Below, piece by piece: positions 1 to 64,000 of a stretch of DNA of 64,000 bases; positions within the stretch are counted from its first letter, which is position 1; each line of letters opens with the position of its first letter. The notes beneath the pieces were generated by a model. It was not told the DNA's origin, made no database searches, and saw only the letters and a list, made by a program, of their open reading frames with translations. The stretch is from Ianthella basta (taxonomy: Eukaryota; Porifera; Demospongiae; Verongiida; Ianthellidae). The stretch is taken from assembly GCA_964019415.1 (NCBI GenBank), contig OZ025870.1, positions 3,191,908 through 3,255,907 of the forward strand, in the 5' to 3' direction. Position numbers and translations under genes: made by a program.

Positions 1-1297
1 GCATACATAAAATGCAAGGATCCTTGCTGAGCCAGCTTGTAGGGTATGATGGCATCAAAATGGCGGATGCGACAAAGATGTCTACTAACCAGAGTATGCA
101 ATAAACCATGGTTTGATTTACTTTGGTTCAATGTGGACGCTAGATTCCTCCCATAAGTAATGCCCTTTCCTGTTAGCATCAGCAGCACGCTGCTTCTAGG
201 TATCGTCAGATGCAGCAGCCCAGTAGCACTTAAGCCTTAGGCACTGGTGATCCATGACGACTCCATCAACTGACTTGGTCAGTCCATGTTTGCCAGCGTT
301 CTGAGTGCTTCTGCCCCTTTCATTATTGTCTTTTTGTTTGTGAGCAATTGTGCCAGGTAGTAGGGATTTTCAGCCCAAAAATGGCAGACGCAACCTCCCA
401 GCTAACATGCAGCCAACGCACAACTGCAAGGGCAACAAAGATTCTTATGCAGCGTGAAGTGAGGAGGCCAAAAGTTACTTGCTCGCTACAAAACAATTCA
501 TTGATAAACATGGCGGAAGTAATTTAGCCTGCTCATAACTATGGCTGCACACGATTTAGCTATTTCTGTAACTATTTCTCGCATTAGCTACGCGTTTATT
601 CGTGGGTTTTGTGCTTAAAAAGACATTTGAACACCAGAGGCAGGAGAATTCTTAGAGGTACAAGCAGAGCCATTCAATCCACATCACCCAATGGCAACGG
701 CAGTAAAGAAGAATGGACAAGTTGTAGGTCATGTTCCAAGGTCATTAGCTTGCTATACTTACATTTTCCTTCTCAGACAAGGGAACTAGATTGTGTGTGA
801 GGTCACTGGCAGCCCAGTGAATTGTAGCACTGGTTTTGGGCTGGATGTTTCGTGCTTGTATCACATTGATGGATACCAGAACTTTATAATGAAGCTGCAG
901 GACTCACTGAAGGAGTGAAGGATTGTATTAAGAAATTGTTGTCATTTACGTACTTTAAAATCTGTATGGCCGTATTACAGAATAGAGACATCCCTATGGG
1001 GCCACAAAAAGTTGACCGCTATACGCATTAGGCAGGTGACTGCACTAACAAGGTCTTGCGATGTACACTTCAATATGGTGGATTACTCGGAAAGTAGTGT
1101 CGGCGACCAAAAAGGGAGGTGACCACTTTAATAAGGTCACTGTTTACTCAGATCCATTGTATAATTACAAATATATACATATATTATATACATACATACA
1201 GACGCATGGCAACTTCAGCATCAAGATCACTTGCCTCACCTTCCAGCTCAACAATTACATATTGACATAGCTATACCAAGAATATAAATGCCACATC
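1..1297. other. No gene recognised
   Basis: I see no supported exon, RNA or element end here. The remaining 3' exon or exons of copy A should lie in this stretch or beyond the window edge, because the last exon I can place ends at a splice donor at 1337. Short ORFs here show no family resemblance. Confidence 0.4.
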
Positions 1298-1337
1298 AAT
1301 TGCACATTAGTGCGAATAAATTTCCTTCATTCTGTAC

Positions 1338-2088
1338 CTCTGCAGGCAATCCCACTCCAGTGGTGTATCTGTATCTGACTCTTCCTGGTCTGTACTCTTC
1401 TGCCTCCCTCACAGTGGTCATCTCTGGAGACTGATGTAGGAGCCACTGGTTACAGGAGTCCTCCTCCCCCTCATGGACACAGTCAGCCAGCCAACGTTGG
1501 TGGTAGCTGGTGAATTGGTTCATACGGTGGGCACTGGCTGCAGTCTGTATGGATAAAGGACATTTAATCGCTGAACAGATCGAAGATAAGAAATAAAGTA
1601 GAGCATGAAGAAGATAGCAAAATGGGAGGAGGGCAGTGGCAGATCTAGAGGGGGATCCAGGCGTGCAAAGAAACCCCCCTTTTGCTAGTAATAAGTAAGA
1701 TTTGGGGCCGTTTTTAGACCAGAAAGAGGTGCAGTGGTCATATATTAGGGACGCTGTGTGTATCCTACTACTTTAGAACTCCCCTTTTGGAAATACTACG
1801 TACATCCATCACTGGAGGGGATTATATGACTAGAGATTGTGGGTAATACTGGGCAAAGCTAATGCACATGAAGTGAAGAAAGAGATCTACAGGAAGAATG
1901 TAGACATGCAATTACACAATTACATTCATTGCAATCCTGCATAATGGAACACTACTTCCGCTAAAAGGAGCACATTAAACCATGCTCACTATAGCATGCC
2001 ATAAACTCTTCGCACAGACGCACACACATACACAGTCATACAGTACACACACACACACACACACAAACACAGACTCAATCACACACAC

Positions 2089-2162
<74 letters not shown>

Positions 2163-2661
2163 CATACACACACATACAGTACACTCACACACACACACAC
2201 AACCACACAATCACCTGTCTGCTTTTCTTCAGTGCCCCTCTCCAGTATATCCACTCTGTGCCACTTTCTGCCGGCATCGCCTCGGACTCAGGGTCCCTCC
2301 TGAACTTCACTTCCCCTTCTACCTCAACACTATCCTGTGCCTGCTTCATGGAGGAGGATGCAGGGAGAGCTGCGCCACAACCCATGCCTGAGACCTTCAG
2401 CCACCAGCGGTGTCTGTGAGCCCTACAGAGCAAGGCAGATACATCTCAATGCATCGAGTGTTTTGCAGTACGTACAACACAGGCAGAGTTGGTGAGATGC
2501 ACACAAGTGATACAAATGCAGAACAGTACTTGTACTCTACAAATCATGCCATATACAGCGTGAGTATATATAGCAAAGACTAGGCACATGCAATGTCCCG
2601 TATAGCAGTGACCGCAATGTACAAACCTCTTTATCAGCTGAGAATCCCTGTCAGCGTCACT
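1338..2661 (-). CDS. Copy A exons 13-15: unrecognised conserved C-terminus
   Basis: Exons 2661-2627, 2422-2215 and 1544-1338. Conserved Trp-rich blocks are AHRHRWWLKVS, GTEWIYWRGALK, YHQRWLADCV and YRPGRVRYRYTTGVGLPA, all strongly kept in copy B. I do not recognise the fold. Exon 14 ends at a donor that runs into a (CA)n tract on the plus strand. Confidence 0.7.
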
Positions 2662-5600
2662 CTGTTAAGATATAAAAGGATGCAATACTCAATAAACACA
2701 GTCTCAGGGTATGCAAAATATTAACTCCAGCATCAGCATTCCATTTTCCATGAAATGGTAGCAATTCAACTGCTATTACACCAATTAGCTATCACAATCA
2801 GATGACCTTGTGCCTGTACATCATGACAGGGTATTTCTTAGTGATTGATATGGAAGCCTTTTACATGGGAACTGGCTCGAGGCCGTGAAAGGTGAATGTA
2901 TCATATACATGCCAGTTACAAAAGGACAACTTGAGTTTACATACAGTGAAGTTTTCAGCATTAATCTTTCAGTGACGGGTCACCCTTCCAGGTACCTTGT
3001 GTTAGCACAAAGGAATCCTTGAAATCTTCAGGCCAAGGTATGCAATGACTTTGCAAAAAATGTCATGCAAGGAGCACTTTCAAGCTTACTTAAGAAATTG
3101 TGCCTGTATTTGTATGCACACAAATTTTGAGGACTATATAAGGTTTGTAAATTTTGCGAGTTAGGGGACGCATTTGCAAAGTAATACGTAAATGTGGGCT
3201 TCCATGCAAAAACATGCCTTCGTGTATATTAAATTAAATTTGGAGGTACTATCATTACACATCAGCAAGTACCCAAGCAAGGGGTATCCATGAAACACAC
3301 ATACTGCAAAATTTGTATGCAGTCGTCGTGGCAATTATAGCTCTCCCTATAAGTACATATACATCCCTTCCCACATTTGTACACACGTAGCTCACTTCTA
3401 TGCCTTCCCCCAACCCACCTTCCCCTCCAGTTGTGGGTAGTTCTCTGTGAGGAATTCTGTAATGTCATTTCGTCCCAGCCTGCGAGCAATGTCCAGGCAA
3501 GTCTCACCATTTTCATCCCTGTCAAGCACTCTGTCTCCAAACTTAGGACAGAGGTACTGCAGGACAGGTAGGTGGCCTCTGTAGGCTGCCAAGTGGAGGG
3601 CATTCTGGGAGTTCTGGAGGAGATTACAATTGTGCTTTTGTTATGTGATATGTGTGATGTGATTGTGTATGCATATATGTGCAAATGCTTAGCAGGAAGC
3701 CTTCCTATAATAATATGCACCTTCATATTGTGGAAGACATCTCCATCGTATTGTGCCGATAGTGTTCTGACAAAGTCAGTGTACCCCTTTTCTGCGGCTA
3801 TTAATATAGGAGTCCTGCCATCCTGTGAAGCAAAAGCAAACCACAGCACTTTATTCCTTTAACGAAGATACAGTATACTGACAAACCAATGCAGCATCAC
3901 AGTATTTCCCTCAAGGATTACTGTGCCTTGCAACTAGCTTACTCATCGCATTCACCCTTTGACTCTCATTGCTATTGTGACTTCTCACTGCCCTCCCCCC
4001 TCCCACACACACACACTCTCAGTCCTCATCCTTTTTTCCTTCTAAGTGGAACCATACAGTATCTCCATTCTCATCATAGCACTATTCCTCGGTATTCTAC
4101 ATTCCTACCTTGTCTTCCACATTCACAAATTGCTTCACCAGGTGCTGTACCACTGACAGACTACCCTTTGCTGCAGCTTGCAGCATTGCCGTGGTAACAG
4201 GGTCTGAGGTGGGTAGACTCTGCATAGAAAAATAATTTACAAGAGTATGAGAAAAAATGGGAGTAGACTGAACAGAGGTTCAAAGAGGGAAGAGAATGGT
4301 GTGAGTGCAACAATAAACAACGTATACTAATGAGAAGTTTATACCTGGAGCAAATGTACATACCTGAGTGATCATATTCATGTCATGGTCATATTTCTCA
4401 GTCTGCTGAATCAGCATCTTCTGCAGAGCACTCATCTCAGACTCTAGATCCTCCATCTGTTGTGCCTGAGCTGCTACTTTATTCACTGCAGACTGGGCAG
4501 CTGGCTCAGGGGGAGGTGGTGGTAGACGATTGTGAGTTGCAGGAGCGAGAGATGTCTGGAGTCTAGAAGGCAGATCCACCTGTAGTAAGAAAAAACTGGG
4601 ATCATGCACAACACTCCAGATCCAGAGCTTAGTGCCTTAGTCCCACCATCTTTCTCACCTGTGTCCTCAGTAATGTCAGCTGTCTCTCCTCAAGGCTGGT
4701 GATCTCTTGGCGAAGACGGCCCTCCTCCTCATGACTGGCCTTCAGCTTGATCTGCAAGGCTGTGTTGCCATGAATCAGGTCAAACCTTTTTCGCTCAGAC
4801 ACCTTCAATTCATCCTCCAACTCCTGGACACGGGACAGCAGCTCAATACTGCCAGCCACTGTTTCCTTTCCCTCGTATTTGGTTTCCTTTTCCTCTTCCA
4901 CCTTACAAGGGAACCCTCCCCCAGACTGTCCAAGGAAGAACAGTGAATGTATGACCATACAGATACAAGATGATGTGGTAGAGGCTCATGCTATGGCATT
5001 TTGATCAGGGAGGAATGGGGTTGTTCAACACGTAGAAAAGGAAAGGTAAATTACTGAGATGTTTCAACCACAAGGATCTTCATCAGTCCCAAAACGTATA
5101 TTGAATGATGAAGACCCTTGTGGTTGAAATGTCTCACTAGTACACCTTTCCTTTGTCACGTGTTGCTTAACAACAATCCTATTCCCATCATACAGATATA
5201 CAAACTACTGGTAAGTCAAAGAATACGACTAGGTGCATGGACATGTAGGCAGATCTCCGAAGTAGTAAGTACATATGTATAGTTACTGCATAAAGGGTAT
5301 TCAGTCTGAACTGATCATGAAGAGGAATATATAATTATAAGGATTACAAATCACATCATCTGTAGAGTCCTATCATTTGCATACCACACTCACGGGTACA
5401 GTGAGAGGCTGAACGTTCGCTGATTCTTGGCCTGCATCCAACAGATTGGGTTCAGCTCCAACTTCTTCTGAATGGGCAAATCACACATGAGATTTTTCAC
5501 TAGCAACACATTGCAAGAATCAATTTCAGATTAATTACTAGGTAAGAAGGTACACATACATGCACATGCCTGTGTACGAACCATGTGATTTCCAGTGCTC

Positions 5601-8600
5601 GGCAATCCTTCTGGTACCAAGCGGACAACCAGATAAAGGTTCCTGTGTATGGAACAAGGAAATAAATCAATAAGTCATTGCATGGTTCAGGAATCCAGGG
5701 AATGCTAAATCACCGCACCAACAAAATGGATATTAATTTGTTCTTCCTGACTGTATAACATACAACGTAGCATACATTATCAATGGTGTCACTTGTGAAA
5801 TACTGTATGGTGGAAAATACATATTGGTGAGGATTCAGATCTGGCAATTTGGGGTTTTTAAAATTTGCCAAAATTCAAATCCTTGCCAATAATTCTGGCT
5901 GTCTACAGAGTATAGCGTTAGCTTTGCTTAGCTAGACTGCCATTTTTGCTCTGACTAGTATAGCATTTATAGTGTAGGACACTGTTACAAGCAGTCTACA
6001 AGTATACACTGCAGTCGATTTGGACCTAAGGATCTATAGAACGAAGTAGCTGTGCTCAAGTGTGGCACTCTCTAAGGGAAGGAAAAGGGGCAGTGAACAT
6101 ATGCATGCGTTGTGAGGGTGGTCTCTTGTGCTTGATAAAGATGCAAAATAAGACCAGAAAGAAAGACAGTGCGACTCACGGCCACTACATAGGATACATC
6201 TCTAGAGGAGATTGAGCGACCAATGACAAAAGGGTTAACCCGTTAGGACCCAATTTCAAACTTCGCGCTCGTGTACTGGGAGCCCAACTTTAAAATGGCG
6301 GCTACGTACAAGCCCCTTACTTTTGCTTTTCGTGGCTTTCCTGGCTTTCCTTGCGCAAAATAATGACATTGGGTGTTGCATTCCATGGTGCCGTTTTTAG
6401 AAAGGCTCTGAAATGTTCGTGATCTAGCTCTAGATTCTTCGCAAGCGTGTGCAGCCAAAGAAGACGAGAACGGTAAGCGAACACTTGTATTTTACTTGCT
6501 GGCACTTCTTTGACCCAGAAAAGGACCTAGGAGCCGCTCTAGCTGCTGGACTATTTGTTCAACAGCCGACTGCATTCGTTCTTATCACTACGTGGTACGT
6601 GGTAGCTTTCTGGTCATGCACCAAAATGGTGCGTAACTTCGCAAAACGTTCGGCGCTTGATTGCGCGGCACGAGAACGACCAGAAGAGACGGCGTGAGTC
6701 TGAAATGATGGCCAAATGACTACTGGGCGTGCTGTGAAACGTTCGTACCATTCCTCCGTTCTTGGCAGCCAAACGAAGGGAAAGTTCGTCTTGACGCAAA
6801 TCTGCGCCAATGGGCCTTAAGCGCATACAAATATTTGACGCAAATTGTGTCTATGGATCCTAATGGGTTAAAGTTGGAAGGTACACTGCTGAATCCACAT
6901 GAAACAAGAGCCAATGACTAGTCCTCAACTGGTGCATATGGTTGTGAAATTATCGGAATTAAAGACTCAGAATCTGCTAAATGTAAAACCCATCAAAATT
7001 CTTTCGTGGCAAACCTACCAAATTTTGTGCCCACAAATATTTCCCATTTTACGGTATAGTACAAAACTGGTGCAAAAGTCATATACAGTACATAGATACT
7101 GCTAGCATTGACATACAGCTATACATACCTTGATGCCTGGGTCGACCAAGCAGTACATCAGATATGGGAGGATCTGTGCAAATTAAGGATTACATAATTG
7201 TTAATATTTCAGTCAACCCAAAAATGCTACAACACTATTAGATATGCAAAGATTACTATATTTACATTGGCTATGCTTGTGGAAATCCTCAGTGGTAGTG
7301 CGTGCACATATACTAAACTCTAAAGTCTCACCTCTGTCACTTGCAAAAGGTCAGCAGTGAAAGGTGTGCTTCCCCTGAGCAGTGTGAAGAAACAGCCTAT
7401 GGAAGGCTTAAAGGTGAACCCTGAGATGGCCACCTCTATGACGTCTAGCTCCAGGAAAACCCACACAGTCTCCAACTGAGCACTGCATTGGATAATACTG
7501 TAGGTGAACCCGTTGGGAACAAGGAAGGTGACAGTTGTGCTCTGGCGCTCCACAGCATCAAGACAGATGATTTTCTCTGCGGGGATGCCAATAGCTTTGC
7601 TGAGGATACGAACTTGGAGACGATGGCAATCCTCGCAAGTAAATTCTTCAAAAGGCTTGGATGAAGTTATTTCAACTGGAACTAGCTCAGTTGTTGCAAC
7701 AAGTTGTTTGCCTTCCACGTCGCTCTCAAATTTATTTCTCCTAATAATGTGATCTTTCACTAGTGTTGCCTTCTGATAAATGGCAAGGTGAAGGTTGTAG
7801 TGTGAAAGAATGGCTTCAGCAACTTCCCGTTCAAGGGCCTTGGCAGGGATTGCATCCACAGCTTGCTCCAGGAAAGTGGTACAGTCCCATTTCGCTTTGA
7901 CTGACATTTGACTGAGGAGCTTGCTGACTGAGTCTGCCAGCTGAATATCACATGGTTTCACACATACTTCCTCTTCATGGAGGCTCAGTTGAATGTAGGT
8001 ATCGGCTGCATCTTTCACTGCATCCAAGTGTGGCTCCAGCAGTCGAGCGAGGCGTTTTAAGGCATTGGCATAGAGTAGTCGAATTGCTTGATCACCTTTG
8101 GCATGCACGCTCTTCATATCTTGTCTCTCCAAGTCCATTTTCATCTTCATGTACTCATCCATTGTCCTCTTCTCGGCAGTGTAACAAGGGATGTCTCCTG
8201 AACTTGCAGATGATCTAGATCGCTTCCTCTTCAACACTACAATTATGAAGAACACACGGGAAGTGTCTTATGAAGACATGCAGACCATGAGTACATTGAT
8301 TGTGAGGACACACATGGAAGGGTGGCACAAACATGAACCTGCACATGCCTTTAGTACTAGTGCATATGTATAGCATTACTGTATGTACAGGGGTGTAGGA
8401 AGTCTTTCAAAACTACAATTCGCAGGGGTACAAAGTGTGCATCTAAATCCCAGATAACTGAATCAGGTAACAGACAAAATTTTCAGTATCTCCTCTTTAA
8501 GTTACCTGACACAGGTAAGCTGAATACTTTTGTTCCCCTTTCTCCTTGCATTTGGCCCCCTTGGGAGAGTTGGAGGGGCACGTCACTGCGCATGCCTCCT

Positions 8601-9163
8601 TCCACACGGTACTCAATGGCCTTCAGACCACCAGATTGATCTATGCATGTGTAAGCAGGTAATAGAGCAATAATATGAGATGACAGACAAATACAATTGA
8701 AAGTGAATCAGAGTGAATAGTTGTATATGTACTATACACATAATTACATGCAACTCAATGACAATTAATAACATACATGCAACTCAACAGCGTTGAATAA
8801 CAACTAGGTCTGTAAATTGCAATGTAACCAAAGACACTGGCAAAACTCCATACCCTTAGATTTCTGACATTCTTCAAATAGTTGGGCAGATTCTTCTATC
8901 TTGTGTGCCCATACTTCATTACCGCTGTCCCTGAGCATCTTCAAGAATGTGTCAAACTCCTTGTTACCTTTTCCCCGCAAGATGCCAATGATCCTACCAA
9001 CCCGTTCACAGCCTCCCTGTACTTCTTCAACATGCTTCCTCTCCAGTTCGGTCATGAACCCTCCTGCAGGCCTTTCCAGGCGACCAACAAGGTCCGTCAT
9101 ACCCAGATTCACCTTCAGCTCATTCTCCAAGCTGACCAGAGCATACTTCTTCCAGCTGTCCAT
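1338..9163 (-). CDS. CARD / helix-strand module / coiled-coil / ankyrin protein, copy A (14 coding exons, 3' incomplete)
   Basis: Inferred role: an intracellular death-fold adaptor or sensor. Coding exons in transcript order are 9163-8854, 8640-8506, 8236-7332, 7173-7129, 5642-5582, 5467-5394, 4925-4659, 4579-4364, 4219-4109, 3822-3721, 3613-3419, 2661-2627, 2422-2215 and 1544-1338. They join in one open frame of 957 codons with GT-AG introns. Residues: CARD 1-103, linker 104-148, module 149-450, linker 451-510, coiled coil 511-599, Pro-rich plus helix 600-671, four ankyrin repeats 672-807, unrecognised C-terminus 808-957. No stop is reached before a donor at 1337, so the 3' end is missing. 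The start ATG at 9163 is chosen because the paralogue has an in-frame TAG just upstream of the same ATG. Copy B matches exon by exon with identical phases, which argues that both are functional. Confidence 0.8.
1634..1816. mobile_element. Candidate short MITE in intron 14 of copy A
   Basis: Begins CAGTGGCAGATCTAG and ends TACATCCATCACTG, an imperfect inverted pair. It is followed by GAGG, which is also found just before it. No coding capacity. The family is not certain. Confidence 0.3.
2043..2204. repeat. (CA)n microsatellite at the 5' end of intron 14, copy A
   Basis: An interrupted CA array of about 160 bp that ends about 10 bp from the splice donor at 2214. The paralogous intron of copy B has a (CA)n tract in the same place (27003-27096). 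Confidence 0.85.
3419..4219 (-). CDS. Copy A exons 10-12: four ankyrin repeats
   Basis: Exons 4219-4109, 3822-3721 and 3613-3419, all phase 0. Repeat signatures are AMLQAAAKGSLSVVQHLV, TPILIAAEKGYTDFVRTL, NALHLAAYRGHLPVLQYL and ETCLDIARRLGRNDITEFL. The four repeats would make a small protein-binding surface. The exon structure is identical in copy B. Confidence 0.85.
4364..4925 (-). CDS. Copy A exons 8-9: coiled coil and proline-rich segment
   Basis: Exon 8 (4925-4659) is rich in Glu, Leu and Lys with heptad spacing (ELLSRVQELEDELKVSERKR). Exon 9 (4579-4364) has LPPPPPEP followed by another helix ending MLIQQTEKYDHDMNMITQ. This suggests oligomerisation and a possible SH3/WW ligand. The 5' end of exon 8 is uncertain: the first eight codons are absent from copy B, whose acceptor lies further in. 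Confidence 0.7.
4956..5198. mobile_element. Foldback insertion with hammerhead-like motifs, intron 7 of copy A
   Basis: Two inverted arms of about 80 bp meet near 5093-5103. Each arm contains GATGAAGA, a short stem, TTGTGGTTGAAA and then TCTCA. The minus-strand arm (5092-5060) gives CUGAUGA, a 4-bp stem II with UUGU loop, then GAAAC, which is the hammerhead core order. The 10-bp CATACAGATA flanks the insertion (4956-4965 and 5189-5198). The equivalent intron of copy B is only about 115 bp and lacks it. Confidence 0.6.
5394..7173 (-). CDS. Copy A exons 5-7: short linker exons
   Basis: Exons 7173-7129 (45 nt, ILPYLMYCLVDPGIK), 5642-5582 (61 nt, PLGTRRIAEHWKSH) and 5467-5394 (74 nt, ending NVQPLTVP). 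Lengths are identical in copy B. The RRIAEHW segment resembles the start of a helix packed against a death fold but is too short to classify. The intron between exons 5 and 6 carries a piggyBac-like MITE absent from copy B. Confidence 0.65.
6235..6871. mobile_element. piggyBac-like MITE, intron 5 of copy A
   Basis: TTAA at 6235-6238 and 6868-6871 flank inverted ends CCCGTTAGGACCCA and CCCATTAGGATCCA. TTAA targets and CCC-starting ends are the piggyBac pattern. The interior has no transposase. The matching intron of copy B (about 280 bp) lacks the element. Confidence 0.65.
7332..8236 (-). CDS. Copy A exon 4: helix-strand module
   Basis: A single 905-nt exon, the same length in copy B. It starts with a basic stretch (VLKRKRSRSS, possibly a nuclear signal), then long amphipathic helices around residues 170-320, then a strand-rich half. 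The second half has the motif series VRILSKAIGIPAEKI, then STTVTFLVP, then VIEVAISGFTF. The same series is seen in gene D as FLVDKLGVS, then GSVVLFFYIP, then VKVEGHFSF. I know of no named family to assign, so I treat it as an undescribed module shared by the genes in this window. Confidence 0.75.
8506..8640 (-). CDS. Copy A exon 3: Gly/Gln-rich linker
   Basis: Encodes 45 residues beginning DQSGGLKAIEYRVEGG. Phase 1 to phase 1. Copy B has the same exon with two codons fewer (39684-39556). No domain recognised; probably a flexible linker between CARD and module. Confidence 0.7.
8854..9163 (-). CDS. Copy A exon 2: CARD
   Basis: About 103 residues beginning MDSWKKYALV. The core reads as a six-helix CARD: a hydrophobic helix (NLGMTDLVGRL), a GFMTELE turn like the G-x-L-T/S-x-E of CARDs, then RIIGILRGKGNKEFDTFLKM, which matches the CARD helix 4-5 pattern (LLxxLxxKGxxAFxxFLxxL), and SGNEVWA. 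The exon starts after acceptor TTACAG and ends at GTATGG, phase 1. A death-effector or pyrin fold is a less likely reading. Confidence 0.75.
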
Positions 9164-9748
9164 TGGAGACGAAAAGGCTGTAACAAGGCAAAACAAATGA
9201 CATAAAGTGGGACAGCTCTTCAGCAAAGAAACAAGCTGCATTGTTATTTAACATCAGTAGCAGTCAGTAGCACACCACACTCCTCACTATGCCCCATAGT
9301 CTTTACTAACACTTAAAGTTCATACACATAAGGTAAAACTGGGAATTTCATCACTGCTTTTACCAGGGTAGTTCTGTCACGTGTTTCTGTAAGTATATTC
9401 CTTGAGAAAGAGTGTGATCACTCTCGCATACTTTAAGACTAGAGTGGGCACTAAGTAGGTTGTCTATAGGCAGTGTTGTGTTCTGCTATGTTCAAAAGCA
9501 GTTATAATGGAAAAGTATCAAGACTGTTAAATGATGGAATTACCTTAGTGACAGAAATACACCAGATTGCCTTACACACAATTAAAATACATGAGAGGCA
9601 GTTCTGTATACAGTAGAGTTACAAATGTACTCGAAAGCAAGAGGTAGAGCTAAAATAGTTCCTGCGCTATGACTAAACAATGAAACACTTCTACGTCTCA
9701 CGCACACATCAAGTGATGCTGTAGTGAGCCAATTAGCTACGTAGCTAT

Positions 9749-9808
9749 GTGCCATCATAGATTATCTAAACTACGCAACCGCGTAGTTTAGATAATCAAT
9801 GGTGCCAT
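9749..9808. mobile_element. 46-bp palindrome with 7-bp target duplication, intron 1 of copy A
   Basis: Arms 9756-9776 and 9781-9801 (21 nt, one mismatch) around the loop AACC form a near-perfect hairpin. GTGCCAT occurs directly on both sides (9749-9755 and 9802-9808). Copy B has a single GTGCCAT at the matching place and no palindrome, so this reads as a minimal insertion. Confidence 0.65.
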
Positions 9809-9943
9809 TATTAAAGTAAAATTCGAATGTACGCGCTGCTACAGTGAGTGAGATAGGAGATGGGTGAGGTAGAGCCCTTAGCTGCCCAAAGCTATAGCTA
9901 GGTACTGCCCTTAACCTCAAACTAGATACAGTACAACACTCAC

Positions 9944-10232
9944 CTGTCCTGGGTTTCCCAGATGCAATATGCGGTATTAATTCTTGAGAGAACAAATTCC
10001 AAATCGAAAAGACGGATTTCCAACCGCCTAGTGAGGAACCAGGCTTGTACCCAGACGCATTTTCGGCCTTACCGCCATTATAGGGAGTGGAGTGGGCGAA
10101 GAAGCGGACACTGAGTAAAGCCATAGATACTAGAGCGACCACAGTAATGTGGAATGCTGAAAGTGGTATGTGCTGATTAGCAAATGGCCGCCAGAGAAGA
10201 TTAGAAAAGCTCGAAATCGGAATTGGGGCCAA
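9944..10232 (-). promoter_or_regulatory. 5' leader exon of copy A with upstream ORF and ATGGCGG box
   Basis: The exon ends at donor GTGAGTG (intron begins at 9943). Its 5' limit is a guess. It contains TATAATGGCGGTAAGG, close to a YY1-type ATGGCGG element, and that ATG (10078) opens a 16-codon ORF ending in TAG at 10028. The matching exon of copy B (41504-41454) has an ORF of the same length, start and stop. A second frame is also open here in both copies, but upstream indels shift it, so I read the exon as untranslated leader. Confidence 0.55.
10028..10078 (-). CDS. Upstream ORF of copy A, 16 codons
   Basis: Begins MAVRPK and ends LVPH followed by TAG. Eleven of the 16 residues are identical in copy B (41454-41504). 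It may lower or condition translation of the downstream CARD protein; that is inference. Confidence 0.4.
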   Translation of the reverse strand: MAVRPKMRLGTSLVPH

Positions 10233-10846
10233 TGGCTAGCTACAGTTGGCTACCCAGCTCAAGTTGAAAGATGTAAGGTAAACCGGGGTGATTTCGTCAC
10301 TTTATAGGGTAATTCCGTCACTAGGGTTCTGTCTCAACTCTTGTTCCTTCGCGGTGGGCTTTTAGCTCACCACAACACCGCGATTTTACAACCTATCCAC
10401 TGCACTCTCTAAACCTAGACGGATGTGAGCACGCTCCTTCTCCATAAGTGGTCGTAGACTCACACGGTATTCATACGAGAACGATGCTATGTGAGAACAA
10501 GCTTCATGCTGGAGAAACTCCGATGGATGAATCATCAATGCCACTCACTATGGGTCAGTTGCTTGTACATGCATTGTCATGATCACCTACATATACAGGA
10601 CTTCTCACGGTTTGCTTGTATTGTTATTAGTCTTGCATTAAATTTTATATTATCCTATTGCTGTCCAACCCGTCTATTTTCTCTTCATTGTGCTTTTCTC
10701 TATCTCTTCCCTTCCGCTTTCCATCCTCTTTCTTCTCCCGCTTCCTCTTCCTCTCCATTTCCTCTCCCTTCTCTCTCTCTCTCTTTCTCTCCCTCCTCCT
10801 CCTCTTTCCCCACTCTGCCCTCACACCTCCTCCCCTCTTCTCTCAG
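10233..10846. other. Spacer with polypyrimidine tract
   Basis: Lies between the divergent copy A leader and the ALDH remnant. 10690-10850 is a long C/T-rich tract on the plus strand that ends in an AG acceptor at 10845-10846. A short repeat resembling intron 1 (TTCGTCAC, TTCCGTCAC) occurs near 10290-10325. No gene is seen; the promoter of copy A is expected at its left edge. Confidence 0.4.
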
Positions 10847-11155
10847 TTGCTTGCCCAAGCTGCTCCAGTCCAACCGAGCTAATGTGATGTTTGGCAGACA
10901 AAATGATCCCTCCTCATACTACAATGCTCTCACTATCCTCTCTGACATGGAAAAAGCAGACCCTGTGATGATGGAGGAGATGGGACCTGCATAAACATAT
11001 CATCTGGTAGAGTGTACAGTAATTTGTCAATGGTCTCCCTTGAGTGACCAAGCTTCTCCTTCCCCTCCCTCCCCTCCCCTAGTTGTTTGGTCTTATGTTG
11101 CCAGTACTGACAATCAACAGCATCGAGGAGGCTGTGGATTACATTAGAAACAGGT

Positions 11156-11245
<90 letters not shown>

Positions 11246-12140
11246 GTATGCGTGTACTGTATGCATGTGTGTGTATGTGTGTGTGTATCTGTGCGAAGGG
11301 TTTATGGCATGCTATAGTGAGCATGGTTTAATGTGCTTACTTTAGCAGAAGAAGTGTTCAGTTATGCAGGATTGCAATGAATATAATTGTGTGTGTTCAT
11401 GTTTGTGCATGTGTAGTGTGTACTGGTGTGTGCATATGTGAGTATGCCATAAGGTTGACAGATCTGCAGCCAATGGGTCTGGCATTCAAAAGGTTGAGAC
11501 TATGCTTAGTTACAAGTCCAGTCATACTTGTGAATCACAAACTACACACTTCCTTGGACTTGTGTGGGGAGACTAGGTGCTAGCACACTTCTTGTGTTTA
11601 TCACAGGTTGTGCACCTAATGTTAGCCAGCTAGACAGTAACGAGTGTATATACGTGGGGAATTCTAAGGCCAGGAGCCCAGGACTCTGATGCCGTGTGTG
11701 TACCCCACCTGTCTTATTTCATGGGGGAGTATTGCAAGCCCATAGATAAATTCCTCCTACTGCACCAATTACGGGGGCCATATGACAGGGTAGCAATTGA
11801 CAAGGCTGGTGTCTCCACAGCTGACGAGGCCACCTGTCATTTACATTGCCATTATAAGCATTTGCCTTCTACACTGTCTGCAATCGATTGTTCTCTTGTT
11901 TCCCTCTGGCCATAGTCCTCTCCCTCCTCCTCCTTCCCTGCAGTGAACACCCTTCCCTTTGGAGGTGTTGGTCACAGTTTGCTAACATTGCTGTTACCAT
12001 GGCAGACACTCGTTTGATGCCTTCTCTCACAGAAAGGCTTTTCTTGAGACAAAGACTGCTTTGGACTTTGCGACAGCGTATAAGTGTGTGTAGATGTGTG
12101 TGTGCATGTATACATGTGGTGTGCACGTATATATACAGTA
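10847..12140 (+). pseudogene. ALDH3-like aldehyde dehydrogenase 3' remnant, copy A
   Basis: Three pieces of an ALDH3-type C-terminal region. Exon a (10847-about 10981) reads KLLQSNRANVMFGRQND then DMEKADPVMMEEM. Exon b (11083-11153) reads LFGLMLPVLTINSIEEAVDY. Exon d (from 11944) reads [12 protein letters not shown]. After exon a no GT donor is found where one is expected and a TAA follows. Exon d has a 4-bp insertion relative to copy B, shifting the frame after GHS. The exon encoding REKP to VNDT is absent. The catalytic Cys region is not in the window. Identification rests on the family pattern EEIFGPLLP / LPFGGVGxSG. Confidence 0.75.
11157..11242. repeat. (GT)n microsatellite at an ALDH intron start
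   Basis: About 85 bp of uninterrupted GT begins 3-4 bases inside the intron after exon b (donor at 11154). Copy B has a (GT)n tract in the equivalent gap (42184-42262). Confidence 0.9.
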
Positions 12141-12544
12141 ACTGCATGCATGCAGGTGTGTGTGATCGATGTGAAATACATTAAATTTTTGGAGAGAAGC
12201 TTGTAATGTGTATTATCGTAACACTGCTCTGGCCAGCTAATTGGAGCCCTCTGTATTGCTCGTTGTGTGCATTGCCTATCTCCATGTATGTAGTTCTTCA
12301 AAATGTGGCCTTGAGGAGAAAAGTATACTGGACTGTGCATATCAGCTGAACACTTTGTGCTTACATATTATGTACCTTAGCAATACTGTGTGTTCAGTAC
12401 GTACATGCAGCACTCCTACATATGTGTACGTATACACCTATAGGCTTGGTACTGCATGTTCTGAGTTGGACCCACTTGTTCTGGATTGTAATTAATTTTG
12501 TGCTATGTATTGTAAATCTGTGCTAAATTTATGCTAACAAATTT

Positions 12545-12550
12545 AATAAA
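12545..12550 (+). terminator. AATAAA polyadenylation signal candidate
   Basis: AATAAA downstream of the ALDH remnant on the plus strand. It could be the old 3' end signal of that gene. Sequence match only. Confidence 0.3.
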
Positions 12551-12835
12551 CTTATTAATTGTAGAGTTTTCAAACAGGATATATATATATGCAGCACTGA
12601 TATGATAAGAGGACACCTACAGTAGAAGTTATCTAGAGGCTGTTAGAGGCTCTTTTCATCCTATAATATAATTATAATTATTAAAATAATTAATGTGTGC
12701 TCAAAATTAAATTAATGAAGGATGTATAATATCCCTAGCCAACTATATACCATACCTATAATATTGCCTATTAACAAATCAGGGTTTCTCATGCAAGCCC
12801 AGGAATAAATGTATCTGAACATCTCATTGTTGCAA

Positions 12836-14186
12836 TTACACGGCAAATCCCTGGAAAACACTTTCCTCTAAGCCTACTTTGGTGATAAGGAAGTTCTTTA
12901 GCTGTAGGATCTTCTTGATTGTCAAATCGGGAGGAAAGATCTTGGTCTGCATGCCAAGCGTGATGCCACTTGGAGACGACTGATGAGTTCTTAGTGCTAC
13001 TTTGCGGCACTGCTCCAGAATAGTACGGCAGGCTTGCCTAGACCTTTGGCAATAGTCATCCCAGGCTCTCATCAAATGTTCATCTTCCAGTGCAGATATA
13101 ATCATGTACAAGAGACGGCAGTCCAGTGGGTCCACGAATCTCTGGATTATATCAATGGCCTCTTTATTCTGACAGGCAGGTGAGGCAAGACGATCCAAAG
13201 CATCTTTTATGTCATGACTGTGGATACGGGAGAGAGTGGTGAGAAAGTGAATGCAGAATGCTTTCAAATTCTGTGAATTTTTGGTGTTATCCTTCATCAT
13301 CTGTACCAAAGCACAGAGCGCTATGTCCAGGTCATCAATTTGTGGGTAATACTTCACAGCCACGTGACTCACTGCAGATGGGTCCAGTGGAGCAACTAAC
13401 AGGGAAGAGGTGTCCGCTCCTCTTGCCTGCAGAGCTGTGGAGAAAAGCAACATGCCATCAATAGCTATACAAGCTATACTTGTGGGCCATTTCTAACTGA
13501 TTTCTATAGAGGGGTGGCTGTTCTACAGAGGTAGATTGCAATTATTAATGCTTTAGTACTATTTGGGTCCAGGGAGGCTGGCTGTTTTAGAGTGGTGGCT
13601 GCCTAACACGTACAGTGACCATCTTAGACAGGTCCCATTGTATAATGACAGGAGCTCTGTACGTTCTCCCAGCTACATATACTTGAACATGCGCTTACAT
13701 AACTGCCATTACATTATCACAGACATGTAGATACTTGTAAAGTATAAGTATAAGTAGCATACTGTCACATTATTTTATCACTCACATGCAAGGTCTGACT
13801 GCGCTATATACACTGTAACTTAAGTTAAATGGCACCACAGTTGTATATTAATGCTATACATGTATCTGTTGCAGGTATCGAACTGAAATAAAGCCAGTTT
13901 ATTGCATTACCTTCCTTCAGTATGTGGCCACAGAGGCTTTGCTTTTGCAGAAGAACCTGACAGAACTGGATTACTTGGGAAGGGCTACGTCTGGAAATGG
14001 AGAACAACAACTCTTCATTTTTTTCATACACGGTAGGTTTGGAACGAATAGTTTCTGCTCCAATGCGACTGAGGAGGTTCTGGGAGTAAAGCACAGCTGT
14101 GATACCCTCAGGGTCGATAGTATTGTGGAGACGCTCAAAAGCATCTTGTAGTGCTTCATATTCAGGAGCTTTCCCTAGAACTGTAC
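12836..14186 (-). CDS. Gene C: CARD plus truncated helix-strand module
   Basis: Exon 14186-13911 starts after TTAG, reads PEYEALQDAFERLHNTIDPE and carries a full CARD: LYSQNLLSRIGAETIRSKPT, SISRRSPSQVIQFCQVLLQK, GHILKEG. Exon 13434-12836 continues in phase (G|CT, ALQARGADT) and encodes the helical half of the shared module (FVDPLDCRLLYMIISAL, then AWDDYCQ), then ITKVGLEESVFQGFAV followed by TAA at 12836. In gene D the equivalent FAGF is followed by GSVVLFFYIP, so C stops just before the strands. A tentative first exon starts at an ATG near 14646 with donor GTATGT near 14610; its length could not be fixed to the base. About 300 residues in all. Likely an adaptor. Confidence 0.75.
13911..14186 (-). 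CDS. Gene C exon with CARD
   Basis: Contains the CARD helix 2-3 region NLLSRIGAETIRSKPT (compare xLLTxxExExIRSxPT in CARDs) and a helix 4-5 block SPSQVIQFCQVLLQKQSL. Acceptor TAG|GT, donor G|GTAATG, phase 1 at both ends. Confidence 0.75.
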
Positions 14187-14837
14187 CTAATTATACAGAG
14201 AAGTGAGAACGTAAATCAACAAAAGATCATGCACGCACTGGCACATATACTGATCCACATATTGTAACTTGCACTGTGTGGTGGTTTATATGCACAGAAA
14301 AAGTGCTTGAAAACTGGTATAAACCAACAAAAATTATGCGAAAGGCCCACGGACAATCTTCTGCGATGATACTGAATGGATCCCTGTTGATGGATGATCT
14401 AGTGGCAGTAACGATTAGTTCTGTGACTGATCAGCAGTGCTTCATAGGAGGTCCTGCGAATAGATATTATGCCTTTTAACCACTGTTGTGCAAGAGATAA
14501 ATCAAGTGAGGGATGTTGATTTCAAGGCCGTCGTTGCATTTCCTCTTAGCAACATGTGGTAGGAGTGTGCAACTTACTGCAAAACAATAGGTAGTCCTGG
14601 GCAACATACTCAGTATGAAGGATGCATTCGCATTTCCACTGGCCATGGCGTCTAAAAGAACAGGGTTTTATCTGCAAGAGTCACAGACCTTCATCAAGAC
14701 TCCTCTAATTTTGATCATAATTATAGTGCATGCTCCACTTGCAAATACACAATACAATAGTCATTCGGCCTTCTAGCAAACATACAAAGAGATAAGAGTA
14801 CAAAACCGGGTATCCTCACACATATAACTATACAGCT

Positions 14838-14925
14838 CCCTAGCTAGCCGCTCCACGGGGTGGTTGTGTGGATGTGATGTCACTCGCGTGGTATCCCGTG
14901 ATGCTGACGGCACACTGCTACATTA
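14838..14925 (+). repeat. Left member of an about 86-bp direct repeat
   Basis: TCCCTAGCTAGCCGCTCCAC through GCACACTGCTACA. It recurs in the same orientation at 24712-24798 with few changes. The pair encloses the whole 15-24 kb transposon nest, so it may be the terminal repeat of an older, TRIM-like element. Confidence 0.6.
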
Positions 14926-15541
14926 CTCTCTTCCCAGTGAACAGGTAAATGATACATTCGTAGAACATGGTGTCCTGAATGACGACCTGTGTTGCGAAGG
15001 GGGGCTGCAACCGATACTGTAGTGGTGTAAGGTTAGGGACTGCAGGAGTGTGATGAAGTAAATGACTTGGTTAGGGCTAGGGGAGTCAGGGGAGTGCAGG
15101 CAGGGTTGGGGAGTGCTGTGTGTTATAAGTGAAAATCAAGGTGCCCATCACGTGTGGTATAGTAGTGCTGATAGTGGACCATGGGGGCCACACTGGAGTA
15201 TGAGGGCTAGAGGTGCTGTCCGGGGGCTGGCAGTGCTGAGATCGGTCCTGTGGTCCAAACGGTGTGCTACTGATACTGTGCCATGCAGTCAAAGTCCAAA
15301 AAATGGCCTTCTAGAAAAACATGGTCCATAAAGATGCAATCCGGAAAGGTTGTGGAGTGGAAGGGGCCGAGAGTAGCTAGGCTGAGGCCAGGAGAGCTGA
15401 GACCAAGCCAATGGAAGCCACAATGAGGTTAAGCCGATGCCATGATGAGGCCGGGAAAGTGGGCCGAGGCCGTGTGAGCCAGGATGAGGCTGAAAGAAGT
15501 CGTGACGAGACTGAACTGGGCCGAGGCTGGAGCCTGATAAG
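14926..15541. other. Non-coding part of the outer element
   Basis: G-rich, imperfectly repeated GATGAGGC/GGCCGAGG text that resumes at 24318 beyond the Ginger element. This fits one old sequence split by the insertion. ORFs here look incidental. Confidence 0.4.
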
Positions 15542-15865
15542 CCAGTGTCACAGTTTATAGTATCCCCCATATAAAGTATCTCCCTGGGTTGTTTAAACTA
15601 TCTGGTGGGTTGAAATTTCCTAGGATATAGTAGCCCACCTTGGGATAGTCTGTCCCCTTCTAACGCATTGACTGTTAAGCACCAACAGAAAAGAACAGAA
15701 GCAGAAAAGATTGCTGGCCAAATATATGATGTCATAATGAAGGGAATATGTCGACTAATAGAAAGCGGTACAATAAAGGTGAAAGGATCATTTTCGACCA
15801 ATCAGAAAGTGCTAATCGTGCTGGTATAAACGAGCAACCATGCAGCCTGTAGCATCAGATCTCAG

Positions 15866-17442
15866 ATGGCTATGTCGACCGTGTTAACAGAGGATCATGC
15901 AGAAGTTCTTGTTCAATACATCCGTAACTCTAAGGCTGGAAAGCCTGTGTATCCCTTTGGCTTCTCCAAGGATGCCAAGAGGGCCCTCCGACAGCAAGCG
16001 GAGGCGTTTCAAGAGCGTGATGGCATGCTATTCCACAAATTGGTGGACAGCACGTCTGGTACCACCTCGCTGCAGCGTGTTCTAGTGACACAGGAGGAGA
16101 GATGAGAGTTCTGGCGGCTTGTCACAGCGGGATCGATGCATGTCACTACGGCCATGACAAAACTTTGAGCAAGGTAAGACTGTGTGATTTTATCTTAGCT
16201 AGTTATATGATTCAAGAGTGATCAAACACAGCTCTATATAGCTATAGCCACTGTATAGCTACTGTCTAGCTAGCTACTTTAAGCTACAGCTTGTCTAGAA
16301 TTGCATAGAACATCGCAACATGACACTCTTATTCTTCCTTCAGATTCTGCAGTCATACTACTGGAAGTCAGCGACCAAAAATGTTATTGCATTCTGCTAA
16401 GCATGTGAGACTTGCTAGCGGGTTAACAGCAAGTTTCAGAATCACCAACTGGAGCTACATCCCATCCCCATTTCAGATGTGTGGAAGTGTGTTGGCATTG
16501 ACTTGACTGAGCCTCTGCCACAAACCCCACGCAGAAACAAATACATAATCACTGCCACAGATTACTTCTCAAAATGGCCTGAAGCTGCTGCTCTCCCAGA
16601 TAAGACAGCAGTGTGCATAGCACATTTCCTTATCTCTCTATTTTGCAGCCATGGATGGCCAGAGATTATTCAGTCAGACCAGGGCCGAGAGTTTGTAAAT
16701 GAGGTGCTGAAGATTTTGTTTGAGCTCACTGGTATTGAGCATCGCATCAGCAGTGCCTACCATCCCCAAACAAATGGTTTGGATGAAAGGATGAACCAGA
16801 CCCTAGTTCGGAGCCTCATTAAGCTCACTTCAACCTGTCAGGAGCAGTGGGACATCTACATTGACAGTGTCTTGTACTCATATCGAAATTCAAGGCAAGA
16901 TTTATCCAAGAGATTCAATCAAGTACAGCACCTATTTTCTACTGTACAATCGTCACCCAGGCAATAGACCATGAAATTGCGCCGTACACACAAGATGAGC
17001 CAGCTGCAGTCAATGGAAAACATGATGTGATGGAGAAGCTGGTGGAGCTGAGAGAACAGCACAAAGATAGAGCCACTGCCAACTTAAAGAAAGCCCAGGA
17101 AAGGCAGAAGACATACTATGATGCCAAACCTGACTGCAATCATGTAAGTGACTTCATTAAACTAGTAAATATGCTTTGGCTAGTACACCATACTTCTTAG
17201 GAATGTGCAGTATGATAGTGTATGTATAGATATGCATGAATGCATAAGTATACACATTTGTGCATTGTGCATGTCTAACTTTGAATGTACATATTGATAT
17301 TCACATGCAGGGTTATGCAGTTGGCTCCAAAGTAATGAAGAAGGTGATGAAGAATAGCTATAGGATGGGCGGAAAACTGGATGAGAAATGGGATGGCCCA
17401 TATGAGATTGTGGAGAAGCTACAAAAGGACGCTACAAACTGA
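15866..17442 (+). pseudogene. Ginger integrase (transposase)
   Basis: 15866-16105 is the N-terminal part. A frameshift near 16093 leads into LAACHSGIDACHYGHDKTLS (zinc-binding start). An intron follows (donor near 16173, acceptor near 16343). Two in-frame stops (TAA 16399, TAG 16414) fall in the zinc region. 16479-16967 carries the rve core: D in VGIDLTEPLP, D in IQSDQGREF, E in NGLDERMNQT with 35 residues between the last two. A frameshift near 16900 precedes YFLLYNRHP. A further exon (from about 17312) has KWDGPYEIVEKL, the GPY/F motif. Catalytic residues are intact but the reading frame is broken. Confidence 0.75.
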
Positions 17443-17967
17443 AATCAATGGATGGCAAGCTGTTGAAAAGCTATACTATATATATATGATTAATGTGTGC
17501 CCCGTTGCCGAAGGATATGGAGACCTTCTCCCTAATGGAGAACCATGGCTTGCACCGCTGTCTTTGGCAATTATGGAAATATTATCTCCTGTGAAGAAAG
17601 CTGCCTTTTTGGAGGAGCATGCCAAACTACTGCCTTCTGTCACTGCGGCTGCAAAACAGCCAGCAACCCTATCACCTGCCAGTTCTGCAGAAAGGACTTC
17701 CTGCTAAAGTTGTGGCCTGCTTCCATCATCTCAAGCTCCTCTGTTGCCACCTCAATCCCCATTCTCAACTCCTCAGACCCAGTCTTCACCAACTAAATCC
17801 CCATCTTCGCCTCCTCAGACCCAGTCTTCACCCATTGCAAATCAATCCCCATCCTCTTCTCCTCAAGTCCCTTTCCCTCCACAGGCCACCTCCACTCCCC
17901 AGAGCATATGCACTCCAGACGACTGTGTACTGGAAAGTGTTGCTGTGAGCCAGCCGCTCAAGAGATG

Positions 17968-18459
17968 ATGCCCCACTCAGCCCCAGAGAACTCGAAGAAA
18001 TTACAGGAAGAGTTGCCCAAAATTGTCAGCCAAAATATTGCCATTGTAACAGAGGGAAAGATGCTAACAGATGAACACATCCAGTTTGCAAATGAGCTCC
18101 TGTGGGACCAACTTCCAGATGCTAGAGGGTTACAGTGGACTGTCCTTGAGCAGACTCTGGCTTTTCAGAGAACCGATCCACCTTTCATGCAAGTGTTGTT
18201 CAACAATGCGATGCACTGGGTGACGGTAGAGGCAGTGGATGACGCTACCATCAGAGTCTATGACAGCACCAACTGCAGGCCCAATCTGTCAGTGCAAGTG
18301 CAGACTTCATCCATGATGCAGACAGCAAAGGAGCAGATCACTTTTCAACTAGAGAAGATGCAAGTCCAGAAAAGAGCAGTGGATTGTGGGCTTTTTGCCA
18401 ATGCTTATGTGACAGAGCTCTGTCATGGTAACTCTCCAACCGACAAGCTACAGGTATGA
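17968..18459 (+). CDS. C48/Ulp1-like cysteine protease region of the Ginger element
   Basis: An open stretch with LLWDQLPDARGLQWT, then NNAMHWVTVEAVDD (candidate catalytic His), IRVYDSTN (Asp) and VDCGLFANAYVTEL (Cys). The order His-Asp-Cys with a DCG motif is that of C48 peptidases, some of which occur in Ginger elements. The frame is open from about 17908. An acceptor and donor near the ends suggest a spliced ORF. Confidence 0.6.
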   Translation: MPHSAPENSKKLQEELPKIVSQNIAIVTEGKMLTDEHIQFANELLWDQLPDARGLQWTVLEQTLAFQRTDPPFMQVLFNNAMHWVTVEAVDDATIRVYDSTNCRPNLSVQVQTSSMMQTAKEQITFQLEKMQVQKRAVDCGLFANAYVTELCHGNSPTDKLQV

Positions 18460-18639
18460 CATTGTGCTTCCTTTTGACAGTTACAATCAGTCTATACTTC
18501 TGGCTGTTGCAATGACTCTTGACTGTTCTTATATTACAGGTATGACCAGTCACGTCTATGCCTACACTTCTAAAGTGTGTTCAGGAAGACGTCTGTCACC
18601 CTTCCCAGCAAAGGAGATTAAAGTGCCAAAGCCTCTAAA

Positions 18640-18810
18640 GAAATTGCAAGTCAAACTACACTGCATTTGTAGACTGCCGAAGTTTGGGGAGGAGGAGATG
18701 GCCTACTGTCCTTCCTGCAATGTGTAGTACCACAAGTCCTGTGTCAACATCCCTGACATTGTTTTTAAGGACAGTACAACAGCATGGACATGCTCACAGT
18801 GTTCTGCATG
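18640..18810 (+). pseudogene. PHD finger of the Ginger element with a nonsense codon
   Basis: Reads LHCICRLPKFGEEEMAYCPS then CNV, a TAG at 18726, then YHKSCVNIPD and AWTCSQCS. Spacing of Cys and His matches a PHD finger (C4HC3), and the TAG sits where PHD fingers usually have Trp. It ends at TGA about 18811. Confidence 0.7.
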
Positions 18811-18869
18811 AATCACTTGTAGCTACCTGTCCTGTACATATATACGTTTCCAATAATATAACGATTAAG

Positions 18870-19472
18870 ATGGCTGCCTCGAACGTGAGAGCACGTAGAT
18901 TGAGAAAATATTTGACGGATGATTGTGAGCGAAGAGAGAAAAAATCAGTAGGGAGGGTGATTCAGAAGAGAAGAGGAGGAGAGAGAAAGGAGATGATTCA
19001 CAATATCGATGGTAGGACCGCAGAAGGGTTCGAGAAAAGGAGTGTAGATGGGATTGGGACAAAGATCGCGAGAAAGATTGGTGGAAAGTTGAAGGAAGCA
19101 GTTGATGGTGTGGTTGGAGAAGAGGTTGATTATGAGAGTGACGAAGGGACCGATGGAAGGAGTGGTGATGGCAAAGTGAGTCTTGCGAAGGAAGGTGAGC
19201 CAGGCCTAGGGGAGACCAGGGACGAAGCAATTAGATGTCTCTGTACTCGTGAAGTAGAGTCAAGGGAAATGGTGCGCTGCGAGATTTGTGAAGGATGGTC
19301 TCACATCAGCTGCCTAGGAATGAAAGAGGATGCTGGGGTGATGGAGGGGAAATCCTTTGTTTGCTATTTTTGCCCGTCTGCTTGTCTGGTGCAGTTGTGC
19401 AAAGAAGTAGGGGGGTTGAAGGAAGAGATGAGCATGATGAAGAATGAAATGGATGAAATGAGAGGAGAATGA
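18870..19472 (+). CDS. LINE ORF1 with PHD finger
   Basis: About 200 residues beginning MAASNVRARRLRKYLT. A basic N-terminal region is followed by IRCLCTREVESREMVRCEI, then GWSHISCLG and FVCYFC, a C4HC3 PHD finger, and a Glu/Met-rich helix. PHD fingers are known in ORF1 of some CR1-like LINEs. It ends at TGA 19470-19472; the same protein may once have continued in 19477-19986. Confidence 0.7.
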   Translation: MAASNVRARRLRKYLTDDCERREKKSVGRVIQKRRGGERKEMIHNIDGRTAEGFEKRSVDGIGTKIARKIGGKLKEAVDGVVGEEVDYESDEGTDGRSGDGKVSLAKEGEPGLGETRDEAIRCLCTREVESREMVRCEICEGWSHISCLGMKEDAGVMEGKSFVCYFCPSACLVQLCKEVGGLKEEMSMMKNEMDEMRGE

Positions 19473-20059
19473 GAGATTGAGAGGCCTGGGCTTAGGAGGG
19501 TCCCAGAGAGAGGAGGGGTCGAAGTGTATGACACAGAGTGAAGGGGTGACAGGTGATAAGGTGGAAAAGATGGTAGTGTCAGGTGAGCAAGAGAAACAGG
19601 CAACATGCCTACAGAGATTTGGACGGGAAAGTAGTGAGAGGCAAAATGACTGTGGGGGGAACAAGCCAAAGAGTGTAGGGAGGGAGAAGTCAGCCAAATG
19701 TGTTTCAGGGGTGCGAAAGGTGTGGGGAACCCGGAAGAGAGAGTCCTGCAATGAAATTGCGAAGGAGATGGTCAGGGTAGTGGGGAAGATGTTTTCTAGG
19801 TTCTTCATTAGTAAGCACGTGGGTCAGTGGAATGAAAAGGTGTGGTGGTTTGTTGTGAAAGCCCAAGAGAGGGATCTAGTGACATTGGATGAGCAGTGGA
19901 AGCACAAGTATTGGCGGTGGCAGAAAGTTGGAAGAGGAGAGTGTGATGCTTTAGGGGTGGAACCTGTGTCGGAGGGGCACAGGTGAAAGCTACTGGTGAG
20001 GTGGCAGAGGGAGGGGAAGAAGAAGGATTGTTTGCAGATGTTGGGACCAGAGGTGAGGG

Positions 20060-21341
20060 GAAGTTGAGCATAACGTGTTGGAATGTTTGTGGGTGGGGAA
20101 GAGATGGTGGTGAAATGGAGAAAATGAGGGAAGGGCATGATATGAGGGCAAAGGTGATAGATTCTACAAGCTGAATGTGGTGGCATTGGTGGAGACTTGG
20201 TTGAGGAGGGAGGAGGAGATTGTTGTGGAAGGATATAGGTGATTTGGGCGGAATAGAAGAAACCTCCATAGGAAGGCAGTGAGGGGTTCAGGTGGGGTTG
20301 GTCTGTTGGTTCGTGAAGAGGTGCTGGAGAAGTGGGCAGTGGAAGTCATAGACGCAGACGTTGAGGATATACTATGGGTGAGGTTAAGTCAAGGGAATGA
20401 AGACACTCTGATATTGGCAGTGTGCTACATCCCACCTGAGTCCTCAAGCCGGGGACAGGGGGCAGAGGAAACCCTCCAGCTACTATCTGAACAGGTGGCA
20501 AAGGTTTGCTCACAGGGGCCTCTGATAATCTGTGGAGATTTCAACGCTAGATGTGGGGAACTTAATACAGACAGGGTCGGCATCCCTAGCTCCTAGAAAA
20601 GTGATTGATGTGGTGAAGAACAGTCAAGGCGAAGCATTTGTGGACTTCCTTCAAAGTACAAGTATGACAGAGGTGAATGGGAGGAAGGGAAGGGATGCAT
20701 TCACTTGTGTCTCTGGCAAGGGATGTTCAGTGGTTGACTACTGCCTGGTCAGCAAGGAGAATTTTCACATCATTGAAAATTTCAAGGTGATAACCATGTC
20801 AGAGAGTGTGGAGGAGATGGATTGCAGAGGGGTGGTCACTAGAACACCTGACCACTCTCTTATGAGCTGGGAGGTTGCAACTGACTGGGTTAGTGGGATG
20901 GAAGAGGGCAAGGAGGAAGGTGAACTTGAAGATGGCATGGTTAAGCGGTACGTGGTCCCAGAGGGATACTTGGAAGGTGAGGTGGAGAGAGTGAGGTTGC
21001 TGACGGATAAAGTGGAAACAGCAGGGAATGACCAGGAAGTGATTGATGAAATATACGGAGAATTGACAGAGATGATGAGACAGGGATTGGTAGAGATGAA
21101 GGTGAAGAGAGGTAAAGGGGGGCAACCATGGCTCACCAAAGAGATTGCCAAACTAAGGAAGGCTTTCCACAGGGCAGAGACAGAGTGGTTGGAGAGTAAT
21201 GGTAGTGATGCAAAGAGGGGGAAGAGGAGATACTATGTTGAGAAGAGAAGGGAATATAAGAAAGCAGTGAATAGAGCGAAGAGAAGTTTTGATGAGAGCA
21301 GACGAAATGAACTGGATAGAGTGATAAGAAATCCTAAGTAG
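20060..21341 (+). pseudogene. LINE AP-like endonuclease, frameshifted
   Basis: Pieces in shifting frames: SITCWNVCGWG (20070s), VVALVETWL (20190s), LIICGDFNARCGELN (20520-20560) and RTPDHSLMSWE (about 20850). These are the Asn, Glu, DFN and DHS motifs of APE endonucleases. At least two frameshifts (near 20174-20270 and near 20570) break it. Confidence 0.75.
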
Positions 21342-21590
21342 TGGTGGAGAATGGCAATAAAGCTGGGCTTGACAAACGGTAAAAAAGAGGAGTGACATTG
21401 GTAAGGTATACGATGAGCTGGGTGTGGTGAGACAGGGTAAGGAAGCCGTAGGGGTATGGAAGAGCTACTTTCAAAATGTGTTGAATGAGGGGGAAGATCA
21501 GAGGTTCAGGGAGATGAAGGGGGAGAAGAGGTAAATGGGGGGAAATTATTGTTAAATGAAGATGTGACAAGAGAAGAAGTGAAGTAGGCC

Positions 21591-23459
21591 TTGGACACTT
21601 TGAAGCGGAAAGCAGCCCCTGGGAGTGATAGGCTAACGGCTGAAATAGTATGCAGTGATGTCCTGGTGGATTTTTGGTATAGCCTCTTCAGTTACTGCTG
21701 GAAGAATGGGATGGTTCCCTCGGAATGGCGAAGAAGCACCGTGGTCCTCATACCACAGAGGAGTAGAAGTGGGGTATGCAAGACAGAGGATTTCCGGGGC
21801 ATTTCATTACTGCCATTTGCTTATAAGGCGATGTGCAGTATTGCTCAGAATAGGTTGGTACATGTAGTTGAAGAAAGGAAGCTGGTGGCAGAGGAGCAGG
21901 GAGGGTTTAGAAAAGGAAGAGGGTGCAGAGATCAGTTAATGACGGCATTACTGGGGCAGGTGAAAGCAGTGACAAAGACAGGGATGTTTGCCACTTTTAT
22001 TAAGAAGGCATATGACAGGGTGGACGGAGGGAAGTTGTGGAGGTGTTTAGAGGGAATGGGGTTAGGAGGTCGCCTCTCAGCTTTCTTAAAGGCAGTTTAT
22101 GAGGATGCGAGTTGTGAAGTGAAGGTGGGAGAAGGACGAAGTGAACCTTTCAAAGTAACATGCGGGTTGAGACAGGGATGCATCCTTTCGCCACTGTTGT
22201 TCTCCTTGTATATCAATTCACTGATAACTAAGCAGAAAGAGGCAGGAGTGGGGGTGAAGTGCAGGGGTCAGCTAATCTCAGTGTTGTTGTATGCAGATGA
22301 CGCAGTGATTCTTACAGAGGATGAAAAATCTATTAAGCATGGGTTGAACGCATTAGTAGAATGGTGTAATGAATGGTCAGTTGAAGTGAATGTGGAAAAA
22401 TGCAGGGTAATGCATGTGAGAAGGACAGGTGTGAAAAGGACGGAGGAGAAGTTTGATGTTGGGGGTGAAGATATTGCGGTGGTGCAGGAGTACAAGCATC
22501 TTGGGTGTGTAATTGATGAGCACCTGCAAGGTACAAGAATGGTGGAGGAGAGAGAGAGAGGAAAGGCGGGAGCAAGAGCACTAAGTGACTGGCTCAGAAG
22601 GTGCAGGGCCACCATGGGGGAAGTGAGAGGAGCTACCTTTGTGAGGCTGATGGAATCTCTTGTTGAATCTGTGTTATTGTATCGGGCAGAGGTATGGGGT
22701 GGTAGAGCGCAACTCGGGCCAGTTGAAAATGTGCAGATGCAGGCGGCAAGAATCTTCTTAGTGGTGGGGAGACTACACCCTTTGGTCTCCTTGCAATTTG
22801 AGATGAACATGCTACCAATGAAATGGGTGGCAATGAAGAGAAGTATTGAGTTCTGGGTGCAGGTAATGAGGATGACTGATGGCAGGTTATTGAAAGTTGT
22901 GATGCTTGAAGCCTTGGAAGCAGGGTGTGAAGTGCAGTGGGTGAAAGAGCTGCAACAAAGTTTGGTGAGGTTCAAATGGAAGGGGTTAGATGCTGAGCCC
23001 GTGAGTGGGTTAACAATGAAAGAAGTAAAGCAGGTGTTGAAGGACATAGCATGGAGGGAAGTGAGAGAAGTATGGAGGGAAGCAGCTAGGGAATGGCCAA
23101 AGGTGCAAGTGATTGGGAGTTTAATGGATGCTGAATGCAGGGCGCGGTGTGTGGAGATTGAGTGTAAGATGCAAAGGAGGATGATGGTGAAACTGCGAGG
23201 GGCAACAGCAGAATTAAGGGTAGAAACTGGCAGATGGTGTGGGTTAAGTAGGGGCGAACGACTTAGTAAGAACTGTGACAATGGCGAAGTGGAAGATGTC
23301 AAGCACTTTGTGTGCCAGTGTGTATTTGTGGCAGAAGAGAGGAGAGAAATGGCAGGGCTGATGAATGAGATAGGGGTGGGATGGGAGAGCATGGAGGATG
23401 ACGAGACGGTGATATGGGTACTGGAGGAGGCATGCAGAGATGGAAGAGTGCGGAATTAA
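21591..23459 (+). pseudogene. LINE reverse transcriptase lacking its motif A Asp
   Basis: An open 622-codon stretch: PGSDRLTAEI, STVVLIPQ, FRGISLLPFAYK, EEQGGFRKGRGCRDQL, motif A as FATFIKKAYDRVD, motif B GLRQGCILSPLLFSLYIN, motif C LLYADDAVIL, then a C-terminal CKNC-like zinc region. Motif A normally reads FIDFKKAYD. Here two residues (the D and F between FI and KK) are gone, removing a catalytic Asp. The zinc region also has Ser where the second copy has Cys (LSKNCD versus LCKNCD). Confidence 0.85.
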
Positions 23460-23744
23460 GGTGCTACAGAGGGTGTGGCAGAAAAGGACAAGCTGCCCTT
23501 AAAGAACTATGCCCATTGTGATTCTTTTGACACTGTTACATTCAATTATATTATAGTGCTGCATGGGGCTGACATCCTAGTGTTTGTATTATACAACACG
23601 GTGCACTTAAATAATGATATAATGTAATAATATAATATAATATACCAACATTGACATATTTACTTGATCACTCCATGTTAAAGTCTATACTTATTGTAGA
23701 TTTTTACTTAATGATGCTATATTTGATATGCAGTTGAAGGATGG

Positions 23745-24180
23745 TTTATACTAGGATAGCTCATCCCTAGGGATAGACTAAACTGGCATAGATCCCATTG
23801 CCATGGTAACGGGCCTCTAAACGATGGTTTTAAATCTCTGAGAAGCATTCCAACTCCTTCGTGCATGATTCTAAATCCCATAATTGTATGTTGCGCGCAG
23901 AGCACGGGGGTTTATAAATTCCATATAACCATCTGTGGGAACTCTGCGAGGGCAATTATCATTGTAGTATGACGACATTCACGCGTACATCGTCAAGAAG
24001 AGAGAGATAGACAAAATGATTGGGTAGGCGAATGGACTTGGATCTATATTACTTAAATGGCGACCAATTGGTGTCTCTACGCGATTTAGACCACTCAGCA
24101 CTCAGGCGCTTTGCGCCCCCGAGCTTCATGCTCTAAATCGCATAGACACCTCCTGGTCGCCATTTAATTATTACATAGAC
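23745..24180. repeat. Dispersed repeat with long hairpin (copy 1)
   Basis: Starts near CCCATTGCCATGGTAACGGG and ends in a hairpin with arms 24053-24090 and 24132-24167 (36-38 nt, few mismatches). A diverged copy in the same orientation is at 48510-49035, and a short fragment is at about 34510-34560. Probably a non-autonomous element. Confidence 0.6.
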
Positions 24181-24711
24181 TATCCCCCCAGGAGGATAAA
24201 ATATACCGAAGGGGGGTAAGATGTCCTAGGATATGCTAGTCCTGGGGATAAAGTATCCTATTTTATTTTATCTGGGGGGATAAAATAATGGGGGGATGGA
24301 ATGAACCATGACACCAGTGTGAGGCCGTGTGGTAATTTACAGTGAAGACGGGCTGAAGTCAGGCTGTGGCCGGGCTGAGGTTCAGCTGTGACCAATGAGG
24401 TGCCAATGAGGACCGGTGAGGGGCCGATGAGGTGTGAGGCGGGCCAATGTCAAGACAGTGAGAAGTTGGGCAGGCCAGTGTGGGATGGTTGAAGACCCAG
24501 GCGGTGGGCGATGGAAGAAGGTGGAGGGTTGAGGGATCGTGACAATGACTGCTGCTCTTCCGCTGCTCTGGGGTAGGCTCTCAACTGGGTCACCAATATA
24601 GCGTCGGATGTCGCACGGGATCATTGACGATCTAACACTATTAAAAGATTGAAGCTAAATACAGGTCTACACAGAGAACATGAACAACAAGGCAAGAGTC
24701 AACGTTTGGTT

Positions 24712-24798
24712 CCCTAGCTAACCGCTCCACAGGGTGGTTGTGTGGATGTGATATCACTCGTGTTGTATCCCGTGTTGCTGACGACACACTGCTACAGA
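24712..24798 (+). repeat. Right member of the about 86-bp direct repeat
   Basis: Same orientation as 14838-14925. The text between 24318 and 24711 resembles 14926-15541 in composition, which supports one element interrupted by the Ginger insertion. Confidence 0.6.
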
Positions 24799-26710
24799 TT
24801 GTCCATACACTTACTGCATCTATTATCTAGCATTTACGTAGATGGATGGTCTAGCAAATCAGATTGGGATGGCTGACAGCCACTGATAAGTACTGGCTAG
24901 CAAAACCTGAAGAGCTAGCTGGAATGATGATGTTAGAACGGGCAAACAGCCACAATTGTGAGCAATAAAGGGGAAAAGGTACATAGTGCACATGCTCATA
25001 AATCAGTTGACCTACTTTCTGGTTCCTGGTGAACATAAGCAGCTGCTTCATCCATCATCTAAGCAAGAGGAAATGGCAAAGATTGTACTACAGTCAGCTC
25101 ACTGCATTGTTAAGATTTAGGAAGTGTAGATAATAGTGCTCTGGGTGGACCACTATTGACAGCCAAAAGTAGTCCGGGGGGGGGGGGGGGGGGGGGTTTA
25201 GCCAGGGCTCGTTTTGCATGACATACCTTCATATATTCGTCCTAACAGGTCAATTTGGAACAGAGTCTAGCTAGCACCAAAGGGAAGAACAAACACTCCT
25301 CTGTAATTTCATGTGCATGATGCTGTTGATGAAATATTGTTTCACAAAGAAATACAGCTGCTAACAAAGCCACTAAAACAGCAGAAAGCATTGATGTGGC
25401 TTTGGCGGAAACAGAGAGAAACAGAGAGGCATGACGCTGTCCACATTTACATGTTTTTGTGGGAGCACTTGTTCAAACCCTTCCCTAGGGACCAGGTCTG
25501 CCAATGTCCTTGTGAATTTCTCAAAATGGCTTACGGTGTCATGTTGCATCACACAAACTGGACGTTTTGCTCATATGGTTCAATTAATACGGGACAATAA
25601 GGCTTGTTCCCATCCTCAGGTACATGTCTAGCTGCCATATATGACGGTTTCAAGAACCCTATCAGATCATGTGCATATCACATGACAACACACATGTAGC
25701 CAAGGCAACATAGGAATTGACAATTTTAGGAGTTGACCTTGTTAATGTATATTACAACAGACAAGTCCAATGCGCGTAGTTTATATAGCTGTAAGAACAG
25801 TACAGGTATGAATAGTGCAAGGGTAAACTGGGCATATTGTAATGAGGCACCACAGTTTGCTGAGTGACCAAAACAGGACATAATATGATGTTCCTGTGAC
25901 GTAGCTGTGTAAGACATTCACAGCATTGGCAAGCTCCAAGGTGGAGTCAATTATTGCAGTACAATTGGCAGAGGACTTCCCTTCATAACATGCTAGTCTT
26001 CAAAGCTCCACACACATCAATACTCCGCAGGATCTCCAATCAGATATGCAGACTGTATCTTTTCTAAGATTTTGTACACTTTGAGCAGCAACCTTATTGT
26101 CAGATTGGGTCAGGTTAGACATGTCACTATTAGCCCTCTGACTGTAGTCCCCTTTATCGGACTCTTTAAGCTCATGATTCCTTCCGCTTCAGTCAATAAT
26201 GGTGATTAGTGGCATAATGAACAAGATAGCCAACAATTATAAATATTTGGTAAATCACCGGAGTTGTGGATATAAGATTAGAGATTGTTGTGTCACTAAC
26301 AGAAATGTAAATCAATCACTGCCTTTGGTGTGAACAGGAGTGCTATCCAACTAACACATCAGTTGTCAAGAGTAGGGCAATTATCATGATGAGGATTATG
26401 TGAATGGCAGGATTGGAGATCGAACCAAAGAGCTTACAGGCACATAACACTTCCTGCCGTGAATGAGCAGTAGCAAGTGTGACTGCAGAACGCCCATGAC
26501 AGCTCATTAGAGACCACAAAAAGGAATTGCAATACGTCACTCTTCATCATAATTGAGAGGTCAACCACAAAGTACAGTATTGATGTAGGTGACAAATAAT
26601 TGGAAGGGCAAAATGAGAATACATACTGTACAGTGGTACAGTATTAGATGAAGAATACATTTAAAACTGCTTATGCACCTGAAAGAGGCACACATCCATT
26701 CACACTGTAC
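24799..26710. other. No gene recognised; expected site of the missing 3' exon of copy B
   Basis: Holds a run of about 20 G (25176-25197) and an uncharacterised plus-strand ORF at 25313-25600 with no recognisable motif. A terminal exon for copy B should lie in or beyond this stretch, but I could not find sequence shared with the left end of the window. Confidence 0.4.
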
Positions 26711-27002
26711 CTTCGCAGGCAATCCCACTCCAGTGGTGTATCTGTATCTGACTCTTCCTGGTCTGTACTCCTCTGTCTCCCTCACAGTGGTCATCTCTGG
26801 AGACTGATGTAGGAGCCACTGCTTACAGGACTCCTCCTCCTCCTCTTGGACACTGTCTGCCAGCCAACGCTGGTGGTAGTGGGCGAATTCATGGAGTCGT
26901 AAGGTACTGACAGCCTGCATAGACAGTGTAACAACTGACAGTCAGAAGCTCAACTACTAATGCTAGTATTATTAATATAATATACCTTTGATGCACCACA
27001 TA

Positions 27003-27074
<72 letters not shown>

Positions 27075-27458
27075 CGCGCATGCACACACACACACCTGTC
27101 TGCCTCTCTCCAGGGCCCCTCTCCGGTACATCCACTCTGTGCCACTGACTGCCTTTATTAGGTTGGACTTGGAGTCACTGATAAACTCCACCTTTCCCTC
27201 ATTCTGAATGTCAACTTTGCTCTCTGCCAGCTCCATGGTGGAGGATGGAGGGAGGGCTACTTCAACACTCTTGTCTGAGACCTTTAGCCACCAGCGGTGT
27301 CTGCAAGCCCTACAGAACAGGACAAACACATCGCACTCACATCATACTCATACAGTGTAAGTATAACAAAGACTAAGCACAATGTCTCATACAGCAGTGA
27401 TCTGTTAATACAACACATACCTCTTTAATGTCAGCCGAGAATCACTGTCAGTATCACC
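26711..27458 (-). CDS. Copy B exons 13-15: unrecognised C-terminus
   Basis: Exons 27458-27421, 27309-27096 and 26914-26711. CRHRWWLKVSD, GTEWMYRRGALER, YHQRWLADSVQEE and YRPGRVRYRYTTGVGLPA are shared with copy A. The donor of exon 14 (27095) is formed by the (GT)n strand of a microsatellite. Confidence 0.7.
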
Positions 27459-30400
27459 CTATTTGAATATAATAGAGTGCATCATAATTAACACACAACG
27501 TATTTCCAGGGATGCTATTAAAACAGTACTTCCAGCAGATACATTTACACTCTTACACAATGCAGAACGTTGGATAAAGTAAGCCAATTAAATGCATCAG
27601 ATGAAGCAATATGCCACAGAACCAGATAATCAGTGATTGATGGATGTGTCTATGGGAACTGGAGGCAGAGCAATGCATTACCTAATAGTGCATAAAAATT
27701 CCTTTAAAATCAAAAGGGATTTAAGAATGGCCAGTAGAGAAAGCATAGAAACAAGCAACAGTAACTCAACACCATGATGAACCACATTGCCATGAAGTTC
27801 GCTATGCATTCCTAATTTCCTTGTACAGCTAGCTACATGGGCCCAAATGTCTAGCTAGCTAGTCCCATGTAGCTACAAGGAAATGACGCTACCCCTTCCT
27901 TAAATTTGCTGAAGGTGGTACAGAGCATCTAGCACAGTTATGCCACATTAGATGAAGTGGCTGCCGTGTACCATACAGTATACCAGCGCAACAAAATGGC
28001 AGCAATGGGGTATTTTAATACACGGGGAAGACAAATTTCTTGCCCGCTCCAGCGCTGTACTTATTAGATTGCCACTGGCGCTCAGTTCCTAGTCCTTGAC
28101 TTAGGTACGTAAGTCCTCGTACACGACTTGGGTCTGTAGGTGCCCAGTGTCGTGTGCTAGGAGCACGCAAAAATTCTGTGGGAAGAATAAGAATAACATG
28201 AAAAGAACAAATGGAGTACGAGCAGCCTATGACGTTTTTCTCATACGTGAACTCCAGGTTGCCATTGGGTGCGTTGCCCACTTCAATACATCCAAAGAAG
28301 CCTATCCATGGCCTTTAAGTGTTCTTTGTCACCGCCGTTTGGATAGTTTCGCCGAAGTGCGCTAATACATTAAGATAGGAGACGCCATTTTTAACTGGGC
28401 ACATTCCTGAATAGACGTCACGAGTGTCACGTCTGATAAATGCATTCTATAATTATACAGGCCAGTTAGAAATAGTCAAATATAGATTCAGTGAAGCTGT
28501 CAGCATTAATTATTCAGTGATGCGTGACTCTTCCAGTGTTAGCACACACCTGGTGCCAGGAAATATCAATGATATCTTCAGGCTTATGTAGGTATGCAAT
28601 GGCTTGCAAAAGAATTTCATGCAAGGAGCATTAATGTAAAGTATAGGTTCAACTACTAAATGTGCCCAAATTTTGCAAGACATATTTTCATGAATATAGC
28701 AAATTAGAGGATACTACTAGCAGGAAAGCCGGCTGGCCCCAACAGAATGTGATGTCACATTCTTGTGGCGGAATGAAATATTGTAAGTTGTCAAGGGCTG
28801 CAAGAGGCGTCAATGGTGTCTCGGCCCGCAGAAAAAAAGGAAGTGCGTTCTTCAGCTGCAGGGCAGCTAGGTGAACGGCACCAATCTAAGCTCATGTCCC
28901 CACCACTCCCTTAATTGGCATGGCTCGTATCAAGTCCGCCAATGACCGGTAAAAATTGACCAGTCCTTCCGTTGATAATTTTAAAATGGCATGTCAGCCC
29001 ACCAAAACAAATGGACATCTCTCTCTTCAACTGCAAGGCAGCTAGGTGAATGGCACCCCTCTAAGAGCATGCCCACCCAGTCTCTCAACTGGCATGGAGC
29101 GTATCGAGCTGCTTCCCTGCAAGGTGCCAATTTATAATGTCTGAACGAACAAACATCTAGCACATTATTAGTAAGATTCATGAAAATAAACAAAAAATTC
29201 CCTTACTGTCATTACACATTAGGGGAATACAAAGGCTTCGCAAAATTGTGAATATCCTCAGACAAGGGGTAACTGAAAAATATAAGTCCCGCAAACATTT
29301 ATACGCATATAGCTCACTTCTATGCCTTCCCCCAACCTTACCTTTCTCTCCAGTTGTGGGTAGTTGTCTTTGAGGAATTCTGTAATGTCCTTTCGTTCCA
29401 GCCTGTGAGCAATGTCCAGGCAATTCTCACCATTCCCATCCTTGTCAAGCACTCTGTCTCCAAACATGGGACAGAGGTACTGCAGGACAGGTAGGTGGCC
29501 TCTGTACGCTGCCAAGTGGAGGGCATTCCGGGAGTTCTGGAGGAGTTGGGGGGGAGGGGGGGTGATAACACATAACTGTGCCAGCTTGATCAAGCATGTG
29601 TGTGCAAGTATGCATGGTTACATAGTAGTCCTTTCTATATTTGTACCTTGGTTGTGTGGAAGATATCTCCATCATACTGTCCAGCTAGCTTTCTGACCAA
29701 TTCAATGAACCCTTTTTCTGCTGCTATTAACAGAGGGGTCCTGCCACCCTGCACAGCAAAGTCAAATCACAGCACTCTACTTTTTGGTGAACAAACAGTG
29801 TTGTAAAACTCAGGTCACAGCTTCTACCTTCAGTATTATTTAGCCTTTCAACTTGCTCATCACATACATTGACACTTGATTCCTCATTTAAACCCTATTT
29901 GCACTTCTTGTTTCTACCTCCTGCGTAAGCTTTCAATCCTCATCATCCCTTCCCAATTGAACTCATATCCTCATCCCCAGTTCATTGTACGGTACCTCTG
30001 TAAACGTATCACTATACTTACCTTGTCTTCTACATTCACAATTTGCTTCACCAGGCGCTGCACCACAGGCTGACTGCCCACTGATGCAGCTTGCAGCATT
30101 GTGTTTGCAACAGGGTCTGAGGTTGACAGGCTCTATGTAGAAAAACACATGTAAAATAGTGCAAGTAAATAAAAATGTAAATGCACAGTGACACAGTACA
30201 AGTTTGAACAGAAAGGAGAATGGTGTGGGTGCAAAACAAACAAAGCATACTAAAGAAGGCGTCTCTCTAAATCAAAGACCTTGGAACGAAATAAGGAATG
30301 CAGAATTTCATTCAAAATGGCAGATCATAAGTTGCATACAGTGGCTTCAAAGATGAATTTAAAGCTGATACAATTATAGAATTTTGAACAAACTGGGTGA

Positions 30401-33400
30401 AATGGACACATACACAATTGTATCTTGATGGTTCACCCAGAAATCGCCAGACTTCAAATGCTTCTTGCAGTTGACATCAAGAAACATGAAATAATGGAAA
30501 ACTATTGCTTTAAGATAATTAGCCGGAAATAAACAGGCCTTAAAGCAGCATACTAGCGTCATCATGACTCACTGGAAAGAAATCATATGACACACCTGGT
30601 GTCAATGTTAAAGCCTTAAACTCACAGCTGGGGCAACAAGAGTTCAGTGCTACAGAAACTTGATGCAATGAAAGTGGTGCACATAGTTGACACTACCAAG
30701 TGCTTGTCACTCTCAAGGCAGAGAGAATAGTCACTCTTGGAAGGAAGGCAGGGTGATCGTTATTTGTTATTCGATATCTACTTTATGATTTGTAGTCTGG
30801 AAGCGATAGGTGGGTGAACAGTCAAAATAGGATCATCAAATTCATCAAATTCACCCAGTTTTATTCAAAATTCTATATGCAGAAATTTCAAATTCACCAG
30901 CCATTCTGTGCAACATATGAACTGCCATTTCAAATGAAATTCGTATTCTGTATTTTGCTCTGGGCCTGCAATTAAGAGAGACCCTGGATTTTATTTACTA
31001 ACCTGAGTGATCACCTCCATGTCGTGGTCGTATTTCTCAGTCTGCTGAATAAGCTTCTTCCACAGGACACTATCCTCACCAGCTAGTTCATTCACTACAG
31101 GCTGGACTGCAGGTTCTGGGGGAGGTGGCGGTGGATGGGTTGTGGTGGAAAGAGGTGGGTGTGGAATAGGAGGTGGATCCACCTGTAGTGAGGAAAGTTG
31201 GGATCACACACAGCAAAACAGAGTACAGTGCCTTAAATCGACCAACTTCCTCACCTGTGCCCTCATTACCGGCAGCAATCTTTCTTCTAGGCTAGTCATC
31301 TCTTGGTGGACATGGTCTACCTCCTCTCGACTGGCCTTCAGCTTGTTCTGCAAGGCTGTGTTGCCATGAATCAGCTCCCACCTCTTGTTCTCAGATACTT
31401 TTAATTCATCCTCCAACTTCTGAACACGGGACAGTAGCTCAGTCACTATGTCTTCTGCCTGGTGCTTGGCTTCCTCTTCCTCTTTTACCTTTAGAATACA
31501 TACAATATATGACTATATATTTTGTGCAGAATATTCAGCTGAAGAGGAATAAGGATCACGAAGCACATCATCTTCAGCTCTACCCTTTGTACACCATAAC
31601 TTACGGGTGCAGTGAGAGGCTGCTCATCCACTGATTCTTGGCTTGCATCCAATGGATTGGCTTCAGCTCCGACATTGCCTGATTGAGGAAATCACAACTG
31701 AAATAGTTCAGTAGCAGCACATGGCAGGAGTCACTGTAGATCATTTAAGATTAATAAACTAAAAGGTAGGTAGGGACAGATACAGGCACATTCTTGTGTA
31801 CAAACCGTGTGATTTCCACTGCTGGGCAATCCTTCTGGTACCAAGCGGACGACCAGATAAAGGTTCCTGTACAGGGAACACAACAATTATTAATCAGTCA
31901 ATGTGAGTCCAAGAATGCTGGATCGAAACTAGCACCAGAAAGTTGACATTTTACCCAAGACTCTATCCTGCTGACCAATGACATCAGTATAATTATACAG
32001 TGAACAAGGCAGGAAATAATATACACAGGATGTACAGGACTATGTAGTATGCATTGCCAAAGGTATCCAATGTAAAATACGGTACAAATGTGGTGCAATG
32101 GTCATATGCACATGGATACTGCCAGCAATGACACACTGCTACACACCTTGGTGCCTGGGTCCACCAAACAGTGCATTTGATATGGGAGGATCTGCATGAA
32201 ATAAAGGCGTTAAAACACATTAATATCCATTTCAATAAAGCTAACAAGGCTGAAATTTGCAAATTCTAGTCTTTAGAACATAAATAAGATTGCAATATTA
32301 TGCTGCAGATGCAGGAGTCCTCGCTGGTAGTGCACACATGTCAAATCCACATTCCAAAGCCTCACCTCTGTCTTTTGCAAAAGATCAGCAGTGAAGGACT
32401 TGCTTGCCCTGAGCAGTGTCAAGAGGCAGCTGACAGAGGGCTTAAAGGTGAACCCTGAGATGGCCACCTCTATGACGTCTAGCTCCAGGAGTATCCAAAT
32501 GGTCTCCAAGTGAGTGCAGCGCTGCATTATAACATATGTGAACCCATTGGGAATGCAGAAGGTGACAGTTGTGCTTTTACGTTCCACTGCTTCAATGCAG
32601 TTAATATTGTCTGCGGGGATGCCAAAGGTTTGGCTGAGGATACGAACTTGGAGATGGTGGCAATCTTCACAAGTGAACTCAGCGAGAGATTTTGATGAAG
32701 TAATTTCCAGTGGAACAAGTTCACCCTCTGCGACTACCTGTCTTCCTTCATCCTTGTTCTCAGATTCCTTCTTCTTGGTGATATCATCTTTCAACAGCGT
32801 GGCTTTCTCATAAATAGCCAGATGAAGATTGTAGTGTGAAAGGATGGCTTCGGCAACTTCCCGTTCACGAGCCTTAGAGGGGATTGCATCGATAGCTTGT
32901 TGCAGGAAACATGTATTACCCCATTTAGCTTCGATTGACATTCGGCCGAGGAGTGTGCTGACTGATTCTGCAGACTCAACATCGCTTCGTTCCACTTGTT
33001 CTTCATCTTCATGAAGGCCCAGCTGAAGGTATATATTGGCTGCCGTTTTCACAGCAACCAGGTGGGGCTCCAGCAGTCGGATAATGCGGGAAAGAGCATT
33101 GGCATAGAACAGTCGAATTGCTCGATCAGATTTAGCATGCACACACTTCATGTCTTGCTTCTCTAGGTCCATTCTCATCTTCATGTATTCATCCATTGTC
33201 TTCTTCTCGGCAGGGCAAGAAGGGGTGTCTACTGAACTTGCAGATGATCTAGATCGCTTTCTCTTCAACACTACATGAAAAATACAAGGGAAGTGTCTTA
33301 TGGACATGCAGACCATGAATACAGCGGCCGTAAGGGCATATATGAAAGGGTGTCATGCACCACTAAAAATGATACATCTAGTGCCATCAGTGCGAGAACA

Positions 33401-36400
33401 CACAATACTACACTATGCATGCACAAAGAAAACATACACTATTACATTGCTTGAAACTGAGCCTTATACTAGCCATGTCACTCCATTGAGTGTACAACAA
33501 ACAGAAACAAGCAAGCTACACAAAGTAGTACTCACTTACATACGACATTCAGACCATGAGTACAATGGTTGGCAGGACGTACATGAAACGGTGTGATGGT
33601 GATACATGACCAATATATATACAGCACATCAGTACTAGGACACACACAATACTATATACACCTTACACTAAGACAGCACATGCACATCCATATGTGAGCA
33701 GATTTGAAAAAGGGACCACTTGTCGCTATGTATAAAGTGTCACTATGGACGAAAACATGCAAACCGAGTGATGTTCTCAGTGAATTCGGATTTTTGTATC
33801 TTTCGTACCTGTGGTATCGTCCCAACACCCTGGCCAAGTTGCAGACCCATAGTCCTTTCCTGTGCTTCAAACCTGGAAGAATAGCTACGCCGTCGCCATG
33901 TTTACGGATATAACAATGGAAGCGTTACGGGCTGTTTTCTCATAATTGCACCGAGCGTATTTTCGTACTTTGAGCGAGTGATCTCGGGAATGGGAGCAGC
34001 TATTGAAGAGCAACATAGTGCAATAAAGAGCTCATCTACTGTGCTTCCACCCAATACCACTAACTCAAAATCAACAAATATCGACAAGTGGGCCCTTTTG
34101 TCAAATCCGCTCACATATATTGCCTGAAACCTAGCCATACACCTGCATGTCACTCCATTGGGTGTACAACACACATATACATAGAAACAAGTAGGCCACA
34201 CAAAGTAATACTCCATTACAAAGAACATCCCATGTACACGAGACACACAGAACATAGGCAACTCTGGTAGGTACAGTGTTAACATTATGTACACATCAAT
34301 GAATAAACTGACAGTGTGCATATTTGAATAAAGAATGACAATAAGTGAAATAACAAATTAGCACCTAATGGCATAGTGGTGTCAAGAATGTACTATTACC
34401 TCAGTATAGCTGAACGTATACAGCATGTTGCCCATAACAACAGATGCTGTATATACTGGACAACAATATAACAATAGCACAGATAGGGTCTCTTTACTAC
34501 TAGCTGACTATAAATCCCATTGCCATGGTACGGGTACCTAAACACTGCACCTATATATACATAAATCCAACAGAACTACAGCTAGTATATTGTATAGACA
34601 TTCAAATCCTATTCAAATCCCGTACAAATTAGTACGCACTCCATGGGATGCAAAAATGGTCCAGTGAGCTAGACGAAGCGTGCAGCACATCATGTATACT
34701 GTGTTCACACGACAGAAACTGTTTTGAAGCGAACCATTCCCAATCGTTTTGTACTGTGCTGGCAGTCATTAAGACCATCGTTCAAACACACGAACAGAAA
34801 CTAAGCCGACCCATTTCTGCCATGTAGGTGAAATGGTTGTCTTGCAGAGAGTGAGGCTACTTCTAAAGTGTTTTGGTCTTCGGGGCACACGGACATGCAT
34901 GCACGCGTTGCATACGTACGTCGATGTTGAGTTTCAGGTAATTAAACTGGTCCAAATATGTCAACAAGGCAAGGAGATGTAGTCCAAGCACCATTTGTCT
35001 GGTGTGGCTCGGTACCACTCAGCTATCGTTCAGACAACTAGAAATCAAACCAAATCAAACCGTGCCAGCACAGTTCTTAATACTATGAGAATGTGCTAAT
35101 AGTTACACTGCATGGCAGGCGGTATATCAATTCACTGATAACTAAGCTGAAAGAGGCAGGAGTGGGGGTAAAGTGCAGGGGTCAGCTAATCTCAGTGTTG
35201 TTGTATGCAGATGACGCAGTGATTCTTGCAGAGGATGAAAAATCTATGAAGCATGGGTTGAACACATTAGTAGAATGGTGTAATGAATGGTCAGTTGAAG
35301 TGAATGTGGAAAAATGCGGGGTAATGCATGTGAGAAGGACAGGTATGAAAAGGACGGAGGAGAAGTTTGATGTTGGAGGTGAAGAGATTGCAGTGGTGCA
35401 GGAGTACAAGTATCTTGGGTGTGTGATTGATGAGCACCTGCAAGGTACGAGAATGGTGGAGGAGAGAGGAAAGGCAGGAGCAAGAGCACTAAGTGACTGG
35501 CTCAGAAGGTGCAGGGCCACTGTGGGGGAAGTGAGAGGAGCTACCTTTGTGAGGCTGATGGAATCTCTCGTTGAGTCTGTGCTATTGTATGGGGCAGAGG
35601 TATGGGGTTGTGGAGCACAACTCGGGCCAGTTGAAAATGTGCAGATGCGGGCGGCAAGAATCTTTTTAGGGGTGGGGAGACTACACCCTTTGGTCTCCCT
35701 GCAATTTGAGATGAACATGCTACCAATGAAATGGGTGGCAATGAAGAGAAGTATTGAGTTCTGGGTACAGGTAATGAGGATGACTGATGGCAGGTTATTG
35801 AAAGTTGTGATGCTTGAAGCCTTGGAAGTAGGGTGTAAAGTACGGTGGGTGAAAGAGCTACAACAAAGTTTGGTGAGGTTCAAATGGAAGGGGTTAGATG
35901 CTGAGGCCGTGAGTGGGTTGACATTGAAAGAAGTAAAGCAGGTGTTGAAGGACATAGCATGGAGGGAAGTGAGAGAAGTATGGAGGGAAGCAGCTAGGGA
36001 ACGGCCAAAGCTGGAAGTGATTGGGAGTTTAATGGATGCTGAATGCAAGGCGCGGTGTGTGGAGATAGAGTGTAAGATGCAAAGGAGGATGATGGTGAAA
36101 CTACGAGGGGGAACAGCAGAATTAAGGGTAGAAACTGGCAGATGGTGTGGGTTAAGTAGGGGCGAACGACTTTGTAAGAACTGTGACAGTGGTGAAGTGG
36201 AAGATGTCAAGCACTTTGTGTGCCGGTGTGTATTTGTGGCAGAAGAGAGGAGAGAAATGGCAAGGCTGATGAATGAGATAGTGGTGGGATGGGAGAGCAT
36301 GAAGGATGATGACAGGGTGATATGGGTACTGGAGGAGGCATGCAAAGATGGAAGAGTGCGGAAGGCGCTGCAGAGGATGTGGCAGAAAAGGACAAGCTGC

Positions 36401-39400
36401 CCTTAAAGAACTATGCCCATTGTGATTCTTTTGACACTGTTACATTTAATTATATTATAGTGCTGCATGGGGCTGACACCCTAGTGTTTGTATTATACAA
36501 CACGGTGCACTTAAATAATAATATATCATATCATATCATATACAACAATGTTGGTCATTAGCTATGTAGGCGCATATGTGTGCGCAGAGAGCAACTACGC
36601 AAACGGGATTGAAATCCGCCTACCCAATGCGTGCCTGTATGTATATTAATGTGCCGGCTAAGAAATGAACGCCATTTCCATCAAGGTATGGATCCTCTTG
36701 AACTACAGAGAAGTGGTTCACTACTCTACGCCAACTACGTCCACCCTCACCCGTCCTACTACCACCAGACGCCGAGGGCTCGCACTGCCAGAGTAGAATG
36801 CTAGACTCGGCATCTCTCAATTACATCCCGCCATTGAGCGCGATTTAGTCGTTCTCGGACAGAGTATAAGCCGCATATTGGCCTTTTCGCTGTCTTCACG
36901 CCATATCTCCAGTCTCGTCCAGACCCACTGAGTCCCCGCCGTTCCGCCATTTTGGAGGACGCTCCTCCCCAAAATGGCTGAACGGCGGATAGGGGTGGGT
37001 CAGGGGGGGTCGGTCAAGGTCACGTGTGTCCGCAAAATGGCCGACGCGGCTGCTCTTTACTGTGTATTTTACCTATACTAGCAAAGTGCAGACATATTTC
37101 GAGAAACACGTCGCATCGCTTGTTTCTTTGCTTCTGAGCACACAGTTGGACAAGGGCTATCAGAAAATGGACCCTTCCCCGCCCTTCCCCAACATCTAGG
37201 TAGGTTTTACGAGCATTTTCCAACACCGGTGTACGAGTGTTCGCTGCTGCTGGCTACGAGGCAGATGAAGCCTAATCTGGAGTACTGAGCAAGTGCTCCT
37301 GTGTAAGTGACTCCTTAGAAGCTGGTAGCGAGTCTTCATTGATCACTTCAGGACTGCAAGACTGATAGGTTGACTACTTCTGCAATGGGAGTGCAATCGG
37401 CAACCACGTCCTTACAATCGTCTTGGTTCTGTACACGATTTGTCACATTCGATAGCAGGGATGCTAGAAATGGCTTAAGCGTGCTGGCAATCCTTAGGAA
37501 ACGCTGCGATAACTTGCAAAACTAAATCGTGAAAGCGGTCAGACAGTTAAGCCCAATCCACCGTATGGCTCCTTGGCTACGTACGTACGGGTCATACCAG
37601 GGGCGCGAATGCAGTACAAGGCCTTGCCGTGGCTCAGGGTATGCACATTCGGCCTTGGAGCACAGTCAGCTAACATATAGATACGCGATTGGAATGTCAG
37701 GAATGCAATTATTGAGGTGCTGGTATTGCGCAATCCCAGGACCTTGTCCGACCCCCCCTGGGGGTGGGTACGGGACTACCATATCTCTCGACCGCAGTCC
37801 TTTCGAGACAATCGCCTTTTTACAACTTCCTACTTTGTCGTTCTGAATCCACTGGTATCGCTCATAAGGCGCCTCGTAGCCTGCAGTGCTAGATTGGGCG
37901 CGGACACACACACACACACACAGACCAAGTACCCTCGCTGCGCTACGCACAGAGGGTTAATTAGTATACGCACTTCATGGAATGCAAAAACGGTCCAGCG
38001 AGCTAGACAAAGTGTGCAGCTAATCCCATATAGTGCGTTCACACGACAGAAACTGTTTTGAAGCAAACCATTCACAATCGTTTCATATCATGCTGGTAGT
38101 CATCAAGACCATCGTTCAAATGCACAAACAGAAACCAAGCTGACCCGTTTCTGCCACGTAGGTGAAATGGCTGCTTTGCAGAGAGTGAGGCTACTTCTAG
38201 AGCGTCTGCGTTTTTCAGGGTGCACAGACATGCATGCATGTATTGCATACATCGTTCTTGAGTTTCAGGTAATCAGACTGGTCCAAATCGTGTCAGCAAG
38301 GCAAGGAGATGTAGTCTAAGCACCATTTGTCTGGCGTGGTTCGGCTATCATTCACACAACAACTGGAAATCAAACCGAATCAAACCATGCCAGCACAATT
38401 CTTATTACCATGAAAATGTGCTAATAGTTACACTGCATGGCAGGCAATTTGCCGGCATACAAAAAGGGTCTAGTGAGCTAGACTACGTGTGCTTCAAATA
38501 CCATAGATGCACTAACGGACAATTCGAACAGGTGAAGGTAAATGTGCATCAAAATCCCAGACAAGCCTCAATGGGCAATCCACAGGGCATCAAGACGGTT
38601 CTATGCAATCATGCATAATGCCAATTACTGTACTCTACCATGTGCTTTTCACTCCAATCTAGTGACCTTCAATTCTTGATGGTCATTTTGCAAGGTAGGA
38701 TTAAAGGCCGGTGACAAAGGAATACAACGAGAAGGCTCATGTATGCTGGACAGATCTTCATGTGGGATCTAGCATTGGTTTCCATGGAGCGCCATGGACA
38801 TTGACAAGAGGAGAGAAGGGAGATGAATTTGATAGGGTCGAGAACAGTTTTGAATCTAAATAATACTTAAATTGTAACCACTCAGCGTCCTGAAGTGTCC
38901 TTAATATAATAAACGTAACACACAAAACTTTGTTACCTAATTTCTCCTTCAGTTTTGGACAAATGATCATAAAACATGGTAGGAATATGAAGAGGCGTAG
39001 TGAGAGTAACATGGTTGAGCCAAAATTTGGTTTAAAGTCGTTCTGTCCAAGCTCTTGCCACTTTTATGGTCAACGCCATATCTAAGAGATAGGGAAAAAT
39101 TGTGTTTTGTTGTCCACAAACTCCTCCTTCCATTTTCTGCCAATCTTCGCCAAACTTGGAAGAGTATATCATGGCAATCCAGGGGGTGGCCTAAGGTGGT
39201 TAGCACGCCTTCGCCACTGGACTCCTTTAGACGAAATGGATTAACATAAGTATATTGTGTATGCACAGAGTTTTACGTAGCGAGTCTACAGAATGCTCCC
39301 AATTAAATGAACAGCTTTGATTGGTTCAATGCTCAAATTACAAACAGTAGACTGTGAACCCACCCGAAGGACAGGTATTCAGCTAGTATCTGTAAGGCGA

Positions 39401-40393
39401 ATAAGGCCACAATACGTATGTGGCATATAAATTCGGAAACAGCAACACATTACAACTCCCATTAAATTGCCTCCCACACCCTCCACCACACCTTGAAAGA
39501 GTTCTAAACACAGTACTGAATCAGGTAACAGACAATTGTCAATATCTCCTCTCACCTGTCACAGGTACATAGACTACTCCTGATCCCCCTTCTCCTTGTC
39601 CTTGGCCCCCTTCGGTAAGCTGAAGGGACACATCACTGCCTCCTTCCATATGGTACTCAATGGCCTTCAGACACCCAGATTGATCTACAAATGAATAAGT
39701 AGTTATACTATATCATAGTATAATATAAACAGGAAAATGAAAGTATGTACACTAGAGTTATACTGCTGATGAAGGCCTTCGTGGCTGAAACGCCCAGAGA
39801 TAACCTTGCATTGATGCTACATCCAGTCATTCGACAGAAGCCTATTTTGTGTTCATCATAGTACGTAGCAATGAGTCTCTATGACACTATGGAAATACGT
39901 ACGTGGCATGAACAAAGCAGCTGATCCATCATCAATACATGCACGTCTGTTACAATTATAAGCCATACACAAGTGTACACACCAGGTCAAAGTGTATTAG
40001 AACATGGTTAAGTGCTCTATAATAACATTCCCACCACATAAACAAACACTAACACACTGAAATGCCTGCTGATACCTCCATACCATTTGCTCTGTGATAT
40101 TCTTCAAATTGGCGAGCAGATTCTTCAATTTTGTCTGCCCACACTTCATTTCCGCTGTCCTTGAGCATCTTCAGGAATATATCAAACTCCTTGTTACCTT
40201 TTCCTCGCAAGATGCCAATGATCCTGCCAACCCGTTCAGAGCCTCCCTGCACTTCTTCAACATGCATCCTCTCCAGTTCAGTCATGAACCCTCCTGCAGG
40301 CCTTTCCAGGCGACCAACAAGGTCCGTCATACCCAGATTCACCTTCAAGTCATTCTCCAAGCTGACCAGAGCATACTTCTTCCAGCTGTCCAT
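26711..40393 (-). CDS. CARD / helix-strand module / coiled-coil / ankyrin protein, copy B (14 coding exons, 3' incomplete)
   Basis: Coding exons in transcript order: 40393-40084, 39684-39556, 33270-32366, 32191-32147, 31866-31806, 31678-31605, 31488-31255, 31182-31003, 30132-30022, 29748-29647, 29536-29342, 27458-27421, 27309-27096 and 26914-26711. They join into 934 open codons. Every intron phase equals that of copy A, and most exon lengths are equal or differ by whole codons. Residues: CARD 1-103, module 147-448, coiled coil 509-586, Pro-rich segment 587-646, four ankyrin repeats 647-782, C-terminus 783-934. An in-frame TAG just upstream fixes the start at 40393. Intron 3 is swollen to about 6.3 kb by a MITE, a LINE and 490-bp repeats; its splice sites remain good. 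Proposed role as for copy A. Confidence 0.8.
27003..27096. repeat. (CA)n microsatellite forming the 5' splice site of intron 14, copy B
   Basis: On the minus strand exon 14 ends ...AGACAG and the intron starts GTGTGTGTG, so the donor is part of the tract. Copy A has the tract a few bases further in. Confidence 0.85.
28800..29110. repeat. Two tandem copies of an about 170-bp repeat in intron 12 of copy B
   Basis: GCAGCTAGGTGAACGGCACC (about 28862) and GCAGCTAGGTGAATGGCACC (about 29038) head similar blocks that end in a TGGCATGG segment. No coding capacity. Confidence 0.5.
29342..30132 (-). CDS. Copy B exons 10-12: four ankyrin repeats
   Basis: Exons 30132-30022, 29748-29647 and 29536-29342, with exon lengths identical to copy A. 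Signatures are TMLQAASVGSQPVVQRLV, TPLLIAAEKGFIELVRKL, NALHLAAYRGHLPVLQYL and ENCLDIAHRLERKDITEFL. Confidence 0.85.
31003..31488 (-). CDS. Copy B exons 8-9: coiled coil and proline-rich segment
   Basis: 31488-31255 reads VKEEEEAKHQAEDIVTELL and continues with a heptad pattern. 31182-31003 has a longer Pro-rich stretch (HPPPPPPEP) than copy A but is shorter overall (60 codons against 72). Splice sites: acceptor CTAAAG, donors GTGAGG and GTTAGT. Confidence 0.7.
32366..33270 (-). CDS. Copy B exon 4: helix-strand module
   Basis: 905 nt like copy A. Begins VLKRKRSRSS. The strand half keeps VRILSQTFGIPADNI, STTVTFCIPNGFTY and VIEVAISGFTF. Many substitutions relative to copy A lie in the helical linker (for example KKKESENKDEG), while the strand motifs are conserved. 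This suggests constraint. Confidence 0.75.
33300..34230. repeat. Tandemly duplicated intron text interrupted by a MITE
   Basis: GACATGCAGACCATGAATAC (33303) and GACATTCAGACCATGAGTAC (33545) begin related blocks; copy A has one such block (8275). CACTCCATTG...TACAACA...ACACAAAGTA recurs at about 33480 and 34150. The block was amplified only in copy B. Confidence 0.45.
33693..34121. mobile_element. MITE with 40-bp inverted ends, intron 3 of copy B
   Basis: 33693-33731 (ATATGTGAGCAGATTTGAAA then AAGGGACCACTTGTCG) is repeated inverted at 34079-34121 with few mismatches. No transposase. Absent from copy A. Confidence 0.6.
34630..35121 (+). repeat. 490-bp direct repeat, first copy
   Basis: ACGCACTCCATGGGATGCAA to CTGCATGGCAGGC. 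It matches 37963-38450 along its whole length in the same orientation. The LINE fragment starts immediately at its 3' end. Confidence 0.7.
35121..36545 (+). mobile_element. 5'-truncated LINE, same family as 18840-23645
   Basis: Begins inside RT motif B (YINSLITKLKEAG) and runs through LLYADDAVIL to the 3' end and AT-rich tail. The 35093-36406 frame is open (437 codons) to ...RMWQKRTSCP, and keeps the C-terminal zinc Cys (LCKNCDSGE, HFVCRC) that the longer copy lost. Truncation removes the endonuclease and most of RT, so it cannot move by itself. It lies in intron 3 of copy B on the opposite strand. Confidence 0.85.
37963..38450 (+). repeat. 490-bp direct repeat, second copy
   Basis: Matches 34630-35121 with scattered substitutions and small indels (for example CGTTCACACGACAGAAACTG in both). 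The 1.4 kb between 36546 and 37962 has no recognised gene; it holds a palindrome at 36939-36985 around CCATTTTGGAGG / CCCCAAAATGG. Confidence 0.7.
39755..39825 (+). ncRNA. Hammerhead-like motif, intron 2 of copy B
   Basis: CUGAUGA at about 39772 is followed by GGCC-UUCGU-GGCU (stem II with loop) and GAAAC. GTTAT upstream and ATAAC downstream can pair as helix I. This is the hammerhead core order seen in Penelope-like retroelements. Helix III is not obvious. Copy A lacks this insertion. Confidence 0.45.
40084..40393 (-). CDS. Copy B exon 2: CARD
   Basis: Same length (310 nt) as copy A. Only scattered substitutions, with the RIIGILRGKGNKEFDIFLKM core kept. Acceptor TTTCAG at 40410-40412, donor GTATGG. 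Confidence 0.75.
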
Positions 40394-40559
40394 TGGAGAC
40401 TAGAAGTCGCTGAAACAAAGCAAAACAAATGACATAAAGTGGGACAGCTCTTCAGCAAAGAAACAAGTTGCATTGTTATTTAACATCAATAACATATACC
40501 ATGCTACTCACTATGCACCATAGGCTACAGTAATACTTAAAGTATGTACACATCAGTGC

Positions 40560-40735
40560 TGTATTATAGAAATTTCTTCAAGGGGGGGGCAAGAAATACG
40601 TAAGGGGACACAAGCATAGCTGGATGCAAAGACTGGATACATTTTCGAAGGGGGAGTGAGAATATAGCAAGGGGGGGGGGGGCAAGTGCCCCCCCCCCCC
40701 CCCTCAAATGCGCCCCTGCACATACAAAAATCTTG
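40560..40735. mobile_element. Candidate MITE with facing G and C runs
   Basis: Contains two G runs (about 40578 and 40668-40681) and a C run (40687-40702) that can fold into a GC hairpin. It ends GCGCCCCTGC, an end type common among small DNA elements. Lies in intron 1 of copy B; copy A lacks it. Confidence 0.35.
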
Positions 40736-41372
40736 GGGAATTTCATCACTACTTTTACCAGGGTAGTTCTGTCACATTTTCTGTAAGTACTCCCTGAGAA
40801 AGAGAGTGATCACTCTCACATAAGACTAGAGTGGGCACTAGGTAGGCTGTCTATAGGCAGTGTCTTGTTCAATCCGCTGTGTTCAAATGCAGGTGTGACA
40901 GAACAGCATCAAGACTGTTTATACATGATGGAATTTACCCTAGTGACAGACATACCCCAGATAGCTAGCTCCACACACTTACACACTTACAGATCACACT
41001 TACACACTATTGAAAATGCATGCTAGCTATATAAGATGATAGGTAGTCCTCTAATACTTTAGAGTTACAAATGTCTTGGACAGCAAGACATAGAGCTAAA
41101 TTGATTCGGCGCTATGAATAAACAACTATGAACCACTTCTACGTAGGTCACACACGCACACATCGTGCTGATGCTGAATGTAGCAAGCTTACGTGTGTGC
41201 CATTAAAGTGATATAAACGTACATTACTTGCTGATATAATTTATAATGTGACAAACAAACTCGACTGCATGTACTGTGAGGGAGAGCCCTAGCTGCCCAA
41301 CTGTAGCTAGCTACTGCTCAACAAATTCACAACTTCTCCACACACCTAAACTAGCTACAGTACAGCACTCAC

Positions 41373-41530
41373 CTGTCCCGGGTTTTCTAGGCGCAATGTG
41401 CGATGTGAATGTTTGAGAGACAAGCTTGAGAAGCGATAAAACGGATTTCCAACCTAGTGAGGAACCAGGCCTGTATCCAGATCCGTTTTCGGCCTTACCG
41501 CCATTTTGGGGGCGGAGAGGCGGACACTGA
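41373..41530 (-). promoter_or_regulatory. 5' leader exon of copy B with upstream ORF and YY1-like box
   Basis: Contains CCAAAATGGCGGTAAGG, a strong YY1-type motif (AAnATGGCGG). Its ATG (41504) opens a 16-codon ORF (MAVRPKTDLDTGLVPH) ending at 41454. The exon ends at donor GTGAG (intron from 41372). The 5' limit is estimated from the end of similarity with copy A. Confidence 0.5.
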
Positions 41531-42181
41531 GTAGAGCGACCACCTCGGCGACCACAGAAATGTGCTATATAGACTCTATGCAGTGGACTCTATGTATGAT
41601 GGAAAAAAGCAAATGGCCGCCGGAGACAGGAAAGCTCGAAATTGGAATTGGCTAGCTGCGATTGGCTACTCAGCTCAAGCTGAAGATATAGCATGGCTAT
41701 CTAGCTACGTGTGAAGCTGGTTAGTAACTGATTTGTTCTTTGTAAGTAGGGGCTTGACTGACAGTCGAGACTTAGGTGCGTAAGTCAACTGTTGCACGTG
41801 GTGGAGAGCATGAGGGCGCCTTAAATGCGACAAGGGAGGGTTATTACAGATACACCGGGAGGAGCCGCATTACTGAGTTGCTGGCGTGTCTCCTCACAGC
41901 CCTCCTACACGAACGGCTAGTCCCTGCTAAGTACATGTCCACAGCTCCACCATCAAGACCATGGAGAGGAATTGTGTAAGTATACATGTAACAGTGCATG
42001 AGATGGTATCTACTGTGTTGCAATTGGCCTGATTATAATCAATTTTCCCTCTAGATCTTGTGCATGGATAATTCTAACCGTATGCACATCACATAGCTAA
42101 GCTTACCCTTTAGAGACCCTTTCATGATCATGTCGAGTGCATTACTGCCTGTGTAGCTACTAAGAGCCCTCTCATGAGCTG

Positions 42182-42183
<2 letters not shown>

Positions 42184-42261
<78 letters not shown>

Positions 42262-42262
42262 A
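42184..42262. repeat. (GT)n microsatellite
   Basis: About 78 bp of GT upstream of the copy B ALDH remnant, matching the position of 11157-11242. Confidence 0.9.
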
Positions 42263-42513
42263 TGTATATACCGCATGTACATGCATATGTGCATAATTTT
42301 GTGTGCACATATGGGACTGTGTTGCAGATAGCTGTCAGACTTACATATTTATCTCATACTAACATACTGTGTCTGTCTGTCCACGGTGTACATACAAGCC
42401 TGAGTGATAACTGGTTTCATCACTGCTGCTACTGTATTTATTTCTTCCCTCAGCATCCATTCCTGTCTGCTCTCCTCCTCCCTTCCCCTCCCCTCCCCTT
42501 CCCTATCCTTCAG

Positions 42514-43071
42514 AGAGAAGCCCTTTGCTCTGTACCTGTTCACTGAAAGTGCAGATAACAAGAAACATGTCTCCACATTCACCTCATCTGGAGCACTTGT
42601 TGTCAACGACACTGTTCTGCATGTTGGAGGTGAGTAGCATGGTCAGTACTATGTAGTGAGTACCAATTGTTAGCCACTGTGAGGCAGAGTGTGAGTGAAC
42701 AGCATAGCAGCTGTAGGTGTAAAGTGTAATGGGGATGATTTGTCATGACAAAAAGAAGTCTGCAATCTTAATAGCTTTCCACTATCTATTTTTCTCCTCC
42801 TCCTCGGATCCTGCCATTCTCCTCATCTTTCTTTCCTTTCCTCCTCCCCCTCTCTCTTGTCCTTCCTCCTCCCCTCCTTCTCTTTCCTCTTCATTCTCCT
42901 CTTCCTTCCCTTCATGTCTCCCCCTCTTCCTTCCCTGCAGTGAACACCCTTCCCTTTGGAGGTGTCAGTCACAGTGGCACTGGCTGTTACCATGGCAAAC
43001 ACTCATTTGATGCCTTATCTCACAGAAAGGCTTGTCTGGAGACAAAGACTGCTTTACCTATCTCCACATAA
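42514..43071 (+). pseudogene. ALDH3-like aldehyde dehydrogenase 3' remnant, copy B
   Basis: Exon c (42514-42629) reads EKPFALYLFTESADNKKHVS and ends SSGALVVNDTVLHVG. Exon d (42941-43071) reads [20 protein letters not shown], then [14 protein letters not shown], and stops at TAA. Both are in frame with good splice sites (phase 2 and phase 1), but the upstream exons, including the nucleotide-binding and catalytic Cys parts, are missing. A polypyrimidine tract (42780-42930) precedes exon d. Probably a dead 3' fragment. Confidence 0.8.
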
Positions 43072-44077
43072 TTATATGTATGTAGTTCTTCAAAGTGTAG
43101 CCTAGCTTGAGGAGAACACTGGACTGCGCTGCATGCAGTGTATAATACATAGCTAATCATCACGTGCACTGTGCACAATCCCATACTTATTGTATGTACG
43201 GTACTTTGTACAAAAAAGTATCCGTTATATATACGCCCGTTCTACATCCGTACCCATACCCGTACTACTCCCGTAACCGTATATATCGAAATACACTTGT
43301 TCCCTTAGCCGTACATAAAGTATACAGTATGGAACCCATCATGATCATGCATATTGGGGATTATTATACAGTACTAGTAAATTAAAAGTTTATTGTTCTT
43401 GTACGTATTTATAATTACCTTTGATTTCGTAATTCTTTGCTAAATTTGAGCTAAAGATTATATTTAATAATGGAAATGTAAATTGAATGTACAATGAAAA
43501 ATTATTTTATTATAATTATGGAATGCAAGCATGGGATTGTTTGAAAGGTTTATTGATTATTGATTGTTTTAAAGAATTATTGATCACATGCATGCGCGTG
43601 CATGGCAGTTGCAGATTAGAATTAGAATTCCTTCCACTTGCAATTATTAGGCCACCTACAATTTTTAGCTTTAAAATTAATTTAAAATTATTCAGACTTA
43701 TTATGCATATGCACATGTCACATTGTCACATTATTATTATACACACTATCACACATTCATGCATTAATGTTGGAGGCATCTGAGCTCTTATATATATATA
43801 TAATTAATTGAAATAAGAGGCCACAAAATCATACAATTGTCATGCATTTGCGAGTTCAGAGTACCAAGAGTAGTATAGAGTAGAAATAGAAAAGGCATGA
43901 AGATTAACGCCACCAGGGATGCATGATGCTCCTGTAAATGACTAAATAACACAATTACTTGCTTTACAGTATAACTATAATAATAAAATTTAAAGAGTAA
44001 CAAAATTGGTAGTTTTAGTGTATAGTTTCGTATACTGCTAATGTGTGGCATTGTAATATTATGCATGTGTACTACAC
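43072..44077. other. Spacer between ALDH remnant and gene D
   Basis: AT-rich, no gene seen. Similarity between the two duplicated units ends near 43140 (12345 in copy A). The 3' untranslated region of gene D is expected at the right edge; AATAAA occurs on the minus strand near 43502. Confidence 0.4.
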
Positions 44078-44973
44078 TTAGTAAGCAGGAATGCGCCAGG
44101 GTTTTCTGGCCATTTTTCGTGCAGGTTCAGTTTCATACAATATCCCATCAGCAATTATCTCCAGCAGCTTATGAATAGGAGGTTTTACACGTTGCAAGTA
44201 TGCCTCATCATGGGTAATGGCAACAATCCTATTAAGATCCAAGAACAATGTAACAGCCGTCAAATAGGTGCGGTCATACTCCTCCTTATGTAAGAACTTA
44301 CGGACCACTTTTTCTGCCCTCTGGATATCTGCTTCGCTGTGGGTACCAAAACCATACCGTTGCCACTTTCTAACTAACTCTGTAACATTTGAAAAGCATG
44401 TTTCCAATTCTTCGGCATGAATCCCATTCTGTTTCATAAATGTATGCATTTCCCACTCATTTGGAAAACTGGATTGCAGTTCTTGCCAGTGTCTTTCATA
44501 CTCTGTAATAAGCTTCAAAAGCTGCTCACACCTATCCCTGTCACGGTGAATCCATTCATTAGCTTCATTTAACACTGCATTCTCATTTGATTTTTTCTGC
44601 ATGTACTGCAGTCCGGCTGCCATCCCTCCAGCCACTCCAGCTGCTCCAACCACTCCGGCTGCTCCAGCCATTCCAACTGCTCCAGCCATTCCAACTGCTG
44701 CTACAAGCCCAGCTGGCAATGGCCACCAGAAAATTTTATCCAATTCCTTTGCAGATTTATGCAGTTGTAGATGCCCTTTCTGGCGCTGAGACCCCATTTC
44801 AACACTATTTGCAACTATCTGATCAACCGTGCCACAGAACTTATTGAATGCTATACGACGTTTTCTATTCACTTGCCGCAGCAAATCTTCAAGCAAGTCA
44901 GAAGCTGCTCTTTTAAGCAGATCATAGCGAATCTTTAGTTCAGTTGTTTCTTCCCTTTGCTTTCTCTGTAGGT
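44078..44973 (-). CDS. Gene D C-terminal exon: Gly/Ala-rich hydrophobic segment flanked by helices
   Basis: 297 residues and stop. A helical region (DLLKRAASDLLEDLLRQV) is followed by a strongly hydrophobic stretch of about 40 residues with Gly at nearly every third position (PAGLVAAVGMAGAVGMAGAA and onward, GVVGAAGVAGGMAAG). Long charged helices come next (LLKLITEYERHWQELQ, VRKWQRYGF, LLEIIADGILY), then a basic end ARKMARKPWRIPAY. Internal repeats of the GMAGAV unit show in the DNA as 9- and 18-bp repeats near 44628-44700. The layout resembles helical proteins that insert a hydrophobic hairpin into membranes, but no family is assigned. Confidence 0.75.
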
Positions 44974-46858
44974 CTGCATGCATGAGACGGAGGAATAAAC
45001 AACAATAGCAATAAACTAGCCACAAGATGAGGGATTTGAGAAGATGAATGCAAATGTACACATGCATAAATACATATTTTGATATCGACTGATATGTTTC
45101 TACAGGTATAAGTACATTCCTTTAGAGCAATTTGCTGTGTATACACAATAACACATCAAAGATGTGTGCTCGACAGACAGCTGACTCAGCTACCCTTCGG
45201 GGTGTTTGTGTAATGTATATACTGCATGGCATGAAATTTCGGCGGTGAATTCATTCTTGCAGATTGACAGATTTGAGAGCAATCTACCTATATGTATAAA
45301 TGACATTAAAACTTACAATATACCATTATGGTATAAGTCTTGCTCAAGCGCCATAGTGATTTTACTCAATGCAAATGTGGTTAAAACTTGGCCAATACTA
45401 GAAAGTCAACCAATTTCTAAAAATGGAATAATTGTTTGCTATTTGTCTCAACCTCAGTAGGGATAGTAAGCCATGTCAGGAAAACACACATATACACTCA
45501 TAAACGTTCAGGAGCAAGAAGGGGTAGTGCAGTATTCATTGCACAGCATGTTGCAAGGAAATAATTAAAGCTGGTAACGAACATTACACTGTACCTGTCC
45601 TATGCCAGTAAATAGAGGCATGCATATTTCCAGCGAGACAGCACCATCCCTATATCTCCCTAGCTATATCGTTTCGACATTTTGTTGTATGGCTTAGTGT
45701 CACGCTTCTGGTGGTATGTTGATATGTATGTAGGTATGTATGTTTATGTAATATGTAAACTGTGGTAGTACAACAGTGCTTGCATGTATATAATAATGTA
45801 TAGATAGAAGTACTGAAGATGGGAAATTTTATTGTTGGCCATTATGTTTGCCTCTCTCATGCCGGAAGGACCAAGGAAAGGACTTTGAAACCTGCTTCCA
45901 AACATCACTCCACATGGAGCATAGGCATCTTCTGCCTTCAAAAGCTGTAGAAAAGGCAACCACACCACCACTGGTCTGAAGACACACAGAAAGCAGTGGG
46001 ATAACCAGATCTGCCAAGTTGCATTAATGAGAATGCTGGAGGATGGACCCAATGATGTAGCTACATAAGCTAACTTACTGGGGGGTGTAGGATTTTCTTA
46101 AAGGGTGTTAGCTATGCTTTAATAAGTTGATGTGTACATTGTTAATTAAGTGCAGACAATTAGATAATTTCTGTGATCAGAACACGGGCATAATCTGGAA
46201 TTTTAGCACAAGACTTTCAGTTTTAGGCTTGCAACTAGGATAATGACATCATATTGCTTCATCAAAATGGCCACCTAAAGAAAGCGAAATATTTAGCAGC
46301 TAAATCATAAGAAAACGATGTGAAAGTGAAAGGCAACTGTCTTCTGTAGTGCACCAGCAGAAGGAAACTCCAGTATCAGTACTAAATCATCCTTTAGTAC
46401 AGGTATGTAGTTCTTATGGATTCCTTAGTTGTAATATTGAAGTAGCCAGCTAGCTATGTCGGAGACTGAGTTTAGTGAGCGTGTGAGCTGGAGGTGTAGT
46501 AGAAATTTGTGTGTCTTGGCAGGTCTGTATGATAACACCTAGCAGTTTGGCTACTTAGTTCCCACGACGCTTTCAATCATGGCTGCCCGTTGAAGGACTT
46601 CAGTTCCTAGTTTCAGAGAAGTGACAAGAGGGACGTAGAACTTGGTGAGCCCCACGAATTGTGCATACAAACTTTTGCTAACGGTCTATAGCATTTAAAG
46701 CATAAGCGTGCACAGTTACCCTTCAAAATTTCCTTCAGATGGTGCACGTAGTGCGGTTGAGTGAACTGCCTTATGCCACAACAGAACCCTAGCCGCTGCA
46801 ATAACTGCGGATATGCTGTAAGCACTTGCAGCTATCTGTGTGTTTACCTACATGCGTG

Positions 46859-46889
<31 letters not shown>

Positions 46890-49800
46890 TTGTGTGCGCA
46901 CTTGATTGAGTTCTGGCAACTCTGAGAATGTGCAAACTGTATAAGGTACGTAAGTTAAAGTACTGTACCGTTGTGCGCATGTGTGTGAAATATTTTGATT
47001 CTATTCATGTGCGCTTCAATCATTCGTGTTCATTCTTGCCTATGCAGTGTGTTTACAAGTGTGTTGATGAATTACTCAATTTAGTTGCAATAGCTACTAT
47101 ACATTTATAACACAGCATCCACTGGAGGGAGCAAGAGTTTCGAGTTGGGGCAGCAGCCCCCACGAGTTTTTTCAACTCGAAATACATGTTTGAAAATTGA
47201 TAAAATACCTCTAGTTTTTGAACTTATTATGGAGTGCAAGCTGTGCATGGCTGATCAAAAAGATTATGCAAGTGTACCCAGAACACACACAGCTATACAG
47301 ATTGGTAGTTTCAATTCAGAGGCCACATAATGACAGGGCACCAATATATACCACATACGTAGTGCCCATTCCCAAAGACTGACGAGGCAGTTGGAAAGGG
47401 GAAGAGGTGCTTAACAATTAATACAACAGATCTAGTAGCCGATCCTCTTCTCGGCAATAATAATATGATGTCACTGACATGGCACGAAGGGTTGTGGTCA
47501 AAGCCTGTACCTGTTTTTTCCAAGCCACTGGAACTTGATGCTCATTAACCTGCAGTTGCCATGGAAGTAAGATTATTTGTACCCTGTCACACATTCCAAC
47601 CAGGAATTGTGTGAAGACAGTTCGATCTTTACATCCCTAAAGGGACAATAGTGCACACATGGCTATATCGCCGTGTGTAGACTATAACTTTCACTTTCCT
47701 AAATAAACCCGTTTACACAGACGCTTTAATCCACCTGGCTTGAGTATGAGTTGTATTCACATGGCAATTAGAAATTGTACTGTAGGATGGCATTTAGTAT
47801 TGCTGATGGTGTCGTTGTCATTCACCTACACTCAAGGAGACTGCACAGGCAGCAGGAGAGACGATGACGTACAAGTGCTAAATGGAGACTTCACTTCATG
47901 CTGCAGGAGATAAAATTGCATGGAAACAGTGTTGCACACTATATTTGCATCTGCTCATCATCTGCTTAAGGCTAATGCTGTGGGTTCCATGTGAGAGCAC
48001 AGCATAGAGTCTTTGGCCCAAATGTCTAATACAGTTCAATCTCACAGTCTCTTAACATATCACAATCCATCAATTTAATCTAGATTATAAGTTAGGCCCA
48101 CTTGTAAACTCGTACACCATGTGTGTGAATATAACTAGTCTGAATTCAATTTGGATCTACAACCACTTTAATCCGGGATATAGGGTGGTTTTAATCCGGT
48201 GTGAAAGGGTTCATAGAGGTAGCTTGAGGATGAAGGTTTGGTGGCTGATTCTACTTTGGCAGCTCTGTTCTCAGAAGAGTACAGGAAGATTATTGGAGAT
48301 TACAAAGATACAATGGGATGGCAGCCTTCAGGCCTCAATTCCATACGTGCCCTGATTGTCATTTCAGGAACAGAGCGATAAAACTATCTTGTTATAAATG
48401 AGCTGCCAAGTTCCAGTGGCTCAGAGCAAAACTGGTTTTAAAACAACTATGTTAATGGATAGGCCAACTGTTTGAGTGGGTCCCACACCAATATATCATG
48501 TCAGCTGGAGAATTGCAAGTATGAGAAGATCCTGTTGCCATGGTAACATGCTTTTAAACAATGACTATACACCTCAAACCTTAGACCAGCATTCCAATTG
48601 CTTCACGTGTGATTCTAAATCCCATACACATACCCTGCAGGCGGAGTGTGAGTGAAGTTTGCATGATGTCATCACAGCCATTTTGTATCTGCTGTAATAA
48701 GCACTTGTTGCTGCAAATTATTCCTTCAGTTACCATCAAATGGCCTCCCAATGAAGTTCGGAGTAAGGGCAGACAGCAAAGGAGTGTAGTTCATGGGTGC
48801 TATAGAGTTCTTCCATTGGGTTCCCACATCGTTGTCAGTTGCCAATGATGTGGATGTCGTCAAGAGGAGTTAATGAAGACAATTGAATTAGTGAACATTT
48901 TTTGGATCTGTATTACTTAAATGCTGACAAATCAGAGTCTGGGATGATTTAAACCATCCAGCGCTTGGGTGCTTTGCACCCTCGAACTTCATGCTCTAAA
49001 TCCCACAAATACCTCTTGGGTGGCATTTAACTATAGTATCCGCTCTATAATTCGTCATTCTAATTTTTGTCAGGGAAACAATCTGCTCAAGTGTACTCTA
49101 ATGTGTGACGAATTTCCTGTCTCTCTAAATTCCACAATTAGCCTCTAATTTTCACCATGAACAGGAAGCGTTCTAAATATTCGCCGGAAATGCCTTTAAT
49201 GCGGCTGCGACGGCTAAGGAACAAAGCATTGCCATAAACTGCAACAGCATAACTGTCCTCCTCGTTGCCAGGTTCTTGCTGACAGTCGAATTCGTCCCCG
49301 ATTGCCGGAGCCCAGATGTCCTTGTACACATGGTAGGCTCGCACTGCTGTTCACAAGGTCAATGTGAAGGAGGCCACTTCAGTGAGGAACGTCCCTACTG
49401 AAAAGCGCTCTAATGTTGGGACAACGCTTCTCATGATACCAACTTTAATGAACAAATTGAAATTGCCACCGTTTCGGCCAACTGCTCTGGCCTTCTTCAG
49501 GGCAAATAGTGAAATAGTAATATGGGTACTGTCAACTTATAGGCATGAGTACAATTAAATGGTATCAAATGTCACTGGATGTCACGCACTCGGGCCTGGC
49601 CGCAATTTGACTCGTCCTGCCTCCTCTTCAGAGTAGCTAACCAACAGCCAGGTACCTATACCCAATGTCCAGGTTGAGGAGCTCCCCATCCGACATCTGG
49701 ATGTGAAGGGCTTCTTTCAGCTGGAGTTCTTTGGGCCTCCTTGCTTAGTCAATCACCCTGGTGCCTTCCCACTCAATGTGGTGGTGGTGCTCCCAGGCAT

Positions 49801-52800
49801 GCTCTACCACTGCTGACTTCTCCACCATTCCTCTGCCATGCATCTTGGTGATCCTTCATCCTTGCCTTGAGCCTCCTGGTTGTTTTCCCATTGTAGGTCT
49901 TCCCACAGCTGCAGGTAATTTGGTACACGACCTTGGATTTCTTCTCCACTGGAAGTTCATCCTTGACCTTGGTCAGTGTGTACCAAAGAGACCTCCCGGA
50001 TCTGAAGATCACCTTTAGGCCGAACCTCTTGCAGACCATTCTGATGTCCTTGCTGACCCCTGAGACATAAGGGAGCATCACAAGCCACCATGAGCTGGTG
50101 ATGTTCCTGGCCCTATCATGTAAGTATATGACCAGACCTCTCTTAACGTGGTGAGGGTGATGGGACTGGAAGGCCAAATAGCGGTCGGTGTGTGGTGGCT
50201 TCCTGTACACTGTAGCATCTAGGCTGCCATCCAATGCAGCCTGGATGCAGGATACAATGGGCCTAAGGGGAACCTCAGGTTTGTGCACTTTGGAGATCCT
50301 GGGAGGTTGGCTGCCAGAGGGTCTGAGTTCATTGTACAGTTTGGTGGGGATGTCACTACTTCTCTCAAAGCTCTTGAGCTTGTGGGGTCTTTCTTCAGAT
50401 GCTTGTAGGTGGAGATGTCTAGCATTCTGTTCAGTTTGGTGTTGTAGTCTTCCTTGGTCATGACAACTATGGCACCGCCCGTGCCCGCTGGCAGGATCAC
50501 CTCATCTTCCAGGGCTCTAATGTTTGTCTGTAAACTCTAAATATCTGTCACCTTCAACAGTCTTCTCCATTCCAACTCTAACTGCCTCAAAAGATGAAAT
50601 TTTCGCTGCACTAGGGGTGACAAAGTTTAAGAGCGGATACAGTAATACTTATACAAAATCCATACCTTACCTCTTAATTGCAATACATCTGAGTTGTTTA
50701 TGGAACCTTAGACTACCCCCTCCTCCCATAGGACCCCTTTGTTGTGCTAACAAATTCCACCCATTTTAGTACCGTATAGCGAAAAAATTTCACTAAGGTT
50801 TAATGTTCACGATTTTCGCAATTTGACCAAATTCGCAAAATTTCCCTTCATGAAATTTCTCCCTTATCCTTATAATTATATGCAAACGTCATAGTAAGAT
50901 GGCCACCACATAGCGCAGAAGTGATTAACCATTTAAGTGCTATGTTTTTGTGCTGTGCTCAAAAATGCTCTTCAACTAAGTAGTTGATCTGCCAAAGAAT
51001 TCTTTTGGAGGCTGCTAATCGCAAATTCCGATAAATTTTCCTGCTATACAGCACTAAGCCCAGTTTGAAGCAGATTCCTGTGTATATGGTGCTCAGCAAT
51101 CTATTGCTCTAATCAGACAGCGTATAGATTTCATGACTACAAATAGCTGTTGGGAGAAAAGATAAGCAACAGAGGCTGTAGAACAGCTACCAAGACAACA
51201 CCTGACATGGAGACCGTGAATTGCCCGCAAAGGTAGTGCCAAATGTAGCGCTGTGGTAGCAAGAGAGCGCAAGAAGAAGCCTGTATCAGAAGATGATTTC
51301 ACATCTACCAGAAGATGGTAGATGTGAAATTATGAGGTAATCACAGCAGTGGGGAGCCCAGTGGAATGGGGCTCCCTTATGGTCTGGTGGCTGATAGTGA
51401 TCGTCATCTAATCATAGACACAATCGGAGCCATTACCATCCATAGACATTGCAATGGAAAATGGCACAAAAGATAGGGGCTGCTGCCGGGAATCGATTCC
51501 AGGCCTTCTGGATTTAGCCATCAGCACTCTGCCACTGAGCTACGACACCCCACAGCATCCAACTCCTTCCGTGCTTATATACTGACTTGCTCGTAGTGAT
51601 CCCGTTGAACCCACCACCTTTCTTTTGTGCCCTTTGCTGTTTGAAAGGTCTACGAATGGTAATGGTCTTGATTGTGTCTATGATTAGATACGGTCACTCT
51701 TGGTCTCTGGACCATAGGGGCCCATTCCACTGGGCTCCTTGCTGAGTGATTATGCTCATGGTTCCACATTGTCTATCAAAATAGACCTATTTTGCGTTTT
51801 CGCGTAACCGGAAGTAACGAGCAAGGAAAGGTGAAAGAGGGTCTAGCAGAGGTCATTAATATTCATAATAAGGTCTTTCGTACTTCGCAAGCAACACGTA
51901 CTGCTGTCTGGCTTGCTAGACCATCCCACCCAGGTAAACCGGCTACGATTGCTCTGCAGTGTAGCGAGTCTGTGCAACCAGTCAGTTAGCGCAGTTAGGA
52001 ACTGAGGATGGCCAAACCACTGAGCTCTGTATACGCTGTCTGCAAGTTGGCCATTCCCAAAAACAATTAAGTATCGCTTGCAGCGCAAGTTTTCCCGAGG
52101 AGGCGGCCCGACTAAGTTGTACCATCAGCTGAGAGGAGTTGCTGGCGCTACTAAGAGTCAAGGAACTTCTTCGCAAGCTGCAGTACGCCTCTGCTCCCTC
52201 TCCAATGAGAATAAGCCGTCAGAGATTGACTAGTCGCTCGCAGAAATGACCTCTGTTGTCTCCGGCTAAAACTGAAGTCTCCCCTTTTGCCAAAAGACAA
52301 GCTTCTGGTTCAGGGAGCACCCAAGAGCCATCAGCAACGCCTGTTACTTGCCGCAAGTTATTTCCAGGAGGTTCAAGAATCCCTGTGCATTCTACCATTT
52401 CACGAGCAGCTCGAAGAAGCACTGGGTGACTTGAGATAGCGTTCATCCACACAGTGAAGAGTGCCGCCATTACTGCTCGCTGCAACAAAACCGTTAATCT
52501 TTAACTAACATAGAGGTGTCGACGAGGTGCTGCTACTAGTTGGATCCAGCTAGTTGATCTGATTGGTCAATCGGCTATGAATATTAATGACCTCTTTCGC
52601 CTTTCCCTGCCCGTTACTTTCAGTTACGCGAAAACGCGAAGGAGGTCTAGCTTGATAGACTAGGTTCCACACCAACCACACACCACATACTGCAACTGCA
52701 TGCACCTTATTAACAAGTGACCATGTCTGTTTAACCCTCTAGCCAGCACAAGCCAATATTTTGGTTATACCAGTAAATGTTTGCGCTGCCTTTAGTGTTT

Positions 52801-55800
52801 CATCGTTTCTGTTCGCGTTTGGTACACTTAGACCATGTATCAACAAGGAAACATTAGAATATAGGGAAAACAGTGCACTGAAAAGTAATGCTATACTGAG
52901 GTAAACAAGAGATTACGGAAAGAACACGTTTTGTCAAAATGAAGAATGACCTACAGTAAAGTTGGTTTAGTTTGTTTCTTGTATGGAACCGACAAAACAA
53001 TTAAGGATCTATGCGAAGATAGACAGATCGAAAGTATCAGCAGAAGGTACAGCCTTGCTCCGTTCTAACCAGCTCCTCTGAAAGAAAGTCGTTCCTTACA
53101 CCAAAATATTGCCTACACATGATCACGTGAAGGTAAAAGTAACACAATGAGGATGGAAGGGGTTAAGGGACCTAACATATACTCAACATGTACAGAAAGC
53201 AATTTTAGACTATACAACATGAGAAGGAAAGGGTATTCTAAAGACAGTCAATATCTACCACCTCCATTCACAGTCATGATAATAAGTGTGATCAATTATT
53301 ATAGATGCAAGAAATTAAATGACTACATGCCACCATTACATAATTACACAATCTTACCAGAAGCTGATGAAATACTTGCTGATTCCAGCATGCCTACAAG
53401 GTGAGACTCCTTAGTATCTGCAGTGCTGCTACTGGTGTCCAGGAGTGCTTTTGTCAGGTCTTTAAATTGCTCTACTGTTTGGGAGAAGCTTGTTAGCTTC
53501 CTTTCCAATTCCTGTTGGACAGTCACCAAAATTGCTACATGAATGCATCTACATATTACTAACCAGTTCATGCACTAATGATATCTACATGAAATCATTC
53601 ACAGGTAAGCACCAACGATCACTTTTGCATACATCATTATATTGGGCATGATTAACAAGCAAATTTTTCGGCTATAAGACTTCAACCAAAATACCAACTT
53701 CAGAGAATCCCACAGCAGTAACAGCCTTCTGCAGCAACATATCTTACCTGGCCTTCTGATCATGCCAGAGGTGTGCAAAAAGTGTGAAATCTTTATTGGC
53801 ACAGCTTGAGCCCAAGTCTGCATGCAGTAACTTCTTAGGCACAGGGATATGCAGTCAGTCCAGCTTCGCTACAATCTCATTCACTGATTCTTGAGGCGCT
53901 AAAAGCGAACTGTATTCGGATTTAGGTATTCATATGGCTTCATGCTCATAATCATGTATGCATGATTGTATATTAGTATCATTGCAAATGGCGATGCAAA
54001 CGTCTTTCTTTGCAAAGCTTAAAATCATCTCTATTTGCATTTCGCCGTCTATCAATCAAACGAAATGAGTTCATGAACATGTGTTAAAGAATTGTGCATC
54101 CACAGGGCCTTCTGATAGTGCAGAGGCTGCTCTTTCTAATGATACTAAGCATTATTGCCAGCTTCGCCTGAGAAAGAGGAAAAGGCTAATCTTTAAGGTT
54201 ATATATTCAACTCGTGGTTTTGTGGTTTTGTGTATACTCCCACATTAAGCCTGTTCTAGAAAGACTTTGCGTTCTTTGGATACACGGCCAAATGCAAAGA
54301 AAGATTATTTTAAGCCTAGCAAACAGAGACTGCGTTGAGTGCAGCCATTTCACAATATCCGTTCGTGATAATTGGAGCTGTATTTCGCAGAAGAGTCTTT
54401 TGCTAAGCTCTTTACGGCTATCACTCTATTAAGTGATAGTACTGCAGTAGAAAGCTTACCTAACTATTCTCCTGCAAGGTACAGTCCCAAATAAATCAGA
54501 CGTTGAACAACCCCTTGGCCTATCAGGGCCGGGGGATGGTTGGCTCCTTTGCTCAGGCCATTCGGAATGCCAAGGCATCGTTTAAGCAATACTTGCTAAT
54601 CATCCCTGAATCTTGAGGGTGTAGCTATACAACAGACAGGATTCTAGCTAGTCAGGATAAAAGAAAGGGTAAGGGGAGCTGGTACATCGCTCAAATTTGT
54701 GAGGCTAGAAAAATTTTGGTTTTTAGGTCCTCCAAGATTGATTCTGGTGCACTCTGTGAGGTCCAAAAGCACATTTCCGTCATACTATAACTGCACATTA
54801 ATGTCACATTTTCCTGCAAAAGTCAAACATTGGGAGAAAGGGGAGGAAGGTTGAATATTTGTGGGGAAGCTTCCCTCCTCCATTCTCATGACCTTTAGGG
54901 CTACAAATTGTAAAGAATTTCCGCTTAGAAAAGCCTAAGTGCTAAATAGCATCCAAAACGTTCAAAGATTATGGAAAACAACCCAGAAAGTGTCATCTTA
55001 GGATATAGGGCATCCTTCCTTTTAGTCTTTTAAAGTTATCCTTGGTTTGGCAGCCATATTGTTCTCTAAACACGTCATATATAGTTAATCAGCAAAATGG
55101 CAGTGTGGACCTCGCAACTTAGTTGTGCCCGCTGCTCTCTTGAATATTAGCCAATTCCCAAAGTGGTTACTAACTGCAATTGGATTACTCCATTTCAAGG
55201 CAGTTAGATTCTTCAATTCAAGATCTCCTTGGTAACTAATAGTAAGTTTCTGATGGCTAACAATAATTTAGCTCTAGCTGACAATTTCCTAGCTGGATCA
55301 CAAAACTTTGGTCAGGCCATGGCCGGAGTGGTCGGAGCTGTTCCCTCGACCCTGCCTATGAGAGACAATCGAATCATGGCATTTCCAAATTGGGTAGCTG
55401 TTTAGCCAGCACAAAGTAACATGTACATCCTCATCCAGAATGTTATGAGATCAAAAGCACCAGCAAAGCATTGGACAGTTTGGTAGGGGTGCTTTAACTG
55501 GATGACTTGCTGGTGTGGGGACTTGAAACTTTTGCAACCCCAACAGTCTATGGCATTGTGATGAATCTTTCAGGCCACCAACAATGCTGCATCCCCAACT
55601 ATCTGAACTATTGAACATACACGGAGAAGTTGCTAGCAAGTAATTCGAGTTCCAGAGCACCCCAGCGCCCCACGAGTTTTTTAAAACTCAAAATACTTGT
55701 TAAACTTTGGCTATCTGGACTAAAGAATAGGCTTAGAGGGTATGAATGCTAACCAACATTACCATCTTGTTCACTGGTAGCCCTAGGCACTGTGTACAGA

Positions 55801-58800
55801 GCCCAGAAAAGACTTAAGAAGTAATGTGAAGCATTCTTGATGACAAGAAAAACAGCACTCTTCTGTTTGGCATTAGGCTACAGAAAATGAGTTATAATCT
55901 GGGGTAGATCTATCTTCTTGTATGCTGCCTTTTCAGCTTAGGAAATGGTGCAGGGTGCGAGTTTCATACTTCATGTAAATTCAGTAAAGATTGTGTCACT
56001 ACCATTGCTGTTGTGGTTTCCAGTACATGCGAAGCAACAAAGTGTACATGCACATTAGATACTCACTCTGACTCTGTCTAGTGCTGTCTTAGCAAAAGGA
56101 TTCCTCTCCAAGAGTTCAAGTATCCACTCCTGTTCTGTCAGCCAAGAGTCAATGCAGTATTTCAATCTCTGCTGAAGCTGGTACAGTCGTTGAGAGATTG
56201 TGCATTCCAGCACCTTCACCTTTTCCACAGTTTCCATTGCCAATCTGGGATCCATAGCTAATATCTCTTCTCGTCCAAGAACTTCCAACTGTTGTTTATG
56301 CTTCAAGACTGTTTGTTTGATGTGCTACATGAGATGAAATGTGGTTGTCAAGTATCGCACACACCTTGAAATTGCACCTGACTACATGGATAGCTACAGT
56401 ATGAATTGCAATGAATGCAACTTCCATATCAAACAAATTAAGAGAGAACATTTAATAGCAAATTGTATCCTGTGAATGTACATGTATGTAGATTACACAA
56501 TGAGAATGAGGGCTCATTGAATATACATGCTGAGGGCCAAGCCTGAGGACGGGTACAGTTAATGAACACAAATTCAAATTGTACAACTGGCTTATACCAG
56601 AATGCTATCAATGAGTTTCAATCATTGAAATGGTAGCCGTACAAAGTTACTTGGTGATGAAGATGAAAGAAATGTTTAAGAGCAGAGAGTTGGTGGCCAT
56701 TCATCATTTCTTATTCAGCATGGCAGAGGTCAGCACAGAAGAAGAAGGTGCCAGTAAAGAGAGTTTTTGGTTTCAAAAGTTACATTATTTAACACTTCAT
56801 ATGTTTTTCTATCCAAGTTGGTTTCAATATATCTAGCATGCAAGTTTTCAAGTCAGCGAGGAATTAGGATGTTTTTGAAGAAGCTTTCACACAGTACATT
56901 GCCAAGAAGGACGTAGCACACGTCACTAGTGCTGGCTTGCATAGTGGTGTCTTCCCTCGGGCCTGAGCTAACAAAAAACTGCTGCGTACAAATCATTGTT
57001 AACATGACAGCTTTATACCCATACTGTAATCGAACATGGACAAAAAACGAAGCGAGGACACCTTTAGCAACGGTCCCCTACAGCGCCGGGAGCGCAGTGA
57101 AGCGTTCAGTGACGTTGGAGCCCCACAGGTGTAGGTACCTTCAGTAGAAAATGAGCCTTTTATGCAATCTACAAGCACGCAGGAGGAGCTAAAAATTGCA
57201 AAATTGCAAAATTCCTTAGACAAGGTGCATTCATGAAATGTACATACCACAAAAAACTTGTATGCATACAGTATAGGTAGTCTGGCTTCTGACCCACCTT
57301 GGGAAATGGATTAGAAGCCATTATGATGACACACACTAAGTGGTGACTTCATACTATATGCACAGATAGACCTCACATACACGTTGACTGTATTCCAGAT
57401 AAACAACTTTGACTGTGTGTTATATGGTATAAGTTAAATGATTATTAGAGTGACCGCAGCATGAGGATCAGAGGCTGCTCAGCCAGGGTTGGCTTACTGG
57501 TCACTGAAAAATGTTACACCAATTAACTTGCAGGTGTAAGTGGATAGGTGAGTATACATAGTGACTATACACTAATTGATGCATAAAAGTGATTGCCTTA
57601 AATGGTACATTTAAAGAATAAGGGATATGGTTGTATTATCAGTATTTGTTAAGAGGAACTTACGTCTGTCATAAGAAGAAAGATATGTAAATGAGTGGTA
57701 TGAGGGTATATGACAAATATCTAAGGTCGCACTGTTCAAAGCCAATCCACATCGATATTCCCTTTCTGATCAGAACAGTGTGGAATGAACAATTCAAGGG
57801 GCTACAGAGTGATTACAGTCCTAAGGGATTGGCATGCAATCATAGCATTTGACTTCAGCGCCACTATATAGTTTTTAGATTTAAGAGTTCGTATGGCTTC
57901 ATGTTCATAATCCTGTACAGTGTATATATATTTCTGTCATTGCATATGACGGCGCTCACATCATTCTTTACAAAGTTTAAAATCATCTGTAATGGCGTTT
58001 CGCTGACTCTCAATCGAAGGTAATGTGTTCAAGAACGTGTGTTAATAGAGAGAACTCGTAAAAAGCTTAAGGAAAGACACTTCTGCGAGATACAACATCA
58101 ATTATCACGGAAGGACGTTGCAAAATGGCCGCACTCAACGCACCCTAGTTTGTTAGGCTGAAAATCATCTTTCTTCATACTCGCCATACAGCCCACAGAA
58201 GGCAAAGCCTTTATAGAACACGTTTAAGCAATATTATTGTAGTAGAAAGCTTACCTATTATATGTAACCTATATACCTATTCCTCTGCGAGGTACAGCCC
58301 CAAATACAACAGAGATCGAATGACTCGTTGGCCCATGAGAGACAATTGAATCATGGCATTACCACTTAGGGTAGAATAGGGTAGCTTTTTTAGCCTGCGC
58401 ACTCCTCCTACAGGCACAAAGTAACATGTACATCCTCATTCAGAATGTTATGAGATCAAAAGCACCAGCAAAGCATTGGACAGTTTGGTAGGGGTACTTT
58501 CACTGGATGGTTTGCTGGTCTGGGGATTTGAAACTCTTGCAAACCCAACAGTCTATGGCATTGCGCTGCATCTTTCAGGCCACCAGCAATGCTGCATCCC
58601 CAACTATCTGAACTATTGAACATACACGGGGGCTAGCAAGCAGTTCGAGTTCAGGGGCACCCAAGCACCCCACGAGTTTTTTAACTCAAAATACTCATTT
58701 TAATTGTCACCTGACCATGCCCAACCCCTCAAATACTTTAATTCACTATGATCTGAATCGTCTCAATGGTTTCTTTCATTACCAATCTGCCTGGAACTGT

Positions 58801-61800
58801 TGTGTCTGTTACATCCAACTTGCAATGTGTTTCATAACATGGAAACGACTCTCTTGTGCTTTGGCTATGGACAGGTACATACTCAATCAGCATTCACATA
58901 CCCTTTGACATTATAGGTGTTGGAGCATGCTGATTCATCCCAAGTATGTATAATGGCTACCATGCTCTGGCCCACAATAATTATGTTTCTGCATGGGTCA
59001 TTTTCAGGTACCAATCAGACACAGTACTGTCTCTCACATCGGCTGGTAATATTGCCCATTGTCAAGTAAGCAAACAGTTGTGGTTACCTCTATAAACTTA
59101 CATTTTGCTCATCAATCTGTTTGCATACAGCACCAACAGTCATTGCAACAGTACCCAGGCCTTTCTGTTTCACCTCAAGTTCGGCAACTTGGGCTACAGC
59201 AGCATCCATACTCCTCTTCTTTGCCTCTGCATCCATGGTAGGTGGTCTTAACAAAACCTATAGAGAAGGAGGTATGGCAAAGTTGACCAACATGAAGGTG
59301 AACATTTTGACCTTGAGCTGTGAGCTCCTTTATAAAATGTATGATTGTACGCCTCCTTCTCAGTCAACCCAAGACATTGCAACTGTGCAGTAGGCAGTGT
59401 TGTTTGAAGACGCACGAACCAAATCAGAGCTATTATTCGCCACCAAGAAATTATGTGACTCATCTGCTCAAACTAATAAGTAATTGCCAGACTCCTCTTT
59501 GATCTAATGTCATTGTCTATTGGTTCATTGAACGTTCAGTAACTAAGGCACTTCTGCCATTCTGACTGACATCATTCAAGCCATGCCAAGGCCCCTTCCA
59601 CTGCTCCCTCAGTGGAAGCACAAAACTAGAAACAAGATATATAAGGGACTGGCAACATTATGCTCCTGTATCATTGGTGATCATAAGTACGTTCATATAA
59701 TGCATTGTTTGTTTGAACTTGCATGCTGCCTATTGTCATTTGTATTATCGTAGCTACATAGATTAAGGACAAACAGGAGTTCTAAGTAGATGCAGAATAC
59801 AGCTAGCATGAGCAGTCACTGAGATGATAATCTCAGTGATGGAGCATGTTATGTGCTCTGCACATGCACAAGCGCGCCTTCTAAACCAGTGGTGTCTCAG
59901 GAGACTGAGGGGGCAGGAGCCCTACTGATAGGAAGAAGTGATTGCCCTCCCTTGCTAGTCATCACACAATCAGAGTAAAACACCTGCCAGTGTCTGTGGC
60001 TCTTCCATCTTTGTATGAGTATCTAGCACAATTTCTCTTGGACATAGATCGCTACTACAGTGGAGGCTCCAAGTAATCACTATACGAGCCAAGCTGCAAT
60101 TGAGTCATACCAAGAGTGTACTCTTGGTCATACCTCCAGCCACCATCTCAGACGTCAAAGCATTCCAGTGTGGACTCCAGACCCAGCATTAATTATAACA
60201 AAGCCTGTAATTGAAACAAATTTCATATTCTATACTTGCATGGTTAGGTTTAGCTTTAGATTTAGGTTTGGTTTAGTGTTAGGATTAGAGTTTGCCAAAT
60301 AATATCATTATTATGCAGTGCAGCATTCCACTTACATGGTGTGTAGGATCTAATTTCACAGGATGAAATTTCCATTAATAGCCAATTAGAGAGGCATGCA
60401 ATTCATAATCGTAGCTTCGTGAATGGTCGCTTGCACGGTTATTTAAATTATGCAATGAATTTGTATATTGGATGTGCAAGGCACAAATATTTTGTGAGAC
60501 TTCATTTTTGCGAATGCCTGCACAAGTGGCTAGTTACTTGGTACATGTTTCTTCTTGTCGCAACATCCTTCTTTAATACTGTACTGCTTCTTAGCGAATA
60601 GCAACCCAAGTCAGGCATTGCTGAGCCCTCCTCACATCATGAACATTGGCTTGTCACTATGGAATATGATTATTGCAGCTGGAATGTGCTTCGTGTGAAT
60701 AATAGTCAATGTGTGTATTGTGCACACGAATGTGTATTATAAATTGGAAAGAAATTGTATGCCATGCCACACAGCTCCCTACTAGCTACTGGTATGTCTA
60801 CGCAAACAATTTTGCAGTGGTATGCCTCACTTGTGGCAAAGTGACACAGACAAAGCATTGTTGCCATCTACATAGGAAGACATGCAAAACACAGGCTTAG
60901 GGTAGAAATGATGCTAGCACAATCTGCTCAGGCTTATTTAATACCCGCATAACAGACACGATGCACAGCATTAGTTGCCACTGCTTTGAATACCCTCGTG
61001 GCACTAACACAGCATGAGGACGTCAGAAATACTTCACTCTTATAATTAATATAATAGTATGCTGCCCTTAATCTGCCCTGAGATATTATGCCCTGAATAT
61101 TATACAGTGTGTGTGCTACATTATTGTTAAAATATATGTTGCGTTACTACTTGGCTTAATCTGACTAGAGCACACCTATAGTTGTGCCATGCTATGTATG
61201 TGGCCTTACCTGACCACCTGGAGCAATGGCAGTTGGAAGAGTTCTGAACAAGGATGCAGTCAGTTAATTAGCCTAATTAGATGGCATTTAGTAATAGCTA
61301 GGTGCTTAGTGATTTTGGTATAAATTTGCCAATCATCCTTAATTATAATCTATTCCAGTCTGTTTGTTTGTCTGTTCATGTGCGTGCCATTAAAAGTGGG
61401 CATCTGATTGGATGGTGCAATCATTTGACCGTAACATGGCACTCTGGACGCATGCATGTACCTTACAGCCAGCCGTTTCTACAACACTCTGTGTTCCTCA
61501 GGTTGGGTCTCCTTAGCGTCATACACTTGGGTGGCAGTGTCCTATTATTTCTTCATGAGAGATCCAGAAATGCTCCAGCTGCCCACAGGCAGATACTTCT
61601 ATTTCACTATGTTGGGTACATACATAGCTAGATTGGCTGTCAAAGTTCTGGGTTGCTGATTGCCTTCTCTTTAGCAGAAAGTAAGCACCAAAAACCTCGC
61701 ATTTTTGGCTGCGGCACTACCTTGCTGGCTAAAAACCATAGTTCCAAAATATGATCATTGCTATTCATTGTACACACACTTGCAATTGTGAGTATCCTAT

Positions 61801-63901
61801 ATATGCATGTACACGTGTGCATAACAGAGGCAAACAATACTGGCAGTGATATTGGCAATATATCCAGGCAGTACATATCACTCAACGAAAGCTGGCCAAA
61901 TGCTGATGGATGGCTGGGTATGCAATGCAGAACTCGTAGTTAGTTAAGTGTATCCACACAAGCAAACATGCAAACTTGCCTTGCCAGTAAGCACATCGAA
62001 GCTGAAATGGCCCTCCACCTTCACATTGACCATCTTCACTATGCGAAAGACTTCTAAGGATGCTGGAATTTGTGCCGCTGCTGTCAATACAGTATCCCTC
62101 GGGATGTAGAAGAAAAGGACAACGCTTCCAGGATTAAACCCTGCAAAAATGGCTGTACTAACACCCAGCTTATCCACAAGGAAAGGCTTTGCTTTGAGGA
62201 CCTCATGCAGGGAATAGCTATACTGATCCACTTCCAATTTCACTGACATGTTTACACATTGTGGTGGAGGCTCAGGCCTGATTGACCGTGCTCTGCATTC
62301 CGACAAGCATACAGTCACCTCCTTTTTTACCAACTGCTCATAGCTTTCCATTTTCATCTTCAAGTTCTCAACCTCGAGGTACAGCACCACAAACCTAGTA
62401 AACTCAAAGTTGAGAGGGTCCCAGTATCTGCGGATTGTGGTGATCAAGCCATTGGCAGAGTCTGGGAGTATGACATTGATATGTTTTGATTTTAACTTAT
62501 CTTCAACGCACTCCTTCAATTCCCTGAGTTGACAATGGTGTAGGGCTCGAACCACTCTACTAATTTCATTAACAAGTAAGATGAACTGATCAGCAAGTCT
62601 ATCAATGACTGGGTACTGAATTTGCCACTGATCAGAAGGTGCAACCTCTTCATATGCACCTACAAGTAAACAGTGTAGGTAATTAATGCAGTGTTAATGA
62701 CTCCTACGCACAGTTACTGCCTGTGTCTAAGCCTTTAGTCACTCAACAATTGTAGGGCAATGTTGGCTTTAACGTGCACAACTTGCCTATAGAAATCATG
62801 TCCTAAATCTCGTAATGAAGAAATACCAACTTTGAAGGGATGAAACATATGGCCTGGACAGGAATTACCATTTCTCTGACCTAGGTTACCTATTCTGCTG
62901 AATACACAGATGCTCTCACGGGCAGACAGTTCATTGTGATGTAGCAGGGACGGCAATTTCAAAGTGTATATATATAGCTTTCCCAAGTCTAGACATTGAT
63001 TGGCTGCTGAAGCAGTATGGTTCTAAAGGGTATCCTCACAAGTCACACTATTAATCAGAACACATTTGTGGCTGTTGCTGCATAATTAGCCATTTTCGGC
63101 TTGAATGGATGAAACATATGGTACTGACAAGGGAATTACATACGTACTTCCCCCCAGATTACTCCATGTAGCTGTTCTGCTGAAGTACACTGAACATATG
63201 CTCACATGACAATGGGTAGGACGTCCATTGTGATGTAGGTAGAGATAGCAACTCCTATATAAGATTTTGAATTTAGATTGAAAAAACGCAGTCTACTGCA
63301 AGGGTGCCCACACACATCTACAGATCCACAGAGTTATTCTTGTCATGTACTGTACCATGGATGAGATTGTCTGGTGCTTTAAAATGAATGAACAGCGACA
63401 ATGCAATCATTGTTCATACAGTGCTTTCCTTGTATATGTTTTACTGTAATACTTTAGTATTAGGTGGCATTTTATTGCAATATGTTAAAATAATGTAGAT
63501 GGCACACCCTACTACCAAAGCTAATGAATTTAATTAAATTTGTTGCTGACACAAAGAGCAATTGTACTTACTGCCAGTTGTCTGCAGCTCCACTAGATCA
63601 CCATCTTTTTTCCAGTTCAGGATATTCCTCTTGATGAAGGCGCTGGCCTCAGATCCCACTACCCTATGCACTTGCAATATAAGGGCATTCCATGTCCTAG
63701 GGCCATTTCCACAGTCTTGTTTGCCATTGATCCAGTCCTGCAACATCTCTCTGCAGCATTTCTCTGGGTCATCTCTGTTGCCCTTTTCCTTGTTACGCAG
63801 TGTAAAGTCTGCCGCTCCAAGTGCTAAGCCTAGATTATACCATGAATTGGTGAGTCGAGGTATTGCCGGCAGTAAAGCATTCAGTGAGGGCTTTGAGTCA
63901 C
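44078..63901 (-). CDS. Gene D: death domain / helix-strand module / coiled coil / Gly-rich hydrophobic C-terminal protein (5' end outside window)
   Basis: Exons in transcript order: 63901-63572 (death domain), 62659-61980 (module), 59257-59102 and 56324-56067 (helical), 53511-53358 (coiled coil), 44973-44078 (C-terminal exon with stop). Phases match at every join: 1-1, 1-0, 0-0, 0-0, 0-1, 1-stop. About 823 residues lie in the window. The intron after the module exon has a GC donor (AAG|GCAAGT). A 70-nt exon at 53817-53748 joined to a longer form of the next exon (from 53534) would also keep frame. The last intron (8.4 kb) is full of mobile DNA. Inferred role: a death-domain protein whose C-terminus could insert in or remodel a membrane. 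Confidence 0.78.
46862..46897. repeat. (GT)n microsatellite
   Basis: Short GT tract in the last intron of gene D. Confidence 0.8.
47120..47205. repeat. Element end with CCCCACGAGTTTTTT motif
   Basis: TTTCGAGTTG...CCCCCACGAGTTTTTTCAAC with AACTCGAAA forms a hairpin-like end. The same CACGAGTTTTTT then AACTC(A/G)AAATAC text closes the repeats at 55705 and 58690. Confidence 0.4.
48510..49035. repeat. Dispersed repeat with hairpin (copy 2)
   Basis: A diverged relative of 23745-24180: CCTGTTGCCATGGTAACATG, GATTCTAAATCCCATA, then GCGCTTGGGTGCTTTGCACC and CTTCATGCTCTAAATC. The terminal hairpin is more decayed than in copy 1. Confidence 0.55.
49138..49344 (-). pseudogene. HIRAN-like domain fragment
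   Basis: Reads AYHVYKDIWAPAIGDEFDCQ then EPGNEEDSYAVAVYGNALF, the pattern of HIRAN-type domains (VYKDIWxPxxGExLxCxxExxNxxDxYAVAV). It lies alone in an intron of gene D beside a Penelope remnant, so it is probably a captured or decayed fragment. Confidence 0.55.
49390..50520 (-). mobile_element. Penelope-like element remnant with GIY-YIG endonuclease
   Basis: Reads ILPAGTGGAIVVMTKEDYNT, a frameshift near 50390, then KPEVPLRPIVSCIQ joined directly to AALDGSLDATVYRKPPHTDR. The RT core between these blocks, including the catalytic Asp motif, is deleted near 50228. Then comes VVYQITCSCGKTYNGKTTRR (GIY-YIG), another frameshift near 49825 and VVEHAWEHHHHIEWEGTRVI. Downstream at 49502-49460 is CUGAAGA-GGCC-loop-GGCC-GAAACG, a hammerhead-like core (CUGANGA). 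Confidence 0.8.
51297..51329. repeat. Perfect 13-bp hairpin
   Basis: TTTCACATCTACC and its exact reverse complement are separated by the 7-base AGAAGAT. Confidence 0.7.
51353..51750. mobile_element. Foldback element with tRNA-like centre
   Basis: 51353-51448 and 51655-51750 are inverted repeats of about 95 bp (GGAGCCCAGTGGAATGGGGC and its mate). Between them, minus strand 51553-51480 reads TCGTAGCTCAGTGGCAGAG (box A-like) and ATCGATTCC (box B-like). Acceptor and anticodon stems do not pair well, so it looks like a tRNA-derived SINE or decayed tRNA rather than a working tRNA. Confidence 0.5.
51771..52663. mobile_element. Terminal-inverted-repeat element of about 0.9 kb
   Basis: Left end CTATCAAAATAGACCT... 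and right end (reverse complement) CTATCAAGCTAGACCT... pair over about 95 bp, including GTTACGCGAAAACGC and ATGAATATTAATGACCTCT. The interior has two unassigned minus-strand ORFs (52219-52488 and 51982-52176). Non-autonomous DNA transposon likely. Confidence 0.6.
53358..53511 (-). CDS. Gene D coiled-coil exon 5 in window
   Basis: Reads ELERKLTSFSQTVEQFKDLT, then Ser/Thr-rich LLDTSSSTADTKESHL. Starts in phase 0 after CAACAG and ends in phase 1 at GTAAGA. An alternative start at 53534 is possible with the 70-nt exon 53817-53748. Confidence 0.6.
53880..55705. repeat. Dispersed repeat, long copy
   Basis: Its ends match 57840-58690 in the same orientation: GGCTTCATGCTCATAAT, TAGAAAGCTTACCTA, GTACAGTCCCAAATA, then the 3' block from GAGACAATCGAATCATGGCA to CACGAGTTTTTT. 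The middle (about 54530-55360) is present only here. Confidence 0.6.
56067..56324 (-). CDS. Gene D helical exon 4 in window
   Basis: 86 codons, phase 0-0. Reads LKHKQQLEVLGREEILAM, then QRLYQLQQRLKYCIDSWL. Leucine heptads suggest a coiled coil. Acceptor ATGTAG, donor GTGAGT at 56066. Confidence 0.7.
57840..58690. repeat. Dispersed repeat, internally deleted copy
   Basis: Same ends as 53880-55705 but lacks about 0.8 kb of its middle. Ends in CCCACGAGTTTTTTAACTCA. Confidence 0.6.
59102..59257 (-). CDS. Gene D helical exon 3 in window
   Basis: 52 codons, phase 0-0. Acceptor TATAG, donor AAT|GTAAGT. Reads MDAEAKKRSMDAAVAQVAEL, then QKGLGTVAMTVGAVCKQIDEQ. Amphipathic helix or coiled coil. An internal ATG is in frame. 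Confidence 0.65.
61480..61659 (+). other. Possible exon of a multi-pass membrane protein
   Basis: After an AG at 61499-61500 the frame reads GWVSLASYTWVAVSYYFFMR, then PTGRYFYFTMLGTYIARLAV and stops at TGA (61659). Two hydrophobic segments are visible. It faintly resembles the C-terminal part of CDP-alcohol phosphotransferases. It lies opposite to gene D within its intron, so a stray fragment is as likely. Confidence 0.2.
61980..62659 (-). CDS. Gene D exon: complete helix-strand module
   Basis: 226 residues. Helical half: YPVIDRLADQFILLV, then RRYWDPLNFEFTRFVVLYLE and MKMESYEQLVKKEV. Strand half: FLVDKLGVSTAIFAGF, GSVVLFFYIPRDTV and MVNVKVEGHFSFDVLTGK. The pattern matches gene C (helical half) and copies A and B (strand half). 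No named family is assigned. Confidence 0.78.
63572..63901 (-). CDS. Gene D exon: death domain
   Basis: 110 residues. The core reads LPAIPRLTNSWYNLGLALGA, then KCCREMLQDWINGK, TWNALILQVHRVVGS and AFIKRNIL. This is the death-domain pattern (W-x-x-L-G-x-x-L-G, then C-x-x-M-L-x-x-W, then TWxxLIxxL). Acceptor TTAG at the right edge; donor GTAAGT at 63571. Confidence 0.8.
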
Positions 63902-64000
63902 CTAAGATGGATCAAGGATAATGTATGGTTTTGCTAAGACAATGGACACAAATGAGGTGCACATGGAACGTACCACATGCTAATTGTCAGCCTGCAACTT

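Follow-up and report, generated by a model that had tools for sequence, protein, structure and literature searches.

The window, meaning the whole stretch of DNA analysed here (64,000 nucleotides of the sponge Ianthella basta, contig OZ025870.1, positions 3,191,908 to 3,255,907), carries on its minus strand a six-exon gene, gene D, whose exons (E1-E6) and last-exon features are as follows.

63572..63901, minus strand: E1, death-type domain exon; phase 1 in, phase 1 out
61980..62659, minus strand: E2, helical region and TRADD-N-like core (~61980-62270); phase 1 in, phase 0 out; GC donor
59102..59257, minus strand: E3, coiled-coil-like, phase 0/0; counterparts in P1, P2 and P3
56067..56324, minus strand: E4, coiled-coil-like, phase 0/0; counterparts in P1, P2 and P3
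53358..53511, minus strand: E5, coiled-coil-like; phase 0 in, phase 1 out; counterparts in P1, P2 and P3
44078..44973, minus strand: E6, last exon with ApoL-like domain; TAA at its end
44609..44734, minus strand: hydrophobic stretch of 42 residues that may correspond to the membrane-insertion domain of APOLs; aligned with ApoL relatives of the same genome
44626..44699, minus strand: 18-bp minisatellite that puts glycine at every third residue
44216..44266, minus strand: later hydrophobic helix with Asp, which may match the APOL pore-lining Asp (tentative)

Results

Gene D and its paralogues

When joined, E1 to E6 form a single open frame of 823 residues that runs to the TAA, with all five junctions phase-matched, AG at every acceptor and GT at every donor except that of E2 (GC); the longest intron measures 8.4 kb. 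Because E1 opens at a phase-1 acceptor and its frame has no Met ahead of the death domain, at least one additional 5' exon is expected beyond position 64000, and the 5000 bases just past the window end are N. Against the Pfam model PF00531, E1 scores 21.9 bits (E 2.0e-4) and its counterpart in paralogue P3 20.9 bits (E 3.9e-4), the curated cut-off being 22.6 bits.

P3 lies 1 Mb away and contains all of E1-E6 in an order and with phases identical to those of gene D, the GC donor of E2 included; its E1 is 86% identical to that of the window. Since P3 conserves the six-exon order and phases, we regard gene D as one gene in which a death-type domain and a hydrophobic exon of membrane type are linked, and the in-phase linkage proposed in the preliminary description of this DNA is upheld. 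P1 and P2 carry E3-E6 in phase, as in gene D, and E5 and E6 are spaced by just 0.5-0.6 kb in P1 and P3. P4 has E2 and no convincing E3-E6 in the 50 kb examined. A search for a death exon belonging to P1 did not find one, and an ORF upstream of P1 (L024) that by eye had been considered CARD-like is without a Pfam match. In the paralogue alignment (A1), rows L011 and L012 take in about 10 in-frame intronic residues ahead of the exon and row L010 is shortened at both ends, while the 5' edge of E3 in P2, where no acceptor was identified, was placed at its first Met. dN/dS values were 0.31 for E1 (window versus P3), 0.30 (P4) and 0.54 (P3) for E2, and 0.47-0.58 over six pairs for E6.

A TRADD-N-like module in E2

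The helix-strand module noticed earlier downstream of the death domain lies in E2. It is best read as TRADD-N-like, based on a domain order like that in PMC8195603, on its GS turn and on the model PF13820 being weakly reached via a relative. With E2 as query, 79 matches were obtained genome-wide at E <= 0.01 (window E2 itself counted), ten of which, an E2-like exon of P1 among them, were chosen for alignment (A2; L032 omitted on account of a stop). In the beta2-beta3 turn all ten aligned members have Ser and nine have Gly, in keeping with the tiny residue plus Ser motif that the text of PMC8195603 gives for this turn in TRADD-N of the NCOA6 clade. Window E2 did not match the Pfam model PF13820, hence the term TRADD-N-like. 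Searched at E <= 10 over the 209 Mb genome, PF13820 yields one match (E 4.08), and this falls on an E2 relative that by hmmscan reaches E 0.019 and 15.2 bits (cut-off 22.5) and has 25% identity with E2 of the window (E 2.1e-16). The predicted core has a strand-helix order (E-H-E-E-H-E-E) that fits an RRM-like fold, albeit in a low-confidence model (pLDDT 49), and Foldseek with this model returned nothing at E <= 0.001; among the 50 matches listed, RRM, aspartokinase regulatory-domain and PII chains were numerous and TRADD was absent.

The hydrophobic stretch of E6

The hydrophobic stretch of the final exon, previously put at about 40 residues, is 42 residues long and free of D, E, K, R, H, N and Q. 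The charged helical flanks and the basic tail described along with it are likewise confirmed, helicity being taken from a low-confidence AF2 model (pLDDT 44, pTM 0.35). As for its GxxGxx spacing, eight of the 11 glycines follow one another at exactly three residues, which was equalled in one of 100,000 shuffles, so the pattern is real. It coincides with a tandem repeat at 44626-44699 (18-bp unit, 4.1 copies, 89% matches) and occurs in none of P1, P2 and P3, which all have a hydrophobic stretch at the same place; we see it as a private minisatellite rather than a family signature. The uncharged runs of 42 (window), 51 (P1) and 60 (P3) residues fit a putative membrane-insertion hairpin of the APOL kind, and that of P2 is broken by D, D and R. 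The best 19-residue hydropathy is lowest in the window (1.86), with 2.33 in P1, 2.21 in P2 and 2.02 in P3.

E6 as a remote relative of apolipoprotein L

Most of what is known of apolipoprotein L proteins (APOLs) comes from vertebrates, where they serve in immunity, form channels and remodel membranes. Judged from sequence comparison, apolipoprotein L and the last exon of gene D are remotely homologous, and the connection is made by relatives in the same genome. With the last exons of P1 and P3 as queries, second-tier matches (E <= 1) coincide with matches of the ApoL model PF05461 at 11 of 12 and 12 of 12 places, of which L046 and L047 were examined, with L048 added. Aligned by hhalign to ApoL relatives, the gene D family gives 95.1% (E 3.3e-8) and 96.4% (E 1.3e-9) from shallow alignments (4 and 2-3 sequences), as against 10.6% (E 0.0029) for a reversed-sequence control that was made with E3-E6, not E6 alone. 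With the hairpin columns shuffled the value is still 95.0%, so that the signal is carried by the flanks. None of the four gene D family exons matches the PF05461 HMM directly, and we file them as ApoL-like and not as members; nor did window E6 as query reach any ApoL place at E <= 0.01, the link running through P1 and P3.

Among the relatives, L047 passes the ApoL cut-off (28.7 bits versus 25.9) and has an AIG1-type part in front (19.1 bits, cut-off 27). L048 is a second gene in which a TRADD-N exon is followed 1.3 kb on, on the same strand and by eye in phase 0/0, by an ApoL exon of Pfam grade (37.5 bits). E6 and the AIG1/ApoL relatives share ten invariant columns, including R63, G66, D78 and F169-P170. 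At column 307 of a MAFFT alignment, in the late helix, D is found in the window, P1, P2 and L047, and G in P3, while L046, with its frame ending at this point, has P; this is one alignment and includes no human APOL, and the hhalign alignments stop before this helix. The D of this column may, tentatively, correspond to the Asp in the pore-lining helix of APOL1 (D348), which according to passages of PMC8358165 is conserved in APOL1-6. The same source has human APOLs inserting into bilayers, APOL1-4 forming cation conductances and APOL6 breaking bilayers, and the remote relationship of E6 to such proteins makes membrane insertion by gene D more likely.

Other origins were considered for these exons. 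The bacterial dynamin-like LeoBC profile (PADLOC) is matched by three of four real sequences (9.3e-5, 6.5e-5, 0.031), but two of the four reversed sequences match as well (1.0e-4, 2.0e-4) and the candidate was dropped. Because reversed sequences score alike here, E-values near 1e-4 are not to be trusted for helical, Ala/Gly-rich proteins, which is why the ApoL case leans on the coinciding coordinates and the reversed hhalign control. Matches of E6 or E2 to collagen, DUF3837, holin, SseC, spectrin and the like were set aside as composition-level. One scan each of genome contigs (24 pattern matches) and viral contigs (32) confirmed no bacterial or viral relatives.

Discussion

Our data would fit, with a probability that we put slightly above even, a Death-domain/TRADD-N-type signalling protein with a divergent, ApoL-like and membrane-acting C-terminus, one that may combine alarm relay and membrane action in a single chain. 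On firing of an upstream sensor, the death domain and the TRADD-N-like module would gather several copies of gene D protein, and the coiled-coil-like exons 3-5 would transmit this assembly to a last exon that is soluble at rest. Assembly may then allow the hydrophobic hairpin to insert into a membrane, perhaps along with the later Asp-bearing helix. The membrane in question could be that of the own cell, leading to death, or that of an intracellular microbe or vacuole. It is in this qualified sense that gene D may act as the self-contained executor envisaged in the preliminary description.

A milder role may also be envisaged, in which the ApoL-like tail only anchors to or remodels membranes and thereby places a Death/TRADD-N platform at an organelle, any killing being left to other proteins. 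Such a membrane adaptor would go well with the stress that reviews (PMC10937811 and PMC11726835, in part) lay on APOL control of membrane dynamics, with ankyrin repeats or SH3-LRR being the commonest Amphimedon C-termini in the text of PMC8195603, and with a window hairpin that is just moderately hydrophobic. A plain anchor, however, would have no need of the possible pore-lining Asp, which one alignment places in three of four copies, and to our minds this role is on the unlikely side. That the hydropathy of the window hairpin is the lowest of four, that the minisatellite overlies it and that the TAG...P turn of P1-P3 is kept in part only could instead signal a degraded or inhibitory family member, in which the minisatellite has replaced the hairpin and which blocks or tunes active paralogues. 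Given that window E6 is elsewhere open and conserved, with some constraint, and that E1 and E2 are constrained too, we consider this improbable.

It is hardly credible that the gene model has by chance joined E1-E2 to an E6 of another gene. Introns of up to 8.4 kb, a gene structure read from DNA and the E2 of P4, which has no convincing E3-E6 in the 50 kb examined, leave some room for such an artefact, but it would have to recur with identical order and phases in P3, and it sits badly with the close E5-E6 spacing in P1 and P3 and with a TRADD-N exon followed by an ApoL exon in L048. Descent of the tail from bacterial alpha-helical pore-forming toxins of the ClyA/HBL type seems very improbable as well. 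In PDB profile searches such toxins appear at or across the hairpin as weak matches (HBL L1, E 7.4; AhlB, 0.26, with SmhB, 7.4; HBL L1, 0.15 across 215 positions of the profile, with AhlB, 0.37; AhlB, 3.6), and none is found among 26 control matches (two column-shuffled controls and one reversed), so the matches are specific to orientation and column order. Yet they are never significant (best E 0.15), the same searches rank designed helical proteins (E 2.2e-4) and TIP20 (E 0.0059) higher, the Pfam matches listed include no such family, and the scanned genome and viral contigs confirmed no bacterial or viral relative of the tail. ApoL accounts for the gene D family with better scores and has displaced the toxin origin.

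Returning to the signalling protein with an ApoL-like tail, a single polypeptide that unites Death, TRADD-N-like and ApoL-like parts points to death-fold assembly and ApoL membrane action being directly linked in an early-branching animal. Gene D thus bears on how APOLs were first wired into signalling and offers a compact protein for testing that link. Going further, and with less confidence than doubt, one may picture that early in animal history ApoL-type membrane modules directly carried out the response of two immune switches. Here both are found fused to such modules, death-fold/TRADD-N assembly in the gene D family and L048, and AIG1-type GTPases in L047 and L046. On this view gene D would combine in one protein the roles of a death-fold signalosome and a pore-former, and the pairing of GBP1, an immune GTPase, with APOL3 in humans would follow the same logic in a later, split form.

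The earlier statement that no described family has this layout needs qualifying, as the parts have known relatives in the Death plus TRADD-N unit of sponges (text of PMC8195603) and in the ApoL-like tail. APOL1-6 (PF05461), to which gene D is tied by remote homology via L046-L048, resemble it in having a hydrophobic insertion segment amid charged helices and, tentatively, a later Asp-bearing hydrophobic helix; gene D differs in being missed by the Pfam model and in its fusion to Death and TRADD-N-like parts. The AIG1-type GTPase plus ApoL proteins of the same genome (L046, L047) also lead from a coiled coil (by eye) into an ApoL-type hairpin, the AIG1-type part standing in front where gene D has Death/TRADD-N. 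In ClyA/HBL toxins, too, long helices flank a hydrophobic hairpin, and its length (54 residues in NheB and 63 in AhlB according to PMC6602965) is comparable, but these are bacterial toxins without a significant sequence match. As described in the text of Kaur et al. 2021 (PMC8195603), sponge NCOA6-clade Death plus TRADD-N proteins have, as does gene D, an N-terminal death-type domain, a TRADD-N with GS turn and a variable C-terminus. The Amphimedon C-termini named there are ankyrin, SH3-LRR, kinase, MATH, SH2, PDZ, caspase, PNPase and HD, and unlike in gene D ApoL is not among them; the terms 'apolipoprotein l' and 'pore-forming' are both absent from that text, supplements apart. Large within-genome expansion is common to these sponge proteins, as the same text describes them, and to the relatives of gene D.

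Results

The arrangement of gene D (window 44078..63901, minus strand) in six in-phase exons, as proposed in the preliminary description, is borne out by our analysis: all six lie on the minus strand, acceptor, donor and phase are consistent at 5/5 junctions, the spliced frame stays open over 823 residues and ends with TAA, and exon order and phases are repeated in P3, one of three paralogues (P1, P2, P3) that carry a counterpart of the last exon in the same genome. The exons are death-type (E1), TRADD-N-like (E2, with a GC donor at its 3' end), coiled-coil-like (E3-E5) and ApoL-like (E6). Because E1 opens at a phase-1 acceptor with no Met in frame ahead of the death domain, the protein is probably longer N-terminally than this frame; past the window end, a stretch of 5000 bases reads N. 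The E5-E6 intron measures 8.4 kb in gene D as against 0.5-0.6 kb in P1 and P3, and in it sits an open frame (window 49773-50501, minus) whose similarity to GIY-YIG is weak, at 17.3 bits (cut-off 22.6), and which by eye is a Penelope-type retroelement remnant. Directly upstream of gene D, on the far side of the N stretch, P-loop GTPase-like open frames were seen by eye (L014 6722-8476, minus; contig C3:3261721-3263475).

Searching the 209-Mb genome for E6 (E <= 0.01) returned gene D and three other places, all on one contig, namely P1 (47%), P2 (41%) and P3 (45% and 42% over two parts). P3 has E1 (86% identical to gene D) and E2 (62%, likewise with a GC-type donor) together with E3, E4 and E5, in the same orientation and within 30 kb. 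E3-E6 are in phase in P2 and also in P1, where a divergent E2-like exon precedes them; the P1 E4-E5 intron (C3:3834763-3838790, L018/L019) holds retrotransposon-like gag-pol frames by eye. A further copy, P4 (C3:3591254-3595615, L040), has an E2 91% identical to that of gene D and 15 residues of E1, with no convincing E3-E6 within the 50 kb examined, and is apparently truncated. By simple counting estimates, dN/dS is 0.31 for E1 (gene D vs P3), 0.54 (vs P3) and 0.30 (vs P4) for E2, and 0.47-0.58 across 6 pairs for E6, where synonymous change is 0.84-1.07 per site.

What had been described as a helix-strand module, E2, is now read as TRADD-N-like; its helix/strand order stands in a low-confidence model of the C-terminal part (pLDDT 49), which runs strand-helix-strand-strand-helix-strand(s). 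Ser occupies the strand 2-strand 3 turn in 10/10 aligned members, preceded by Gly in 9/10, and the pair matches the TRADD-N motif of Kaur et al. 2021 (PMC8195603). Against this reading, window E2 has no direct TRADD-N match in Pfam, a profile of 10 E2 members retrieved no TRADD chain from the PDB, and Foldseek with the low-confidence core model gave no match at E <= 0.001. Run over the entire genome with a limit of E <= 10, PF13820, the TRADD-N model of NCOA6, picked out a single place (E 4.08), an E2 relative that reaches E 0.019 when scored by itself. At E <= 0.01, E2 has at least 79 matches in the genome, itself counted. The same paper gives 357 TRADD-N proteins for the sponge Amphimedon, with 1-3 death-type domains, TRADD-N and a variable C-terminus in the majority of architectures. 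A sponge origin, as given in the preliminary description, would fit the TRADD-N-like expansion seen here. A further E2-related, TRADD-N-like exon lies at window 12836-13492, minus (E 3.9e-6).

Window E6 found no convincing match among protein families and, as a genome query (E <= 0.01), nothing besides its own paralogues. As queries (E <= 1), P1 and P3 E6 each reached 12 places outside the four-member family, with lowest E values of 1.4e-5 (P1) and 3.2e-7 (P3). PF05461 (Pfam ApoL) matches 15 places of this genome (E <= 1), on contigs C3 (13/15) and C4, and 12/15 are above cut-off; coordinate comparison shows that 11/12 (P1) and 12/12 (P3) second-tier places overlap these 15. None of the four E6 exons is among them. 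Two second-tier places (L046, L047) were retrieved, and a third locus with an ApoL match is L048:

C3:9067300-9069300, 3-1946, minus strand: L047, single open frame that runs from an AIG1-type GTPase end through a coiled coil (by eye) to an ApoL domain
C3:2168400-2170000, 227-1600, minus strand: L046, read jointly with L047 as having these three parts in one open frame
C3:7873800-7876700, same strand for both exons: L048, TRADD-N-like exon, then Pfam-grade ApoL exon

The L047 frame has 648 residues, with an AIG1 end below cut-off (19.1 bits, cut-off 27) and an ApoL domain above it (28.7 bits, E 1.1e-6); L046 is 54% identical to L047, and its best Pfam match is ApoL, below cut-off (E 0.0043). 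In L048 the first module is 44% identical to window E2, the ApoL exon follows 1.3 kb past it (37.5 bits, E 2.4e-9), and donor and acceptor are each phase 0 by eye; it is a second TRADD-N + ApoL locus.

Profile-profile alignment of the four E6 exons gave 95.1% (E 3.3e-8) with L046 + L047 and 96.4% (E 1.3e-9) once L048 was included, as against 10.6% (E 0.0029, 12 columns) for a reversed control (E3-E6 sequences). Shuffling the columns of the hairpin, the hydrophobic stretch of E6, left the value at 95.0%; the ApoL homology is therefore carried by the flanks and not by hairpin composition.

The glycine at every third residue that had drawn attention to this stretch is present (8 times in window E6, reached by 1/100,000 shuffles), yet it is encoded by tandem copies of an 18-bp unit (4.1 of them, 89% matches). 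Uncharged runs are longer in P1 (51 residues) and P3 (60) than in the window copy (42) and lack the period, and the P2 hairpin is hydrophobic with D, D and R inside. The pattern is thus a local DNA expansion over a conserved hydrophobic region, owing to which the window hairpin is the least hydrophobic of the four (best 19-residue hydropathy 1.86 vs 2.33, 2.21 and 2.02 in P1, P2 and P3).

Discussion

We slightly favour a reading in which gene D would encode a Death/TRADD-N signalling protein with an ApoL-like membrane module as its effector, such that putative death-fold assembly would trigger membrane permeabilisation, likewise putative, by the same protein. For the human proteins, PMC8358165 assigns cation conductances to APOL1-4 and bilayer breakage to APOL6, and a conserved Asp in the pore-lining region to APOL1-6. 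An Asp in a later hydrophobic helix of window, P1 and P2 E6 and of L047 (G in P3) may be its counterpart, a correspondence taken from one MAFFT alignment, as the profile-profile (hhalign) alignments stop before this helix. Since it is tentative, we weight effector function slightly lower, and slightly higher the rather unlikely alternative of a membrane adaptor, whose ApoL-like tail would only anchor or remodel the membrane and not act as executor.

Among the literature matches listed, titles and abstract openings describe no single protein with Death, TRADD-N and ApoL (preprints, most subscription journals and supplements lay outside this scope). With its AIG1 and ApoL parts in one chain, the frame of L047 and L046 echoes the way GBP1 works with APOL3: in PMC12091997 the immune GTPase GBP1 opens bacteria so that APOL3 can kill them, and seen beside this the frame is suggestive.
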